Of a stretch of DNA of 64,000 nt, positions 1 through 64,000 are shown in pieces. The DNA is from Verrucomicrobia bacterium IMCC26134 (GTDB taxonomy: Bacteria; Verrucomicrobiota; Verrucomicrobiia; Opitutales; Opitutaceae). How positions within the stretch are numbered: the first letter of the stretch is position 1; each line of letters starts with the position of its first letter. Where the stretch lies: NCBI GenBank assembly GCA_000972765.1, contig CP011265.1:3345001-3409000 (forward strand), read 5' to 3'. The position numbers and the translations under genes were made by a program. The notes below the pieces were generated by a model. That model made no database searches, had not been told where the DNA came from, and worked only from the letters and a program-made list of their open reading frames with translations.

Positions 1-290
1 TGCTCTCCTTAAAAGCCGCCGGCTTTGGCCTGAACCTCACCGCAGCCAGCTACGCCATCCTCTACGACCCGTGGTGGAACCCCGCCGCCGAGGCACAGGC
101 GATAGACCGCATCCACCGTATCGGCCAGACCAAGCCCGTGATCGCCTACCGCCTGCTCGCCGAGGGCACGGTCGAAGAGAAGATCCGCCTCCTTCAGCGT
201 GAAAAGTCCGCCCTCGCCAACGCCGTGATTCAGGAAGAGAGCCTCGCCGCCGTCATGGACCTCGACAGCCTCAAGCGCATCCTGGCCTGA
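1..290 (+). CDS. SNF2-family helicase, C-terminal end (partial)
   Basis: This is the last 95 codons of a gene that begins before the window; the frame opens at base 3 and ends at TGA 288-290. The translation carries the SNF2/Rad54 helicase C-terminal signature: [15 protein letters not shown], then [20 protein letters not shown] (motifs V and VI, with the arginine finger in HRIGQ), then [16 protein letters not shown]. Proteins of this family use ATP to translocate on double-stranded DNA and remodel protein-DNA complexes; in bacteria they are usually large RapA/HepA-like proteins. Only the end of the second RecA lobe is visible, so the subfamily cannot be given. Confidence 0.9.
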
Positions 291-500
291 GCGCCCGAGT
301 CTCTACCTCGCCCCTTTCCGTCCCTGAACTCCCTTCGATCGACAATTCCAGAAAAGTTTCGCTCGAAGGACTCAATGGAGACGACGGCACTGGGAATCTG
401 ACATAGTCGCTGTATACGCAGTCAATTTATACGGTTTCTAACGCCACTATCCGCATCAATCCGTGTATTCCGTGGCTAAACTCTAAAACTGGGGCAAAGT

Positions 501-2141
501 TCAGCTTTCATACTGAGCGAGACGGGCGTTGATTTTCTGCAACATGGCCCCGTTGCCCTCGAATATATAGCGATCACTCTGCAACGTATCCCGAATCTTG
601 CGCAGAAAGGCCGGATCAGGTTTACGCATCACAAGCAAACGATCCGTGTTGGCGACCAAACTCGGTGTATCCATTTGCTCCAAATCAAGTTCCACCAAAC
701 GAGTTAGCGCCGCCTGATTGAGTGAGTCAGTCTTTATCGCAGTCAATAAGATGAGTCTGGCTTGGCCTAGGGCACCAACGCGAACCATGTGTTCAGCAAA
801 AGCCACTAAATTAGTCCGGCTTGTATTTTTATCATTGAGATAATTCTGAAGCTGAAGTTCTGAAAGCGCCTTGTCGCCCAGTGCATAATTTGCCACCGAT
901 CGCAGCGCATCCAACTGCGTTCCATTGGTTTTCACCCAATCCTGGTTCTCAGCTACTATTTTCTGCGTCGCGGCGATGGCGTCAGCATATAGCTTAGCTA
1001 CAAGGTGGGCTTCTATATACGATATGGCACTGCCCATGCAGGGCAAATCCTGCACCTTGCACTGTCTATAAGCCCGCCAAGCCAAATCGATCTGGCCTTT
1101 ATAAGCCCCGATAGATGCCAAACCATTCATTGCTGCCCCGTCATTAGAAAAGCGTGAGAATAGCTCCGATAAGGTGCCCGCCCGTCGCACCGTCTCATTG
1201 CTGGGGTCGAGCGTTGATAACTCATCCAGATAACCACTTGGATCGTCCGGTTTCTCTAATTGGCGCAGCACTGCCAAACTCCGTATGGCTGTCATATTTC
1301 CCACCTCGCGGAAATAGCCTACTCGAACAACGTAAACCTCTGGATCACCGGGGAAACGATCGGAAAGATCCGAGAGTAAAGCCAGGGCCTCGGTTTTTTT
1401 CCCCTGCGCCCACATTACTTGAGCAGTCAGTATACTTCCGCCACGTGTGCCCATCGTGTTGTTTAAAAACAACAGTTTCTCAGCGATTTTGTAACGTCCC
1501 AAGTAAAAATCAGCGCTCGCTTGGGCGATGGTCAAAACATGCCAAGCCAAGGTGTTCCTGGCCTCGCTTGCTAAAAGATGCTGAGTTATTTCAATTACCC
1601 GCTCATCCTTTTGACGGGAAAACAAAAATTCAAAATACTTTCTAAGGAAGCCGATGTTAGAAGCGTTATACTGCAATCCATCACTGAAAGTTTGCTCGGC
1701 CGCGTCATCGCGACCAATTGCAATGTAAAATTGTGCTATTTGTTCGCGTGCCTCAGTATCTTCCGGAACTACAGAGAGTCCTAACCGGATATTATAAAAC
1801 CCTTCCAGATACTTTCTCTCGTTAAGTTGTTCCTTGCCCTTTTTAAGCAAAAACTCGCACCGTGCCCTGCGATATACGTCTTTTTTCCAGGGATAAAACA
1901 ATAAATTAGTATACTCTAAAGTCCCATAGTCGCGCGCATATTTTATGTAAAAATACAAGCCACCGGTGACACCTAACCAGGTCATACATAATAAAACGGT
2001 GACCCACAAAAATAGACGTCTCCAAAAGATACGGATTCGCCTTCCCTCAGAATTGTGCTCGGTGCGAAATGGCGATATTCGCCTTAAACCCAGCCAAGGC
2101 TTAAATTTGAAAGCCTTGCGACCTGCCTTGGGATTATACAT
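501..2141 (-). CDS. Membrane-anchored TPR-repeat protein
   Basis: A 546-aa protein that I cannot assign to a named family. About 45 basic N-terminal residues are followed by one hydrophobic segment (roughly residues 42-65, LFLWVTVLLCMTWLGVTGG) and then a long helical region with TPR-like spacing, for example LNERKYLEGFYNIRLGLSV, IGRDDAAEQTFSDGLQYN and ALGDKALSELQLQNYL. This suggests a single-pass inner-membrane protein with a solenoid domain for protein contacts. I chose the ATG at 2141 because the upstream ATG at 2165 lies inside a terminator hairpin. The gene follows the PEP-CTERM gene on the same strand but is separated from it by that terminator. It is AT-richer than its neighbours. Confidence 0.7.
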   Translation of the reverse strand: MYNPKAGRKAFKFKPWLGLRRISPFRTEHNSEGRRIRIFWRRLFLWVTVLLCMTWLGVTGGLYFYIKYARDYGTLEYTNLLFYPWKKDVYRRARCEFLLKKGKEQLNERKYLEGFYNIRLGLSVVPEDTEAREQIAQFYIAIGRDDAAEQTFSDGLQYNASNIGFLRKYFEFLFSRQKDERVIEITQHLLASEARNTLAWHVLTIAQASADFYLGRYKIAEKLLFLNNTMGTRGGSILTAQVMWAQGKKTEALALLSDLSDRFPGDPEVYVVRVGYFREVGNMTAIRSLAVLRQLEKPDDPSGYLDELSTLDPSNETVRRAGTLSELFSRFSNDGAAMNGLASIGAYKGQIDLAWRAYRQCKVQDLPCMGSAISYIEAHLVAKLYADAIAATQKIVAENQDWVKTNGTQLDALRSVANYALGDKALSELQLQNYLNDKNTSRTNLVAFAEHMVRVGALGQARLILLTAIKTDSLNQAALTRLVELDLEQMDTPSLVANTDRLLVMRKPDPAFLRKIRDTLQSDRYIFEGNGAMLQKINARLAQYES

Positions 2142-2147
2142 TTTAAA

Positions 2148-2183
2148 GAAAAAACCCACCTCCATGAAATCATGGAGGTGGGT
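2148..2183 (-). terminator. Rho-independent terminator after the PEP-CTERM gene
   Basis: A perfect 13-bp stem (ACCCACCTCCATG at 2154-2166 against CATGGAGGTGGGT at 2171-2183) has a 4-nt loop. Read on the minus strand it is followed by six T. It ends transcription of the gene at 2227-2850 before the TPR gene starts. Confidence 0.85.
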
Positions 2184-2226
2184 CGATTTTTAAACTTTAT
2201 AACAAATAGGTATAAAGCTACTACTA

Positions 2227-2850
2227 TTAAGCAGTGACGCTGGACTTACGACGGCGGAGTAGCGCGACACCCAAGACTGCCATGCCACCGATTGCAGCAT
2301 AGGTGGAGGGCTCTGGAACTGCGGTAAAGTTGATTGTGTCAATACCAGCACCTTGAGCACCTGAGGCAAAGGTAAAGGAACCTTTAACAGCGGTGGTAGA
2401 AGCTGAGAAATAGTAAGTCAATCCGGAGGGCGTTCCAACCGTAAAGGAGGGAACGAGCCATGATGGATCAGTCAAAACAACTTCCTTCGTAGCTGAAACA
2501 TAGTTGAGACCAGCATCACGATTGGAGATGCAGATATACATCTGCGTTCCAGCTGTCACCGAATTGTTATTGTTCTGCGAGAGGTTCACCGCAAACTCAA
2601 CAGCACCGGGAGTAGTATCGACATAACCCGAGTTAGGGCTGCCGGCGCCTACTGATGTAATGTAGGGGGTGAAAACACTTCCTGAATACGTGCCGAAGAG
2701 GGCATCGATAGGTGTTGTGCTAGTGATCGTCGTTGCGCCATCTTTCATGACAAAGGCACTGTCATAGAAACCTACGCTGCCCGCTTTGGATGCGCTGGAG
2801 AGCGCGATTGACATGAGTGCGATACCGATTAGTTTTGTATTAGTATTCAT
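2227..2850 (-). CDS. PEP-CTERM sorting-domain protein
   Basis: A 207-aa exported protein. It has an N-terminal signal peptide (MNTNTKLIGIALMSIALSSA, cleaved around the following SKA-G). It ends in a classic PEP-CTERM sorting signal: VPEPSTYAAIGG, a short hydrophobic helix and the basic tail RRRKS. In this system exosortase cleaves at the PEP motif and the protein is delivered to the surface or the exopolysaccharide matrix. The mature region is small, rich in Ser/Thr/Gly and without a recognised domain. No exosortase gene is in the window. The gene lies downstream of another exported protein at 2889-3938 and has its own terminator. Confidence 0.85.
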   Translation of the reverse strand: MNTNTKLIGIALMSIALSSASKAGSVGFYDSAFVMKDGATTITSTTPIDALFGTYSGSVFTPYITSVGAGSPNSGYVDTTPGAVEFAVNLSQNNNNSVTAGTQMYICISNRDAGLNYVSATKEVVLTDPSWLVPSFTVGTPSGLTYYFSASTTAVKGSFTFASGAQGAGIDTINFTAVPEPSTYAAIGGMAVLGVALLRRRKSSVTA

Positions 2851-2888
2851 TTACTTGGGAATTTGAGATTGTTAAAAGATTTAAGGAA

Positions 2889-3938
2889 TTAGGGAGCAAC
2901 TGGCGAGATAACTGCATAGCTCGCGTCGGCCGCATTACGCTTGATCATGTAAGCCGAATTAAAGCCGAGGATAGATGAGGTAGTGACAGCTGTGGTCGTT
3001 CCAACTTGACGCCAGGTAGTTCCATCAGCGCGAAGATAATACGAGACAAATGCGTCGGTAGTAGGGTTATAGACCTGTAATTGATCAGCGTTACCCGCTA
3101 CGTTGTTACCGGTCCAGCCGAGCGCAGCCGTTCCACCTACAGCACTGGGAGATGCATCAACCGGATAACCTGAAGCTACAAACTTTAATCCTGGGGTCAA
3201 AGGTAACGCAAAGTTGTTGGTGCGGACTCCGCCCACAGCAACCAGCGTTGCTCCACTTGTAACCTTACGGAAAAGAACGCCAACCCCGGGCGCAATGACC
3301 GTGTTAGAAACGTTGGTAGCTGAACCAGACAAACGCCAGTTGACCAAATCAGCGCGAAGATAGTAAACGCTGAAGCTATCCGTGGCTGCGTTGTAGAACC
3401 AAACTTGATCTGCATTTGCTGCCGTGTTGCTACCAACCAGTGCCGTGCTGAAGAAGCTCTGTAATTGAGCCAAGGTGATGTGCTTGCGAAGCGCAAAAGT
3501 GGCACCTGATGCAACGTTGGTCGTAAGCGTAGTTGTGTTGTTAACACTAGCTGTGTTTAAAGTTACAACGCCATTCGCCGAAGTGATGGTGGCCGTGGTA
3601 TCAACATCAAAGCGATCTCCGACAATCGAAGCATCTCCAGCAGTGACTTCCAAGTAATAGGGTTGGCCTGCGGTCAAAAGAGCGCCGACGTTGCTTGAGC
3701 CACTCAGCGTAACGGTTGATGCGGTGTTGGAGGAGCAAGCTGAGGTGAGGAGGTTCGCATTGAGAACCGAAACGCCAAGATTATTGAGCCCAACGGTGAT
3801 GGTGTTCGTTACTGCACCAACAGGAGTGGTCGTGACCGTCTGAGCAGACACGGAGGAGGCCATTGCTGACAGCAAAACTAGGCCGAGGCTTAGTGAAGCG
3901 CCCAAGCGGGACGCACGCTTTGAAACTGATGTTTTCAT
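2889..3938 (-). CDS. TIGR02597-family exported protein
   Basis: A 349-aa secreted protein. It has a strong signal peptide (MKTSVSKRASRLGASLSLGL onwards, cleavage near SVSAQ). The mature part is low-charge and rich in Thr, Ser, Val and Asn, as in surface beta proteins. Two similar internal units are visible: NADQVWFYNAATDSFSVYYL about residue 175 and NADQLQVYNPTTDAFVSYYL about residue 285, each followed by RAD-x-x-x-WR. This matches the TIGR02597 family as I remember it, which is found mainly in Verrucomicrobia and Planctomycetes and has no known function. It lies 38 bp upstream of the PEP-CTERM gene and may be co-expressed with it. Confidence 0.7.
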   Translation of the reverse strand: MKTSVSKRASRLGASLSLGLVLLSAMASSVSAQTVTTTPVGAVTNTITVGLNNLGVSVLNANLLTSACSSNTASTVTLSGSSNVGALLTAGQPYYLEVTAGDASIVGDRFDVDTTATITSANGVVTLNTASVNNTTTLTTNVASGATFALRKHITLAQLQSFFSTALVGSNTAANADQVWFYNAATDSFSVYYLRADLVNWRLSGSATNVSNTVIAPGVGVLFRKVTSGATLVAVGGVRTNNFALPLTPGLKFVASGYPVDASPSAVGGTAALGWTGNNVAGNADQLQVYNPTTDAFVSYYLRADGTTWRQVGTTTAVTTSSILGFNSAYMIKRNAADASYAVISPVAP

Positions 3939-4407
3939 GGGTAGAGGGGATTAATTTTCGAGGAGGAAGTCTTACAAGCACGAGAGAACAAGAATCTTTT
4001 TTCATTTGAGTCAACGCGTTTTTTTCGAATCCCCGGTTCGCTTTCGGTGGCTTGTTTTTTTCGGATATGACTTTTAAACCCATTTATTAGCCCACAAGTG
4101 CCTATTTTATAGGTATTAACGTCTTCCGCGGCACCATCGTTTACATCTATCCTTTTTTCGTCACACCCTTGTAACACCCTAGCTCGCACTTATCTGCATT
4201 TTTGCCTACAAGGGGTTAGTAGCTGGGATTTGGGATGGTTTGCGGTCCGTTATTCAAGCGTCCCAGACACAAAAAGAGCACTGGCTTGCAATAAGCGCGT
4301 CTGCGTTATGCACGGTAACCAAAGGCCGAATACGTATCCACATATTTGCGACAGTGGCTTGCGAATGAGTGGGAAGTTCGAGGCATGGGTGGGACGTGAA
4401 GGGTGAA
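3939..4407. other. Gene-poor stretch upstream of the exported-protein genes
   Basis: No reading frame here looks coding. The frames present overlap one another, are short and lack family-like composition. The part next to 3938 is rich in homopolymeric T and A and probably holds the promoter of the TIGR02597 gene, but I cannot place -35 and -10 boxes with confidence. A toxin gene that might partner the antitoxin at 4408-4668 was looked for here and not found. Confidence 0.5.
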
Positions 4408-4668
4408 TTACTTTCGTGCCGTGCCCTCCGCCTTGGCCTTCTTGCGCTTCGCCCAGCGAGCCTCCACCTCATCGATCTGACCCTGCGTAACGCCCTCGGT
4501 CGCCGCGGGCTCAGCAGGCAAAGATGATGCAGTCAGGGTAAACGGGATACTCCGTGTCTGCACGATCTTGGCGAGGTAGAGACGCACGGCGGTGGGCATA
4601 TCCAAGCCAATATCAGCCAGCACGAGGTCCGCCTCGTGCCGCAACTGATCGGGAATGCGTATCTGCAA
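4408..4668 (-). CDS. Orphan RelB/DinJ-type antitoxin
   Basis: An 86-aa protein. Its first half matches the ribbon-helix-helix fold of RelB/DinJ antitoxins: MQIRIPDQLRHEADLVLADI, then GLDMPTAVRLYLAKIVQTRS, then the typical IPF. The C-terminal half is charged (EVEARWAKRKKAKAEG) and would be the disordered toxin-binding part. Such proteins dimerise, repress their own promoter and neutralise a RelE/YafQ mRNA interferase. No toxin gene follows within about 470 bp or precedes it, so it is either a solitary regulator or the remainder of a decayed pair. Two tandem 10-mers upstream may be its own operator. Confidence 0.7.
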   Translation of the reverse strand: MQIRIPDQLRHEADLVLADIGLDMPTAVRLYLAKIVQTRSIPFTLTASSLPAEPAATEGVTQGQIDEVEARWAKRKKAKAEGTARK

Positions 4669-4683
4669 TGTTTTTATATGATA

Positions 4684-4704
4684 ACGTATTTATTATGTAT
4701 TTAT
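4684..4704. promoter_or_regulatory. Tandem 10-mers, candidate antitoxin operator
   Basis: ACGTATTTAT at 4684-4693 and ATGTATTTAT at 4695-4704 repeat with an 11-bp period, about one helical turn, in an AT-rich patch 16-36 bp upstream of the antitoxin start. Ribbon-helix-helix repressors bind such phased direct repeats, so autoregulation is plausible. The site is inferred from position and spacing only. Confidence 0.4.
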
Positions 4705-4708
4705 ACTA

Positions 4709-5043
4709 ATGTCAAGTAGCGTGCATAGTCATTGCATAGTGCATTCATGTGAGACGAACGTATTTTGGGTGTTTTTTCGCAGAATTTATCCGCCCCTCCA
4801 CCTTCACCGCGTCGGATTTTTCGGCTGCGAACGCAAGGAACACAAAGCAACGCCCCTCCCGTTTGAGGGCCGACTCTTTTGCGCTCTCTGCGTTCTATGC
4901 GTTCTCTGCCGCTAAATCTCAGGCGCTAGACGCATGGTCTATCGTTGTGCCTCGTTTGCCAGCGCGATCACCGGCCAGCAACGAACGTTCCTCTATTCGG
5001 AATTTGCGCCTCGTTTTTTGATCCGGCTGTAGGCGAACGAAAC
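4709..5043. other. Intergenic stretch without a recognisable gene
   Basis: Open frames here are short and mutually overlapping, with no family-like sequence. The stretch contains a degenerate GCGTTCTCTGC / GCGTTCTATGC repetition around 4880-4910, a style often seen between genes in GC-rich genomes. I see no RNA gene. Confidence 0.4.
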
Positions 5044-7992
5044 TCAGCCCGCCGAGCCGACTTCCCCGACCCCATCGAGACGCAGGGCCAAGCGGCCGAC
5101 GGCGCGAGTGGATCCGAGATCAACGGTGAAACGCGCCTCCCAATCGTTGGTCTCCCCGGTGTCGATCAACACCTGCGCCACGCGCCAGAGGGCCGCGCCG
5201 GGCTCGGCCTCGATCCAATGGGTGTTGGCGGTGGCGCGACCCGCCGGATCAAGCCGGAGGCGACCGCGTGCGTCGGCGTGAGCGGTAAACCCTTTCTCCA
5301 ACTTGCGCGACTCGGTGGTCAGGACCTCTCCTCCGGCATCGTCGGGCAGCACGCGAGCGGCAGCCGCCTCCCACTCTCCCGAGGCCACATCCTGCAACAC
5401 GAGGTGAATCGCGACGCGCACCGCGCGCTTGAGTGCCACCGGATCTCGGGTGAGCTCAGGAGGCCCGACCCCAAACTTCCTCTCCACCCCCTCCCCTGCC
5501 GCTCCCGCAAGAGGCGCAGCCAGCACGCCGACCGCGTCCACCCTTGATTGACCAGTGGCCCGGGTAGCGTCGATGGAGAGGGCGCCAGAAAGAGGTGCGC
5601 TGGAGGGCGAGGCAAGGTGAACGGCGGCGGCGGTGCTTGATGCGCCCGAGGGAGCGGCTTGAAGCTGCGACCACTCCTCGAGCAGGCTGGCGTCCACGCC
5701 GCGGACGAGAGTCTCAAACAAGGTCTCCAATTCACGCACCTCCTCGGTTTTGGCGGCGTCGGGCACGGTTTGCACCAGAACCTTCCACACCTGCATGAGG
5801 TGGCGCAGGAGCAGGCCCTCGACGCGCTCCAGTCCGTAGTCGCGCACGTAGTCGGCGAAGGAGAGAAAGCGCTCGTGCATCTCGCGGGCGATGCTCTTGG
5901 GACGGACGTTCTCCTGATCGATCCACGGGTGGGCGGCGGCGAAGGCATTAAACGTGTCGTAAAGAAATTCACGCAGCGGCTTGGGATGCTCGACTGCCTC
6001 GAGTTTCTCCATGCGCTCGTCGTAGGGCACGCCCTGGGCCTTGAGCTCGTTTAACTTCTCGGTCTTGGCGCGGAAAACCTGGGCGCGGAGGATAACCTCG
6101 GGGTCTTCTACGATGGCCTCGCAAAGAGTGAGCACATCGAGGGCGTAGTCGGGCGACTCGCGATCGAGCCGGGCGACGGTGTCGATAAGGTAGAGGGAGA
6201 GCGCCTGGTGGAGGGAAAAATCATCCTGAAGCGCGACGTTGACGCGGAGCTTGCGACCAGAGGTTGGCGAAAGCGATGCCGCGCTTGACACAAAAGGCAA
6301 ATTGTCAATCAATGATTGACTAGTTACCGGGAGGCCGGCGGCACGAGCAGAAGCGTGGGGAAGGGATGCGCAGGGGGGGGTGCCGGCGGCTGCCAGGATC
6401 GGCTCGGGTGCGATGTCTTCACTCGGCGGGCCCAGTCCCTCGTGCGGGATCCCGCCTTCGGACCCGGTGCCAATGGGGCCGACGATGCCGCGCTCCCAAA
6501 GGGCGCGGAAAAGCTGCCAGGCGCGACGGCGGTGGGCGGTTTTTTTAACCGGGGTCTCGTGCGAATCGGCGATGAGTTTTTGCAGCAGGCGGCAACCGTC
6601 GGCCTCGCGGCCCAGCATGAGCAGGAGCAGTCCGTGCGAGACAGCGAATCGCGAGACGAGCGGTTCGGGAGCGGCGGTGAGCAGGCGGTCCATGGTCTTG
6701 CGCTCCCAACCGACGGCGCCTTCGGGGGCGGATTGCTTCTGGGCCTTTTTCTTTTTGCCGGGATTGGCGGCGGCCTTGGCCTCCTCGCGGAGGTTGGCAA
6801 TGGTCCACTCGGGAGCCTGCACGATGACATGGCCGACATCGTCAAAACCCTTGCGGCCGGCGCGGCCGGAGATCTGGCGAAAGTCACGCACGGTGAGGAT
6901 GGCGGATTTTTTGCCGTCGTATTTCCAGAGCTGGGTAAAGACTACGGTGCGGAGCGGGACATTGATGCCGACGCCGAGGGTATCGGTGCCGCAGATGAGT
7001 TTGAGCAAGCCCCGCTGGGCGAGTTTTTCGACGAGGATGCGGTAACGGGGCAACAAGCCCGCATGGTGCACGCCGATGCCGTGTCGGAGCCAGCGCTTGA
7101 GCTCGCGGCCGTAGGGGCTAGTGAAGCGGGCGGATTCGAGAGCGGTGGCAAGGGCGGCCTTTTCCTCACGGGTGCAGACCGGCAGGCTCATGAGGGCCTG
7201 GGCGGTCTCGGCGGCGGCGCGCTGGGTGAAGTGAACGAGGTAGGCCGGGACCTGATTGGCAGCGAGAAGCTGCTCCACGCGCTCGCAGAGGGGCGTCTCG
7301 GACCATTCAAAATCAAGCGGCACGGGGCGGCGCTCGCTGCGCACGACGACGACCGGCGTGCCGGTGAGGCGGGCGGTTTCGCGCTCGATCACGGATGTGT
7401 CGCCGAGGGTGGCAGACATGAGCAGGAACCGGGAACGCGCGAGGGTCAGGAGCGGCACCTGCCACGCGACCCCGCGCTCGGGGTCGGAGTAGTAGTGAAA
7501 CTCGTCCATGATGACGGTCGCGAAGGAGGCCCCGTCACCGCGGGAGAGGGCCTGGTTGGCCAGAATCTCAGCCGTGCAACAGAGAATGGCGGCGTCGGGG
7601 TTAACGGTGGCGTCACCGGTCATCATGCCGACGCGCTCGGGGCCAAAATCGCGACAGAGGGCGAGGAACTTTTCGTTTACCAATGCCTTTATCGGGCAGG
7701 TGTAAACGGAGCGGCGCCCGCGGCTAAGGGCGAAAAAATGGGCGGCGGTGGCGACGAGGGATTTGCCGGAACCAGTCGGGGTGTTGAGGATGACGTTGCG
7801 GCCGGCGAGCAGCTCCAGCACGGCCTTCTCCTGCTCAGGGTAAAGCTCGAGACTGCGCGCGGCGACGGCGGCAAGAAACCGCGTTAACAATGCGTCGTCG
7901 GTCGCCTCCGCAAGTCGGAGCGGGGCGAAGGGCGGCGGCAAAGCTGAAAGGTCGGACGACACCCCGCCATAGCGAAGGCTGGGCGACGGCAA
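5044..7992 (-). CDS. DExH-box superfamily II RNA/DNA helicase
   Basis: A 982-aa Ski2-like or DUF3516-type helicase. Motifs in order: Q-like [14 protein letters not shown]; Walker A TPTGSGKS (about residue 74); motif Ia [10 protein letters not shown]; Walker B DEFH in [14 protein letters not shown] (the fourth residue is His); motif III SATL; motif [13 protein letters not shown]; motif [12 protein letters not shown]. The long C-terminal half is helical. It is interrupted by a low-complexity Ala/Ser/Pro insertion at about residues 510-580 that contains a palindromic repeat element, with a second degenerate copy near residue 815. Such enzymes unwind structured RNA or DNA with ATP. The gene is monocistronic; ribokinase lies upstream on the same strand. 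Confidence 0.85.
5535..5560. repeat. Degenerate copy of an in-gene palindromic repeat
   Basis: This 26-bp stretch matches the repeat at 6301-6328 at about 18 of 26 positions, best across TTGATTGACCAGT. On the minus strand it encodes ATGQSRVD, in the same frame as the VTSQSLID and ATSRSLID of the better copies. It is the weakest of the three and could be partly chance. Confidence 0.4.
6301..6328. repeat. Palindromic repeat inside the helicase gene
   Basis: The core TCAATCAATGATTGA is a 15-bp palindrome around one centre base and is followed by CTAGTTACC. It shares 23 of 28 bases with 15937-15964 inside metX, an unrelated gene. In both genes the minus-strand reading frame is identical and gives TS-Q/R-SLIDN inside an Ala/Ser/Pro-rich insertion. 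Confidence 0.65.
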
Positions 7993-8034
7993 GGGAAGGC
8001 CAAAGAGACTTCGCGGCCCAATCAGATGGCCGCA

Positions 8035-9009
8035 TCAGGCGCGGGTTTTGAGAAACTTCAGGACCTCGCGCCGCCACGGCATGGCGGGGGCGGTGCCCGG
8101 TTTGGTGACGGAGAGCGCGGCGACCGCCTGGCCAAGTCGGGCGGCCGCGGCCACGTCGCCCGCGTGCTCGACCAGACCGGCGGCAAACCCGCCTACGAAG
8201 GCGTCTCCCGCGCCGGTGGTGTCGATCGCCTTCACGCGGTGCGCAGGGATGAAACTGAAGCCCGCGGCTTGGGAAATCAGACAGCCGCGCTTGCCCAAGG
8301 TCACGATGACCGTGGCCACGCCCAGCGCCCGGGCGCGGGCGTGCGTGCGCGCAGGTGGCTCGGCGGCAAGCTGCGCCTCGGTGTAGGCCGCGGTGGCGGG
8401 TGAGGATGCTGCGGGAGCGAGCTGGTTCACGAGCGCCACAAACTCGGTTTCGTTGGGGATGAGCACATCGACAAACTTGAGCAGAGCGGGGTCAAAATCA
8501 GCCCGCATCGGCGCAGGGTTGAGCACGGTGATCGCTTTGGCGCGACGACCGGCGCGCAACGTATGTGCCACGGCGGAGAGACTGGTTTCTAACTGGGTCA
8601 CGACGACTTTGGCCCCGGCAAACAAGGCTGGCGGCAAGTCGGCGAGAGAGAGCGCCCCATTCGCACCGAGGGCGACGACGATCTCGTTTTGCCCCTCGTC
8701 GTTGACAAGGATAGCGGCGGTGCCGGTGGCGTGGCGGGGCTTGGGCGCGAAGCGGGCGGCGATGCCGTTCTCTTTATAAAACGCCTCGGCCACGGCGGCG
8801 AAGGCATCGGTGCCGACGGCACCGGCGAAGAGGGTGGCGGCCCCGGCGCGACCGGCGGCGATGGCCTGGTTAGAGCCCTTGCCGCCCGGACCCGTGGTGA
8901 AGGTGCCAAGGGTGGTCTGGCCGGCGTAGGGAAACGCGGCGCAGCGCCACGTGAGATCCTGAACATAACTGCCGACGACGACGACCGAAGGAGGGGGCGA
9001 GGTGACCAT
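8035..9009 (-). CDS. rbsK: Ribokinase-like PfkB-family sugar kinase
   Basis: A 324-aa PfkB kinase that would phosphorylate ribose, or a related pentose or nucleoside, with ATP. Diagnostic motifs are the N-terminal GGKGSNQAIAAGRAGA substrate-binding loop, NPAPMRADFDP, the anion-hole and catalytic-base motif DTTGAGDAFVGGF (second Asp is the base) and VIVTLGKRG. A low-complexity insertion (APAASSPATAAYTEAQLAAE) interrupts the middle. I start at ATG 9009, since upstream codons run into the operator region. It is divergent from a pyrimidine nucleoside phosphorylase, with two identical-type palindromes between them. This fits a shared regulator for (deoxy)ribose and nucleoside use. Confidence 0.85.
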   Translation of the reverse strand: MVTSPPPSVVVVGSYVQDLTWRCAAFPYAGQTTLGTFTTGPGGKGSNQAIAAGRAGAATLFAGAVGTDAFAAVAEAFYKENGIAARFAPKPRHATGTAAILVNDEGQNEIVVALGANGALSLADLPPALFAGAKVVVTQLETSLSAVAHTLRAGRRAKAITVLNPAPMRADFDPALLKFVDVLIPNETEFVALVNQLAPAASSPATAAYTEAQLAAEPPARTHARARALGVATVIVTLGKRGCLISQAAGFSFIPAHRVKAIDTTGAGDAFVGGFAAGLVEHAGDVAAAARLGQAVAALSVTKPGTAPAMPWRREVLKFLKTRA

Positions 9010-9076
9010 AAACCCAGCTAAACCCGAAGTAATCACCACCCGCAAGCCTCTCCAAAAACGAATGCACCCAAAACAC

Positions 9077-9099
9077 AAAGTAACCTATTAGGTTACTTT
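9077..9099. promoter_or_regulatory. Palindromic operator 1 (rbsK side)
   Basis: A 23-bp perfect palindrome around one centre base, with core GTAACCTATTAGGTTAC at 9080-9096. It lies about 70 bp upstream of the rbsK start. Its core differs from operator 2 only at the centre base. The regulator is not identified in the window. Confidence 0.75.
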
Positions 9100-9143
9100 T
9101 TTCTTTGCAGTTTCAGTGGTAAGCCGAGGCAGAGCCGCGTAAG

Positions 9144-9166
9144 AGAGTAACCTAATAGGTTACTCT
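9144..9166. promoter_or_regulatory. Palindromic operator 2 (nucleoside phosphorylase side)
   Basis: A 23-bp perfect palindrome with core GTAACCTAATAGGTTAC at 9147-9163, centred 67 bp from operator 1. Outer arms CCGCGTAA (9135-9142) and TTACGCGG (9168-9175) extend it to an imperfect inverted repeat of about 40 bp. It lies about 48 bp upstream of the phosphorylase start, where it could cover the promoter. Confidence 0.75.
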
Positions 9167-9213
9167 TTTACGCGGGCTTGCCCGGACGCGGCGAGCGGCC
9201 ACGCTTGGCAGCT

Positions 9214-10539
9214 ATGAGCAACGCCGCCGTGATACCGCCGCCTCACATCATCGCCCGCAAACGCGACGGCCTGAAACTGAATGCGGCCGAGATCGAGGCC
9301 TTCGTGCGCGGCTCGACCGACGGCTCCTGGGCCGATTACCAGCTCTCCGCCATGCTCATGGCGATCTACCTGCGGGGACTGGACACCGAAGAAACCGTGG
9401 CGCTGACCCGCGCGATGATGAACTCCGGCATCGTCGCCGACCTCTCCGCCATCCCCGCCCGTAAAGTGGACAAACACTCCACCGGCGGCGTCGGTGACAA
9501 AATCTCCCTGCACCTCGCCCCCATGATCGCGGCCTGCGGCGTGGCCGTGCCCATGATCAGCGGGCGCGGCCTCGGCCACACCGGCGGCACCCTCGATAAA
9601 CTGGAATCCATTCCCGGCTTTCGCATCGTCGTTTCGCTGGCGGACTATCGCGCACTCGTCGCCCGCACCGGTTGCGCCTTGATCGGACAAACTCCCGAAC
9701 TGGCCCCGGCGGACAAAAAACTCTACGCGCTGCGCGATGTCACCGCGACGGTCGCGTGCCGTCCCTTGATCTGCGCCTCCATCATGTCAAAAAAGCTCGC
9801 CGAGGGCATCGACGCGCTCGTGCTCGACGTGAAATTCGGCGGCGGCGCGTTCATGAAAACCGAGGCCGAGGCGCGGGAGCTGGCCGGCATGATGGTCGCG
9901 ATCGGCAACGCGATGGGGAAACCCACCCGCGCCCTGCTCACGCGCATGGACGAACCGCTCGGCCACGCCGTCGGCAACGCCGTCGAAATCGCCGAGTCCA
10001 TCGACTGCCTGCGCGGCGCGGGACCGGCCGACCTGATGGAAGTAACCCTCGCGCTCGGCGTCGAAATGCTGCTGCTCGCCGGCGCCGCCCGCGATGAAGC
10101 CGGGGCGCGCGCAAAGCTCGCCGCAGTGATCGCGGACGGCTCGGCGCTGGCCAAATTCCGCGAGATCGTCGAGGCGCAGGGCGGCGACCCGCGCACCGTG
10201 GATCAGCCGGAGGCCCGGTTGCCGGCGGCGCGTTTTCAACGCGAACTGCGAGCCAGCCAGGCCGGCTACGTGCAATCCGTGGCCGCGCTCGATGTCGCAC
10301 TGGCCGCACTCGGGCTGGGCGCGGGTCGCACCCGCGCCGAGGACTCGGTCGATCATGCGGTGGGGTTCACCCGGCTGGTAAAAACGGGCACCCTCATCAG
10401 ATCAGGAGACACGCTCGCCATCATCCATGCCAATGACGAGGCGAAGGCCGAAGCCGCCGAGGCGACGCTACGGTCCGCCATTGTGCTCGGGGAAACACCG
10501 CCCGAGCGCCTGCCACTGGTCACGGACCGCGTGACGTAA
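9214..10539 (+). CDS. deoA: Pyrimidine nucleoside / thymidine phosphorylase
   Basis: A 441-aa enzyme that splits thymidine, deoxyuridine or uridine with phosphate to give the base and (deoxy)ribose-1-phosphate. Motifs: KHSTGGVGDKIS (phosphate binding, about residue 80), SGRGLGHTGGTLDKLESI (family signature, about residue 113), KKLAEGIDALVLDVKFGGGA and the C-terminal PYNP domain with GFTRLVKTGTLIRSGD. I use ATG 9214 because it starts the conserved fold; an upstream GTG at 9178 would add 12 unconserved residues. It is divergent from ribokinase across two palindromic operators, pointing to co-regulated nucleoside salvage. Specificity (deoA versus broad pdp) cannot be told from sequence. Confidence 0.88.
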   Translation: MSNAAVIPPPHIIARKRDGLKLNAAEIEAFVRGSTDGSWADYQLSAMLMAIYLRGLDTEETVALTRAMMNSGIVADLSAIPARKVDKHSTGGVGDKISLHLAPMIAACGVAVPMISGRGLGHTGGTLDKLESIPGFRIVVSLADYRALVARTGCALIGQTPELAPADKKLYALRDVTATVACRPLICASIMSKKLAEGIDALVLDVKFGGGAFMKTEAEARELAGMMVAIGNAMGKPTRALLTRMDEPLGHAVGNAVEIAESIDCLRGAGPADLMEVTLALGVEMLLLAGAARDEAGARAKLAAVIADGSALAKFREIVEAQGGDPRTVDQPEARLPAARFQRELRASQAGYVQSVAALDVALAALGLGAGRTRAEDSVDHAVGFTRLVKTGTLIRSGDTLAIIHANDEAKAEAAEATLRSAIVLGETPPERLPLVTDRVT

Positions 10540-10585
10540 GGCAATCGACGGCGCCGGGACAGCCTCCCGTTCCCTGTTTCTCGGC

Positions 10586-12070
10586 TTATTCGATAATGTA
10601 GCCCTCTTCACCGTGTTCGGCGAGGTCGAGGCCGAGGGTTTCGTCATCGCCATCCACCCGCAGGCCGCCGCAGACCCAGCCAACCAGTTTGGCGATCACG
10701 AAGGTAGCTCCCACCGACCAGACCAGCACGATGCCGCCCGCCTTGAGTTGCTCCAGCCAGAGCGTCTTGCCGACGAGGGCGGCGATGGGGCCGTTTGCGA
10801 GATTGGGGTTGGCGGCGGTGGTGGCGAAAATCCCGGCCAGCAAGGTGCCGATGGTGCCGCCGACGGCGTGCACGCCGAAGGTGTCGAGCGAGTCGTCGTA
10901 TTTGAAGAATGACTTGAGATGATTACACGCGAAGTAGGTGGCCGCACCCGCCACCAGACCGATCAAAATGGCGGTGCCCGCGGTCACGAAACCGCTGGCA
11001 GGCGTGATGGTGGCGAGGCCGGCAACCGCACCCGAGCAGAAACCGAGGACGCTGGGTTTGCCCCGGCGCAGGTATTCCAGAAACGGCCACATAAAACACC
11101 CCGCCGCGGCGGCAAGCGTGGTGGTGACGAAGGCGTTGACCGCAACGCCGTCGGCGGCGACCGCGCTGCCGGCGTTGAACCCATACCAGCCGACCCAGAG
11201 CATGCCGGTGCCCGCCATACAAAAAACCAGACTGTGCGGCGCCATGTGTTCGCGCCCGTGGCCAAGGCGCTTGCCGAGCAAAATACACAAGGCGAGCGCA
11301 CTCCAGCCCGAGGTCATGTGGACGACGATACCACCGGCGAAGTCGATCGCCTTGATGGCCGCGGTTGGATTGAAGAGGCCGTTCATCAGGCCGCCGGCAC
11401 CCCACAGCATGTGCGCGACCGGGAAGTAAACGACGAACATCCAAATCACGCTGAAGAGCATGATCGCCTTGAATTTCATACGCTCGGCGATGGCGCCGAC
11501 GGTCAGCGCCGGGGTGATGATGGCGAACATCATCTGGTAGATGGCGAAGAGATTATGCGGCACCCACTGGGCGTAGTTGGGGTTCGGCGCCAGCCCCACA
11601 TCGCGCAGAAACGCAAAACTCAGGTCCCCGATCACAGGATTGCCGGTGGAGAACGACAGGCTGTAACCGCAAGCCCACCAGATCAGGCTGACCACTCCGG
11701 TGAGCCCGAGGCACTGCGCGAGAATGGAGAGCACATTTTTGCGCCGCACCAAGCCGCCGTAAAACAAGGCGAGCCCGGGCAGCGTCATGAACAGCACCAG
11801 CGCGCAACTTGTCATCATCCAGGCACTGTGGCCGGGGCCGCCGCCGGGGATTTTAGAGACCGCCTGTCCATCGGTCACACGCGCGGCGTTGTTGATGTAA
11901 GCTTCGAGGTCGCCCAGACGCTGTTCGACATCGGGAGGCGGGAGCGAGGCCCGCGTCCCCAAACCGGTCGATGCGACGGCGGGTGCGGCGCCAGTTGTTT
12001 CGGCGGCGGTTGAGGTGAAGGGCAACACGCTCGACAGCGTAAGCAGCAGATAAAAGGCGAAGGCTTTCAT
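10586..12070 (-). CDS. amt: Ammonium transporter (Amt family)
   Basis: A 494-aa inner-membrane ammonium channel. A signal peptide (MKAFAFYLLLTLSSVLPFTS) and a periplasmic linker of about 60 residues precede the 11-helix Amt core. Core signatures: FYGGLVRRKNVLS, the periplasmic gate and selectivity region around WWACGYSLSFS, the family motif DFAGGIVVHMTSGWSAL (first pore His) and DTFGVHAVGGTIGTLLAG (second pore His). No GlnK gene is next to it, although the pair is often linked. The start matches the signal peptide. Nitrogen regulation is likely, but no sigma-54 promoter is evident. Confidence 0.93.
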   Translation of the reverse strand: MKAFAFYLLLTLSSVLPFTSTAAETTGAAPAVASTGLGTRASLPPPDVEQRLGDLEAYINNAARVTDGQAVSKIPGGGPGHSAWMMTSCALVLFMTLPGLALFYGGLVRRKNVLSILAQCLGLTGVVSLIWWACGYSLSFSTGNPVIGDLSFAFLRDVGLAPNPNYAQWVPHNLFAIYQMMFAIITPALTVGAIAERMKFKAIMLFSVIWMFVVYFPVAHMLWGAGGLMNGLFNPTAAIKAIDFAGGIVVHMTSGWSALALCILLGKRLGHGREHMAPHSLVFCMAGTGMLWVGWYGFNAGSAVAADGVAVNAFVTTTLAAAAGCFMWPFLEYLRRGKPSVLGFCSGAVAGLATITPASGFVTAGTAILIGLVAGAATYFACNHLKSFFKYDDSLDTFGVHAVGGTIGTLLAGIFATTAANPNLANGPIAALVGKTLWLEQLKAGGIVLVWSVGATFVIAKLVGWVCGGLRVDGDDETLGLDLAEHGEEGYIIE

Positions 12071-12231
12071 GAGGATTTGGAAGCCGCCAAAGCCGTCGAA
12101 TGAACAAAATTAATACAAGCACGATCTTCACCCCTCCCACGCTCCGCCCTGAAAAAACGCACAGATCTACGTTGGCCGCTCCGGGGTCAGCGGGCGGCGG
12201 CATTCACTAAAACGGATGGCGTATACGTGCG

Positions 12232-14058
12232 TTAGAGCCGGCAGATGAGCAGCTCGCGTTCAAAAATCATCTCCTTCGGCAAATGGGCGTGGAGATCGAC
12301 GAAGAGTTCTTCGTGACCGAGGATCTCGGCGCGCCAGGCGACGCGGTCCACGGTGGTAAGGGTCTCGAAGGTGTCGCGGGGAAAGTCCAGGCCGGACCAG
12401 TCGATGTCTTCGTAGCGGGGCATCCAGCCGAGGGGCGTCTCGCAGGCGCGGGCCCGGCCCTGGCAGCGGTCCACGATCCATTTGAGCACGCGCATGTTTT
12501 CGCTAAAGCCGGGCCACATGAAGTTGCCGGCGGCGTCCTTGCGGAACCAGTTCACGCAGAAAATACGGGGGGATTCGTCGAGGCCGCGCTGCATCTTGAT
12601 CCAGTGGCGGAAGTAGTCACCCATGTGGTAGCCGCAGAACGGCAGCATGGCCATGGGATCGCGGCGGACCTTGCCGATGGTGCCGGCGGCGGCCGCGGTC
12701 ATTTCGGAGCCCATGGTCGCGCCAACATAAACGCCGCCGGACCAGTTAAAGGTCTGCGTGACGAGCGGCATGGTGGTGGCGCGGCGTCCACCGAAGATGA
12801 TGGCGGAGACGGGCACGCCCGCGGGATGCTCCCAATCGGGATCGATGGTGGGGCACTGTCTAGCCGGGGCGGTGAAACGGGAATTGGGGTGGGCGGCCTT
12901 GGCGCCGGTTTCCTTGGCGAGGGCGGGCGTCCACTTTTTGCCCTGCCAGTCGGTGCACTCGGCGGGAGGCTGGTCGGTCATGCCCTCCCACCAGACGCCG
13001 CCGTCGGGGGTGTAGGCGACGTTGGTGAAGATGGTGTTGCGCGCGAGGGAAGCCATCGCGTTCGGATTGGTTTTGAGGGAGGTGCCGGGGGCAACGCCGA
13101 AGAAACCGGCCTCGGGATTGATGGCGCGGAGGTGGCCTCCGGCGTCGGGCTTGAGCCAGGCGATGTCGTCGCCGACGGTGGTGATTTTCCAGCCCTTGGC
13201 GGCCAGCGGGGCCGGAGGGATGAGCATGGCAAAGTTGGTCTTGCCGCAGGCGGAGGGGAAGGCGGCGGCGACGTAGGTCTTTTTGCCCTGGGGATCCTCG
13301 ACGCCGAGGATGAGCATGTGCTCGGCCATCCAGCCCTCGTCGCGGGCCATGGCGGAGGCGATACGGAGGGCGAAGCATTTTTTACCGAGGAGGGCGTTGC
13401 CGCCGTAGCCGGAGCCGAAGGACCAGATCTCGCGGCTCTCCGGAAAGTGGACGATATATTTTTCGGGGTTGCAGGGCCAGGGGACGTCTTTCTCGCCCGG
13501 GGCGAGCGGACGGCCGACAGAGTGCATGCAGGGGACCACACGCTTTTCGGCTTTGTCGATTTCGGCCAGCACAGGCAGGCCGATGCGGGCCATGATGCGC
13601 ATGTTGACGACCACGTAGGGCGAGTCGGTGAGCTGCACGCCGAGCTGCGACATGGGCGAACCGACCGGGCCCATCGAAAAGGGTAATACGTAGAGGGTGC
13701 GGCCCGTCATGCAGCCGGCGAAGAGACCCTTGAGTTTGCGGCGCATCTCGTAGGGCTCGATCCAGTTGTTGGTGGGACCGGCATTGTCCTTCGAAAGGGA
13801 GCAAATGTAGGTGCGGTCCTCAACGCGGGCAACGTCGCCGGGGTCGGAGCGGGCGAGGAAGCAGCCGGGCCAGAGTTTTTCATTGAGCTGGGTGAAGGTG
13901 CCCGCGGCGACGAGTTCGGCGCAGAGCGTATCGTATTCCTCCTGCGAGCCGTCCACCCAGTGGATGGCGGCGGGGGTGGTGAGCGCGACCATCTTTTCAA
14001 TCCAGCGGAGAAGGTGGCGGTTGGTGCTGAGGGGGGCGGCGGGATTGCGAGAGCTCAT
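12232..14058 (-). CDS. pckG: Phosphoenolpyruvate carboxykinase, GTP type
   Basis: A 608-aa enzyme of normal family length. It converts oxaloacetate and GTP to phosphoenolpyruvate, GDP and CO2, the entry step of gluconeogenesis. The P-loop-like kinase motif [13 protein letters not shown] is present. Metal and substrate loops are seen in [20 protein letters not shown] and [12 protein letters not shown], and the C-terminal [20 protein letters not shown] is typical of the GTP class. Its ATG overlaps the stop codon of the CDF transporter gene (ATGA), so the two are probably co-transcribed. Confidence 0.95.
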
Positions 14059-14993
14059 GATGTGATGACGGAGAACTGACTTGCAGTGCGGGAAGGTTCG
14101 ACGTGGACGGCGACGTGAGTGATGGCGAGGCCACCGGCGACAAGGGCGTCCTGGACGGCGTGGGCGATGTCATGGCCTTCGCGCACCGAAAGATCGGGGT
14201 TAACTTCGATGTGTATCTCGACGAGCAAGGCCAGGCCGCTACGTCGAAGGTGGCATTTATCCAGACCAAGGACTCCAGGCACGGTCGCTGCGAGACGGCG
14301 CACTTCAATCACAAGGGAAGCCGGTGCCGCGCTGTCCATGACCTGGCCGAGGGCGCGATGGAACACGATGACGCCATTGAAGGCGACGACGACGCAGGCG
14401 GCGAGCGCCGCCCAGTCGTCGGCGGCGGCGTAGTCCGGACCGGCGAGCACGGCGATCGTGATACCGATGAAAGCGGCGGCGGAGGTGAGCGCGTCGGCGG
14501 CGTGGTGCCAGGCCTCGGCGCCGAGGCCGGTGCTGGCGGATTCCTCGCCGGCCTTGTCCAGGCGACGGGCAAAACGCCACTTCACCACGACAATAAAAAC
14601 CAGCAGCGGCAAGGTGCCCCAGTGCGGGCCCTGGTGAGGAGACATGATCTCGCGCACGGCGTGAACGCCTATCCACCCCGCGGCGAAAAATATCACGAGT
14701 GCGACCCCCAGAGCGGCGAGCGGCTCGGCTTTGCCATGGCCGTAGGGGTGGTCGGCGTCGGGCGGCACGGCGGCAACGCGAAAACCCGCCCAAACCAGCA
14801 ACGAGGAAAACACATCCATGAGGGACTCGACGCCATCGGCGATGAGGGCGTAAGTGTGACCAAGGATGCCGCCGGTAAACTTGAGCACGGCGAGGGCAAG
14901 ATTCAGCCCGACGCCTTTCAGGACGAGGTCCGCGCCTGCCTCGGCCCGAGAGCGGGCCAATGCGTGGGGATCGAGATGAGCGCGAGCGGGCAT
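14055..14993 (-). CDS. Cation diffusion facilitator (CDF) transporter
   Basis: A 312-aa inner-membrane divalent-metal/proton antiporter. Features are [20 protein letters not shown] (TM2 metal site with Asp), the [16 protein letters not shown] loop typical of Fe/Zn/Mn transporters, [18 protein letters not shown] (TM5 site HxxxD) and a C-terminal ZT-dimer domain with the [16 protein letters not shown] pattern. Six helices are visible. The metal cannot be predicted safely. Its stop codon overlaps the start of pckG, so the genes form a small operon; a functional link could be Mn supply to PEPCK, which is speculation. Confidence 0.88.
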
Positions 14994-15144
14994 GGAGGCG
15001 GGTGTGTATCGTGAGTTAAACGCGACAAGCCCGTCAGGGACAGAAATAATTCAGGTGCGGAGTATAAGCCATTAAGCGCGGAGACGTGTTTAAGCCTATT
15101 GACAAAACGTTTGCTGACCGGGCGCGCCGGCAGGAAAGTGCCGC

Positions 15145-15516
15145 ATGCAAATAGCACCGGCGGTGAACGTCCTGGGCGGTCCGCTCAAGCCCTGTAGCTT
15201 AAATCCCATGACGGGTTTTTTCCGCGACGGCACCTGCCACACGTGCTCGGAGGACGCGGGATGCCACACGGTGTGCGTCGAGGTGAGCGTGGAGTTTCTT
15301 GCCTGGCAGGCGGCGGCGGGCAACGACCTGATCACGCCGCGACCCGAGTATGATTTCCCAGGCTTGAAGCCGGGAGACCGCTGGTGCGTATGCGCGGGGC
15401 GCTGGCGCGAGGCGGTCGAGGCGGGGGTGCCGGCTCCGGTGGCGCTGGCAGCCACCCACCAGCGATCGCTCGAAGTGGTGCCGCTGGAGATGCTGCAAGC
15501 ACACGCGGCGGGCTGA
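15145..15516 (+). CDS. DUF2237 family protein
   Basis: A 123-aa cytoplasmic protein. It has the DUF2237 signature NVLGGPLKPCSLNPMTGFFR, the Cys cluster GTCHTCSEDAGCHTVC, and the ending GDRWCVCAGRWREA followed by PVALAATHQRSLEVV. The family is widespread, small and uncharacterised; the conserved cysteines suggest metal or redox chemistry but this is not shown. It is convergent with metX, with 9 bp between the stops. Confidence 0.9.
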   Translation: MQIAPAVNVLGGPLKPCSLNPMTGFFRDGTCHTCSEDAGCHTVCVEVSVEFLAWQAAAGNDLITPRPEYDFPGLKPGDRWCVCAGRWREAVEAGVPAPVALAATHQRSLEVVPLEMLQAHAAG

Positions 15517-15525
15517 ACCGGAACC

Positions 15526-16848
15526 TTAAACCGGGCGGGTGAGAAACCCGCGAACGAGAGCGTAGAGCTGAGGGGATTCGAGCAAAAAGGAGTCGTGCCC
15601 GAGATCGGTCGCCAGTTCGGCGTAGCTGCCGCGTTTGCCGGCGCGCTGGAGCGCGAGGGCGATGGCACGGTTTTGCTCGGGCGGGAAGAGCCAGTCGCTG
15701 GTGAAGCCGACCACGAGAACATCGGCGGTGAGGGCGCGAAAAGCGTTTTCGAGCGAGCCGTAGGTGCCGTCGAGATCGAAGCGATCGATGGCGCGGGTGA
15801 TGTAGAGATAGGAGTTGGCGTCGAAACGGTTGATGAAGCTCTGCCCCTGATAACGCAGGTAGCTCTCGACCTCAAACTGGACATCGAAGGCCGTGCGCGA
15901 GCCGGCAGCCGCACCTGCGGGCGCGGCATCGGACGCGTTATCAATCAAGGATCGACTAGTTGCCTGGGAGGAGGCGTCGCCTGGCGCTGCAGGCGAAGCG
16001 GCGGGAGCGGCGGAGGAAGCGACTGCGGTTGCGCTGGGGCCGGAGGCTTTGGAGGGCGCGGGACGGGAGGTCACGGCGCGGCGGCCAAACTTGCGATCCA
16101 TGGAAGCGTCGCTGAGGTAAGTAATGTGGGCCATCATGCGCGCGATGGCGAGACCGACGCGGGGGCCGCCGTTCTTTGGATAATCGCCCCCATGCCACTC
16201 GGGATCCTGCAGGATGGCCTGCCGGCCGACCTCGTTGAACGCGATGGCCTGGGCACTCTCGCGAGCGGTGGTGGCCATGGCGAGAACACGACGGGTGTAG
16301 CCGGGATATTCGATGCCCCACTGGAGGGCTTGCATGCCGCCCATCGAGCCCCCGAGGACTGCGTAGAGGGATGCGAGGCCGAGGGAATCGAGCCAGCGGC
16401 GCTGGGCCCTGACCATGTCGCGAATGGTGACGGCGGGGAAACTGATGCCGTAAGGGCGGCCGGAGGCAGGGTTGAGCGAGGCGGGTCCCGAGGAGCCCTG
16501 GCAACCACCGAGGACGTTGGCGCAGAGGACGAAAAACTTATTGGTGTCGAGGGCCTTGCCGGGGCCGATGAGATTGTTCCACCAACCGGGTTTCTTATCC
16601 GCAAGCGAGTGTATGCCGGCACAGTGGTGATCGCCGCTGAGCGCGTGGCATACGAGGATGGCGTTATCGCGGGCAGGGTTGAGCCGGCCGTAGGTTTCGT
16701 AGCGGACGGTGAAGCCGGGCAGGATCTGACCGTCGTCGCAAGTGAAAGGCTCGGTAGAGACGTAGTCGCGGGGCTCGACCAGTCCGACCTCGCCGGGTTC
16801 GGCGGGGGTGGCGGAAGGGATGTCGTCGTCGAGAGCGGCGTCGTTCAT
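15526..16848 (-). CDS. metX: Homoserine O-acetyltransferase
   Basis: A 440-aa alpha/beta hydrolase that acetylates homoserine from acetyl-CoA, the first committed step to methionine. Markers: NPARDNAILVCHALSGDHH, the nucleophile elbow GGSMGGMQALQWG (Ser about 168), VVGFTSDWLFPPEQ (Asp) and GHDSFLLE (His). The length exceeds the usual 370 or so because of a low-complexity Ala/Ser/Pro insertion at about residues 258-320, which holds a copy of the palindromic repeat (ATSRSLIDN). Some family members use succinyl-CoA, so the acyl donor is inferred. No clear SAM riboswitch is seen upstream. Confidence 0.92.
   Translation of the reverse strand: MNDAALDDDIPSATPAEPGEVGLVEPRDYVSTEPFTCDDGQILPGFTVRYETYGRLNPARDNAILVCHALSGDHHCAGIHSLADKKPGWWNNLIGPGKALDTNKFFVLCANVLGGCQGSSGPASLNPASGRPYGISFPAVTIRDMVRAQRRWLDSLGLASLYAVLGGSMGGMQALQWGIEYPGYTRRVLAMATTARESAQAIAFNEVGRQAILQDPEWHGGDYPKNGGPRVGLAIARMMAHITYLSDASMDRKFGRRAVTSRPAPSKASGPSATAVASSAAPAASPAAPGDASSQATSRSLIDNASDAAPAGAAAGSRTAFDVQFEVESYLRYQGQSFINRFDANSYLYITRAIDRFDLDGTYGSLENAFRALTADVLVVGFTSDWLFPPEQNRAIALALQRAGKRGSYAELATDLGHDSFLLESPQLYALVRGFLTRPV
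15937..15964. repeat. Palindromic repeat inside metX
   Basis: This copy shares 23 of 28 bases with 6301-6328 in the helicase gene and continues as CTGGGAGG against CGGGAGG there. It sits in an insertion that other MetX proteins lack and encodes TSRSLIDN in the same frame as the helicase copy. Confidence 0.65.
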
Positions 16849-17045
16849 GCGGATAGGTCGGCAAGCACTGGGCTAGGAAGAATACGAAAGGAAGGAAAAG
16901 GGGAAATGGAAACCGCGGATTATCCGAACGAGTTTAATGGCGCATTGCAGCGCGGCGGGAAGATGAATGCACCGGCGGTCATGAAAATTCCCCTAACGGA
17001 AGAGTAATTGACGGGAGTAATCATGGTGGCGGAGAACGAACACAA

Positions 17046-17076
17046 AAAAGCGGGCCCGCCAGGCGGGCCCGCTTTT
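17046..17076 (-). terminator. Strong terminator downstream of yidC
   Basis: A perfect 15-bp stem (AAAAGCGGGCCCGCC with GGCGGGCCCGCTTTT) and a one-base loop, flanked by A and T runs so that it can work on both strands. It lies 43 bp past the yidC stop. Confidence 0.85.
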
Positions 17077-17118
17077 AAATATCGAGCCGGCCCGGCGAGG
17101 CCCGGGTGGCCGACGGCC

Positions 17119-18927
17119 TTACTTCTGCGGCGTGATGTTCTTGATCTTTTTGCCACCGGGGAGGCTGGCGGCGACGAGAGGCTCTTCCTTGCTGTATTTA
17201 TTGACCAGCAACTGCTGGACGATGGTGAAGAGACCGTTGATAGTGGAGTAGAGGGCGAGGGCGGCGGCGAAGTTATAGCAGATAAAGGTGAAGACGATCG
17301 GCATGAACTTCATGATCGCGGCCTGCGGACCGTCTACAGACGTAGGCGTGGGGGTGAGACGCATCTGATAGATCATGGTAGCGCCCATCAGAAGCGGCAT
17401 GATGTTAAGCGGCAGACCGAGACCGGGGAGGTGCCAGATGGTGTCGGGCGCGGAGAGATCGTGCGCCCAGAGAAAACCTTGGAAACGCAGCTCGGCAGTG
17501 CCCTGAAGCATGGCGAAGAAACCGACGAAGAGCGGAATTGTAATGAGAATCGGGATACAGCCGCCGGCGGGATTGACCTTGTGCTCCTTGAACAGAGCCA
17601 GGGTGGCCTCGTTGAGCTTCTTGGGGTTGTCCTTATACTTCTCCTTGATCGCCTTCATGGGCTCGGAGAGCTTGGCCATTTTCTTGGCTGAACGGGAGGC
17701 GGCGAGGGTGAAGGGGACGCTGATGAGCTTGAGCAGGAGCGTCATGATGACGATGGCGACACCCCAATTACCGACAAGGTTGTGGGTCGTAACCATGAGG
17801 TAATTGAGAGCGGGAGCGACGTAACCGGAGAGGAAGATGCGATTGAAGAAGAAGCGGTCGAACTGCATGACCTTATCCTCGTTGTGCCCGAACTTGGCCA
17901 GGCGGGTGTATTCCTTGGGGCCGACGTAGAGCAGACCGGACTGGGTGGCGGTGGCACCGGGAGCCAATGCAGGCAGGTCGAAGCGGGCGGCGGCGGTGAT
18001 GCCGGTGTTGGCATGGGCACTGCCGGCGAGCGGAGGCAGGTCAACCCGGCGCACGGCGACACCGACACCGGGGGCGTCGGGGGTGTAGATGCTAGCGAAG
18101 AACTGGTTCTTAACCGCCGCCCAGGTGATGGCGCGGGGTTGCTCGATCACGGCCTTGGGCGCGCCATCCTTCATGCCGATCATGGCGAGGAAGCCGCCGC
18201 CCTCAAGAGCGGCGCGCTCGATGTATTCGGTGTCCTTGCCGTCGTATGTCGCGACGTTGAGATATTGACCGAGATCATTGGCGCCGATCAGCGAGGTGGT
18301 GCCGAGCTCGAGGGCGAGGCGGGGGAGCGGGAAGGTCTGCGGGGTGAGATTGCGGAACGTGGTCTCATGGCGGATGCGGTAAGGATCCTCGCCGGCGGCG
18401 GGCAGGCGGTAGCGACGGGTCACCTCGAGGCGGTTTTCAAAGACCACTTGGTAAACGACCTCGGAGGCGGTGGCGGAGACGCGGGTGAAGCGGGTGTTTT
18501 GGTCGAGACCTTTGAGTTCGCCAATGGCGAGCATGGGGGCGGCGTGCTGGCGGTTGAAGATAAAGGGCTCGGAGCTGCCCTGAAGGGCATCGTATTTCTT
18601 GAAAGCCACACTTGCGATGGCTCCGCCGAAATCGGTGAAACGAGCCTCGATAAAGTCGTTGGCGAGCGACGTGGTGACGGCGTCGGCGCGATCGTCGGTG
18701 AGGGCGGCGAACAGCGTGGGTGCGGCAGAACCGGAAGGAGGAACGGCAGCCTGGGCGGCCTCGGCGGCGGCAGGCGTGGCCAGCGTGGTTGTCGAACCGG
18801 CCGGGGCGGATTGGGCGGCAGCCATCGGGGCGGGCGCGGGAGGCGGCGACAGGCGTTGACCGATAATGAGCGTGGCGAAGGCGGCGACGATGAAGGCGAT
18901 GCCGATGGTGAGGTTCTTCTTATCCAT
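17119..18927 (-). CDS. yidC: Membrane protein insertase YidC
   Basis: A 602-aa insertase that works alone or with SecYEG to integrate inner-membrane proteins. It has an N-terminal signal anchor (LTIGIAFIVAAFATLIIGQR), an Ala/Pro-rich linker, a large periplasmic beta domain (about residues 75-370) and the C-terminal YidC/Oxa1 core: WGVAIVIMTLLLKLISVPFT, the cytoplasmic hairpin AKLSEPMKAIKEKYKDNPKK, and GGCIPILITIPLFVGFFAML. Length is normal for Gram-negative YidC1. It closes the rpmH-rnpA-yidD-yidC cluster and is followed by a strong terminator. Confidence 0.95.
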   Translation of the reverse strand: MDKKNLTIGIAFIVAAFATLIIGQRLSPPPAPAPMAAAQSAPAGSTTTLATPAAAEAAQAAVPPSGSAAPTLFAALTDDRADAVTTSLANDFIEARFTDFGGAIASVAFKKYDALQGSSEPFIFNRQHAAPMLAIGELKGLDQNTRFTRVSATASEVVYQVVFENRLEVTRRYRLPAAGEDPYRIRHETTFRNLTPQTFPLPRLALELGTTSLIGANDLGQYLNVATYDGKDTEYIERAALEGGGFLAMIGMKDGAPKAVIEQPRAITWAAVKNQFFASIYTPDAPGVGVAVRRVDLPPLAGSAHANTGITAAARFDLPALAPGATATQSGLLYVGPKEYTRLAKFGHNEDKVMQFDRFFFNRIFLSGYVAPALNYLMVTTHNLVGNWGVAIVIMTLLLKLISVPFTLAASRSAKKMAKLSEPMKAIKEKYKDNPKKLNEATLALFKEHKVNPAGGCIPILITIPLFVGFFAMLQGTAELRFQGFLWAHDLSAPDTIWHLPGLGLPLNIMPLLMGATMIYQMRLTPTPTSVDGPQAAIMKFMPIVFTFICYNFAAALALYSTINGLFTIVQQLLVNKYSKEEPLVAASLPGGKKIKNITPQK

Positions 18928-18969
18928 TAGAGAATGAGGGCGATTGAACGCGGGTGAGTATTAGGAAAA

Positions 18970-19266
18970 TCAGGGAACAGGGTCGTGACCACCGGGATGC
19001 CAAGGGTGACAACGCAGGAGACGCCGTGCCGCCAGAGAAGTGCCCTGTAAAGCACCGTGTGCGTGGAGCGCTTCGATGGCGTAGTGGGAACAGCTGGGAG
19101 TGAAACGGCAGCCGCAAGCGGGGCCGGCCAAGGTATGCAAGACAGGGGAAACGCCGATCTGGTAGGCGCGGACCACGAGCATCAAACCACGAGCGACGAC
19201 GGCGGACGGAAGCGAAGGCCGGGCATCGGAGGGGGCGGGGAGGCGAATGGCGGTGTCAGTCGGCAC
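18970..19266 (-). CDS. yidD: Membrane protein insertion efficiency factor YidD
   Basis: A 98-aa small protein of the YidD/UPF0161 family, which assists YidC. The core motif is [20 protein letters not shown] followed by [19 protein letters not shown] and [19 protein letters not shown] use the GTG at 19266, which overlaps the end of rnpA by 11 bp as is common for this pair. An alternative ATG at 19182 would give 70 residues that contain the whole core. A longer frame that extends upstream overlaps rnpA and is not conserved. The C-terminal PGGHDPVP is the family's usual end. Confidence 0.85.
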
Positions 19267-19696
19267 GAGGGAGAACAGGAGAGACGGAAGGCGCGGGTGG
19301 GAAGATTTTACGACAAGCGTCGCAGAATCTCTGTTCAACCACGGCATATTCAAGCCCATTGAGCATGCCGCGGGCGACAAGCAGGATATCGGTGCCCGAG
19401 GGAACGAGACATTGCTGGGCGCGAAAGACCTCGCGGAGACGCCGCTTAGCGCGAGCGCGGGCGATGGCGTTGCCAACCGCGGCACGGGAGGCGACTACGC
19501 CAAGCCGCGCCGGGGTGGCCTTGGACGCAGATGCAAGGGGATCGGTTGGCTCAAGATTCGAACCAGGATGCAGTCGCTCAGGCAGTCTTGGGACATACCA
19601 AAAGACAAAGGCGCCGCAATCAAAGCGGCGGCCTTTGGTTCGGACGTGTTGAAAATCCAACGCGCGACGCAGATGCTGGTCGGCGCGGAAACGCAT
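19256..19696 (-). CDS. rnpA: Ribonuclease P protein component
   Basis: A 146-aa protein subunit of RNase P, which trims tRNA 5' leaders together with the RNA at 28330-28819. It shows the early basic segment [39 protein letters not shown] and the RNR-type motif [10 protein letters not shown], then [10 protein letters not shown] start at ATG 19696; a TTG at 19789 would add residues unlike the family. It follows rpmH and overlaps yidD, the normal order. Confidence 0.9.
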
Positions 19697-19789
19697 AGCA
19701 CTGGAGCCCAAGCACAAGAAAACCGACCAGTAGCGGTCGCGGTGACTGTGGGATGGGCGAAAGGCGAATGAAACGCCAGCCGTCGTCAA

Positions 19790-19927
19790 TTAGACGACGG
19801 TGAGGCGCTTGCGGCCCTTGGCGCGGCGGGAGGCGAGGACCTTACGACCACCGCGGGTGGCCTTGCGGGCGCGGTAGCCGATCTTGCGGGCGCGTTTAAG
19901 TTTATGCGGGCGGAAGGTGGGTGACAT
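19790..19927 (-). CDS. rpmH: 50S ribosomal protein L34
   Basis: A 45-aa, very basic protein ([20 protein letters not shown] and, after a few residues, [17 protein letters not shown]) that matches L34 along its whole length. It binds 23S rRNA in the large subunit. It is the first gene of the rpmH-rnpA-yidD-yidC cluster. dnaA, often upstream, is not present here, so this is not evidence for the chromosomal origin. Confidence 0.95.
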
Positions 19928-20036
19928 GACGTTCTAAGTGGTTAAGAGGTGACTGAAGTGCGGAAGCGCGCGACCGGTGTCAAGGGCGGAGGCGGAGGAA
20001 TTTTTCAGGCCCCCCACAATTAACAACCTAATGGTA

Positions 20037-21359
20037 TCAACCGGAAAGACGGCGGGCGGAGGAAAGTTCGGCCGCGGTCGGGTAGAGTTCACCGTCTATC
20101 TCGCCTTCCTCAAGCGAGAGATCGGGGATGCGAGTGAAGGCGATACGAATGGGGGCGTAGGCGAGAGCGCCGAGCGCGCCGCCATAGACGACGGAGTGTT
20201 TACCGAGCTTGCGATTGATGTGGTCGAGGGTGGCGTTGAGCGCGGCGCGACGTGCGTCCTCGCCGGGGCGCGATTCGAGAATACCGGGCAGGGAAGCGGT
20301 GTGGGCGCCGGCAGGCACGAGGGCGAAGAAAGTGACGCCGACGGAAAAATGATCCGCGCGGCCGGCGGGGCGGCGATCCCAGAGGAGGTTGAGCACGCGG
20401 ATGAATTCGAGGGTATCCTGAGTGTCGGCAAAGGTGACCGCCTGGCTCCAGCGTCCCGACTGACGGTATTTTAATCCGAGGTGGAGGCCGCCGGCGTAGA
20501 GGTGGGCGTGACGGAGGCGAAGGGCGGCTTTTTGCAGGAGGCGATGGAGGGTGGCGCGGGCACCGTCGGGATTGCGAAGATCGGGCGAGAGGATCTGGGC
20601 GTGGCCGAGGGAGCTGGTGTGGCGGGGCGGGAGCGGGACCTCCTCGCCGCGCAGACGGCGCCAGACGCGCTCGCCCTCGATGCCACCCCAGATGCGGCGG
20701 AGTTCGCGCAGCTCGGCTGCGCAAAGTTGTTCGACGGAGGTGATGCCGGCCTCGCGCAGGCGAAGATCCATGTTGGCGCCGACACCGGGCAGATCGCGCA
20801 GGGCAAGCGGAAAGAGACGGGCGGGAAGCTCTTCAGAATCGATGACGACGAGGCCGTCGGGTTTTTCGAGATCGGAGGCGATTTTGGCCAGCCAGGCGTT
20901 GGGCGCGAGCCCGATGGAGCACGTGAGGCATTCGCCGGCAATGCGGGCGATGGCGCGTTTGAGTTTTTTGGCGACGGCAAGGGCGGTCTCGCGGGTCTGG
21001 AAATTGGAGGGGAGGCGGCACCAGACCTCGTCAATGGACCAGACCTCGGTGACGGGCAGGCAAGTTTCGACGGCCTCGAGGAGTTTTTGGTGATAACGAA
21101 GGTAAATCTCGGGGCGGGACTCGACGATGGCGATGCCGGGGCAGAGGCGGCGGGCGTCGGAGACGGCGGTGCCAACCTTGATGCCAGCCAGTTTGGCATC
21201 GTAACTGGCGGCGATGCAGGAGGTGTGCTCCGACATCAAAGGCACGACGGCGACGGGACGGCCGCGCAGCTCCGGGCGCTCCTGTTGTTCGCAGGAGGCG
21301 AAGAAGCCATTGTAGTCGATGAGCAGCGCCTGGAGCACGAGGGGGTTAAAGAGCCGCAA
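20037..21359 (-). CDS. Y-family DNA polymerase (DinB/UmuC-like)
   Basis: A 440-aa translesion polymerase. The first catalytic Asp sits in LLIDYNGFFASCEQQERPEL, nucleotide-binding residues in SYDAKLAGIKVGT, and the second acidic pair in VWSIDEVW. A helix-hairpin-helix thumb follows in LRDLPGVGANMDLRLREAGI, then a little-finger domain. Residues needed for catalysis are intact. The family copies damaged DNA with low fidelity, often under SOS control; no LexA box is obvious. Whether it is Pol IV-like or UmuC-like is not clear from sequence. Confidence 0.85.
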   Translation of the reverse strand: MRLFNPLVLQALLIDYNGFFASCEQQERPELRGRPVAVVPLMSEHTSCIAASYDAKLAGIKVGTAVSDARRLCPGIAIVESRPEIYLRYHQKLLEAVETCLPVTEVWSIDEVWCRLPSNFQTRETALAVAKKLKRAIARIAGECLTCSIGLAPNAWLAKIASDLEKPDGLVVIDSEELPARLFPLALRDLPGVGANMDLRLREAGITSVEQLCAAELRELRRIWGGIEGERVWRRLRGEEVPLPPRHTSSLGHAQILSPDLRNPDGARATLHRLLQKAALRLRHAHLYAGGLHLGLKYRQSGRWSQAVTFADTQDTLEFIRVLNLLWDRRPAGRADHFSVGVTFFALVPAGAHTASLPGILESRPGEDARRAALNATLDHINRKLGKHSVVYGGALGALAYAPIRIAFTRIPDLSLEEGEIDGELYPTAAELSSARRLSG

Positions 21360-21410
21360 CGAGGCGCTGACGGCAAAAAACCAGAGCGAGGATAGAGGGC
21401 CAAAACGAAC

Positions 21411-22025
21411 TCAGGTGCCGTAGAGGCGGTCGCCAAAGTCGCCGAGGCCGGGAAGAATGTATTTTTTGGCGTTCAACTCGCGGTCCAGGGCGGCGGTGAA
21501 GATGGGGACGGACGGGTGTGCTTTTTCCACAGCGGAGACCCCATCGGGCGAAGCGACGATCACAACGAGAGTCAGCTCGGTCGCGCCCGCTTGGCGGAGA
21601 AGGTCGAGGGCTTGCACGGCGCTGCCGCCGGTGGCGAGCATCGGGTCCACGCAGAGCACGCGTTTGCCGGCGAGCGGGGGGAGTTTGCAGTAGTAGCTGC
21701 GGGCGACGGCGGTCTGGTGGTCGCGCTCGAGGCCGACGTAGCCGACGGAGACATCGGGAAACAAGTCGAGGTAGGGCTGCACCATGCCGAGGCCGGCGCG
21801 GAGGATAGGAACCACAATCAAGCCCTCGGCGAGGACCTCGCCGGTGTGGGGCTCGAGCGGTGTATTCACCGTATGACTACGAGTCGGCAGGTCGCGAGTG
21901 GCGTCGAGGGCGAGCAAGAGGCCGAGCTGGTGCGAGAGGGTGCGGAAGGTGGCGGGCTTGGTGGTGCGGTCGCGCAGATGGGTGAGCGCGTGGGCGGCAA
22001 GCGGGTGATGGAGGAGGTGGAGCAT
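21411..22025 (-). CDS. upp: Uracil phosphoribosyltransferase
   Basis: A 204-aa enzyme that makes UMP from uracil and PRPP. Markers are LLHHPLAAHALTHLRD, ILRAGLGMVQPYLDLFPDV, the PRPP loop VLCVDPMLATGGSA and the C-terminal YILPGLGDFGDRLYGT (uracil binding, GD-GDR). I start at ATG 22025, which gives the normal length; upstream codons belong to the end of the next gene. It forms a salvage cluster with the nucleoside deoxyribosyltransferase-like gene upstream. Confidence 0.93.
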   Translation of the reverse strand: MLHLLHHPLAAHALTHLRDRTTKPATFRTLSHQLGLLLALDATRDLPTRSHTVNTPLEPHTGEVLAEGLIVVPILRAGLGMVQPYLDLFPDVSVGYVGLERDHQTAVARSYYCKLPPLAGKRVLCVDPMLATGGSAVQALDLLRQAGATELTLVVIVASPDGVSAVEKAHPSVPIFTAALDRELNAKKYILPGLGDFGDRLYGT

Positions 22026-22080
22026 GGGCGGAAATGACCGATGACGAATGCCTGATGAAGAAGGCCGGCGGTGGCGGCGG

Positions 22081-22800
22081 TTAGAGCAGGTTCTTGCGGA
22101 CTTTGCTTTCGAGGAGTTTCTCGAACTCTTTCCGGAGTTTTTTCTCATCGCCGCGGAGACCGGGCATAAGGGCGAGCCAGGCGTAGACCTCCTCGCGGAC
22201 GTATTTGGGCATGGCGGGTTCCTGTTTGGCTACGCGATCGAGGGCGCGGACTGCAAGCAAGGCGATATGCTCGCACATCCGCTGGGCGGTGGCGGAGCTG
22301 TGCTGGCCGGCAAGCCGTATGAGATCGTCGAGTGAACCGCGCCGGGCGGCGGCGGAGGCTTTTTTATAAAGCGCCATGCTGTTGACGGGCACGGAAACAG
22401 TGCGCGGGTAGAAGCTGGCCATCAGATTCCATGGATCGCCGCCGGGCTGGTCACCGGCGGACCGGAAATCGCTGCGCAGGATGACGGACGGGATGTCGGC
22501 GAATTTGGCGAACATGAACTCAACGACCGTGCCGCTGTCGAGCTCCGGGCCGTCGAAGTTGAAGAGGGCCAAGTCGCAGTCGAGCAGGCTGCGAATGTCC
22601 TTGTCGCGAATGAGCTGGGGGTGGGTGCCGCGCAGCTCGAAATCTTGCGGGAGACGACAGAGGTAACGGCCATGGGAAGCGGCGTGGATGGCCTCTGCGA
22701 GGTAGGCGTTACCGATTAGATGCTTGGCGGAGAAAAGCTCGCCGGCGAAGTAAACGGTGAGGCTTTTTTTGGAGGGTTTGGCTGGGGTGGCGCGCGACAT
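22081..22800 (-). CDS. Nucleoside 2-deoxyribosyltransferase-like protein
   Basis: A 239-aa protein with an N-terminal Rossmann-like domain of the nucleoside deoxyribosyltransferase family: TVYFAGELFSAKHLIGNAYL, then CDLALFNFDGPELDSGTVVE, where the Glu in the last motif is the expected nucleophile position. Enzymes of this family move deoxyribose between bases. The C-terminal 90 residues are helical and not part of the usual family length (about 150), so the substrate may differ. It lies between the SIS protein and upp on one strand. Confidence 0.75.
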   Translation of the reverse strand: MSRATPAKPSKKSLTVYFAGELFSAKHLIGNAYLAEAIHAASHGRYLCRLPQDFELRGTHPQLIRDKDIRSLLDCDLALFNFDGPELDSGTVVEFMFAKFADIPSVILRSDFRSAGDQPGGDPWNLMASFYPRTVSVPVNSMALYKKASAAARRGSLDDLIRLAGQHSSATAQRMCEHIALLAVRALDRVAKQEPAMPKYVREEVYAWLALMPGLRGDEKKLRKEFEKLLESKVRKNLL

Positions 22801-22860
22801 GGGGTGGATGTGAGGCGGAAAGCAGGGAACGCGCCACGGGGGGGCCGGCGCAAAAGGGAC

Positions 22861-23586
22861 TTAACCGATGAGTTTACTGAGGCGGGTGCGGTATTTTTTT
22901 GCGAGATCGATGTTGGCCTCCATGCCGCCGGGGAGGTTTTGACTGCGGACCAAAGGCAGGGAGTGTCCGTTGTCACGCAGCCACTCGAGAACGGCCAGCA
23001 TCAGCAGATTAAGCAAGGTGCAGCCGATGAACGTGGAGGTCGGTCCGGCGAACTGGCCGGCGGTGACTTCGGTGATGGCGTCGCCGGGGACACCGAAGTT
23101 ATCCAGCGTATAGTCGGCCACGGCGTGCAGATTTTTTCCGCCGGGGTGAACCGTGGCGGCGACGGTGCTCATGGCAAGGGAGGTGAGTCCGACGACAGTG
23201 AGGCCTTTCTCCTTGGCATAGAGGGCGACCTCAATGGGGGAGGAGTTTTTGCCGGAGTTCGAGATGACGATAATGACCTCTCCGGCCTGGAAGCCATAGT
23301 GGTGGTGATGGCGCTGGGCGAGGCGGGTGCCGTAGCCGACAACGTTTTCGCTAAAGCCGTATCCGGGATCGAAGAGTCCGGTTACGGGCATGAGGCCGCC
23401 GGCGCGGCCGATGATCTCGCGGGCAATCATCTCGGAGTGGCCGGAGCCAAAAGTATGGAGCACGCCACCAGCGGCAATGGAGCGTCCGATGAGAGGGGCC
23501 AGGGCGGCAAGCGTGGCGGCGTTTGCGATCCGGGCGCGGTCGAGCGAAGCGGTGGCGTCGGCGTAGTAGGTGTCGGCGAGGGACAT
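22861..23586 (-). CDS. SIS-domain sugar isomerase-like protein (UPF0309)
   Basis: A 241-aa protein with one SIS fold for phosphosugar binding: GGVLHTFGSGHSEMIAREII, then GEVIIVISNSGKNSSPIEVA and GLTVVGLTSLAMS. The pattern fits UPF0309, whose members bind amino-sugar phosphates but lack a clear reaction. It sits 60 bp upstream of the deoxyribosyltransferase-like gene on the same strand and is probably co-transcribed with it. Confidence 0.85.
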   Translation of the reverse strand: MSLADTYYADATASLDRARIANAATLAALAPLIGRSIAAGGVLHTFGSGHSEMIAREIIGRAGGLMPVTGLFDPGYGFSENVVGYGTRLAQRHHHHYGFQAGEVIIVISNSGKNSSPIEVALYAKEKGLTVVGLTSLAMSTVAATVHPGGKNLHAVADYTLDNFGVPGDAITEVTAGQFAGPTSTFIGCTLLNLLMLAVLEWLRDNGHSLPLVRSQNLPGGMEANIDLAKKYRTRLSKLIG

Positions 23587-23603
23587 AGGCGTCTGTAGGC
23601 GAA

Positions 23604-24665
23604 TCAGTAGAAATAGGTGAGGCTGAGAGAGCCGAAGGCCTGATCGTCGGTCTGGCCTTTGAACTCCTTGGTGCGAAGGGCCTGGGCGTAGGTAAACTGC
23701 CAGCTTGTAGTGCCGACGCCGATACCGCCGACAAGATCGGCGACGAAGGCTTGTTTTTCAATGGACGGGCCGCCCGAGAAGGTGTTGCCATCAAGAGTGA
23801 TGTCGCGTGCGACCGCGCGGCCGTCGACCTGGCCGAAAAGCCAGATGCCGAAGGGAGCGCGGCGGGTGGCGTTGGAATCGCCGGAAGGCCGGATCAGATT
23901 GGTGCCAAAGTCGGAGGGAAGGGCATAACCGAGGCGGAAGGCGGCTCCGGTGTTGGCGTAGGTGAAGACGTTGCCGAGGCTGAAGCCGGCGTGCGGGATA
24001 AGGTCGGCTCCGAGACCGGTGCGGGCGCCGGCGGTGGACCAGCGCCATTTGTGCTCGTAGACGAGATTTACCCCAGGCTCGCTGTCGATCTGGTGGGACC
24101 AGCCCTTGGCGGTCTCCACCTTGATGAGTTTATGGTAGTTGTTTTGAACATATTCTCCAAGGGCCCAGTCGCCACCGGCGGCGCCGAACTGAAACTCAAT
24201 GGTGGAGAGACGGGCGTAGGGGTCTTCCGGAGACGAGGGGTAATAGTTTTGAAACGTGAAGCCGGTGTAGAGCCAGGCGGCATAGGGGCGGTCGGCGGGT
24301 TGGTCGAGGGGGGTTTGAGTGTCAGTCGGGGTGTAGATTTGCTGCCCAAGGGAGAGACCGAGTTTGGGGATGGCCTCGTCGCTCATGAGCGGGTGCAAGG
24401 TGCGGGAGAGCGCGCGCAGGGGGCCGGGCACGGTGTCGCTATCGAAGGCGCGGAGATTGGTGGAAAGTAGGGAGAGTTTGACGCCGTTGGTGTAGTTGTG
24501 ATCGGTGCCGGCGAAGAACTTGTCGTTCTCGATGTAAACGGACAGGGAGCCGAAACGGAGGCTATCCGACTCGACGGCGGTGGAGGCCGGAACGGCAGTT
24601 TCTGTCGCCTGTGAAAAGCGAGTGGAAGCGAGGGCGAGCGCAGTCAGAAGTAAAAATCGTTTCAT
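23604..24665 (-). CDS. LpxR-like outer-membrane lipid A deacylase family protein
   Basis: A 353-aa outer-membrane barrel with signal peptide (MKRFLLLTALALASTRFSQA). The DUF2219/LpxR signature is present: SVYIENDKFFAGTDHNYTNG near residue 45 (Asn/Asp active-site strand) and ADRPYAAWLYTGFTF near residue 125. It ends in an aromatic residue (SLTYFY), as expected for a barrel. LpxR removes the 3'-acyloxyacyl chain of lipid A; here the function is inferred from family. It ends 17 bp before the SIS gene start. Confidence 0.85.
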   Translation of the reverse strand: MKRFLLLTALALASTRFSQATETAVPASTAVESDSLRFGSLSVYIENDKFFAGTDHNYTNGVKLSLLSTNLRAFDSDTVPGPLRALSRTLHPLMSDEAIPKLGLSLGQQIYTPTDTQTPLDQPADRPYAAWLYTGFTFQNYYPSSPEDPYARLSTIEFQFGAAGGDWALGEYVQNNYHKLIKVETAKGWSHQIDSEPGVNLVYEHKWRWSTAGARTGLGADLIPHAGFSLGNVFTYANTGAAFRLGYALPSDFGTNLIRPSGDSNATRRAPFGIWLFGQVDGRAVARDITLDGNTFSGGPSIEKQAFVADLVGGIGVGTTSWQFTYAQALRTKEFKGQTDDQAFGSLSLTYFY

Positions 24666-24695
24666 GATGGAGAGAAGGTGGGCGCTTCGTTTTGG

Positions 24696-25607
24696 TCAGG
24701 ATTGCCAGCGACCATAGATACCGCAGGGGAGGACCTTGCCGGCGTCGCCGTCGGCATGGATGGGGAGGCCGATTTCACCGCCTTCGAGGGTGCCGGCTTT
24801 ATCGTGTAGAAGGGCGTGGAGCAAGTTGACGACCACGGTGGGAGAGAGTCGGGCAGTGTAGGCGTTGATGAGAAAAAAGACCGGCTGCGGAGTGAGGATC
24901 TCGCGGCACTCGCGAAGAAGTTCCCACAGGCTGTCTTCGAGACGCCACATCTCGCCTCCGGTGCCACGGCCATAGGTGGGCGGGTCCATGATAATGGCGT
25001 CGTAACGTTTACCACGCTTGAGCTCGCGGCGCACAAACTTGAGGCAATCATCCACTATGTAACGGATGGGGGCTTCGGCGAGGCCGGAGAGGGCTGCGTT
25101 TTCCTTGCACCATTTGACCATGCCCTCGGAGGCGTCGACATGGGTGACGCTGGCGCCGGCCTTAGCGGCGGCGCACGTGGCGGCGCCGGTGTAACCAAAG
25201 AGGTTAAGCACATTGACCTCGCGGCCGGTGGCGCGGGCGGCACGGATGCGCTCGGAGCACCACTCCCAGTTGACTGCTTGCTCGGGGAAGAGACCGGTGT
25301 GCTTGAAACTGGTCGGCTGGATACGGAAGGTGAGCCCGAGGCGCTCGTAGCCGATGTTCCAATTTTCGGGCAGCGGCTTCTTATATTCCCAGCGCCCACC
25401 GCCTTGTTCGCTCCGGTGATAATAACCATCCCAGTCGCGCCAATCAGAGCCCCCGGATTTGGGCCAGATGACCTGAGGGTCGGGGCGAACTAGATTAAAC
25501 CGCCCCCAACGCTCTTGCTTCATTCCGAAGCCGCAGTTGAGCAATTGATAATCACGCCAGCCATCGGCGAGGAGGAGGGGGGAACGCTTTATAACGGGAG
25601 CAGGCAC
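24696..25607 (-). CDS. Class I SAM-dependent methyltransferase (RlmI/RlmK-like)
   Basis: A 303-aa methyltransferase. The SAM-binding motif I is LNLFGYTGAATCAAAKAGAS, with THVDASEGMVKWCKENAALS following; motif IV is DAIIMDPPTYGRG, a DPPxY type often seen in base-modifying enzymes. The N-terminus has a small beta domain (LADGWRDYQLLNCGFGMKQE). It resembles the catalytic part of 23S rRNA cytosine methyltransferases but lacks the PUA domain. The true RNA substrate is unknown. Confidence 0.8.
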   Translation of the reverse strand: MPAPVIKRSPLLLADGWRDYQLLNCGFGMKQERWGRFNLVRPDPQVIWPKSGGSDWRDWDGYYHRSEQGGGRWEYKKPLPENWNIGYERLGLTFRIQPTSFKHTGLFPEQAVNWEWCSERIRAARATGREVNVLNLFGYTGAATCAAAKAGASVTHVDASEGMVKWCKENAALSGLAEAPIRYIVDDCLKFVRRELKRGKRYDAIIMDPPTYGRGTGGEMWRLEDSLWELLRECREILTPQPVFFLINAYTARLSPTVVVNLLHALLHDKAGTLEGGEIGLPIHADGDAGKVLPCGIYGRWQS

Positions 25608-25742
25608 GGCTGCGAAGCGAATGCGGGGCGGACATGAGTGTCGAGCGTTGACCCTACGAGAAATGTCCAGGCGCTAAGGCTCTTGATCTTTAAAAGAAGC
25701 TGGGTTGACAGTGGAGAAGCGGTGTTTTTTATCGCTAATTTA

Positions 25743-26786
25743 ATGCAAACAAGCCCCATCAAACTCCTTTGTGTTTTCGCTCTTTTGTCGTCAGCCGGTG
25801 CGGGCCTCCTCCGTGCGGATTTCATCGAAACCAAGAGCGGCGCCCATTTGGTGGGAACCGTTAATAAAATCGATGCCGGCGCGGTGACACTTGCCACCGA
25901 TTACGCAGGCACGATCACGATTAAGCAGTCCGAAATCGCCAAAATCGAGACCAGCCAGCCCATGGTTATCCGCCTGTCCGGCGGCACGACGATGGCCGGC
26001 ACTCTGGCGCCCTCGAGCGATGGTAAGATCGCAATCAACGGTCAGGACGGCAGCATCACCACGGCAGTAGAAAAGCTCAAGACCACCTGGGCCCTCGGAG
26101 CAACCGATCCGGCAGTGGAAGCTCTCGAGAGGAAATGGAAATACCAGGCCGACTTCGCCCTCGCAGGCAAAACCGGCAACAACGAGGACCTCAGCTATGG
26201 TGGCGGCGCAAAGGCCGTGCTGGCGGGACCGACCGATACCCTCAAATTCTACACCACGTTCAAATATACCAGCTCCAACGGCCTGAAGTCAGACGATAAG
26301 TTCAACGCCGGCCTGGACTACTCCGACAACTTCAGCGGGCGCACCTCGTGGTATGTGCGTGACGAGGGAGGCTACGACCAAGCCAAGGATATCGATTTCT
26401 ATAACGTAGCAGCGACCGGTCTTGGCTACGACTTCATCCAGAACAAGCCCGTGCAACTGCTCACCGCTCGCGTCGGTCTCGCGTATCGGTTTGAAGACTA
26501 CGGATCCAACACCACTGAAAACGTGCAGAGCGCCGGTCTGGATCTCGGGCTGGCTCATTTCTACAAGTTCGAACGCGCGTTGCTGAACAACGCCATCACC
26601 TTCGTGCCGTCCTTCGAGGACTTCTCAAACTACCACCTGGTGCACGATTCCAGCGTGCAAATGCCGCTCACGGGTAACTGGGACCTGCGCATCGGTGTGA
26701 ACAATGACTATAACAGCATGCCTGGCTTCGGAATCCAGAAGCTCGACACCACCTACTACTCGAAATTCGTCCTGAGCTGGGAGTAA
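25743..26786 (+). CDS. DUF481 outer-membrane protein
   Basis: A 347-aa exported protein. The signal peptide is MQTSPIKLLCVFALLSSAGA. A small beta domain of about 100 residues (FIETKSGAHLVGTVNKIDAG, IKQSEIAKIETSQPMVIRLS) is followed by a DUF481/YdiY beta-barrel (KYQADFALAGKTGNNEDLSY to the terminal YYSKFVLSWE). The function is unknown; the E. coli relative is salt-induced. I start at ATG 25743 since it begins the signal peptide. A terminator follows. Confidence 0.85.
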   Translation: MQTSPIKLLCVFALLSSAGAGLLRADFIETKSGAHLVGTVNKIDAGAVTLATDYAGTITIKQSEIAKIETSQPMVIRLSGGTTMAGTLAPSSDGKIAINGQDGSITTAVEKLKTTWALGATDPAVEALERKWKYQADFALAGKTGNNEDLSYGGGAKAVLAGPTDTLKFYTTFKYTSSNGLKSDDKFNAGLDYSDNFSGRTSWYVRDEGGYDQAKDIDFYNVAATGLGYDFIQNKPVQLLTARVGLAYRFEDYGSNTTENVQSAGLDLGLAHFYKFERALLNNAITFVPSFEDFSNYHLVHDSSVQMPLTGNWDLRIGVNNDYNSMPGFGIQKLDTTYYSKFVLSWE

Positions 26787-26851
26787 ATCTGCCGTCCCAC
26801 TCCGCCCCCGAAAAAGGGCCTCCCGATCACCAGCCAAGGGTTTAAAACCCG

Positions 26852-26882
26852 GCCCGTCGCAAACTTGCGGCGGGCTTTTTTG
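26852..26882 (+). terminator. Rho-independent terminator after the DUF481 gene
   Basis: GCCCGTCGCAA (26852-26862) pairs with TTGCGGCGGGC (26865-26875) with one mismatch, and is followed by seven T. Confidence 0.8.
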
Positions 26883-26899
26883 CGCATTTATCCAACCCG

Positions 26900-27367
26900 A
26901 TGCCACCTTCTCCGCGCAACGACCGTGTCCGCCGCATCGCGGTATTCGCCGACACCCATGACGGTTATCCACCGCAACTTCCCGGGTTGTTCGCGGAAGC
27001 GGACGAGTTGTGGCACCTCGGCGACGTTTGTGCGCCGCAAACCCTGATCGAATTCACGGCTCTCGGGCGCCCGCTCTTCGTGGTGCGCGGCAACAACGAC
27101 TGGAATACGGCATGGCCGCTGACCCTGCGCCTGGAACGTGCAGGGCGGGTCTTCCATCTGGAGCACATAGCACCCCGCCGGGCTCCGGCTGGCGCCGATT
27201 TTATACTCTGCGGGCACACCCACGTGCCCGGGGACGAGCACGACGACACGGGAGTGCGCTGGTTGAATCCAGGGTGTATTTCGTATCCCCGCGGACAGGG
27301 CCAAAGCTTCGCATGGCTTACGATTTCAGCAGCTGGCGAGGTGCATTGGCGGGTGGTAAAAATTTGA
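26900..27367 (+). CDS. YfcE/MJ0936-type metallophosphoesterase
   Basis: A 155-aa calcineurin-like phosphodiesterase with all metal motifs: VFADTHDG, LWHLGDVC, RGNNDW, and CGHTHVPG with a final NPGCISYPRG. Small members of this family hydrolyse phosphodiesters in vitro with Mn; the cell substrate is unknown. It lies just past the terminator of the DUF481 gene and 48 bp before the YgjP-like gene. Confidence 0.9.
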   Translation: MPPSPRNDRVRRIAVFADTHDGYPPQLPGLFAEADELWHLGDVCAPQTLIEFTALGRPLFVVRGNNDWNTAWPLTLRLERAGRVFHLEHIAPRRAPAGADFILCGHTHVPGDEHDDTGVRWLNPGCISYPRGQGQSFAWLTISAAGEVHWRVVKI

Positions 27368-27415
27368 AAACGGAGGTGCATTCCCCCAAATCCCTCTGGC
27401 ACTGACGGCGCAGGT

Positions 27416-28237
27416 GTGCTCAGTAACAAACACGCGCATCCAGTGACGAACGGAGTGTTTCAAGGCTTGTTGGACTTTTTTGAGCCGCCACCGGCGGCGG
27501 GAAAACCGTCGGCCTTGACCATCACGCCGCGTGAACCGGCGGTTTCGTCAATCCGGCCAAAGCCGGTGGAGACCACCGAGATTGTCTTTGCCCGCAGTGC
27601 GAAGGCCAGAAACTACCGGTTGACCCTGCGCAAGGACGGCGTGGCGGTGGCTACGATCCCCGCACGCGGCACCGAGCGAGAGGCCCGGGCTTTCGTCGCC
27701 CAGCATGAAGACTGGTTGTTTCGCGCCCGGGAAAGGCAGAGTAAAAAGCCACGGCCGGCTCAAGTATGGGAGATCGGCACACCGGTATTGTGGCGGGGAG
27801 CGTTGCACGAAGTTCGCCTGGCTTGTAACGGCGAACGCCCTTGTATCTGCCTTGGGGCGGATGTTTTTCGGGTGGCAAGGATCGAGGGCGACCTGCGCCC
27901 CACCTTGGAATCCCACTTTCTCCGCGTGGCTAAAATAGAGCTGCCCGGCCGCACCTGGGAACTGGCGGCGGAGACCAGAATGGAAGTGCATGAAGTCGCG
28001 GTGCGCAACCAACGCACCCGCTGGGGCTCCTGCACCACTGGTGGAGTGATTTCCCTGAACTGGCGCCTTGTGCAAGCACCGGAAACCGTGCGCGACTACG
28101 TGATTTATCACGAATTGATGCACCTGCGGGAAATGAACCACTCGGACCGGTTCTGGAGCCGGGTCGAAGAAGTGTATCCAGCCTGGCGTGACGCAGAACG
28201 CTGGCTGAAACGCAATGGCTCGCTGCTCGGACTGTGA
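27416..28237 (+). CDS. YgjP-like (DUF45) zinc metallohydrolase
   Basis: A 273-aa protein. The zinc motif HELMHLREMNHSDRFW (HExxH, with a third His) lies near residue 228, after the family motif QRTRWGSCTTGGVISLNW. The N-terminal half has the REARAFVAQHEDWLFRARER segment typical of YgjP/DUF45. This group is usually called a putative metal-dependent protease or hydrolase, and one member has been called a UTP pyrophosphatase. The start is uncertain: GTG at 27416 was kept, but GTG codons at 27443 or 27455 are equally possible. Confidence 0.85.
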   Translation: MLSNKHAHPVTNGVFQGLLDFFEPPPAAGKPSALTITPREPAVSSIRPKPVETTEIVFARSAKARNYRLTLRKDGVAVATIPARGTEREARAFVAQHEDWLFRARERQSKKPRPAQVWEIGTPVLWRGALHEVRLACNGERPCICLGADVFRVARIEGDLRPTLESHFLRVAKIELPGRTWELAAETRMEVHEVAVRNQRTRWGSCTTGGVISLNWRLVQAPETVRDYVIYHELMHLREMNHSDRFWSRVEEVYPAWRDAERWLKRNGSLLGL

Positions 28238-28329
28238 TCCCGAAGGCAGTCCATCGATAGCGACGAAACCCAAAGCGACATGCGACCATGCCGGGACGTT
28301 CCCTCCCCTGCCCTCGCCTTTAAAAAAGT

Positions 28330-28819
28330 GCTGATCCCGGGGCTGTAAGCCGGATTATGTCTCCCCGCCGTCCTGCGACGGCGGATCATGGTCATTTCTC
28401 TCAACGCCCGCCTTGCGGCGGACCTGTCTACCGGTCATCGAGTCATGATTGCTCACAACCTGAGGCCGGCGGATGCGGCATACCCGTGACTATAGGACGA
28501 GCCGCCCAGTCACCTATTTTGCCTTGCACCGGACGGGGTTTTTCATGCCGCCGGCCTTGCGGCGCGGCGCGGTGGGCTCTTACCCCACCTTTTCACCCTT
28601 ACCTCGCGGTTGCCCGCGCGGCGGTATATTCTCTGTGACACTGTCCATCAACGAGCCTTGAAGCTCGCCGTCCACACTTGGCCTTTCGACCTCGGGTGGC
28701 GTCCTGCCCTGCGGTGTCCGGACTTTCCTCTCCGACGATGATCTTAAACGGGGCGCGGTTTTCGACCGCACCCTTGGGATGTAAAGAACGCCGGAGCGAC
28801 CATTCACCCCGGGACCAGC
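28330..28819 (-). ncRNA. rnpB: RNase P RNA, bacterial class A
   Basis: The minus strand carries the conserved core: AGAGGAAAGTCCGGACACCG near the 5' part (CR-I), ACAGAGAATATACCGCC and GGTAAGGGTGAAAAGGTGGG in the middle, and CCGGCTTACAGCCCCGGGAT at the 3' end (CR-V). The terminal helix P1 is formed by GCTGGTCCCGGGG (28819-28807) with CCCCGGGATCAGC (28342-28330), which fixes both ends. A run of six T follows the 3' end on this strand. About 490 nt is long for the class but within range. It works with RnpA (19256-19696). Confidence 0.95.
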
Positions 28820-28902
28820 ACCGCCACCCTGCGCGCGCGAACGCCGCGCACAATCACCAAGTTTTTAACAAAACCCGGCGCCCGCCATCCGCGGTGTAAG
28901 TA

Positions 28903-29616
28903 TCACGCGAAATCCCAATACAAAATCCGCCCGCACTGGTCGCAGATGCCGAGCTGGGCCGGGTCCGCGCTGCGTGAGCCCGACTCCGCCTCGCTCGAAA
29001 CCTTGAGGTGGCAGCCGCCGCATTTGCCGCCGCGCAGAGGCACCACCGCGGGCCATTGGCGCCCGGCTACGCGATCGTAAACTTTTAACGCATAGGGCGT
29101 CGCCGGCTCGCGGGCCAAGGCCACCGCCGCCTGCACCTCGGTCAACTCCGCCAGTAAATTCACCAGACGCTCGGACAGCACGGTGAGCTTCTTTTCGTGT
29201 CCCGTGATGTTGGCCTTGAGCGTGGACTCGGCCGCCGCGAAGCGAACCTTTGCCTCATCAATGTTATACATGATGCCGAGCTCCTGCTCCTCGAAGCTGC
29301 TTATCTGTTTCACCATCGTATCGATTTGATGGCCAAGGGCGTGGTATTCGTCGTTCTTCTTCACCGCCATCTGCTGGGTGCGGTATTTGCCGAGCAGGGT
29401 TTCGGCCGACCCGATCTCGGTCTCGATCAGCTTCTTTTTCGTCTCCAGCTCCTTCACTTCAGTGCGGGCTGAGTCAATGGCGGCCTTCTCGGAAGCGATG
29501 GCCTTTTCCACCACCGAGCGGTCCACCGGCACGACCGCGATCTGTTGTTCCAATTGTCGGCGACGGGTGTCGCGCTCCTGCACAATAAGCAACTGAACCA
29601 GGACGGCGTGAGGCAT
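28903..29616 (-). CDS. Coiled-coil C4 zinc-ribbon protein
   Basis: A 237-aa protein with a long coiled coil (residues 20-175, for example VVEKAIASEKAAIDSARTEV and ETKKKLIETEIGSAETLLGK) and a C-terminal zinc ribbon formed by CGGC and CDQC. This is the zf-RING_7/DUF164 family, whose chlamydial member is studied as a flagellar or secretion-linked or nucleic-acid-binding protein; function here is unknown. It lies 83 bp upstream of rnpB on the same strand, a placement seen for this family in other bacteria as far as I recall. Confidence 0.85.
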   Translation of the reverse strand: MPHAVLVQLLIVQERDTRRRQLEQQIAVVPVDRSVVEKAIASEKAAIDSARTEVKELETKKKLIETEIGSAETLLGKYRTQQMAVKKNDEYHALGHQIDTMVKQISSFEEQELGIMYNIDEAKVRFAAAESTLKANITGHEKKLTVLSERLVNLLAELTEVQAAVALAREPATPYALKVYDRVAGRQWPAVVPLRGGKCGGCHLKVSSEAESGSRSADPAQLGICDQCGRILYWDFA

Positions 29617-29717
29617 AGGCCTCTTCGATGTCTTGAGGACGCCGCCGGTTCAACGCTCGATTCTGGCAAACCTGAAATACACGCCGTTAGGCGCACTCCG
29701 CTGACCGCCCCGAAGAC

Positions 29718-30131
29718 TCAAATGTAATACATTTCCTCACCAGTCCGCACCGCCAGCTGCGCCAGGGTGACCTCGCGACATTTTTCTTCAAGCGCCGCAC
29801 GCACCTCACGCCAGGCCCGCGCAACGCTCTTTCCCGACTGGCCCTCCACCGCGCCACCCAGCTCCAGAACATCGCCTTCGATGAGTTTAACGATATCGTA
29901 GAGCGACACCTCCTCGGGCCGCTTCGCCAGTGCGTAGCCACCCTGCTTGCCACGACGGCTCATGATCAGCCCTCCGTTGCGAAGCTCACTGAGGATTTGC
30001 ACAAGGTAGTTCGCAGGCACCGCTTCGATGCGGGCGAGCTCCTCGATGTGCGCCAACTCCGCACGCCCGTGCATGCGCGTCAACTGCACCAAAACACGAC
30101 ACGCATAATCGACTTTTACAGAGAGTTTCAC
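29718..30131 (-). CDS. Rrf2-family transcriptional regulator
   Basis: A 137-aa winged-helix regulator. The DNA-binding part is KVDYACRVLVQLTRMHGRAE, IEELARIEAVPANYLVQILS and LIMSRRGKQGGYALAK. The C-terminal loop that carries three cysteines for an iron-sulfur cluster in IscR/RsrR has only one Cys here (EEKCREV), so it is probably a cluster-free type, like CymR. Its target is unknown. The gene is divergent from gyrB. Confidence 0.85.
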   Translation of the reverse strand: MKLSVKVDYACRVLVQLTRMHGRAELAHIEELARIEAVPANYLVQILSELRNGGLIMSRRGKQGGYALAKRPEEVSLYDIVKLIEGDVLELGGAVEGQSGKSVARAWREVRAALEEKCREVTLAQLAVRTGEEMYYI

Positions 30132-30276
30132 GGGAAAAAAAGAGGCAATCGAGAATCACCGTGGCGGTGTGTCTCTCGCCCTGCAAGCGTTTGCCCAGTC
30201 AAGATGACTCCTGGGCGTAAATCGCCCACAATAAGGGTTGTCGCGCCCTCTAGATTCAGATGTTTTTAAAGATTAG

Positions 30277-32907
<2,631 letters not shown>

Positions 32908-32935
32908 GCGACTCCCCCAACCAAGTAGCCGGGAT

Positions 32936-33007
32936 TCAGGAGTCGGCATTCAGTAAGCTCACCCGCTGAATCAGCTCCTTCTCCGACTTCTGAATTCTGA
33001 CTCCTGA
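32936..33007. repeat. Inverted repeat between gyrB and gyrA
   Basis: TCAGGAGTCGGCATTCAG (32936-32953) and CTGAATTCTGACTCCTGA (32990-33007) match as reverse complements at 16 of 18 positions, with 36 bp between them. There is no T run, so it is not a standard terminator; it may act as an RNA structure or be a REP-like element. Confidence 0.6.
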
Positions 33008-33023
33008 CCTCCCCCTCTCCGGC

Positions 33024-35579
<2,556 letters not shown>

Positions 35580-35617
35580 TAACCCCATTCCCGCCACGCC
35601 ACGCTTCGGGCTGGTCA

Positions 35618-35650
35618 CTGGTAGCGCCGTTTTCAAAAACGCGCTACCAG
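35618..35650. repeat. REP-like hairpin after gyrA
   Basis: CTGGTAGCG and CGCTACCAG flank an inner CGTTTT / AAAACG pair, giving a hairpin of about 15 bp just after gyrA. There is no T run. It could protect the mRNA 3' end or be a dispersed repeat. Confidence 0.55.
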
Positions 35651-35663
35651 CATGGATTTAGAC

Positions 35664-35699
35664 ACAAAAAAGCCGTCGAGCCCTGCGGGCTAGACGGCT
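35664..35699 (-). terminator. Rho-independent terminator of the pilin-like gene
   Basis: AGCCGTCGAGCCC (35671-35683) pairs with GGGCTAGACGGCT (35687-35699) with a single mismatch and a 3-nt loop. Read on the minus strand, a run of six T follows. Confidence 0.85.
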
Positions 35700-35721
35700 C
35701 GATCACCAAGGGGTTTAATCC

Positions 35722-36075
35722 TTAGTTATTGTAGCTGATGGTGCGAGCGCCAGCGACGCCTTCAGCAGTCACGGGCTGACCTTGGGTGAGGTTCGTGGAG
35801 TAGGTCTCTTTAGCGACGGTGGAGATGACCTTCACGTATTGGGTGGAGTTCGTGCCGACGAGGTCAGCAGAAGCAACGGTGGTGACACCATTCTCGAGGT
35901 AGTATTGGTCAGCGCCGGAAGAGAGCTGACGAAGGTTGTTCGTGACCGCCTTGTCTTGCGAGTTAGCGCGGACTTTTTGGAACGCGGGGATCGCCATAGC
36001 AGCCAAGAGGCCGATGATGACGACAACGATCATGATTTCGACGAGGGTGAAGCCTGAGTTTTTACGGGTTTTCAT
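35722..36075 (-). CDS. Type IV pilin / GspG-like prepilin
   Basis: A 117-aa prepilin-like protein. The leader MKTRKNSG ends at the prepilin peptidase site, followed by FTLVEIMIVVVIIGLLAAMA, with Glu at +5 of the mature protein. The rest is a short globular part with no pseudopilin Ca motif that I can see. Verrucomicrobia and Planctomycetes often have many such proteins, used in type II secretion or pili. No assembly genes are next to it. It has its own terminator. Confidence 0.85.
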   Translation of the reverse strand: MKTRKNSGFTLVEIMIVVVIIGLLAAMAIPAFQKVRANSQDKAVTNNLRQLSSGADQYYLENGVTTVASADLVGTNSTQYVKVISTVAKETYSTNLTQGQPVTAEGVAGARTISYNN

Positions 36076-36199
36076 AGTATTGCGTATTTATTTATTATTG
36101 TTCGCTATATGCGAATTGGCAAAAATCATCAACTAAATGTGATTCGGGACAAGATAAAAGTATTGTTTGAAATTGGTTCAGTAGAGGTAAAACTACATT

Positions 36200-36802
36200 T
36201 TACTTGGCGGATTTCTTTGCCGTTTTTTTAATTTTAGTTGTTGGTTTAGATTTACTTACCTTAACCTTTGGGACCGGCTTAGCAATCGGCTTTGATTTAC
36301 TCGATTTAACCTTTGAGCTCGTTTTCTTGGAAGGTGTTGCGGGGGCTTTTACCCTGTCAGATTTAACACGCTTTGCCGCTTTGCCCGCACCTGTAAGCAC
36401 CGCTTTACCCGGTGCCCGCTTTGTTTTATCAATCGCCTTCACGTCGATCTGTTTTGCATCACGCCAGAGCTTCTCCAAGGCATAGTTTTCACGCTGCTCC
36501 GCAGTGAAAAAATGGATCATAATCTGATATGCGTCCACTACAGTCCATCCACTACCAAACCCGCCCTGATCCATGCCGGCGATCTGCACCTTGGCGGCAT
36601 CCAAGACTTTTTCAGCCTCGATACGCAGCGCCCTGAGGTGTGGCTCGGAATTTCCCGTGGCCAGCACAAGATAATCCGTGATGTTGGACTGGGCGCTAAC
36701 GTGCAGCACCGTGAGATTTTCCGCCTTCTTTTCCTCAAAAGCGGAGATGAGACTGCGCAAAAGCGCGAGGGTTTGGAGGTCGGTATCGGTGGTAGGCGCC
36801 AT
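36200..36802 (-). CDS. rsfS: Ribosomal silencing factor RsfS with Lys-rich tail
   Basis: A 200-aa protein. Residues 8-120 match RsfS/Iojap: VLHVSAQSNITDYLVLATGN, then GFGSGWTVVDAYQIMIHFFT and ENYALEKLWRDAK. RsfS binds L14 and blocks subunit joining during starvation. After residue 125 there is an extra tail of about 75 residues made mostly of Lys, Ser, Pro, Ala and Val, absent from usual members (105-130 aa). It lies 5 bp from nadD on the same strand, the common rsfS-nadD link. Confidence 0.92.
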   Translation of the reverse strand: MAPTTDTDLQTLALLRSLISAFEEKKAENLTVLHVSAQSNITDYLVLATGNSEPHLRALRIEAEKVLDAAKVQIAGMDQGGFGSGWTVVDAYQIMIHFFTAEQRENYALEKLWRDAKQIDVKAIDKTKRAPGKAVLTGAGKAAKRVKSDRVKAPATPSKKTSSKVKSSKSKPIAKPVPKVKVSKSKPTTKIKKTAKKSAK

Positions 36803-36807
36803 AAAGT

Positions 36808-37389
36808 TCAGGTATAGAGGCTGTTTTCCTGAATGTATTCAATCACCTTGTCCGACACCAGTCCCTGAATGACTTCACCCCGGCGGAGGCGCTCACGAAT
36901 CAGGGACGAACTTATCGGCCAGAGAGGGCCTTCGACGCGATGAACCCTCAGACCAGGAATTTGCGGTGGAGCAACCGGCGGATACCCGGGGCGGGAGTAG
37001 CACACAAACTCCGTAAGACCGCACAATGCCGCAGGCTCCGACCAGCAGGGCAGTCGCGCCAACTGGTCCTCGCCCAGTATCCAGAAGAAATCATCCGACG
37101 GATGCCCCTTCTTTAGAGCTCGGAGCGTATCTACAGTATAACTGATGCCGCCTCGCTGTATTTCTATTTCCGATACAAATAGATTATCGTTTCCGGACGT
37201 GGCCAGACGCAACATGGCCGTCCTATGACGACCATCGGTGCGCACGGCGTCTGTCCGCAAGGGAGCCTGGGCGGCGGGGATCAGCCACACCTGATCCAGT
37301 GCGAGAGCCTGCGCCACGGTGCGCGCCACGGCGAGGTGCCCGATGTGCACAGGATCAAAACTACCGCCCATAAACCCGATTCTCATCAT
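36808..37389 (-). CDS. nadD: Nicotinate-nucleotide adenylyltransferase
   Basis: A 193-aa enzyme that joins nicotinate mononucleotide and ATP to make deamido-NAD. It shows the nucleotidyltransferase motif GGSFDPVHIGHLAVA (HxGH), FFWILGEDQLARLPCWSE and the C-terminal WPISSSLIRERLRRG (SSS-IR). Length is normal. It is upstream of rsfS in a two-gene operon. Confidence 0.95.
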   Translation of the reverse strand: MMRIGFMGGSFDPVHIGHLAVARTVAQALALDQVWLIPAAQAPLRTDAVRTDGRHRTAMLRLATSGNDNLFVSEIEIQRGGISYTVDTLRALKKGHPSDDFFWILGEDQLARLPCWSEPAALCGLTEFVCYSRPGYPPVAPPQIPGLRVHRVEGPLWPISSSLIRERLRRGEVIQGLVSDKVIEYIQENSLYT

Positions 37390-37522
37390 ACACTCCTGCC
37401 TCGCATCCCCGCCCGGCTCAAGCTTAGGAGCTATAACCAGTTCCGGCCCGTCGCCTCACACGCGAGTTGACGCGACGCAAACGAACCCCGAGAACACCAG
37501 AGGAGCCGTAACAGGCGTCCTT

Positions 37523-37608
37523 GCCCTCGTGGTGGAATGGTAGACACCAGAGACTTAAAATCTCTTGGCCGTAAGGCCGTGCCGGTTCGAGTCCGGCCGA
37601 GGGCACCA
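37523..37608 (+). tRNA. tRNA-Leu (UAA)
   Basis: An 86-nt class II tRNA. The acceptor stem GCCCTCG (37523-37529) pairs with CGAGGGC (37598-37604), followed by A and an encoded CCA. The anticodon loop CTTAAAA has TAA. A variable arm (TGGCCGTAAGGCCGT) and T arm (CCGGTTCGAGTCCGG) are clear. Its 3' 57 bases form the left attachment site of the island, so the gene stays whole after insertion. Confidence 0.97.
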
Positions 37609-37610
37609 CT
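37552..37610 (+). repeat. attL: left 59-bp direct repeat in tRNA-Leu
   Basis: Bases from the anticodon loop (GACTTAAAATC) to two bases past the CCA end are identical to 50796-50854. This is the usual scar of a tyrosine integrase that recombines at a tRNA 3' end. Confidence 0.93.
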
Positions 37611-37669
37611 ATGCAGCGCAAGTGTTTACGGGATTTTGAGCGTCGAGATTTTGGGTGGTGATTTTTTGC

Positions 37670-37696
37670 TGTGTCCCGTTTGTGTCCCACTTTTTC
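37670..37696 (+). repeat. Left-end tandem TGTGTCCC site
   Basis: TGTGTCCC occurs at 37670 and again at 37681 (11-bp period), followed by ACTTTTTC. A near-identical unit is at 50645-50672 near the right end in the same orientation. It may be an arm-type integrase binding site, or the 5' relic of an older integrase gene, because the minus-strand frame (KSGTQTGH) resembles the present integrase N-terminus (KSGTQAGH). Confidence 0.6.
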
Positions 37697-37840
37697 ACCT
37701 CTGCTTTTTCGGGCACGGTGCGCTCAACGCGAAACCAACGGAGCGCGAAACTGGAAAGATTTCAGATGCCAGTGCAGTCCAGATGCCGGTGGGGGTGGTA
37801 AACGTCTTTACGACTTCATCGCTGTTGAACACAGTAAGCC

Positions 37841-38491
37841 ATGCGCTCAACGGTTCTATCGGTTTTCATTTTTTCCGTTTTGCAACTTTTCGCGCTGGCA
37901 CAGACGCCCCCCGCTTCACCCGTTCGTAATTTCAAGGGGGTTGCCTTCGGCACGTCTGCGACGGTATTCGCCAAAGCTTACAAGCCGTCGGGAGAATGGG
38001 GGAACAATCGCCTCCCACCCGAAGCCTATTATGACCCAGGGGATGCCGCTATCCGCCTAACTCCACCGATTCCGCCGCTAACTAAACAACAAAGAGAGGC
38101 GACTTTGAATACCACTTACCCAACTCGACTCAGTGATGCGATAGGGGGGATTAGTTGTGAGGTGACTTTTATCTTTGCCGTTCAATCCCCGACGGACGTT
38201 AAGATTTTGACTAAAGGCATGAACCGGGAGGCAGCGAGTCGTGCTCTTTTTCGTGAAGTGCGGGGGAAATTTCAGCGAGGCGAATTCGCTCAAATGCTCC
38301 AAGGTGTAACCACCAAATACGGTGAACCGACAGTAGCCGACACGGAATTTGGCCGGTTTGAGTGGCGAGTGGAATCACTTCATATTTTATTGCGTTACAG
38401 AGATAGAGATTCGCCCAGCTATTCATCCATCAGCATCATAGATACGCTTGTCCCGTCTCTCGCCGGGAAGGTCGCAGCCAGTGATATGTGA
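37841..38491 (+). CDS. Exported protein of unknown function (island)
   Basis: A 216-aa protein with a signal peptide (MRSTVLSVFIFSVLQLFALA, then QTPPA). The mature part has a mixed alpha/beta look, with GVAFGTSATVFAKAYKPSGE at the start and FGRFEWRVESLHILLRYRDR near the end. I do not recognise a family. It is the first gene inside the left end of the island and points toward the cas genes. Two cysteines at most, no membrane segment, so probably periplasmic. Confidence 0.6.
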   Translation: MRSTVLSVFIFSVLQLFALAQTPPASPVRNFKGVAFGTSATVFAKAYKPSGEWGNNRLPPEAYYDPGDAAIRLTPPIPPLTKQQREATLNTTYPTRLSDAIGGISCEVTFIFAVQSPTDVKILTKGMNREAASRALFREVRGKFQRGEFAQMLQGVTTKYGEPTVADTEFGRFEWRVESLHILLRYRDRDSPSYSSISIIDTLVPSLAGKVAASDM

Positions 38492-38783
38492 AAACGCCCC
38501 GCCCCGGCGCGAAGTCTTCTTTGTCGAGCCGGGCAAGATCGGACTCGGCAGGGGCTATCATGGCGCGGCGGGTGTCCGCTTCGTAGTGCTTGGTAAGGGT
38601 TGCGCCTAGTGCCTCGCGCTTGGCGAAGTATTGAGGCAGCGGCAGGAAGGGGCGGTTTCGTCGGATCGCGACTTTCCACAGTTTAGACTGAGCAAGTTTG
38701 CGAGTTGTAGAGCCATTTTGGGTTCGGGTTTTGAGGAATAGTTTTTTTGAGAACGACGCGGTGGCGGTGATGAGTCGAAAAAC
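38436..38783 (-). pseudogene. Relict reading frame without a start codon
   Basis: On the minus strand a frame open from about 38783 to TGA 38436 has protein-like sequence, best in PLPQYFAKREALGATLTKHY and DLARLDKEDFAPGRG (about 38490-38660). It has no plausible start upstream of an internal ATG near 38560. Codon choice is like that of the surrounding genes. I do not recognise the family. It overlaps the 3' end of the exported-protein gene by about 55 bp. It looks like the tail of a gene truncated during assembly of the island. Confidence 0.45.
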
Positions 38784-38950
38784 TTAAACACCCCCCCGCC
38801 TCGGTTGAGTAGCCTTCCGGGGGTTTGGGTGGCATGGGGAAAGACGGCGGCACGGTTTGCCCGCAGGAGGCGGCGGAATCACTATGGAGAATCACGTCCA
38901 TGCACCCCTAATTGTTTGCATCGAGACTATGCTTAGATTGGCATCGGGTT

Positions 38951-41900
38951 ATGTCACAAGTAACCGGTTTACCCTTGGTTTTGGCATTTGATCTCGGCAA
39001 GGGCTCAATTGGTGAAGCCGTCCGACTTGGGAACGATTTTGTCCATGTGGCCTCATGGCTCATACCCCAAGATCTCGCGGCGCGCGGGCCATCTGCGAAA
39101 CCAGGCACGCCGGCTTCCCGCTATCGAGCTTGGCGCACCCGCGTTGCTCATCGCGAACGCGAAAACGCCCTGCGTCGCATTTGCGCCGACGCCGGTATCG
39201 AAGTGCTCGCGGCCAAACGCGTCGCCCGTGACGCCGCAGACAAGAAAAAATGGATCGTGGTCAGCAAGGCCGATGAACGCCTCACCCGCGAATTCCCCAA
39301 AAAAGGCGACTCCACTTGTTACAACTCCGCTCTGTTGCGCATCCAACTCTTGCGCGGCGTGAAGTTGGAGGGCTGGCAGGTGTTCAAGGCCCTGCATGCT
39401 GCCATTCAGCGGCGCGGTTACGATAACGCCGTCCCCTGGAAACATCGCGCGGTTCGTGATACGGAAACTGAAGAAGATGGCATCACCCAGCAACGCGCCG
39501 ACTCCTACTGCCTCGCCCTTGAGCAGATGGCTCCAAATAAACCCGAATGCCAACTGCCCTCCTATCTTGATGCGCATCGTCTCGGTCTTTGGGACGCGAG
39601 TCGTCCCGACGAATATATCCTGCGCATCGACCATCATGTCGCTCCCGCTCGCAATCGCGAGCATCCCGACAACACGCCCATCGTCGCCCCGCGTGAACTG
39701 GTCATCAAAGAAACCCGTGCGCTGCTCACTGCCGCAGCCAAGTTTTTCCCCAAGCTCGCCGGTCGGGAAGACGAGATTCTTTTCGGCCGTGGCGGCAAAG
39801 CCTACGCCTCCTACTTCGACGACGTTCGCCGCGCGCATAGCCTGCGCCTTGGCGGTGCCAATGATTGGGACGGCATCCTCGGCCAAAAAGTTCCACGATT
39901 CGACAATCGCATCATCGCCAAGTGCGCGCTCATCCCCCGGCTCAACGTCTGCAAAGCGACGACACGCAAGGACAAGACTGGCGCGATCATTTCAGAGTCA
40001 CTGCTGCCCTCCGAGGTCACGTTTCTTTTCAAGCTCAAGAACGTCCGCGTGCAGCGGCCTGACAAATCTATCACCGGGCTTAAGCCCGATGAAATTCGCA
40101 CGCTGTTTAATGATCCGAAACGCGAACCGGAAAAACTCAGCTACACGAAAAAGCAATGGAGCAAAGAGATAGCTCGGTTCGGCTGCGAAGCGGCTGCGGG
40201 TCATGAAGAAATTGCCGCGCCCAGCTTCGGCGGACGCAGCCGTTTCTGCCGTCCCGCGCTGGAGATTCTTAAAAAACTGATCCTTTCCGGGGAGAGTCCG
40301 GCCACTGCCCATTCCCGTGAACTTGCCGAGCGCGTCAAGGGCAACACCAACCCGCAGCAAGGGCTGGTCGTTTCGGACTTGGATTTCCTTTCGCCTGCCC
40401 GCATCGGCGAGACATGGGATGGCATTCATGTGGCCGACCAACAGCACGGCGCACTCCTCCGGCTCGCCGCCGAGCAAGGTCCGGAAGTCGCCATTCGCGC
40501 GCTTATCGGCAAGGTAAATAACCCGGTTGTTCGCCATCGTCTGGAGGCGTTCTGGGGTCGGCTGCGCGCCATCGAAGCCGATCTTAAGAAGCGCTTCGGA
40601 CGCGGTCCCGACGAGATCGCTATCGAATTCATCCGCACCGATTTCATGGGGCCAAAGGCCAAACTGGCTCTCGCCAAGTTCCAAAGCGAACGCGCCGAAG
40701 CTCGCGAGGACGCGCGCGCTCAAGTCGGCAAAATCGGAGCCGATGGCCGCGCTTCGCCGCTCAAATATGAACTATGGAAAGCCCAGGGTGGCATCTGCCT
40801 TTTTGTCGGCGAGAGTCTCGCGCCCACCGACATCGAATCACTGGAAATTGAGCACATCGTGCCGCGCTCACAAGGTGGTTCGGATGCGTTCATAAACTAC
40901 GTCGTGACCACGAAGGCCACGAACAAACTCAAAGACAACCGCACCCCCTATGCTTGGTTTGAAGCAAACGGGTTCACTGGCTGGGATGCCTACGTGAAAC
41001 GCGTCGAAGCCTGCGCTACCGCCCTGCGTAACAAAAAGGTGCGTCTACTCACCGCTCCCGACGCCATCGAATTAGTCGAACGTTACACCGCACTTGCTGA
41101 AACCGCCTACATCGCCCGTCTCGCGCAAACTGTGGCCGCGTTGCATTTTGGCTGGCCGATCAACAGCCAGCCCGGCGAGCGCCGCATCACTATCGTCAAC
41201 GGCGGCCTCACGGCTCGCGTGCGCCGAAACTACCGCCTTAACTCGCTGCTCAATCCCTGCCCCACTGGAAAAGACCAGAAAGAATGGGAGGAAGACGCAG
41301 ACGTGGAGAAGAACCGCAAGGACGACCGTCACCACGCCCTCGATGCGATGGTCATCTCCTTCATTCCTGCCTGGACCCGCGATCCGAAGAAAGAAAAGTT
41401 CTTCCGCCTGCCGGATGGCGTGACACCGGAGACGTTCCAAGAACGGTTGGAGGAAGTCTTGCCGCGACAGCTTCACTACGAACGGTCAGAACTTGAAGCG
41501 ACGGCATTCGGACAACGCACGTTGGGAGGAAAACTATACGGCGTGGCTCGTGTGGACTTCTGTAATCTGGTGGTGAAGGTCGCGTTAAACGGCAACCGTT
41601 CGCTAAACATCAAGCCTGATGGATCAGGCGAAGCGGACACTATAGTCGATCAGGCTATTCGCCGCGATGTTCAGGCGTTCATAGATCAAAACCGCGCCAC
41701 GATTACTTTGGCTATTTGGGATGCATGGGTGAGTAGCTACCATAGGGGAGGATCGAATGGCCCACTGGTCAAAAAAGTCTTAGTCACCATCACCAATCCC
41801 GACTCGCTGGAGGAATACGCAGATCTTGCCAAAGATCAAAGCGGTCAGCTTCGCAGAGGGAAAAAGCACAAGGGCTACTGGATTTTGCGCATTCTAAGTC

Positions 41901-42211
41901 CCACCAAAAAAGACCCAACCAAAACGACCCTGCAAGTGAGACCTATTTATGCACATGCCAATCCTCATGCGCTTAAAGCAGAAATTGGGGAAGATCACGG
42001 ATGTGAGATCATACTCGAACTTGAATCAGGCTGTTTAGTTCAAATCGACAAGCCGATAGCCCACGCGAAAACGCCGTTAGCCGCAGGAATCTACAAATTG
42101 AACTCTGTGTGGACGCAGGGGAATGTCGTCGTCTCAAGCCAGTCGGGGGTGACTTCCGCCCCTATTGGTCTGGCCAAGTTCATCGAAGCCGGCCTGCGCC
42201 GCCTAAAGTAA
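38951..42211 (+). CDS. cas9: Cas9 endonuclease, type II-C, divergent
   Basis: A 1,086-aa RNA-guided nuclease. RuvC-I is VLAFDLGKGSIGEAV (Asp14), with Glu where most Cas9 have Trp. The bridge-helix region (RYRAWRTRVAHRERENALRR) and AIQRRGY follow. RuvC-II is PDEIAIEF (Glu559). HNH is LEIEHIVPRSQGGSDAF (His635, Asn658 in ATNK). RuvC-III is DDRHHALDAMVISF (His794/795, Asp798). All catalytic residues are therefore present. The size fits compact II-C enzymes. I start at ATG 38951; a TTG at 38912 would add 13 residues. cas1 starts 4 bp after the stop. With no csn2 or cas4, the locus is II-C by gene content. Confidence 0.95.
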   Translation: MSQVTGLPLVLAFDLGKGSIGEAVRLGNDFVHVASWLIPQDLAARGPSAKPGTPASRYRAWRTRVAHRERENALRRICADAGIEVLAAKRVARDAADKKKWIVVSKADERLTREFPKKGDSTCYNSALLRIQLLRGVKLEGWQVFKALHAAIQRRGYDNAVPWKHRAVRDTETEEDGITQQRADSYCLALEQMAPNKPECQLPSYLDAHRLGLWDASRPDEYILRIDHHVAPARNREHPDNTPIVAPRELVIKETRALLTAAAKFFPKLAGREDEILFGRGGKAYASYFDDVRRAHSLRLGGANDWDGILGQKVPRFDNRIIAKCALIPRLNVCKATTRKDKTGAIISESLLPSEVTFLFKLKNVRVQRPDKSITGLKPDEIRTLFNDPKREPEKLSYTKKQWSKEIARFGCEAAAGHEEIAAPSFGGRSRFCRPALEILKKLILSGESPATAHSRELAERVKGNTNPQQGLVVSDLDFLSPARIGETWDGIHVADQQHGALLRLAAEQGPEVAIRALIGKVNNPVVRHRLEAFWGRLRAIEADLKKRFGRGPDEIAIEFIRTDFMGPKAKLALAKFQSERAEAREDARAQVGKIGADGRASPLKYELWKAQGGICLFVGESLAPTDIESLEIEHIVPRSQGGSDAFINYVVTTKATNKLKDNRTPYAWFEANGFTGWDAYVKRVEACATALRNKKVRLLTAPDAIELVERYTALAETAYIARLAQTVAALHFGWPINSQPGERRITIVNGGLTARVRRNYRLNSLLNPCPTGKDQKEWEEDADVEKNRKDDRHHALDAMVISFIPAWTRDPKKEKFFRLPDGVTPETFQERLEEVLPRQLHYERSELEATAFGQRTLGGKLYGVARVDFCNLVVKVALNGNRSLNIKPDGSGEADTIVDQAIRRDVQAFIDQNRATITLAIWDAWVSSYHRGGSNGPLVKKVLVTITNPDSLEEYADLAKDQSGQLRRGKKHKGYWILRILSPTKKDPTKTTLQVRPIYAHANPHALKAEIGEDHGCEIILELESGCLVQIDKPIAHAKTPLAAGIYKLNSVWTQGNVVVSSQSGVTSAPIGLAKFIEAGLRRLK

Positions 42212-42215
42212 TGCT

Positions 42216-43118
42216 ATGAGCCACCACATCCTGCATGTTCTCACCCCGTTCTGCACGTTGGCCAAGGAGCGTGGTTTTATTGTCTGCCGTCAGCAAAATC
42301 ATCAGGAACGACGCCTGCCATATGATGACGTCCGCGCCGTCATTATCGCCGCGCGCGGCGTCAACCTGACGTCGTCTTTTATGACCGCGCTACTTGAAAG
42401 CAACGCGATCATCCTTCACTGCGATGAGAGTTACCAACCGTGCGGCATCACCGCGCCGCTTTCTCGGGTGACCGACCGTGAAGCGTTTCTTCGCCAAGCA
42501 TCGCGCCCCAAGCGCCTCAACGAAAACCTCTGGCAGACTTTGCTGCGGGGAAAGACGGTCAACCAACAACACGTCCTAACCCGCCAGGAACACCCAAGTC
42601 CGCACCTCGCCCGCGCGCTTGATCTGGATTTGTTCGACGAGGGCAACTGCGCCAAGCGTTACTGGCAGCTCTACTTTCCCGCCATCGGCTGGGTTTCCAC
42701 CAAACGCGAGCGGCGCGAAGATTCGCCGCCGAACCAGATGCTCAATTACGGATACGCTGTGCTCTCGGCGCTGTGCCATCGCAGTTTGGTTCTCTACGGT
42801 CTGTCACCGCAGTTGGGTGTAAAACACACCACCCGTTACAAGAGCGATCCCTTGGTTTACGATCTAATGGAGCCCTTCCGCCCCGTGGTAGATTTATTGC
42901 TGGCCGAGTTCATGGTGGGCGAGGACGTGAGCTTTCGTTCTTGGGCACGCAAGATTGGTGGCGATTTGCGTGAACGTCGGGTGCAACACGAACGCTACAC
43001 CTTGAAGTTGATGGACGCGATTGACGCCTCGGCCTGCTCGCTTGCACGCAGCTATGCAGAAAACTCGGCGAAACCCTTCTGGGTTCCCGAACTCCCCACC
43101 CTCACTAAGGCTGCGTGA
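42216..43118 (+). CDS. cas1: CRISPR integrase Cas1 (type II)
   Basis: A 300-aa integrase subunit that, with Cas2, inserts new spacers. It has the type II N-terminal domain (FIVCRQQNHQERRLPYDDVR) and the C-terminal catalytic helix bundle, with His in GVKHTTRYKSDPLVYDLMEP and acidic residues in YDLMEPFRPVVDLLLAEFMV. Size is typical for type II. The gene follows cas9 by 4 bp and overlaps cas2 (GTGA), so the three form one operon. Confidence 0.95.
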   Translation: MSHHILHVLTPFCTLAKERGFIVCRQQNHQERRLPYDDVRAVIIAARGVNLTSSFMTALLESNAIILHCDESYQPCGITAPLSRVTDREAFLRQASRPKRLNENLWQTLLRGKTVNQQHVLTRQEHPSPHLARALDLDLFDEGNCAKRYWQLYFPAIGWVSTKRERREDSPPNQMLNYGYAVLSALCHRSLVLYGLSPQLGVKHTTRYKSDPLVYDLMEPFRPVVDLLLAEFMVGEDVSFRSWARKIGGDLRERRVQHERYTLKLMDAIDASACSLARSYAENSAKPFWVPELPTLTKAA

Positions 43119-43462
43119 GATCAAGCGCCTTCAGTATGGGCTGGGTTCTCGTCATGTTCGATCTTCCTGTCGGCTCGGAGGAACAACGGCACACGGCGAC
43201 CCATTTTCGCAAGGGGTTGCTTGATGCTGGCTATCTGATGATTCAGTTTTCGGTTTATGCGCGCCCCTGCGTGAGTTTTGACAGCCTGGAAAGTCACACG
43301 AAGCTTCTGGAGAAAACGGTTCCGTCGGCCGGTAACGTGCGAGTGATGTTTTTTACCGATCAGCAATGGGCGCGTGCCTTTACCGTGACCGGTCCCAATT
43401 ACAACCAAGGCAATCGCGTGATTGATCCGACGATGCCCCAACAGGTCGAGTTCTGGGAATAG
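43115..43462 (+). CDS. cas2: CRISPR-associated Cas2
   Basis: A 115-aa ferredoxin-fold partner of Cas1. It has the VLVMFDLPVGSEEQRHTATH strand with the conserved Asp, then GYLMIQFSVYARPC and VRVMFFTDQQWARAFTV. I keep the GTG at 43115, which overlaps the cas1 stop by 4 bp; ATG 43136 is a possible alternative that retains the whole fold. It is convergent with the predicted tracrRNA, whose terminator begins right at the cas2 stop. Confidence 0.93.
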   Translation: MRSSAFSMGWVLVMFDLPVGSEEQRHTATHFRKGLLDAGYLMIQFSVYARPCVSFDSLESHTKLLEKTVPSAGNVRVMFFTDQQWARAFTVTGPNYNQGNRVIDPTMPQQVEFWE

Positions 43463-43512
43463 AAAAAGGAAGCGCCGACCAAGACGTGCGAGGCAGAGAT
43501 CTGGTCGGCGCT
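43462..43512 (-). terminator. tracrRNA terminator hairpin
   Basis: AGCGCCGACCA (43471-43481) and TGGTCGGCGCT (43502-43512) form an 11-bp stem with a 20-nt loop. On the minus strand it is followed by TCCTTTTTC. No T run follows on the plus strand, so it serves the minus-strand RNA only. Confidence 0.85.
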
Positions 43513-43560
43513 GTATCAGTTAAGACTTCCCCCCCCTGAGAGGTCGGACTTAAGAGAACT
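43462..43560 (-). ncRNA. Predicted tracrRNA
   Basis: The minus strand between cas2 and the array holds a perfect 26-nt anti-repeat (43549-43524) that pairs with repeat positions 6-31, including all eight G. Beyond it TT faces TC as a 2x2 internal loop, then AAC pairs with the GTT at the repeat start. This gives the standard lower stem, bulge and upper stem. The tail is only about 50 nt and has one clear hairpin, which is also the terminator. The 5' end is unknown. The orientation agrees with crRNA read from the minus strand (repeat starting GTTTC). Confidence 0.85.
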
Positions 43561-43594
43561 AAACTGCTTAAAAAGAACTTGGTCGGCAAGACCT
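43551..43594. promoter_or_regulatory. Candidate leader / tracrRNA promoter region
   Basis: A 44-bp AT-rich spacer between the anti-repeat and the first repeat. It abuts the end of the array with the most uniform repeats, so it may be the leader for spacer insertion. The terminal repeat ends, on the minus strand, in CATAAT, a 5-of-6 match to a -10 box, which would place a start within this spacer and could drive the tracrRNA. A small stem (CTTG-CAAG) followed by TTCTTTTT could instead end crRNA transcripts. Confidence 0.4.
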
Positions 43595-45522
43595 ATTATG
43601 TCCGACCTCTCAGGGGGGGGAAGTCGAAACAACATTGCGCATCACGGTTACGTCATTAGGATTATGTCCGACCTCTCAGGGGGGGAAGTCGAAACACTAG
43701 TTTTTGTGAGTTGATCGACCACGTTATTATGTCCGACCTCTCAGGGGGGGGAAGTCGAAACAACTCGTAAACACCAGTCTCGGCGTCGTAAATTATGTCC
43801 GACCTCTCAGGGGGGGGAAGTCGAAACTTTGTCCACGTGATTGCTTCGCGCAAAGCTATTATGTCCGACCTCTCAGGGGGGGGAAGTCGAAACCTCTCAT
43901 CCGAGCGGGTGGATCTGCTAGGAATTATGTCCGACCTCTCAGGGGGGGGAAGTCGAAACAGCGCAGCGTGCTCAAAGACTTGGAAGGTGATTATGTCCGA
44001 CCTCTCAGGGGGGGGAAGTCGAAACCCATTAGGTGTGACGGTGTTTGCCTTGATGATTATGTCCGACCTCTCAGGGGGGGGAAGTCGAAACCAGATTCGC
44101 CCACGATGCGTCTGAACACCCATTATGTCCGACCTCTCAGGGGGGGGAAGTCGAAACACTATAGCACAATTAGACATGGCTTGCCTGATTATGTCCGACC
44201 TCTCAGGGGGGGGAAGTCGAAACTCGCCTCCATTTTGGCCGCCGTTGCCGCTTATTATGTCCGACCTCTCAGGGGGGGGAAGTCGAAACCTCAACTCTGG
44301 CCGTGATGCCACCGAGTTTATTATGTCCGACCTCTCAGGGGGGGGAAGTCGAAACAAACAATTAAAATGACCAAAACCCAACCAGATTATGTCCGACCTC
44401 TCAGGGGGGGGAAGTCGAAACCGTCACCCGTGTTTATGCGTGCGGCGGGCATTATGTCCGACCTCTCAGGGGGGGGGAAGTCGAAACTGGCTCGCTTGTT
44501 ACAGGGTCGTGCGCGCCATTATGTCCGACCTCTCAGGGGGGGGAAGTCGAAACACGTGACACGTTGCGGACACGTCACGTTCAATTATGTCCGACCTCTC
44601 AGGGGGGGGAAGTCGAAACATAGGCAGCGCACTCGGCTGCGGCTGCGGCATTATGTCCGACCTCTCAGGGGGGGGAAGTCGAAACTGCAATTACGGTGAG
44701 TTTCTCGGCACATATATTATGTCCGACCTCTCAGGGGGGGGAAGTCGAAACCAGTCCGTAACACGGAAAAACACGGCTAAGATTATGTCCGACCTCTCAG
44801 GGGGGGGAAGTCGAAACTTGGTTAATTCCATCTCCAACGGTTATTTGATTATGTCCGACCTCTCAGGGGGGGGGGAAGTCGAAACTCGCGATCGGCGAGG
44901 AGCTGGGCATCGGCGATTATGTCCGACCTCTCAGGGGGGGGAAGTCGAAACACGCCATCGAGTATGTCGTCGGCGAGGTATATTATGTCCGACCTCTCAG
45001 GGGGGGGGAAGTCGAAACCGTGATGATGCTGGTGCCGACCTCTGGCGATTATGTCCGACCTCTCAGGGGGGGGGAGTCGAAACCACTGAGAAGCTGCTCC
45101 CCTGGCAGGAGACATTATGTCCGACCTCTCAGGGGGGGGAAGTCGAAACATGCTCCAAGCGAGCCGTTTTCAAATATCAATTATGTCCGACCTCTCAGGG
45201 GGGGAAGTCGAAACTATCGCCGACAATGCGCCACTGGCGGGCAGATTATGTCCGACCTCTCAGGGGGGGGAAGTCGAAACGATGGTGAATAATCTTTGAA
45301 CTTAGGTTCTATTATGTCCGACCTCTCAGGGGGGGGGAAGTCGAAACAACGTGTCAAGTTCCTGCTCTCGTAGGATATTATGTCCGACCTCTAAGGGGGG
45401 GAAGTCGAAACAGCGGTGGTGGGAACTTAAATGGTGGGGGCATTATGTCCGACCTCTCAGGGGGGGGAAGTCGAAACAGGCTTTTGTCAGCACCGTTCCA
45501 GTATCGCATTATGTCCGACCTC
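43595..45522 (-). CRISPR. CRISPR array, 29 intact repeats plus one remnant
   Basis: The plus-strand consensus is 36 bp: ATTATGTCCGACCTCTCA, eight G, AAGTCGAAAC. There are 29 intact copies and a final copy with only its first 15 bases (45508-45522). Of 29 spacers, 26 are 30 bp and 3 are 29 bp. G runs are 8 in 21 repeats; the others have 7 (43661, 45180, 45377), 9 (44451, 44982, 45048, 45311) or 10 (44848). The repeat at 45377 also has C to A, and the one at 45048 lost an A. The crRNA strand is taken as minus because type II repeats begin GTT and the anti-repeat is on that strand. Confidence 0.98.
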
Positions 45523-45685
45523 CGCAGGGGTGCGGAGGGTGCGGAGGGTCACTTTTCCCAAACCGTTTCCCTATACTATATTTTCCCCTGTTTTCTTCCT
45601 TCACCTATAAATTGAAGATTTTGACCCTCCGCACCCTCCGCAGGGGGTGGGCTCGGCTTGTGCGGAGGAGGGTGCGGAGGGTCGG
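45508..45685. other. Origin-like iteron region at the array end
   Basis: TGCGGAGGG units occur in three groups: two tandem at 45531-45549, two inverted at 45624-45642, and two more, one interrupted, at 45661-45682. The first two groups form a perfect 21-bp inverted repeat (45531-45551 with 45622-45642) around a 70-bp AT-rich stretch. Iterons around an AT-rich unwinding zone beside a primase-helicase gene suggest a replication origin of the island. The last CRISPR repeat runs straight into this region. Confidence 0.5.
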
Positions 45686-45707
45686 TTTTTGCGGTTGGTC
45701 TCCCTGT

Positions 45708-48323
45708 TCAAAGCAAATCCTCCCGCTCAACCGTCCAACAAGCGCGGGCGCGGTTGGCGTCTCGTCCGCCTTCGCGTCGCGTCGTCTTTCTCAACCGGCC
45801 GCGCCACTCCGCCGACTCGGCGAGTTTTGCCAGCATCCGGCCAAGGTGTTTCGGGCCGGTGCAAATCCGGTGCCGAGCGAGCCCTCCCGGCGTCGAGACG
45901 TCCAAGGCGGTGTAAAGGTCAACCGTCGGCAGTTCAACGTGGGCGACCTCGTCCCCCCATCCTTCAATCCAGCTTTCCAAGGCGTCACAAAAGGGCCGCA
46001 GGGGGTCGCCCTCGCGCAGCAAGTCGAGAACGGCGGGGTGGTGCCACTCCGTCACCCCGAACCGCCCCTTGCTGAGTGCGGGCGGAATCGCGAACGAGTC
46101 CACAGCGGCGAGGAACGCCGGGAGATCGGCACGCAATGCAGCCGCGAAGCCCTCCCGCGCCGCGTCGTCGTCGGCGTTGAAGAAAGGGCGGGGCGGTAAG
46201 TAGCATTTAAGATAAATGATTTTGTCCCCGAAAGCCCCGTCCAAGGTGGGGAGGTTGCTTGCGCTTTCGGCGTCGTCATTTGCCGAGAGGGTGACGCGCC
46301 AAACGGGGCGGAAGGTGAGGGCGTCGCGCCCCTTTGGGTGCAATGGATAGCCGGGCGAGGCGACAACTCTCTTCAGTTCGTCCCGTAGGGTGGCACGCTG
46401 TGCGCCGGTGAGGTCAAGCGACTTGTCCGAAAGCGCGAGGTGTTCCGCCCCCCAGAGGTCGGCGTTGAAGGTCGTTTGACCCGTGAAGAAAAGCCCAGGG
46501 TCAACCTCCCGCCCGCCGAGAGCGGGGGTGATAAGCTGCGATTGAAGCAGACTTTTGCCACAGTCGGGCGGGCCAACCAGGGCGAGGACTTGGCCGGGGC
46601 GGTGCTCGGTTGGGTTTGCCAACGCGACGCGAGCGACCCGCAGCCAAGAAAAGAAAATGGCGCGTTGAGTCTCCGCGTGGGGGTCGCCTGCCGAGCGTCC
46701 GAAAAGATCGGCGACAAAGGAAGCAATGCGCCCCCACTCGCCCGCAGCGGGTGCGATGGGTGACGCGCCACGGGTGACAAGCACGCGAAGTCCGTTTTCA
46801 TGGTGAAGCCCGACAGGGCGACCACAAAGCGGGCCGGAGTAGTCAACGCGGTTGCGGTGTTGGAGTTCGTGAAGCCGCGAATCGCACGGGGCGGGGTCGC
46901 CGGCCTTGGACAAGCCCAGCGTGTTAAGGTGAAGCCGGGCGTCCTCACGGCACAGCTTGCCAAACGCGCCGTGCCGTTCGCGTCGCCAATAGGCGGAGCC
47001 GTCGAAATACAAGGGAGCCGCTCCCGTCTCGCCGTCGAGTTCGGCGAGGGCGTGCCCCGCCTCCCGCTCGCGCTCGGCGTCGGCGTGCGCCCGGACGGCG
47101 GCGCGGAAGGTGACTTTTGCATAGCCGAGCATATCACGGGCGACTTTCTCCACGTCGGCGAAGGCGAAGGGATCAGCGTCGAGAGCAGCGGCGAGATGGA
47201 CAAGCCGCGCCCGTGCCTCGTCCCGGTGGGTGGGGTCAAGCCCACGCCGAGCAGCGTCGAGATTGCTTGTGAGCAGGTGAGCAGCCAATGCGGGGCGGGG
47301 CTTGCTCGGCTCGGCGTCGAGAGCGGAAACCCATGCGGCGGCGAGTCCCGCCCCCCACGTCTCGGCGGGGAACCACTCGCGAGCGTCCGCCCCCGCTTTG
47401 ATTGAGGCGACCGCGTCGGGGGCGTGTTGCTTGGCGATGAAGTAAAGCGAGCCGGTGCCGACGCGCCGCAGCCGGTGCCGGGCTTTCTCGCGATACTCGC
47501 CGGCCCGTTCCTCCGGGCTCCATTTTGCGAGGGCTTCCGTCCCCGCCTCAATGCCGAGAGCGTCCCAAACGGCGGAAGCAATTTTGAGCCATTCCCCGTA
47601 ATCCGGGCGGGGAGGTATGCAGCCGAGCAACGCAGCGACGGTCTCGGCGTCGGGCTTGCCCCCGCCCCCCTGCCGGGTCTCGGCTTCGTCCAAGGTGTCG
47701 GCGGTGTCCGCAGCATGGGGGGCGGCGGTGCCTCCCGTGCCGTTGACCGTGTCCGAAAGCGGCAGCGGGTGGGCGTCTCCATTCACGAACGCCGACGGGT
47801 CAAACGAGACGAAGCACAGCCGAGCAACGTCTTTGCCGCTCTCGTCCAGGAACGCGCCACAGTCGGGGGCGAGGCGGAGAACGTGCGCCTTCGCGTCGGC
47901 GAAGGTCTCGGCATGGGTGCGACCCGGTGCCGAGCGGTAAACGATTTTAAGCCCCGTCCCCGTAGGGGAGAGGAAGGCGGCGACGGTGTGCTTGTCGCCT
48001 TCAATGGCGGAGCGGAGCGGCGCGAGCCGGTCGCCGAGGTGGTCAAGGTCAACGACGATAAGCCCCGACGGGGTCAAAAGACCTTGCTCGGCGCGGTGGG
48101 TAAACGTCCCCGCAGCGGTGAATCCGAGGAGTTTTTTCTTGAGAGGGCGGGCGGCTTTGCTTCCGTCGGCGTAAGCACGGCGGACGCGTTCAATGGCGGC
48201 GCGGTGTGTGCCGGTCTTTATCTCGTCCAAAATAGCCGAGAGCGGGCGGGCGTTAGTCGGCGCGGTGGCGGTCGCGCTCGCGAAATAGGAAACGGAAGTC
48301 TGAAGGGTGTCGGGTGCCTTCAT
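45708..48323 (-). CDS. Primase-helicase of the island (BT4734/PriCT-2/DUF5906)
   Basis: An 871-aa replication protein. The N-terminal primase-polymerase-like domain has the metal pair VVDLDHLGD (Asp92, Asp94) and LSPTGTGLKIVYR. A PriCT-2 linker follows (PDYGEWLKIASAVWDALGIE, about residues 240-300). The C-terminal superfamily 3 helicase-like ATPase has Walker A LVGPPDCGKSLLQS (about residue 583) and RVTLSANDDAES as sensor. Such proteins start replication of plasmids, satellites and integrated elements. Its ATG overlaps the stop of the AlpA-like gene (ATGA). Confidence 0.85.
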   Translation of the reverse strand: MKAPDTLQTSVSYFASATATAPTNARPLSAILDEIKTGTHRAAIERVRRAYADGSKAARPLKKKLLGFTAAGTFTHRAEQGLLTPSGLIVVDLDHLGDRLAPLRSAIEGDKHTVAAFLSPTGTGLKIVYRSAPGRTHAETFADAKAHVLRLAPDCGAFLDESGKDVARLCFVSFDPSAFVNGDAHPLPLSDTVNGTGGTAAPHAADTADTLDEAETRQGGGGKPDAETVAALLGCIPPRPDYGEWLKIASAVWDALGIEAGTEALAKWSPEERAGEYREKARHRLRRVGTGSLYFIAKQHAPDAVASIKAGADAREWFPAETWGAGLAAAWVSALDAEPSKPRPALAAHLLTSNLDAARRGLDPTHRDEARARLVHLAAALDADPFAFADVEKVARDMLGYAKVTFRAAVRAHADAEREREAGHALAELDGETGAAPLYFDGSAYWRRERHGAFGKLCREDARLHLNTLGLSKAGDPAPCDSRLHELQHRNRVDYSGPLCGRPVGLHHENGLRVLVTRGASPIAPAAGEWGRIASFVADLFGRSAGDPHAETQRAIFFSWLRVARVALANPTEHRPGQVLALVGPPDCGKSLLQSQLITPALGGREVDPGLFFTGQTTFNADLWGAEHLALSDKSLDLTGAQRATLRDELKRVVASPGYPLHPKGRDALTFRPVWRVTLSANDDAESASNLPTLDGAFGDKIIYLKCYLPPRPFFNADDDAAREGFAAALRADLPAFLAAVDSFAIPPALSKGRFGVTEWHHPAVLDLLREGDPLRPFCDALESWIEGWGDEVAHVELPTVDLYTALDVSTPGGLARHRICTGPKHLGRMLAKLAESAEWRGRLRKTTRREGGRDANRARACWTVEREDLL

Positions 48324-48571
48324 TTCGCGACCCTCCCGGCCACAAGAGCGCGAACGCTCGATTCAGAATAGCGAATGACCCGTTCGTTTATGCGGACGGC
48401 TCGAATCTTTCCGGCACGGGCGAGCCGCAAGGCGGCGTGTCCTGTTTTGCAAGCGTTGCCGGTGAGTTCGTAAACGCCTCTGAAGGTCAAAAGCCTATCC
48501 GCTTGGGCGGTGGCGGTGGTGTCCTCATTTGAGCCGGAGGCGGCTTGTTTTTGCGTAAGGTTTGGTTTCAT
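48320..48571 (-). CDS. AlpA/excisionase-like DNA-binding protein
   Basis: An 83-aa protein with a MerR-like winged helix-turn-helix: RLLTFRGVYELTGNACKTGH, RLARAGKIRAVRINERVIRY and SESSVRALVAG. Small proteins of this kind act as excisionases or activators in integrated elements. It lies between the 247-aa gene and the primase gene, overlapping the latter by 4 bp, so it is expressed with replication and integration functions and may control excision. Confidence 0.75.
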   Translation of the reverse strand: MKPNLTQKQAASGSNEDTTATAQADRLLTFRGVYELTGNACKTGHAALRLARAGKIRAVRINERVIRYSESSVRALVAGRVAK

Positions 48572-48621
48572 TGCGTCCCCTAGCGAACGGAAGCGCGCAG
48601 AAAGAGGGACGGGCGGTTAAA

Positions 48622-49365
48622 TCATTTAATGTCCGCTTTTCTCGGCGGTCTCCCGCGCCGCAGGTTCACGCCAAACTTTTCCACCAAACGGCCAAGGGTT
48701 CGTTCGTCGGGTGCGCCCCCTTTGCCTAGTTTGTCCCGTGCGGGCCATGCCGCGCCGTCGAGAATGGCCGCACAGGTGAAGCGATGCGTCGGCGGTTTGC
48801 TCCGCACGAAGTCGAGAAAAGCGGCTTCAGTCTCCGACCGGGCAACCGGCCAAGCTCCGCCCCGTTCTCGCTTCACCACGTCGGCGAAGTATTCGAGGAA
48901 GGCGGGGTTCCCGCTTTGGATTGCAGCGAGCAGCCGAGGGGCGGCGAGGTCGCGCAGCATGGCGAGGGCGCGAGCCTCGGCACGGGCGGCGGCGGGCGAG
49001 CCCTTCGCGGGCGGAGCGGTGCGCGGGGGCGGAGCGTCCCCCCACGCGGCGGCGGGCGGTTGGTTTAACGTGAGCCAAACTTGTTCAACGATGCCAGCCG
49101 CAGCGGTGCCGGTCTCGGCAACGTGTGCCGAGCCCTTGCCGTGCCGTGCTCGGCTCGCGTTTTCGTCCAAGGTCGCGCCCTCCCTCGCCTCGCTTGTCCG
49201 GGCTCCCGTAGGGCGACCGCGCCCGCTCGGCTTCAATAGGGCTTTAATCTTTTTGAGCCGAGCGGAAGCGGTCGCCCGTTCGTTTTCGTCCCCGCCCTTT
49301 GCGGCGGCTTCGAGATCGGCCAAGGCGGAAGCAAGGGGCGACCGTGTCGCGTGTTTCGTCTTCAT
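48622..49365 (-). CDS. Unknown island protein in the integrase operon
   Basis: A 247-aa protein, Ala- and Arg-rich. The first 60 residues are likely coiled coil (LASALADLEAAAKGGDENER, ATASARLKKIKALL); a disordered Gly/Pro-rich middle follows; the C-terminal 90 residues (FLEYFADVVKRERGGAWPVA to LVEKFGVNLRRGRPP) look folded and basic, possibly DNA-binding. I do not recognise the family. ATG 49365 overlaps the integrase stop (ATGA), which decides the start; a longer frame upstream overlaps the integrase. Confidence 0.7.
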   Translation of the reverse strand: MKTKHATRSPLASALADLEAAAKGGDENERATASARLKKIKALLKPSGRGRPTGARTSEAREGATLDENASRARHGKGSAHVAETGTAAAGIVEQVWLTLNQPPAAAWGDAPPPRTAPPAKGSPAAARAEARALAMLRDLAAPRLLAAIQSGNPAFLEYFADVVKRERGGAWPVARSETEAAFLDFVRSKPPTHRFTCAAILDGAAWPARDKLGKGGAPDERTLGRLVEKFGVNLRRGRPPRKADIK

Positions 49366-50714
49366 TTTGCGCCCTTCTTTTTGGCGGCGAGATCCACCAC
49401 GGCGGAGCCGGTCGAGACGTAGCTTGCGGCGGTGGTGGCAACGGTCGAGTGCCCTAGGTGGCGGCGGGCGGCTTCGAGACCGGCGACAGCGTAAACGAAA
49501 CTGCCCGACAGCTTGCGGAGGGCGTGCAAAGGCGTGATGTCCGCCATGCCTTGCGTTTTGAGCCATGCGGTGAGCGGTGCCCACGCCTCGGCGCGGTATT
49601 CGTAACCGTAAGCGGCAAGCCTCGGTGCGGATCCGTTGAGCACGAAGGCGGCGGCGGGCTCGGCTTTGCGGCGAGCCTTCAACCGCTTCACCACGTCGGG
49701 CGGCAAGGGCACGGTGCGGAAAGACTCTTTGCTTTTCGGCCGGAAGTGCTCGGTGACGTCGATTCGCACGGTTCCGGCGGCGAGGTCAACGTGTGCCCAC
49801 GGCAGGGCGTCGGCTTCACCACGGCGGAGACCGGCGCAAAGTAGCAGGTCGAAGGCGGTGCGGGTGTCGGGGTCGAGACCGGCGGCGGCGGCATAGAGTT
49901 TGCGCGGATCCAGCTCGCAAACAAAGCGGCGGGTGGTGGCGGTGGCGGCGATGCCTTCAAACGGCAACGGTGAGGGCAAGGTGAGCGTCTTTCCTACCTC
50001 GGCAACGATTGCCTTGGAGAACAGGGCGCGGGCGTTGCGGAGGTGACTTGCCAGCGTGTGCGCACGGTGGTCTTTCGCCACCTCTCCGCCCTCGGCACGG
50101 GCGGCGTCGAGATCCTTTTTCTGCCAAGCCCTAACGTCGGCGGGGGTGATTTGGTCGAGGCGCACGGCGTCAACTTTCGCCGCCCACGCGAGGCGGTCGG
50201 CTCGCTTGTCGGACTTCGAGGCAATGCCGCGCACGCCTGCAATCACTCGGCGCAAGCAGGTCTGATACTTCGACAGGACAACAGGGCGCACGGTCGCAAC
50301 CGCCTTTGCGGCGGCGACGTAGTCGGCGAAGGTGCAAGCCTTGTCCGCCTTCGCTTCCGCCTTGGGGTGAAACTCGGCAAGTGCGACGTCGAGACCTTTG
50401 GACTTCACGTTTAACCAGAGTGCGCGGGCTTTACCGGCGGCGTCTGCTTTGTTGGCGGTGTCGAGGCAAACCCAGGTATCGCGCCCCTCGTCCCGAAAAC
50501 GGACGTAAAGCTCGGCGGTCGGCACGCCGCGAACGACACGCGGGGAGACCTTGTTTTTCCAATACTCAATGGACGATTTGGCGGCGCGGTCGGGCTCTCT
50601 TTCGGTCTTCGCAAGGTCGGCGGGGAAACGGGACACAACGGAAGTGTGTCCCGCTTGTGTCCCACTTTTTTCGTTCTCAACGTGTTTTTTGGCTTCGCTT
50701 GTGTTCGTTCTCAT
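49362..50714 (-). CDS. int: Tyrosine integrase of the island
   Basis: A 450-aa site-specific recombinase. The catalytic domain has FDLLLCAGLRRGEADALPWA (box I Arg), a Lys strand near SFRTVPLPPDVVKRLKARRK, LHALRKLSGSFVYAV (HxxR) and ARRHLGHSTVATTAASYVST (His and the Tyr nucleophile). The N-terminal half has a SAM-like core-binding domain. ATG 50714 is chosen over a TTG at 50765. The gene starts 82 bp from attR and reads inward, the standard layout for tRNA-targeting integrases. It leads the operon of four genes. Confidence 0.93.
   Translation of the reverse strand: MRTNTSEAKKHVENEKSGTQAGHTSVVSRFPADLAKTEREPDRAAKSSIEYWKNKVSPRVVRGVPTAELYVRFRDEGRDTWVCLDTANKADAAGKARALWLNVKSKGLDVALAEFHPKAEAKADKACTFADYVAAAKAVATVRPVVLSKYQTCLRRVIAGVRGIASKSDKRADRLAWAAKVDAVRLDQITPADVRAWQKKDLDAARAEGGEVAKDHRAHTLASHLRNARALFSKAIVAEVGKTLTLPSPLPFEGIAATATTRRFVCELDPRKLYAAAAGLDPDTRTAFDLLLCAGLRRGEADALPWAHVDLAAGTVRIDVTEHFRPKSKESFRTVPLPPDVVKRLKARRKAEPAAAFVLNGSAPRLAAYGYEYRAEAWAPLTAWLKTQGMADITPLHALRKLSGSFVYAVAGLEAARRHLGHSTVATTAASYVSTGSAVVDLAAKKKGAK
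50645..50672 (+). repeat. Right-end tandem TGTGTCCC site
   Basis: TGTGTCCC at 50645 and 50656, then ACTTTTTTC; the whole unit differs from 37670-37696 by one base and one extra T. It lies in the first codons of the integrase gene, about 130 bp inside attR. Confidence 0.6.
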
Positions 50715-50795
50715 GTTTGGTAAGTTGCTTGTAAGTAAGTTAAAAGTAAATGCTTTAGCGCACAATTACGAAAACTTGCGAATAGACAATGTAAC

Positions 50796-50854
50796 GACTT
50801 AAAATCTCTTGGCCGTAAGGCCGTGCCGGTTCGAGTCCGGCCGAGGGCACCACT
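50796..50854 (+). repeat. attR: right 59-bp direct repeat (tRNA-Leu 3' copy)
   Basis: Identical to 37552-37610. It is a tRNA 3' fragment only; no acceptor 5' half or D arm lies before it, so it is not a functional tRNA gene. Confidence 0.93.
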
Positions 50855-51074
50855 TTGCAATCCGATGAGGAGTATGTGACAGCTGGTCGTCACTTGGAAA
50901 CACATCACTTTAGGGAGAGTTTCTAATAGGCTTTTCTCGCGTCTGCCCCCACATTGGCGCAAGCTGATTTGCAATAAATTCGGCATATAAGTCCCCGCAC
51001 CGTTCGAACGGTGACCTCGGATTTTCCTGCCAACTTAAATCTCCCCTCCTTACAGTCCCGCCACCCGAAACTAC

Positions 51075-51452
51075 ATGGACCACGTTCCGATAAGCGTTTT
51101 TCTGGCCCCTCTTTTTCTACTATTTGAGGGATTGCAGCTGGTTGCTGCGGAAAAATTACTCGGGATCAAGCAGATCGAATCGGGTTTAGTGGAACGCGAT
51201 AAAGTCCCCGGTGAGGCCGTCGCAGTCTTTTGGTCACTCGGTATCATCGCCGAGGCCGCCTGGTGTCTTTGGCTGCTCGCCAACGATATCACACGTGTTC
51301 ACGCCGGGTGCGTGCTACTGATCAGCCTATTTGGTTTTTCCATGCGCAATAGCTGCCGGCTCAAGTGGGTGCTAGTAATCATGACCATCGAGGGCGCTTG
51401 CCGGATGGGGCTGATGGTCTCGATGCTGGGAAGTGCGTGGAGAAACCTATAA
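51075..51452 (+). CDS. Small integral membrane protein of unknown function
   Basis: A 125-aa protein with about four hydrophobic helices (VFLAPLFLLFEGLQLVAAEK, AVAVFWSLGIIAEAAWCLWL, AGCVLLISLFGFSMR, LVIMTIEGACRMGLMVSMLG). No family is recognised. It is the first chromosomal gene after the island and lies 49 bp before the amidase gene on the same strand, so the two may be linked. Confidence 0.65.
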   Translation: MDHVPISVFLAPLFLLFEGLQLVAAEKLLGIKQIESGLVERDKVPGEAVAVFWSLGIIAEAAWCLWLLANDITRVHAGCVLLISLFGFSMRNSCRLKWVLVIMTIEGACRMGLMVSMLGSAWRNL

Positions 51453-51501
51453 CCCATAGCACTGGAGATTTTTATAAAATATTAATAAAATTAAAAAGCC
51501 A

Positions 51502-51978
51502 ATGCCGTGGCCCGAGATTTCAATCCCTTCACCCAATCACGCCGTCACCCCGCCGCACGAGCGAATCGGTGTTTGTTTTCACCACACGGTGATACCCTTT
51601 GGCGAAACACTGGCGCTCATGCAGACGACCGCAAGCCGCGTAAGCTACCATGTGGTCATCTCCACGGACGGCACCCGGGCCCGGCTGGTGGCCGATCATC
51701 ACGTCGCCTGGCACGCCGGCGTATCCAGTTTCAAGGGACGAAATGCCGCCAATGCTTTTTTACTCGGTATAGCCTTTGCCGGGGACACCAGAAAGGACCC
51801 GCTCACCGCATCGCAAATTGCCTCCGCCTTGGAATGGATGGGACCGCGCTGGTCAAAATACCGATGGACGCTTGAATGGATAACCGACCACCGACAGGTC
51901 GCTCCGAATCGCAAGGACGATCTTAAGCCAGACGAATGGGCACGATTGCTTCAAGCTATCCGGTCGCACTTCGTTTAA
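51502..51978 (+). CDS. N-acetylmuramoyl-L-alanine amidase (Amidase_2)
   Basis: A 158-aa zinc amidase of the AmpD/PGRP type, which cuts the bond between MurNAc and L-Ala. Zinc ligands are seen in CFHHTVIPFG (His) and ITDHRQVAPNRKDD (His, with the usual K/D end). The substrate strands SYHVVISTDG and VAWHAGVSSF are typical. There is no signal peptide, so it acts in the cytoplasm (recycling) or needs another export route; phage endolysins look similar. Confidence 0.9.
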   Translation: MPWPEISIPSPNHAVTPPHERIGVCFHHTVIPFGETLALMQTTASRVSYHVVISTDGTRARLVADHHVAWHAGVSSFKGRNAANAFLLGIAFAGDTRKDPLTASQIASALEWMGPRWSKYRWTLEWITDHRQVAPNRKDDLKPDEWARLLQAIRSHFV

Positions 51979-52013
51979 ACAAAGAGGGCCATGTCCACCC
52001 TTCGTAAACCAGC

Positions 52014-52943
52014 CTAAACCTGTGTCTTGAAATACGCGATAGTGCGCTTCAAGCCCTCTTCGAGCGGCACCTGCGGCGCCCAATTATCGAGGTGTTTTTG
52101 GGCTAGAGTGATGTCGGGGCGGCGTTGCTTGGGATCGTCGCCGGGCAAGGGACGGTGAACGATCTTCGATTTACTGCCGGTGAGCTTAAGCGTGAGTTCG
52201 GCCAGTTCCAGCATGGTGAACTCGCCGGGATTTCCGATATTGATCGGCCCGGTTACGGTATTTTGAGTCATCAGACGCACGAAACCCTCGATAAGGTCGT
52301 CCACATAACAAAACGCCCGGGTCTGCAAGCCGTCGCCATAAATCGTGATGTCCTGACCACGCAAGGCCTGCACAATGAAGTTGGAAACCACGCGACCGTC
52401 GTTGGGATGCATGCGCGGTCCGTAGGTGTTAAAAATACGCACGATGCGGATATCGACCTGGTTTTGACGGTGATAATCCATGAATAGCGTTTCGGCCACC
52501 CGCTTGCCTTCGTCGTAACAGGAGCGGATGCCGATGGGATTCACGTTGCCCCAGTAGGACTCGGGCTGAGGGTGCACAACCGGATCGCCATAAACCTCAG
52601 ATGTGCTGGCCTGAAAGACGCGGGCCTTGGTGCGCTTGGCGAGGCCGAGGCAGTTAATCGCGCCCATGACGGAGGTTTTCACCGTCTTAATGGCATTATA
52701 TTGGTAATGCGGGGGCGAGGCGGGGCAGGCGAGATTATAGATCTGATCCACCTCGAACTTGAAGGGGTCTATCACATCGTGACGCACCAACTCGAAGTCA
52801 GGCCGGCCATGCAAATGAGCGATGTTGCTTTTACGACCGGTAAAAAAGTTATCGAGACAGATGACGTCGTGGCCATCCTTGAGCAAACGGTCGCAAAGAT
52901 GGGAACCCAGAAAACCTGCACCGCCGGTGACGAGAATACGCAT
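52014..52943 (-). CDS. uxs: UDP-glucuronate decarboxylase
   Basis: A 309-aa extended SDR that turns UDP-glucuronate into UDP-xylose for surface polysaccharides. NAD motif [25 protein letters not shown] near residue 82, the catalytic [20 protein letters not shown] with [20 protein letters not shown] (Tyr and Lys of YDEGK), and [18 protein letters not shown] are all present. These match UXS more closely than dTDP-glucose dehydratase or UDP-glucose epimerase. Confidence 0.93.
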
Positions 52944-53011
52944 ATGAGTGTAGTGGAGGGGAAATAATTAAAACGGAAAGACAGAAAAACAAAGTGGCGA
53001 CATTGGCAAAC

Positions 53012-54148
53012 TTAGCGCGCCGCCGCTCCCTCTTCGTAACGCTTCACCCAGGCCAAATGCCAGGCGGCGTAGTCACCTGCCTCGATATGCGCTCGCGCCT
53101 GCGCCATGAGATCGAGGTAAAACGCGAGATTGTGAATGGTAAGCAAGGTGCAGCCCAGTATTTCCCCCGCGACCATCAAGTGCCTTAAATAGGCGCGCGA
53201 AAAGTTCGTGGCGTAATTAGCCACCTCAGGGTGAATCGGCCCGGCATCGGCGCGAAACCGTTCATTACGCAGGTTGAGCGGACCCTCAGGGGTGAAAACC
53301 AGCCCGTTGCGCGCCACTCGGGAAGGTAATACGCAGTCAAACATATCCACCCCGAGCGCGATCATCTTCAACAGCTGCGGTGGAGTCCCAAGTCCCATGG
53401 TGTAACGGGGTTTGTTAGCGGGCATATAAGGCGTGGTCGCCGCAACTTGCTTGAGCATTTCCGGCTCGGGCTCGCCCACACTCACTCCGCCGACGGCGTA
53501 ACCGGGAAAATCCAGCGCGGCCAAGGCCTCGGCCGCCTCACGCCGCAAGTCGTCGTAGGTCGAGCCTTGAATGATGGCGAAGACGTGGTGGCCGGCCGCC
53601 AGGAATCCGTTGTCAGTGGCGATTTGCTTGCACCGGGTCGCCCAGCGCAGGGAACGCGCGCAGGCAGCGGAAGTGGCTTCGCGTTCGCAGGGCCAGGGAG
53701 GGCACTCATCAATCACCATTGCGATGTCACTGCCAAGGTTGGCCTGGATCGCCATCACCTCCTGCGGACCGAGGAAGAGTTTTTTGCCGTCGAGATGGCT
53801 TTGGAACTCCACACCGTCGTCATGCATCTTGCGCAGCTTCGCCAAGGAAAAAACCTGAAACCCACCGCTGTCGGTCAGGATCGGACCATCCCAGCCCATG
53901 AACTTGTGCAAGCCGCCAAGCTCGCGCACCAGCTCACTGGTGGGGCGAAGATTCAAATGGTAGGTATTACCTAGGATGATCTGCGCACCGAGTTCGTGAA
54001 GCTGCGCCGGCGACACGGCCTTGACCGTGCCCTGAGTGCCTACCGGCATAAATATAGGCGTTTCGATCAAACCATGACGGGTGCGCAGCCGACCACGGCG
54101 GGCGGCGGTGTGCGTATCCGTTTTTAACAACTCAAAGTGATCGGGCAT
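53012..54148 (-). CDS. tgt: Queuine tRNA-ribosyltransferase lacking zinc cysteines
   Basis: A 378-aa enzyme that swaps G34 of GUN-anticodon tRNAs for preQ1, a step to queuosine. The start at ATG 54148 is set by the Shine-Dalgarno AAAGGTGG just upstream. Present are [25 protein letters not shown] (catalytic Asp), [26 protein letters not shown] and [14 protein letters not shown] (nucleophile Asp). Unusually, the zinc site PECDCYTC of other Tgt proteins is PEVANYAT here, so all three Cys are lost, while the His in LLTIHN remains. Length is normal and the frame intact. Confidence 0.93.
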
Positions 54149-54268
54149 GCACCACCTTTCCCCATTATACCGCCCGCATCCAATCCTGAATTTTGCCCGC
54201 ACCCTGCGCCGCACGCTTGCCCCCGTGCCTTCCGTCACCTCACTGTTATCTCAAACTCCTTTCCGCGC

Positions 54269-54835
54269 GTGCTCCTCGTCATCGACAACTACGACTCGTT
54301 CACCTTCAACTTGGTCCAATACTTCGGCCAACTAGGCGTGGCGCAGCGCGTCTTCCGCAATAACGAGATTACGACGGCCGAGGCCATCGCGCTCAACCCC
54401 GAGCGCGTGCTCATCTCGCCCGGCCCGTGCTCACCTGCCGAAGCCGGTGTATCACTCGACATGATCGGTGCCTTCGCCGGCAAAAAGCCGATTCTCGGCG
54501 TCTGCCTCGGCCATCAGTCCATCGGCCATTATTTCGGTGGCCGAGTCGTCCGTGCCGACCGGCTCATGCACGGGAAAACCTCACCCATCCTGCACCAAAA
54601 CACCGACGTGTTCGCAGGGATGCCGCAGGGATTTCTCGCCACCCGCTACCATTCGCTCCTCGTCGAGCGCGCCACCCTGCCCGCTTGCCTCGCCATCACC
54701 GCCGAGACCGCAGAAGGCGAAATCATGGGCCTGCGTCACCGCGAACTCCCCGTCTGGGGCGTGCAATTCCACCCCGAGAGCATAGCCACCGAAAACGGCA
54801 TGCATATTTTAGAAAATTTCCTGGCCCTCAACTAA
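54269..54835 (+). CDS. trpG: Anthranilate / aminodeoxychorismate synthase glutaminase
   Basis: A 188-aa class I glutamine amidotransferase. It supplies ammonia to TrpE or PabB. Motifs: [29 protein letters not shown], the nucleophile elbow [15 protein letters not shown] (Cys), and [11 protein letters not shown] (His, Glu). I use the GTG at 54269 because it begins the conserved fold and gives the usual length; an upstream GTG at 54137 would overlap tgt. Neither trpE nor pabB is nearby, so trpG versus pabA stays open, and it may serve both. Confidence 0.88.
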
Positions 54836-54863
54836 GCCGCCGCCGCCGCTCGCACCCTACACC

Positions 54864-55334
54864 ATGCGCTGCCCCAAATGCACCTCCATCGAGGACAAGG
54901 TCACCGACTCCCGCATCAGCCGCGAGGGCAACACGATCCGCCGCCGTCGCGAATGCCTAGAATGCGGACATCGTTTTTCCACCACCGAAACCCTCATCCG
55001 CGAGGGCGTTGTCGTCTTGAAGCACGACGGACGCCGCGAAGACTTCGATCGCGACAAACTCGTCCGTTCGGTCCGCTCGGCCTGCCATAAACGCCCCATC
55101 GACGCCGAGCGTATCAATATGCTGGTAGACGACGTCATGGATATCCTCGAGGCCCAGCACGACACCGAGATTCCCAGCACCGCCATCGGCGACGGAGTGA
55201 TGGTGCAGCTCCGCAAAATAGACCACGTCGCTTACGTGCGATTCGCCAGCGTTTATAAAGAATTCCGCGACGTCTCCGAGTTCATGCAAGAGATCAAAAC
55301 GCTTGGCCCCAAGCCTCCGGAGAACTCCATCTGA
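54864..55334 (+). CDS. nrdR: Transcriptional repressor NrdR
   Basis: A 156-aa regulator of ribonucleotide reductase genes. An N-terminal zinc ribbon (MRCPKCTSIEDKVTDSR and CLECGHRFSTTET) is followed by an ATP-cone (VVLKHDGRREDFDRDKLVRS). It senses ATP/dATP and represses nrd operons through NrdR boxes; none is obvious nearby. It lies 28 bp after trpG, and its stop codon shares a base with the next start (TGATG). Confidence 0.95.
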   Translation: MRCPKCTSIEDKVTDSRISREGNTIRRRRECLECGHRFSTTETLIREGVVVLKHDGRREDFDRDKLVRSVRSACHKRPIDAERINMLVDDVMDILEAQHDTEIPSTAIGDGVMVQLRKIDHVAYVRFASVYKEFRDVSEFMQEIKTLGPKPPENSI

Positions 55335-55861
55335 TGTCGGGAAAGTCCGCCGCCCCAGCCGAGACCGCGCGCGAAGAACTCCGTCGTCTGCATTTCATCA
55401 ACGCCCTCTTCGCCCGCCTCACCGGGCACGATCTCTACCTGGCGCAGCAGATCAATGACGCCATCGCCTTTAGCCTGACCGAGCTGACCGAGCAAATTCG
55501 CGAGCACCCCGAATCGGCCGCCCGCTACGACGACGCCTTCAACGCCGCCGCCGCCCGCCTGCTGACCCGTTTTTTCGCCGGCCAGCCAGGCCACGGCTTT
55601 TACCACTGGGATGCGCTCACCACGCTCACTTCGGCCACTCCCCTCTTCGCCCGAGTCGAATTAATGAGCGGCCTAAAAAAACTCGCCCCCTTCCGCGAGA
55701 GCACGCTGCTCATCACCAACCTGCGACCCGCCTTGCTCCCGCCCGCACAACGCGAGACCGTCCGCCGCCGTCGTGACTACGAGGAGGCGCTTGCCTACGT
55801 GCAAGACCTCGCGGCCGCCCGCACCGCACCCAGCGCCGATCTGCGACTGCTTTTTTTGTAA
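55334..55861 (+). CDS. Conserved-looking protein of unknown function
   Basis: A 175-aa soluble helical protein. Its start overlaps the nrdR stop by one base, so the two are translationally coupled. No domain is recognised. Visible features are REELRRLHFINALFARLTGH, a RYDDAFNAAAARLLTRFFAG helix and a basic RETVRRRRDYEEALAYVQDL near the end. No signal peptide or membrane segment is seen. Coupling to nrdR hints at a role in nucleotide metabolism, but that is speculation. Confidence 0.7.
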   Translation: MSGKSAAPAETAREELRRLHFINALFARLTGHDLYLAQQINDAIAFSLTELTEQIREHPESAARYDDAFNAAAARLLTRFFAGQPGHGFYHWDALTTLTSATPLFARVELMSGLKKLAPFRESTLLITNLRPALLPPAQRETVRRRRDYEEALAYVQDLAAARTAPSADLRLLFL

Positions 55862-55880
55862 TCGGTTTCAGAGCTGCTTT

Positions 55881-55913
55881 TCATTGGTCATTGGTCATTG
55901 AACATTGGACATT
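55881..55913. repeat. Short tandem CATTGG-type repeat
   Basis: TCATTGGTCATTGGTCATTG continues as AACATTGGACATT: four to five imperfect copies of a 7-8-bp unit between two genes. Its role is unknown; it may be a dispersed spacer repeat. Confidence 0.6.
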
Positions 55914-55944
55914 CGGCGATGGCGCGAGCCGCGCTGTCACTGCC

Positions 55945-56283
55945 ATGCCCACCCTATTCGAACGAATCATCGCCCGCGAAATCCCTGCGAACATCGAGCA
56001 CGAGGACGATCACTGCATCGTTATACACGACGTCGCTCCCGCCGCGCCCGTCCACCTCCTGATCATCCCTAAAACGGTGATACCTCGAGTCGGCGAGGCC
56101 ACTTCCGACCAGCAAGCCGTCCTCGGCCACCTCCTCCTCACCGCCGGCACCGTGGCCCGCAAACTCGGCCTCGCTCGAGGCTTCCGCCTGGTCATCAATC
56201 ACGGCCCCGATGCTTGCGAAACGGTGCCTCATTTGCATATTCACCTGCTAGGTCGGCGCCAACTGACCTGGCCCCCAGGTTAA
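55945..56283 (+). CDS. HIT-family nucleotide hydrolase
   Basis: A 112-aa HIT protein of the HINT/PKCI type, with LFERIIAREIPANIEHEDDH at the start, VHLLIIPKTVIPRVGEATSD, and the catalytic VPHLHIHLLGRRQLTWPPG (HxHxH). It hydrolyses AMP-linked substrates such as AMP-lysine. I start at ATG 55945, where the family begins. Size is normal. Confidence 0.92.
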   Translation: MPTLFERIIAREIPANIEHEDDHCIVIHDVAPAAPVHLLIIPKTVIPRVGEATSDQQAVLGHLLLTAGTVARKLGLARGFRLVINHGPDACETVPHLHIHLLGRRQLTWPPG

Positions 56284-56309
56284 TCCAACCCCTTCCCCCT
56301 ACCCGTGCC

Positions 56310-58331
56310 ATGTGCCATAAATGGTGTATCATGTCTTGCTTCATGGCTTTGGGGGTCTCGAATGTCCGCGCTGACTGGAAGGACGACGTCGGTTTCACCC
56401 GCCTGAACCAAACCTTCACTAGTGATGTGCCCAACGCACTGAGCGCCGGCGTCACCCAGGTAGAAGCCGGCTATACCACATCAGGCTACTATCTCCCTGA
56501 CACAGCCGACCTTCAATTCACCGGAAAAACCTTCACCGACAAAAGCACCAACAAGGTGGCAGGCGCATCCTGGCACGCCACAAATGTAGGGTATTACTAT
56601 TACGGCACGACCGGCAGCCTTATCCCCGCGACCACGGCCATCGACATATTTAAGGCCAATGATTGGGTAAACTCAATTCCTCTAACCGAATCACGCAAGG
56701 TTCAGAACCACAGCTGGATCATTGATGCCATCACCTCAAACATAGACGCGACGGTCACGACCTACGACAAACGCCTCGACTATATGATCACCACTTCGGG
56801 CTACGTGTGCGTAGTCGGAGTGAACAACGGAAGCACCAGCTCCATCGTCTTGCCTCAGCTTTTTTGCCAGGCCTACAACGTGATTTCCGTAGGGCTATCC
56901 AACGGCAACCACACGGCGGGTTTCACCGCCTACGATGGCACCGGTCGCATTAAACCTGAAATCGTGGCCCCCGAGCCAAACTACACCAGTTTCGCCACTC
57001 CGAAAGTATCCTCTGCCGCCGGGCTCCTGACCCAGAAAATCACTGCGGCACCCTACTCTCTCAGCGGAGCAAATATCCCTCTCGCAAGCAAAGCACTGCT
57101 CCTCGCCGGCGCCACCAAAGAGGAGTTCCCCGCGTGGGCGCGAACGACGACACGTCCACTCGATCTGCGTTATGGTGCAGGCGAGCTCAACATCCTGCTG
57201 GCCTATCAAACGCTGCTTGCGGGCCAAGTCACCGCATCGAGTAACTCAGTCGTCCCTGCGATCGGCTGGGCCGTTGCAAGCTCCAGTGGCTCACAAAACT
57301 ACTTTTTCGAGATACCATCGGGTTCAGTCGCCCCGCGCTTCTCTGCCGCCTTGATCTGGAACCGAATCGTAAGCTCAAATCTCACTACCAGCACCCTGGC
57401 CAACCTCGAACTGAAACTCTACAATGTTTACCAAGGCACCTTCACCTTAGGCACCTTGGCCGACTCAAGCGTCAGCACCGTCGATAATCTGGAACACATC
57501 TACCAGCCTTCACTCGCGCCCGGTCGATACGCGCTCCAAGTCAGTGCGGCCAGCGGCAGTGCATCCGCAGCCTACGCCCTCGCCTGGCGCACCTCGCCCA
57601 CCGTCACCGTAGCCACCACCGCCGCCGAAGCACGCGAGGCCGACGGCACACAGGGGCAGTTCACCCTCACCCGCACCGGCCCCACCACCTCGCCGCTCTA
57701 TGTCCCGCTCAACCTCGGAGGCACCGCCGTATCATCCAACCACTACACTACCCTGCCCGCCGGTGTCTTGATCCCCGCCGGCGCTTCGACCGCCGCCGTG
57801 CAGATCACCCCCGTCGCCGACGTTCTCGCTGAGGGCGACCGCACCGTCTCCCTCAGCGTCTCCACCGATTTCACCCTTTCAGCCGGTGCAAGCGCGAGCG
57901 CCAGCGTCACAGTCAAAGACAAACCCTACGACGCCTGGCGTTTCGCCAGATTCTCCGCCACTCAACTGGCCGATACTGCTATCTCCGGACCTTCCGCCGA
58001 TCCCGACGCCGACGGGCTCGGCAACCTGCTCGAATACGCATTCGCCCGCGATCCGCTCTCCGCCGACTCCCCCTCCGTCCTGCCCTCCGTTGCCATTGGC
58101 TTAGACGACCGCCTCACCCTCACCTATTTCCAAGCGTCCGATCGCGCCGACCTGCTCTTCACCTCCGAGTGGAACTCCGACCTTACCGGCACGTGGCAAA
58201 GTTCCGCCACCTACCTCACCGAAATCGCGCGCAACGCCACCGTGGGTGGCGTAAACGTCACGATCCGAGCCGAGGCCACCCTGACCGCGACACCGTTACA
58301 GTTCCTCCGCCTGCGCGTCACCCGCCCGTAA
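56310..58331 (+). CDS. Subtilase-like secreted protein (S8 fold, atypical)
   Basis: A 673-aa exported protein. The signal peptide is MCHKWCIMSCFMALGVSNVR-A. The S8 region (about residues 50-290) has ASWHATNVGYYYYG at the His motif, YNVISVGLSNGNHTAGFTAY, GRIKPEIVAP and TSFATPKVSSAAGLL at the Ser motif. At the Asp motif I see only VTQVEAGY, so the catalytic Asp may be missing or replaced by Glu. A Calx-beta-like domain (residues 455-555) follows, then the DPDADGLGNLLEYAFARDP module. It may be a weak or inactive protease. Confidence 0.75.
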   Translation: MCHKWCIMSCFMALGVSNVRADWKDDVGFTRLNQTFTSDVPNALSAGVTQVEAGYTTSGYYLPDTADLQFTGKTFTDKSTNKVAGASWHATNVGYYYYGTTGSLIPATTAIDIFKANDWVNSIPLTESRKVQNHSWIIDAITSNIDATVTTYDKRLDYMITTSGYVCVVGVNNGSTSSIVLPQLFCQAYNVISVGLSNGNHTAGFTAYDGTGRIKPEIVAPEPNYTSFATPKVSSAAGLLTQKITAAPYSLSGANIPLASKALLLAGATKEEFPAWARTTTRPLDLRYGAGELNILLAYQTLLAGQVTASSNSVVPAIGWAVASSSGSQNYFFEIPSGSVAPRFSAALIWNRIVSSNLTTSTLANLELKLYNVYQGTFTLGTLADSSVSTVDNLEHIYQPSLAPGRYALQVSAASGSASAAYALAWRTSPTVTVATTAAEAREADGTQGQFTLTRTGPTTSPLYVPLNLGGTAVSSNHYTTLPAGVLIPAGASTAAVQITPVADVLAEGDRTVSLSVSTDFTLSAGASASASVTVKDKPYDAWRFARFSATQLADTAISGPSADPDADGLGNLLEYAFARDPLSADSPSVLPSVAIGLDDRLTLTYFQASDRADLLFTSEWNSDLTGTWQSSATYLTEIARNATVGGVNVTIRAEATLTATPLQFLRLRVTRP

Positions 58332-58384
58332 TTGGTGGCACAGACTTTCCGGTCCGTGTTTTCCATGAGGCACCTCGCCGCCGG

Positions 58385-59530
58385 TTACCTCAGCTCAAAA
58401 CACCCGTCCGAACGCTTCGCCACCACCCGCTTTAGCTCCAGCATCATCAACAGCGACGACAACTGGTGCGCCGCCAGTCCCGTTTCAGCGACCAGCGCAT
58501 CCACCCCTAAAATCGCCCCGCCCGCGAACGCAGCGACCACGCGCTCTTCGTCGCCGGTAAGATTAGCCTGGGCCATCTGACTTGCAGTCACTCCGGTGCG
58601 GTTCGCGTTCTCTGGAATAGTAGCCACCCCCGCCGGGCCAAAGCCCTCAAGGTAATTCAACTCGCTCAAAACATCGTCCACACTCGTCAACAAAGTCGCC
58701 CCGTCGCGGATGAGTTGATGACACCCCGCACTGCTGGGCTGGTCGATCCGGCCAGGCACGGCGAAAATCAACCGCCCCTGCTCCCCTGCAAAACGCGCAG
58801 TGATCATCGAACCTCCGCTCACGTCACTCTCCACCACGATCACTGCCCGGCACATCCCGGCCACGATCCGGTTACGCATGGCGAAGGATTGCTTGTCAGC
58901 CCGCCGAGCAAAGGGAAATTCGGTCAGGATCGCGCCACCCTGCTCTTCAATGCGTTGGTAGAGCTTCAGGTTTTCGGGCGGATAGATTATGTCGATGCCG
59001 TTGCCCAATACCGCCGCCGTGCTCCCCCCCGCCTCCAACGCACCCTCGTGCGCGAAGGTGTCGATGCCTCGGGCCAGGCCGCTCACCACGCAAAAGCCCA
59101 ACTTCGCCAGTTCGTATCCAAGTTTCTTCGCCGTAGCCTGCCCGTAAAGCGTGGTGCGACGGGAACCCACGATTGCCACGCACGGAGCGTCGAAGGTGTA
59201 GTCACCGCGCCGATACAGGCCGAGCGGCGGATCGGAGATCTCGCGCAAAAGCGGTGGATAAGCCGAATCCCTGCACGTCACAAATGCAGCCTGGGCCTCC
59301 GCAAGTCGCGCCAGTTCCTTTTCCAAATCCACCAAAGCCTGCCAGCCGCGCAGATTGCCGCTGATCTTCGATCCCACGCCCTTCACCTCCTCCAGTTCGC
59401 GCGCCGACGCTGTGAAGAGCCGCAAGGGATCGCCGCCGAAATGCGCCAGAAGCCGGTTGGTGGTGATGGGCCCGATGTCGGGCAACGCATTCAAAACCAA
59501 AAACGCCTGCGCCTCTGTCATCTCGCTCAT
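58385..59530 (-). CDS. dprA: DNA processing protein DprA
   Basis: A 381-aa protein that loads RecA on incoming single-stranded DNA during transformation. It has an N-terminal helix-hairpin-helix (LVLNALPDIGPITTNRLLAH, ELEEVKGVGSKI), the Rossmann core (VAIVGSRRTTLYGQATAKKL, VVSGLARGIDTFAHEGALEA, LGNGIDIIYP, ILTEFPF, NRIVAGMCRAVIVVESDVSG) and a C-terminal winged helix (GDEERVVAAFAGGAILGVDA). It starts 2 bp after the end of the nnr gene. Confidence 0.95.
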   Translation of the reverse strand: MSEMTEAQAFLVLNALPDIGPITTNRLLAHFGGDPLRLFTASARELEEVKGVGSKISGNLRGWQALVDLEKELARLAEAQAAFVTCRDSAYPPLLREISDPPLGLYRRGDYTFDAPCVAIVGSRRTTLYGQATAKKLGYELAKLGFCVVSGLARGIDTFAHEGALEAGGSTAAVLGNGIDIIYPPENLKLYQRIEEQGGAILTEFPFARRADKQSFAMRNRIVAGMCRAVIVVESDVSGGSMITARFAGEQGRLIFAVPGRIDQPSSAGCHQLIRDGATLLTSVDDVLSELNYLEGFGPAGVATIPENANRTGVTASQMAQANLTGDEERVVAAFAGGAILGVDALVAETGLAAHQLSSLLMMLELKRVVAKRSDGCFELR

Positions 59531-59532
59531 GC

Positions 59533-60996
59533 CTACGAGTGTCGCAGCACCGGCCCCAGAAAGTCGAGCAACTGAGTAGCGGCAACAGCCACCTGGCCAT
59601 GCTTTCGCGCCAGAGCGTCCGCCGCCAGACCGTGCCAGACCAAACCGCGGTCGGCCGTCCCTGAGGGATCTTCCGGCGTCTGCGCCAGCAACCCCGCCAG
59701 CAACCCGGCCAGCAAATCACCGCTCCCTCCGCGCGCCAGCACCGGACCGCCATACAAACTTAAACGGTAAGGACCGCCCGTGCCTATTTCGATGCGACTC
59801 AAGGGTCCTTTTCTGACTACAATCGCTGCCGGCGGGATGCGGCCCTGAATTCGTTCATATTCACCGGCATGAGGGGTGAGAATACGAGCCCCGGTTCCCG
59901 CCGCGATGAGATCCGAGTGCAGCGCGTCCGCATCGATGACCATCGGCACCGGACAACCCCGGACAAATTGCAAAGCGAGACCGATCGTATCCCGCGAGCG
60001 CCCGATACCCGGACCAATCAAAACCGCGGTGGCGCGCGAGACGGCCGTGCGCAACAAAACTATGCCGTCTTGAGAAAGGTCGCCGCCGGGCGTTTCCGGC
60101 AGCCCCAGCCACATCACTTCGGGCATACGAGCCGCAAAAACCGCCGCGAATGACTGCGGCACCGCCGCTGTTATCAGCCCGACTCCGCTGCGCAACGCCG
60201 CCGACACCGCCATCAATGCCGCCCCCGGATACCATCGCGAGCCCGCGATCACCAGCAAGTGGCCGAAGGTGCGTTTATCAGTCTGCGACGACCGGAAAGC
60301 CCTCAGCGGTGCCAATACTTCTGCACCAAGAACCTTATCCTTGATCGACTGGCCGACGACCGGAAAGCCCAGGTCGATGAGTCGAAGCCGGCCCGCATTT
60401 GGCAGGGTTAAAAGCGGGGCCTTCAGACTGCCTGTTGCGTAAGAAAAATCCGCCTGAAACGCCTCTTTCGCATCTAAGCCGCTGGGCAGATCCACTGCCG
60501 CGCGCAACCGCACCGGCAAGGCATTAACCTTGGTGAGGAGCAGAGCGGCCTCAGGTGGCAGGGGGGCTCGATACTGGTAGCCAAATACACCATCGAGACA
60601 GAGCTCATACCCGTCCGCCAAATCCCCAGCTTCACGGGTCCGAACGAGCGCATCCGCGGTTAAGAGTTCACGCCACGCGCGCTGCGCGAGAGGACGGAGC
60701 GTGCGTTCGCCAAAAGCGAATACGACGTCCACTTCAATGCGGAGGGAAAACGCGCGCAACTCGGCGGCGGCGAGCAACGCATCGCCGCCATTGTTGCCTT
60801 TGCCTGCCAGCACGAGGATCCTGGCCGTGGGGGGCAGGCCGCCGATTTCCTCAAAATCACGCAGCACCGCCTCGGCTATACCACGGCCAGCCCGGCGCAT
60901 GGCCTTCCACTCAAGCGCCTCGTCTTTGGCAAGGTGACCCTGCTCAAAAACTCTCGCTTCTTCGCAACTCAAGATTGGGTAGGTTCCAGACAGCAC
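59533..60996 (-). CDS. nnr: Bifunctional NAD(P)HX epimerase / dehydratase
   Basis: A 487-aa fusion that repairs hydrated NADH and NADPH. The N-terminal NnrE epimerase (about residues 1-215) has VLAGKGNNGGDALLAAAELR and DGVFGYQYRAPL. The C-terminal NnrD dehydratase has GHLLVIAGSRWYPGAALMAV, LIGPGIGRSRDT, TPHAGEYERI and GGSGDLLAGLLAGLLA. Both parts have their key motifs. It is upstream of dprA and probably in one operon. Confidence 0.94.
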   Translation of the reverse strand: MLSGTYPILSCEEARVFEQGHLAKDEALEWKAMRRAGRGIAEAVLRDFEEIGGLPPTARILVLAGKGNNGGDALLAAAELRAFSLRIEVDVVFAFGERTLRPLAQRAWRELLTADALVRTREAGDLADGYELCLDGVFGYQYRAPLPPEAALLLTKVNALPVRLRAAVDLPSGLDAKEAFQADFSYATGSLKAPLLTLPNAGRLRLIDLGFPVVGQSIKDKVLGAEVLAPLRAFRSSQTDKRTFGHLLVIAGSRWYPGAALMAVSAALRSGVGLITAAVPQSFAAVFAARMPEVMWLGLPETPGGDLSQDGIVLLRTAVSRATAVLIGPGIGRSRDTIGLALQFVRGCPVPMVIDADALHSDLIAAGTGARILTPHAGEYERIQGRIPPAAIVVRKGPLSRIEIGTGGPYRLSLYGGPVLARGGSGDLLAGLLAGLLAQTPEDPSGTADRGLVWHGLAADALARKHGQVAVAATQLLDFLGPVLRHS

Positions 60997-61091
60997 AGAC
61001 TTAGCTAAGCGGACTCCACTTGAATTTGGCGAGCCTCGTTACGCCTCTCGAATCGTTTTATGAAAAACACTTCGACGACTCAAAATTCGTT

Positions 61092-61529
61092 TCAGACCAG
61101 TGATTGATTGCGAGGATCCATCACCAAGGCCGCCACCGCCATCGCCATCGCGTCGGTGTGCGAAAGGGTGAGCAGCACGCCTTTCGCACCGCGGGCGGCC
61201 AGCAACGCCAGCCCTTGAGTATCCAGCCGCACGAGCGGTTCACCTCGTTCACCATGGTAGACCTCGATGGACTTCCAGCCAAGCTCCGCGCCGATCCCCG
61301 TGCCAAAAGCCTTCGCCACCGCCTCCTTGGCGGCAAAACGCGCTGCTAGAAAAGGCACCGGGTCCCGCATTCCAAGGCAGTAGGCGCGCTCGCCGGGGGT
61401 GAAAGTGTATTCCAAAAACCGATCCCCCTGTCGCTCCCATACGCCTCGCACCCTCGCGATGTCGCAAAGATCGCAACCGAGGCCTATAACGTGTCCTGAA
61501 ATCATCGGTGTCAAAACGGGATCAGGCAC
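61092..61529 (-). CDS. acpS: Holo-[acyl-carrier-protein] synthase
   Basis: A 145-aa enzyme that moves phosphopantetheine from CoA to acyl carrier protein. It shows GLGCDLCDIARVRGVWERQG (Asp for Mg), FAAKEAVAKAFGTGIG (Glu for Mg) and VLLTLSHTDAMAMAVAAL. The GTG at 61529 lies 4 bp after pdxJ; ATG 61505 would drop 8 residues and is also possible. The pdxJ-acpS pairing is conserved in many bacteria. The last residues (NQSLV) resemble the in-gene repeat peptide, perhaps by chance. Confidence 0.93.
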   Translation of the reverse strand: MPDPVLTPMISGHVIGLGCDLCDIARVRGVWERQGDRFLEYTFTPGERAYCLGMRDPVPFLAARFAAKEAVAKAFGTGIGAELGWKSIEVYHGERGEPLVRLDTQGLALLAARGAKGVLLTLSHTDAMAMAVAALVMDPRNQSLV

Positions 61530-61533
61530 AGTG

Positions 61534-62286
61534 TCAGTTCATCACCGGATTCATCTGCGCCTTCATTTCTCTCACCGCCTGCTCGATACCAGTGGTAAGC
61601 GCGCGACTGATGATACTGTGGCCGATGTTGAGTTCATGCACATGCGGCAAGGTGCGAACCTCCGCGACGTTCACGTAGTTGATGCCATGGCCGGCGTTGA
61701 CCACGAGACCCGCCGCATGCGCCTGCTTCGCGCCGGCGACCAGGCGGGCAAACTCCATGGCCCGCTTCGGTCCGTAGTAGGCATTGGCCCAGGCACCGGT
61801 GTGCAACTCGACCCAAGGCGCGCCAAGCTCGGCGGAGGCGGCGATCTGCGCCGCATCGGCATCGATAAAAAGACTCACCAAGATGCCCGCCTTGCGCATC
61901 GCCTCGCACACGGTGCGCACGCGCTCGCGTTGGCCGACCACATCGAGCCCGCCCTCGGTGGAGATTTCCTCGCGGCTCTCCGGCACGAGGCACACGGACT
62001 CGGGTTTCAACGCGAGGGCAAAGGCCGTCATCGCCGGCGTGCAGGCCATCTCCAAGTTGATCCGCGTCTGCGCGACCTCGCGCAGACGATGCACATCACG
62101 CTCCTGGATGTGGCGGCGATCCTCGCGCAGGTGGATGGTGATGCCGTCCGCGCCCGCGCGCTCGGCGAGCGTAGCCAGCAGCACCGGATCGGGCTCGACC
62201 GGTCCGCCGACGGTCTCGGCATAGCCGCGATAGCGCGCCTGCCGGACGGTGGCGCAGTGATCAATATTTACCCCGAGAAGAATCAT
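61534..62286 (-). CDS. pdxJ: Pyridoxine 5'-phosphate synthase
   Basis: A 250-aa TIM barrel that joins 3-amino-2-oxopropyl phosphate and deoxyxylulose 5-phosphate to make PNP. Signature parts are LGVNIDHCATVRQARY, ERAGADGITIHLREDRRHI, VCLVPESREEISTEGGLDV, VSLFIDADAAQIAASAELGA, VELHTGAWANAY and VNAGHGINYVNV. Length is usual. It precedes acpS by 4 bp. Confidence 0.96.
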   Translation of the reverse strand: MILLGVNIDHCATVRQARYRGYAETVGGPVEPDPVLLATLAERAGADGITIHLREDRRHIQERDVHRLREVAQTRINLEMACTPAMTAFALALKPESVCLVPESREEISTEGGLDVVGQRERVRTVCEAMRKAGILVSLFIDADAAQIAASAELGAPWVELHTGAWANAYYGPKRAMEFARLVAGAKQAHAAGLVVNAGHGINYVNVAEVRTLPHVHELNIGHSIISRALTTGIEQAVREMKAQMNPVMN

Positions 62287-62408
62287 ACTTCACACCTTTG
62301 CGCACGAAACGGGAAAACGCACGAAAAAGCCTGCTGTGACCGTGCGGCGCTTTTGTGCTTCCGGTGGGGTTCCTATCGCGGTCATCCTCCGCGCTTCGTT
62401 TTTCTTCC

Positions 62409-63125
62409 ATGCCCACACCTGCAAAGCGCGAAAACATCTTCCTTAACCTCATCCTCAACATTGCGCTGCCCTCGCTGGTGCTGACGAAGCTGAGCACCCC
62501 CGAGCGCCTCGGCCCGGAGGTCGCCCTCGTGCTCGCGCTGCTCTTCCCTCTCGGCTACGGAGTCTGGGACTACCTCCAACGTCGAAAAGTAAACTTCGTA
62601 TCGGGACTGGGTTTCGTGAGCACCTTGCTCACCGGCGGCTTTGGCCTGGCGAAGCTCGACGGCCTCTGGTTCGCCGTGAAGGAGGCCTCGGTGCCCGCAG
62701 TCATCGGCCTTGGCGTGTTGCTCTCGATGAAATCAAAACGCCCGCTCATCCGGGAGTTTCTCTATAACGACCAGGTGATAGACATCCCGAAGGTAGACGC
62801 GGCACTGGCCGCGCGCGGCAACCAGACGGCGTTTGAGCGCCTCTTGGTCCAGGCGGGCTGGTTAGTGGCGTTTTCGTTCCTGGTTAGCGCGGTGCTAAAC
62901 TTCGCACTTGCGCGCTGGCTGCTGACCGCAGCGGCGGGAACGCCGGAGTTTAACGCACAGCTCGGCAAAATGCAGTGGATGAGCTGGCCGGTCATCGTGG
63001 TGCCAAGCATGGGCATGATGATGTTTGCCCTCTGGCGGCTGCTCGGCGGCATCAAACAACTCACCGGGCTGGATCTGGAAGAAGTCTTCCACGCCCAAGC
63101 GGAAAAAGGGAAAGCCGCCTCGTAA
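62409..63125 (+). CDS. VC0807-type integral membrane protein
   Basis: A 238-aa inner-membrane protein with about six helices: IFLNLILNIALPSLVLTKLS, VALVLALLFPLGYGVWDYLQ, FVSGLGFVSTLLTGGFGLA, VPAVIGLGVLLSMKSKRPLI, and two more near residues 150 and 200. The RRKVNFVSGLGFVSTLLTGG pattern fits the VC0807 group, whose role is unknown. I start at ATG 62409; upstream codons are not membrane-like. A hairpin overlaps its stop codon. Confidence 0.8.
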   Translation: MPTPAKRENIFLNLILNIALPSLVLTKLSTPERLGPEVALVLALLFPLGYGVWDYLQRRKVNFVSGLGFVSTLLTGGFGLAKLDGLWFAVKEASVPAVIGLGVLLSMKSKRPLIREFLYNDQVIDIPKVDAALAARGNQTAFERLLVQAGWLVAFSFLVSAVLNFALARWLLTAAAGTPEFNAQLGKMQWMSWPVIVVPSMGMMMFALWRLLGGIKQLTGLDLEEVFHAQAEKGKAAS

Positions 63126-63134
63126 GGCGGCTTT
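63111..63134 (+). terminator. Hairpin over the stop codon of the membrane-protein gene
   Basis: AAAGCCGCCT pairs with AGGCGGCTTT, a 10-bp stem whose loop holds the start of the TAA stop. Only three T follow, so termination may be weak. Confidence 0.5.
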
Positions 63135-63156
63135 AGGAAGAACTCTGAGCTAGGTC

Positions 63157-63223
63157 CGATGTAGGCCCGGCCGATGGTCGGGCTGTTTAAATCGTAGTCT
63201 GACCGGAGGCCAGGCCTACATCG
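63157..63223. repeat. Inverted repeat before the citrate synthase end
   Basis: CGATGTAGGCC (63157-63167) and GGCCTACATCG (63213-63223) are perfect reverse complements separated by 45 bp. It lies between convergent genes and resembles dispersed palindromic intergenic elements. Confidence 0.6.
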
Positions 63224-63254
63224 AGCCGCTCCACCCGCAGGGCGAAACGCGCCA

Positions 63255-64000
63255 TCACTCCTTCCGCTGGCTGCTCGGCACGTAGTTGCGGAGCGGTTCG
63301 CCGACGTAGATCTGGCGGGGACGATAAATCTTGAGCTTGGGGTTGGCCGCGACCTCGCGCCATTGCGCGATCCAGCCTGGCATACGACCGATGGCGAACA
63401 TCACGGTAAACATGTTCTCGGGGATGCCGAGGGCGCGCATGATAAGACCGGAGTAGAAATCAACATTGGGATAGAGCTTGCGCTGGATGAAGTAGTCGTC
63501 GCTGAGGGCGCACTCTTCGAGCTTCATCGCGATATTGAGCAAGGGGTCATCCTTGATGCCCAGCGACGTGAGCGCCTTGTAGAACGAGGCCTTGATGATC
63601 TTCGCGCGCGGATCGTAGTTCTTATAAACACGGTGACCGAAGCCCATCAGGCGGTCGCCCTTGCCGGACTTGGCGGCGGCGATGAAACGGGTGCCATCGT
63701 CACCATCGGCGTGAATGTTTTTAAGCATCTCGATCACCGCCATGTTGGCTCCGCCATGAAGAGGACCCCAGAGCGCATTGATTCCGGCCGAGACCGAGGC
63801 GAACAGGTTAGCGCCCGCCGAGGCGACCATGCGCACGGTCGAGGTCGAGCAGTTTTGCTCGTGGTCGGCGTGGAGGAGCAGAAACAGATTCAGCGCAGAG
63901 GCGACCTCAGGAGTGGAAACATACTCCTCGTAAGGAGACGAGAACATCAGATGCAGGAAGTTCTCACAGTAACCAAGGGATGGCTTGGGGTAGTTGAAGG
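63255..64000 (-). CDS. gltA: Citrate synthase (C-terminal part, gene runs off the window)
   Basis: The frame continues to the window edge, giving about 247 residues of the C-terminal half. It catalyses citrate formation from oxaloacetate and acetyl-CoA. Catalytic residues are His in [20 protein letters not shown], His in [14 protein letters not shown] and Asp in [35 protein letters not shown] and the final [20 protein letters not shown] mark the hexameric Gram-negative type. The 5' part lies outside. Confidence 0.96.

Follow-up and report, generated by a model that had tools for sequence, protein, structure and literature searches.

Satellites of the P4 type, PICIs and tRNA genomic islands are built on a common plan, with integration at a tRNA gene, a tyrosine integrase, an AlpA-like gene, a primase and no virion genes. 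The element described here has the same type of backbone, to which it adds a complete CRISPR-Cas9 cargo.

Carriage of CRISPR-Cas9 by an integrative element has already been published, and the present locus is unusual in being so small and so clearly delimited. The available part of the report on CampyICE1 of Campylobacter (PMC8743540) describes a conjugative element of 70-129 kb with a degenerate type II-C system, in which Cas9 is the sole Cas protein and the spacers are mostly directed against plasmids. Both elements combine a Cas9-type CRISPR system with spacers against other mobile DNA; in contrast to that description, the element here measures 13 kb, has no recognized conjugation genes, and encodes a Cas9d, both cas1 and cas2, and prophage-matching spacers. 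CRISPR systems are also taken up by phages, plasmids and transposons for counter-defence or inter-element conflict (PMC11656645); those three are the carriers named in the accessible portion of that article, and the word ‘satellite’ is absent from its main text. Published papers, in the sections available, disagree on the adaptation genes of subtype II-D, which are given as a shared cas1-cas2-cas4 set (PMC12669027), as present in few cases only (PMC9755519) or as lacking (PMC11706934).

Results

The window, meaning the whole stretch of DNA that was analysed, comprises 64,000 nt of the chromosome of Verrucomicrobia bacterium IMCC26134 (Opitutaceae). The features of the element are collected in Table 1.

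Table 1. Features of the integrated element and its target gene, by position in the window
Feature	Position	Strand	Remarks
tRNA-Leu(UAA)	37523..37608	+	target gene, left whole by the element's copy of the 3′ part
att core, left copy, 59 bp	37552..37610	+	sequence comparison
Paired octamer TGTGTCCC, 11 bp spacing	37670..37688	+	probably an arm site of the integrase, at the left end
orf216, probable secreted protein (judged from the N-terminus by eye)	37841..38491	+	relative in element G423:C78, 28.6%, 9e-26
cas9 (Cas9d family)	38912..42211	+	RuvC and HNH motifs; start may be further in
cas1	42216..43118	+	family profile matches
cas2	43115..43462	+	family profile matches
Predicted tracrRNA region	43463..43594	-	antirepeat at 43519-43553 and hairpin at 43472-43511, followed by a T tract next to the cas2 stop
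CRISPR array, 29 repeats	43595..45477	-	strand inferred from tracrRNA
Spacer 21	44952..44981	-	2 mismatches to resident prophage, genome 3968044
Spacer 25	45215..45244	-	1 mismatch to resident prophage, genome 3960483
Truncated terminal repeat	45508..45522	-	continues straight into GC-rich repeats
Iteron-like repeats (TGCGGAGG x7) around AT-rich stretch	45519..45682	.	possible replication origin
Primase-polymerase/helicase	45708..48323	-	BT4734-like N domain, weak DUF5906
Small AlpA-like gene, 83 aa	48320..48571	-	relatives adjoin nine related integrases
orf320	48622..49584	-	overlap with int; in G013 a relative adjoins int
Tyrosine integrase	49362..50765	-	PF00589 2e-9, phrog_1 6.9e-28
Octamers at 50630 (inverted), 50645 and 50656	50629..50664	.	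probable right-end arm site, within integrase reading frame
att core, right copy, 59 bp	50796..50854	+	sequence comparison

The initial annotation of this DNA held that a perfect 59-bp repeat, corresponding to the 3′ end of tRNA-Leu(UAA), brackets a 13.2-kb element with the whole CRISPR-Cas module inside it, and it proposed looking for an empty site in relatives. All of this was borne out. The identity of the two copies extends over exactly 59 bp (63/64, or 98%, over 64 bp), and the 64-mer occurs at 98-100% identity in only two places of the 4,001-kb genome, both of them element ends; the next-best match (80%, at 2453163) falls within an 86-nt tRNA-length match. The right-flank gene directly adjoins tRNA-Leu(UAA) in four same-genus genomes (12 examined). 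An integrase, att repeats and an empty site in relatives, the marks of a tRNA-integrating mobile element, are all present, and the border repeats, the empty sites and the matching structures of the two ends place the entire module within the integrated unit. Base composition does not mark the island as foreign, its G+C content being 0.594 against 0.609 and 0.600 in the flanks.

All five TGTGTCCC octamers in the window sit just inside the element ends, with pairs spaced 11 bp. Of the eight elements compared by script, seven, six of them sisters, have matching octamer pairs with the 11-bp spacing at either end; the letters vary from element to element but agree between the two ends of any one. 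Judged by this pattern, the pairs behave as integrase arm sites would, and probably are such sites. The G114 island, at the same tRNA, has no octamer pairs. The searches turned up no close copy of the element as a whole, and scans of viral contigs with the primase and integrase as queries gave no relative. The integrase-AlpA(-primase) backbone also occurs at other tRNAs of Opitutaceae, without cas genes; the same backbone with other content, for which the initial annotation proposed a search, does exist in sister elements.

The primase-helicase matches PF08800 (1e-19), with DUF5906 at 23.6 bits, under the cut-off of 27.6. The 83-aa product, which had no match in Pfam, PHROGs or NCBIfam, is presumably AlpA-like, a name that we take from its size and place. 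The ‘origin-like’ DNA of the initial annotation is real as sequence: the cluster around the AT-rich stretch holds seven of the window's 12 TGCGGAGG and all four GTGCGGAGGGT motifs. No origin motif was common to the element and 19 primase relatives. Counts of primase and integrase relatives refer to genomes sampled out of larger groups. The statement that virion and conjugation genes are missing agrees with our scan of the eight longer island ORFs, in which no capsid, terminase, relaxase or conjugation family was matched, including those expected of an integrative conjugative or mobilizable element.

The cas module is complete, and the RuvC and HNH catalytic motifs of Cas9 are intact by reading. 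Assignment of the effector to subtype II-C, as first annotated, is not supported. Judged by its profile matches, the effector is a Cas9d and probably not a canonical II-C protein: it scores 936.9 bits against the NCBIfam Cas9d model NF049971 (cut-off 375) and 173.5 against TIGR01865, and nine further Cas9s from the order reach 102-183 bits with the Cas9d profile. The gene layout, cas9, cas1 and cas2 without csn2 or cas4, is II-C-like, and Cas1 matches TIGR03639 (cas1_NMENI) above cut-off. A quick LG+G4 tree, built without a published II-D reference and with the nine other Cas9s assumed canonical from untyped loci, sets the element Cas9 apart from them (SH-aLRT 99). The tree drew warnings on long branches and on composition, and it leaves out 10 of the 38 chosen relatives, the motif filter having seen no full frame in them. 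In a PDB profile search, the 60 rows listed out of 80 were matches to other Cas9s, nearly always across the RuvC/HNH core, and they did not discriminate between subtypes. The likeness to II-D/Cas9d thus consists of the NCBIfam effector family, the tracrRNA and the deep branch off the canonical Cas9s of the order. The present system differs in that cas4, listed for subtype II-D, is missing (none of the scanned island ORFs matched a Cas4 family), and in a Cas9 of up to 1099 aa, compared with the 600-1050 aa given for Cas9d/Cas9c2.

The predicted tracrRNA, with its antirepeat, is of the kind that characterizes type II systems. The antirepeat scores 29, against 6.8 +/- 1.2 for shuffles, and 15 of the 16 pairs of the hairpin show two-sided changes that keep pairing. 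This comparison used 16 of 21 relatives; the others (L123, L129, L132, L160 and L176) have no readable array after cas2, and in one of the loci, L135, the antirepeat only equals the best of its 200 shuffles. The repeats of the array are 35-38 nt long, and its 29 spacers 29-30 nt.

A search of the spacers against phages, plasmids and similar islands, proposed at the outset, gave clear protospacers in the resident prophage and none in phage records, plasmids or the sister elements examined. Two of the 29 spacers match one prophage in the host's own chromosome (E 4.7e-7 and 1.7e-6 in the own-genome search); their mismatches lie 6-7 nt in from what is presumably the PAM end. The 3′ flanks of the two protospacers, CAGCAACC and CGACAATG, are too few for a PAM to be named. 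For the other 27 spacers no targets were found; the plasmid search returned 14 Sinorhizobium records at chance level (E 0.01-0.5). A scan of 2.80 Mb gave 14 matches at 3-6 mismatches and none for reversed spacers, those at ≤5 mismatches falling in loci chosen for such matches. Searching 250 family genomes with the array produced many short matches, the better ones mostly over spacer 20. Eighteen of the hit loci (L216-L233), compared over all 30 nt, have 3 to 10 mismatches to spacer 20, and we take them as an effect of a GC-rich spacer, although two with three mismatches, in G251 and G265 and re-found at E 2.0e-4 and 2.8e-4, may be genuine protospacers. We rejected a further own-genome candidate at 3195158 (E 4.5e-4), which has eight mismatches to spacer 21.

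The resident prophage coexists with the CRISPR system, and two matches from one host are no proof of activity.

Discussion

We consider it likely, from gene content and comparative sequence, that this locus is an integrative, non-conjugative and probably replicating element with a complete, phage-directed Cas9d system, and that it is one member of a mobile family within Opitutaceae. The tyrosine integrase would join the 59-bp core to the tRNA-Leu(UAA) 3′ end, guided by the paired arm sites, and the small AlpA-like protein probably directs excision. The circle so formed would then be copied, probably by the primase-helicase from the adjoining repeat cluster. As no virion or transfer genes were recognized, the element would have to travel along cell lineages or rely on a helper to move. 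Cas1 and Cas2 would add spacers; the array and tracrRNA would be read on the minus strand, the latter ending at a terminator-like hairpin near cas2, at about 43463. In the predicted crRNAs, GTTTCGACTTCC would come after the spacer, and Cas9 would cut matching DNA, the two identifiable spacers apparently being aimed at a temperate phage of the host.

A possible but doubtful alternative is that the island arrived by integration and is now immobile, its CRISPR-Cas system serving as plain host defence. The lack of a close copy of the whole element would fit such a history, as would spacers that resemble ordinary anti-phage memory, but the integrase, the primase and both ends appear intact, and the site is empty in four relatives. 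The initial annotation suggested a role in competition among mobile elements besides host defence. Since clear protospacers were found only in the resident prophage, the spacer record fits host defence and conflict between element and phage alike.

Slightly less likely still is a CRISPR-armed phage satellite, replicating, packaged by a helper and using Cas9 against competing temperate phages or relatives of the helper. The size and gene set of the element, and a recorded spacer target that is a temperate phage, speak for it, as does the presence of the integrase-orf320-AlpA trio within a 15-kb element in G013 that has head and tail genes. However, no packaging site, capsid-remodelling gene or terminase gene was recognized, and the helper is hypothetical. 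We tentatively extend this to a satellite-class element, too small for transfer or virion genes, that might turn its own adaptive immunity on co-resident temperate phages, with the memory spreading horizontally; the truncated repeat at 45508 might then be the scar of array capture beside the origin. A reading of the repeat as an unrelated piece of a tRNA gene, with the cas locus outside any mobile unit, is highly improbable: these genomes do contain many partial tRNA copies, but the empty sites, the matching ends and the position of the integrase next to the core, which sister elements share, contradict it.

Under the integrative-element interpretation that we favour, the locus represents a compact, bounded Cas9 system with adaptation genes on a 13-kb element whose empty sites, ends, sisters and phage target are known. 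Such a bounded example makes it directly testable whether CRISPR-Cas on a non-conjugative element is of use to its host, to the element itself or to both. That a Cas9d-family effector occurs in Verrucomicrobiota together with an adaptation module lacking cas4 is relevant to the delimitation of subtype II-D. If the satellite reading were true, immune memory would be carried horizontally by the element itself.

Borders of the island and the empty site

The initial annotation had placed a 13.2-kb element between perfect 59-bp direct repeats, and the borders bear this out. ARAGORN finds a single tRNA in the 64-kb window, tRNA-Leu(UAA); its last 57 bases and two more make up the 59 bases that recur exactly at the right border, giving a repeat unit of 13,244 bp. 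No leftward extension of the identity beyond the 59 bases was found between the two copies, which are 98 % identical across 64 bases, and the 64-mer occurs in the IMCC26134 chromosome (4,001 kb, one contig) at the two island borders and, at 80 %, at one other place.

The search for an empty tRNA-Leu(UAA) site in relatives, which the initial annotation had proposed, was productive. In G223, a genome of the same genus, the left flank of the window aligns at 72 % across nadD and on into tRNA-Leu; the core shows 61 bp of identity, and the right flank joins immediately (67 %). By coordinates, the first right-flank gene starts 220 bp past the right core in the window, 53 bp past the tRNA in G223, and 90, 88 and 102 bp past it in the same-genus genomes G230, G227 and G225. 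The 3-kb tRNA loci compared came from 12 of 14 same-genus relatives; these four have the empty junction, with the right-flank gene beside tRNA-Leu, and in the other eight a search of the 3-kb locus did not find the gene, perhaps because the locus belongs to another tRNA-Leu, through rearrangement or because contigs are short.

Coordinates of features of the island, the resident prophage and a related viral locus
Feature	Sequence	Position	Remark
tRNA-Leu(UAA)	window	37523-37608	
Left core	window	37552-37610	59 bp
TGTGTCCC, left end	window	37670, 37681	
CRISPR array	window	43595-45477	29 repeats
TGTGTCCC, right end	window	50630, 50645, 50656	50630 inverted
Right core	window	50796-50854	59 bp
First right-flank gene	window	51075-51452	
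Prophage	IMCC26134 chromosome	3956747-3991140	loci L234, L235, L237
Spacer 25 match	IMCC26134 chromosome	3960483	
Spacer 21 match	IMCC26134 chromosome	3968044	
Cas9d-family gene	L200 (IMGVR_UViG_3300037465_000360)	527-3808	

A II-C-like layout with a Cas9d effector

The system had been called type II-C; the gene layout agrees with this assignment and the effector does not, as the island Cas9 scores 936.9 bits on the Cas9d model NF049971 (cut-off 375) and 173.5 bits on the general Cas9 model. All eight members of alignment A1 match the Cas9d model; nine further Cas9s of the order reach 102-183 bits on it, and in a quick tree, which ran with warnings, a branch with SH-aLRT 99 parts the two sets. 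Subtype II-D is defined as Cas9d with an adaptation module of cas1, cas2 and cas4 (PMC12669027). Because the effector matches Cas9d and the scanned island ORFs gave no cas4 match, the module is, as read from its sequence, a Cas9d effector within a II-C-like layout.

Past cas2, the minus strand carries an antirepeat, then a hairpin, then a T tract ending beside the cas2 stop. The antirepeat scores 29 vs 6.8 ± 1.2 for shuffles, and in 16 of 17 loci beats all 200 of its own shuffles, the remaining locus giving a tie; across the same number of aligned loci, 15 of the 16 predicted hairpin pairs show pair-keeping changes on both sides. We infer that the T tract fixes the strand of the tracrRNA, and hence that of the crRNA. 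Of the 29 repeats, 21 have a G run of 8, four have 9, three have 7 and one has 10. Since seven of the eight odd-length runs lie among repeats 14-29, the half distant from cas2, and a truncated repeat closes the array on that side, the primase-side end is probably the old end. The variation of 7-10 in the G run amounts to slippage, which could alter crRNA-tracrRNA pairing.

Among 223 genomes examined in the order, 35 gave a match at E 0.001, with nine strong matches (5e-86 or better) besides IMCC26134 itself. The nearest relatives are a Puniceicoccales MAG (Cas9 53-56 %, Cas1 76 %) and Candidatus Didemnitutus of the Opitutaceae (Cas9 54-56 %, Cas1 79 %), and in the latter the module's neighbours are ordinary genes, a sodium:alanine symporter among them. 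A profile recognized an integrase in one of 80 named loci (kept from 86), and none of the 80 had an island-type primase, the flanks often being short; the mobile setting of this module has therefore so far been seen only in the window.

A viral locus, L200, holds a Cas9d-family gene 37 % identical to the window's Cas9, without cas1, cas2 or a visible array in the first 13.8 of 28.3 kb, next to genes of Mu-like phage type (MuA-like, MuB-like, Mu F-like and tail completion). Both its RuvC and its HNH motifs appear intact, which sets it apart from the phage Cas9 that PMC12669027 describes as RuvC-dead.

Spacers that match a resident prophage

Spacer targets, also sought at the suggestion of the initial annotation, were found within the organism itself. 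When the 29 spacers were joined and queried against the chromosome, two places outside the array were clear, matching spacer 25 (E 4.7e-7, one mismatch) and spacer 21 (E 1.7e-6, two mismatches); the next-best E was 4.5e-4. Both lie inside one prophage of ~34 kb, whose two borders repeat 25 bp of a tRNA-Pro 3′ end and which encodes a terminase (9.2e-60), head protease, portal and integrase; the frame holding the spacer 25 target has a weak tail-fibre match. Two random genome matches would both fall in the prophage, 0.9 % of the genome, about once in 14,000 by calculation. An IMG/VR record with an identical terminase (100 %) is probably the same prophage. In 250 family genomes, with up to two candidates per genome scored, three borderline spacer matches lay outside IMCC26134.

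In spacer 25 the mismatch falls 6 nt, and in spacer 21 the two mismatches fall 6-7 nt, from the spacer 3′ end, which in type II systems is the PAM side; this placement could allow the prophage to persist alongside an active Cas9.

Sister elements with other cargo

The backbone does recur with other cargo, a possibility raised by the initial annotation. Of 250 family genomes, counting IMCC26134, 30 have integrase matches at E 1e-50 (best 69 %) and 22 primase matches at 1e-20 (best 63 %). Fourteen such places were read: nine hold the integrase with the AlpA-like gene, four of these with the primase too, and in six, repeats of 48-79 bp mark the two ends, one of which carries a tRNA (Met, Met, Asn, His, Gln, Gly). 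No hits to cas9, cas1 or cas2 at 1e-4 occurred at any of the 14. A relative of orf216, a predicted secreted protein near the left end of the island, lies in G423:C78 (28.6 %, 9e-26), which ties orf216 to the element family.

In G114, a different island occupies the stretch from tRNA-Leu(UAA) to a duplicate of the tRNA 3′ end; its far end carries a related integrase, and by eye it has apparent sugar-use genes, one with a glycosidase match. In G013 (G013:C20, L088/L262), the trio of integrase, orf320 (a frame overlapping the integrase gene) and AlpA-like gene lies in a 15-kb element that has a tRNA-Asn repeat at its borders and also carries major head, tape-measure and tail genes; the element's scanned ORFs gave no terminase or portal match, and it may be a small capsid-bearing satellite or a decayed prophage. 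In G236 (L097-L099), tRNA-Leu(UAA) is followed by two more copies of its 3′ end, each with a related integrase beside it, which looks like tandem islands at one site.

The octamer TGTGTCCC occurs five times in the 64-kb window vs about two expected in random sequence, all five just within the island ends. When both ends of eight elements were laid out, seven had an exact octamer pair at the integrase-side end, 11 bp apart, the first 128-135 bp from the core and both within the integrase reading frame. The letters vary among elements: GGGACACA in the window and G391, GGGTACAC in G423, CCGGACAC in G261 and G373, GGGGACAC in G245 and GTGGCGGA in G013. At the opposite end of the same seven the same letters appear inverted, at 11-bp spacing, with no more than one or two changes; the G114 element has the pair at neither end. 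Because the two ends of an element change together, as arm-type integrase sites would, we infer that the octamer pairs would be such sites. Loci L300-L313, together with the window, represent one family of small elements: the octamers at their ends vary among elements, match between ends and overlap the integrase frame, which makes the family a natural set in which to study the joint change of integrases and arm sites.

Relation to known systems

CRISPR-Cas9 carried by an integrative element is already known from CampyICE1 (PMC8743540), and a review covers cases on phages, plasmids and transposons (PMC11656645). Searches of the open-licence literature turned up neither a Cas9d system carried by an integrative element nor a satellite that bears CRISPR. 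Further systems for comparison are P4-like satellites, PICIs and Vibrio islands. The island is of clean anatomy and moderate surprise, and its weight would rise sharply if excision, replication or helper-phage carriage were shown.
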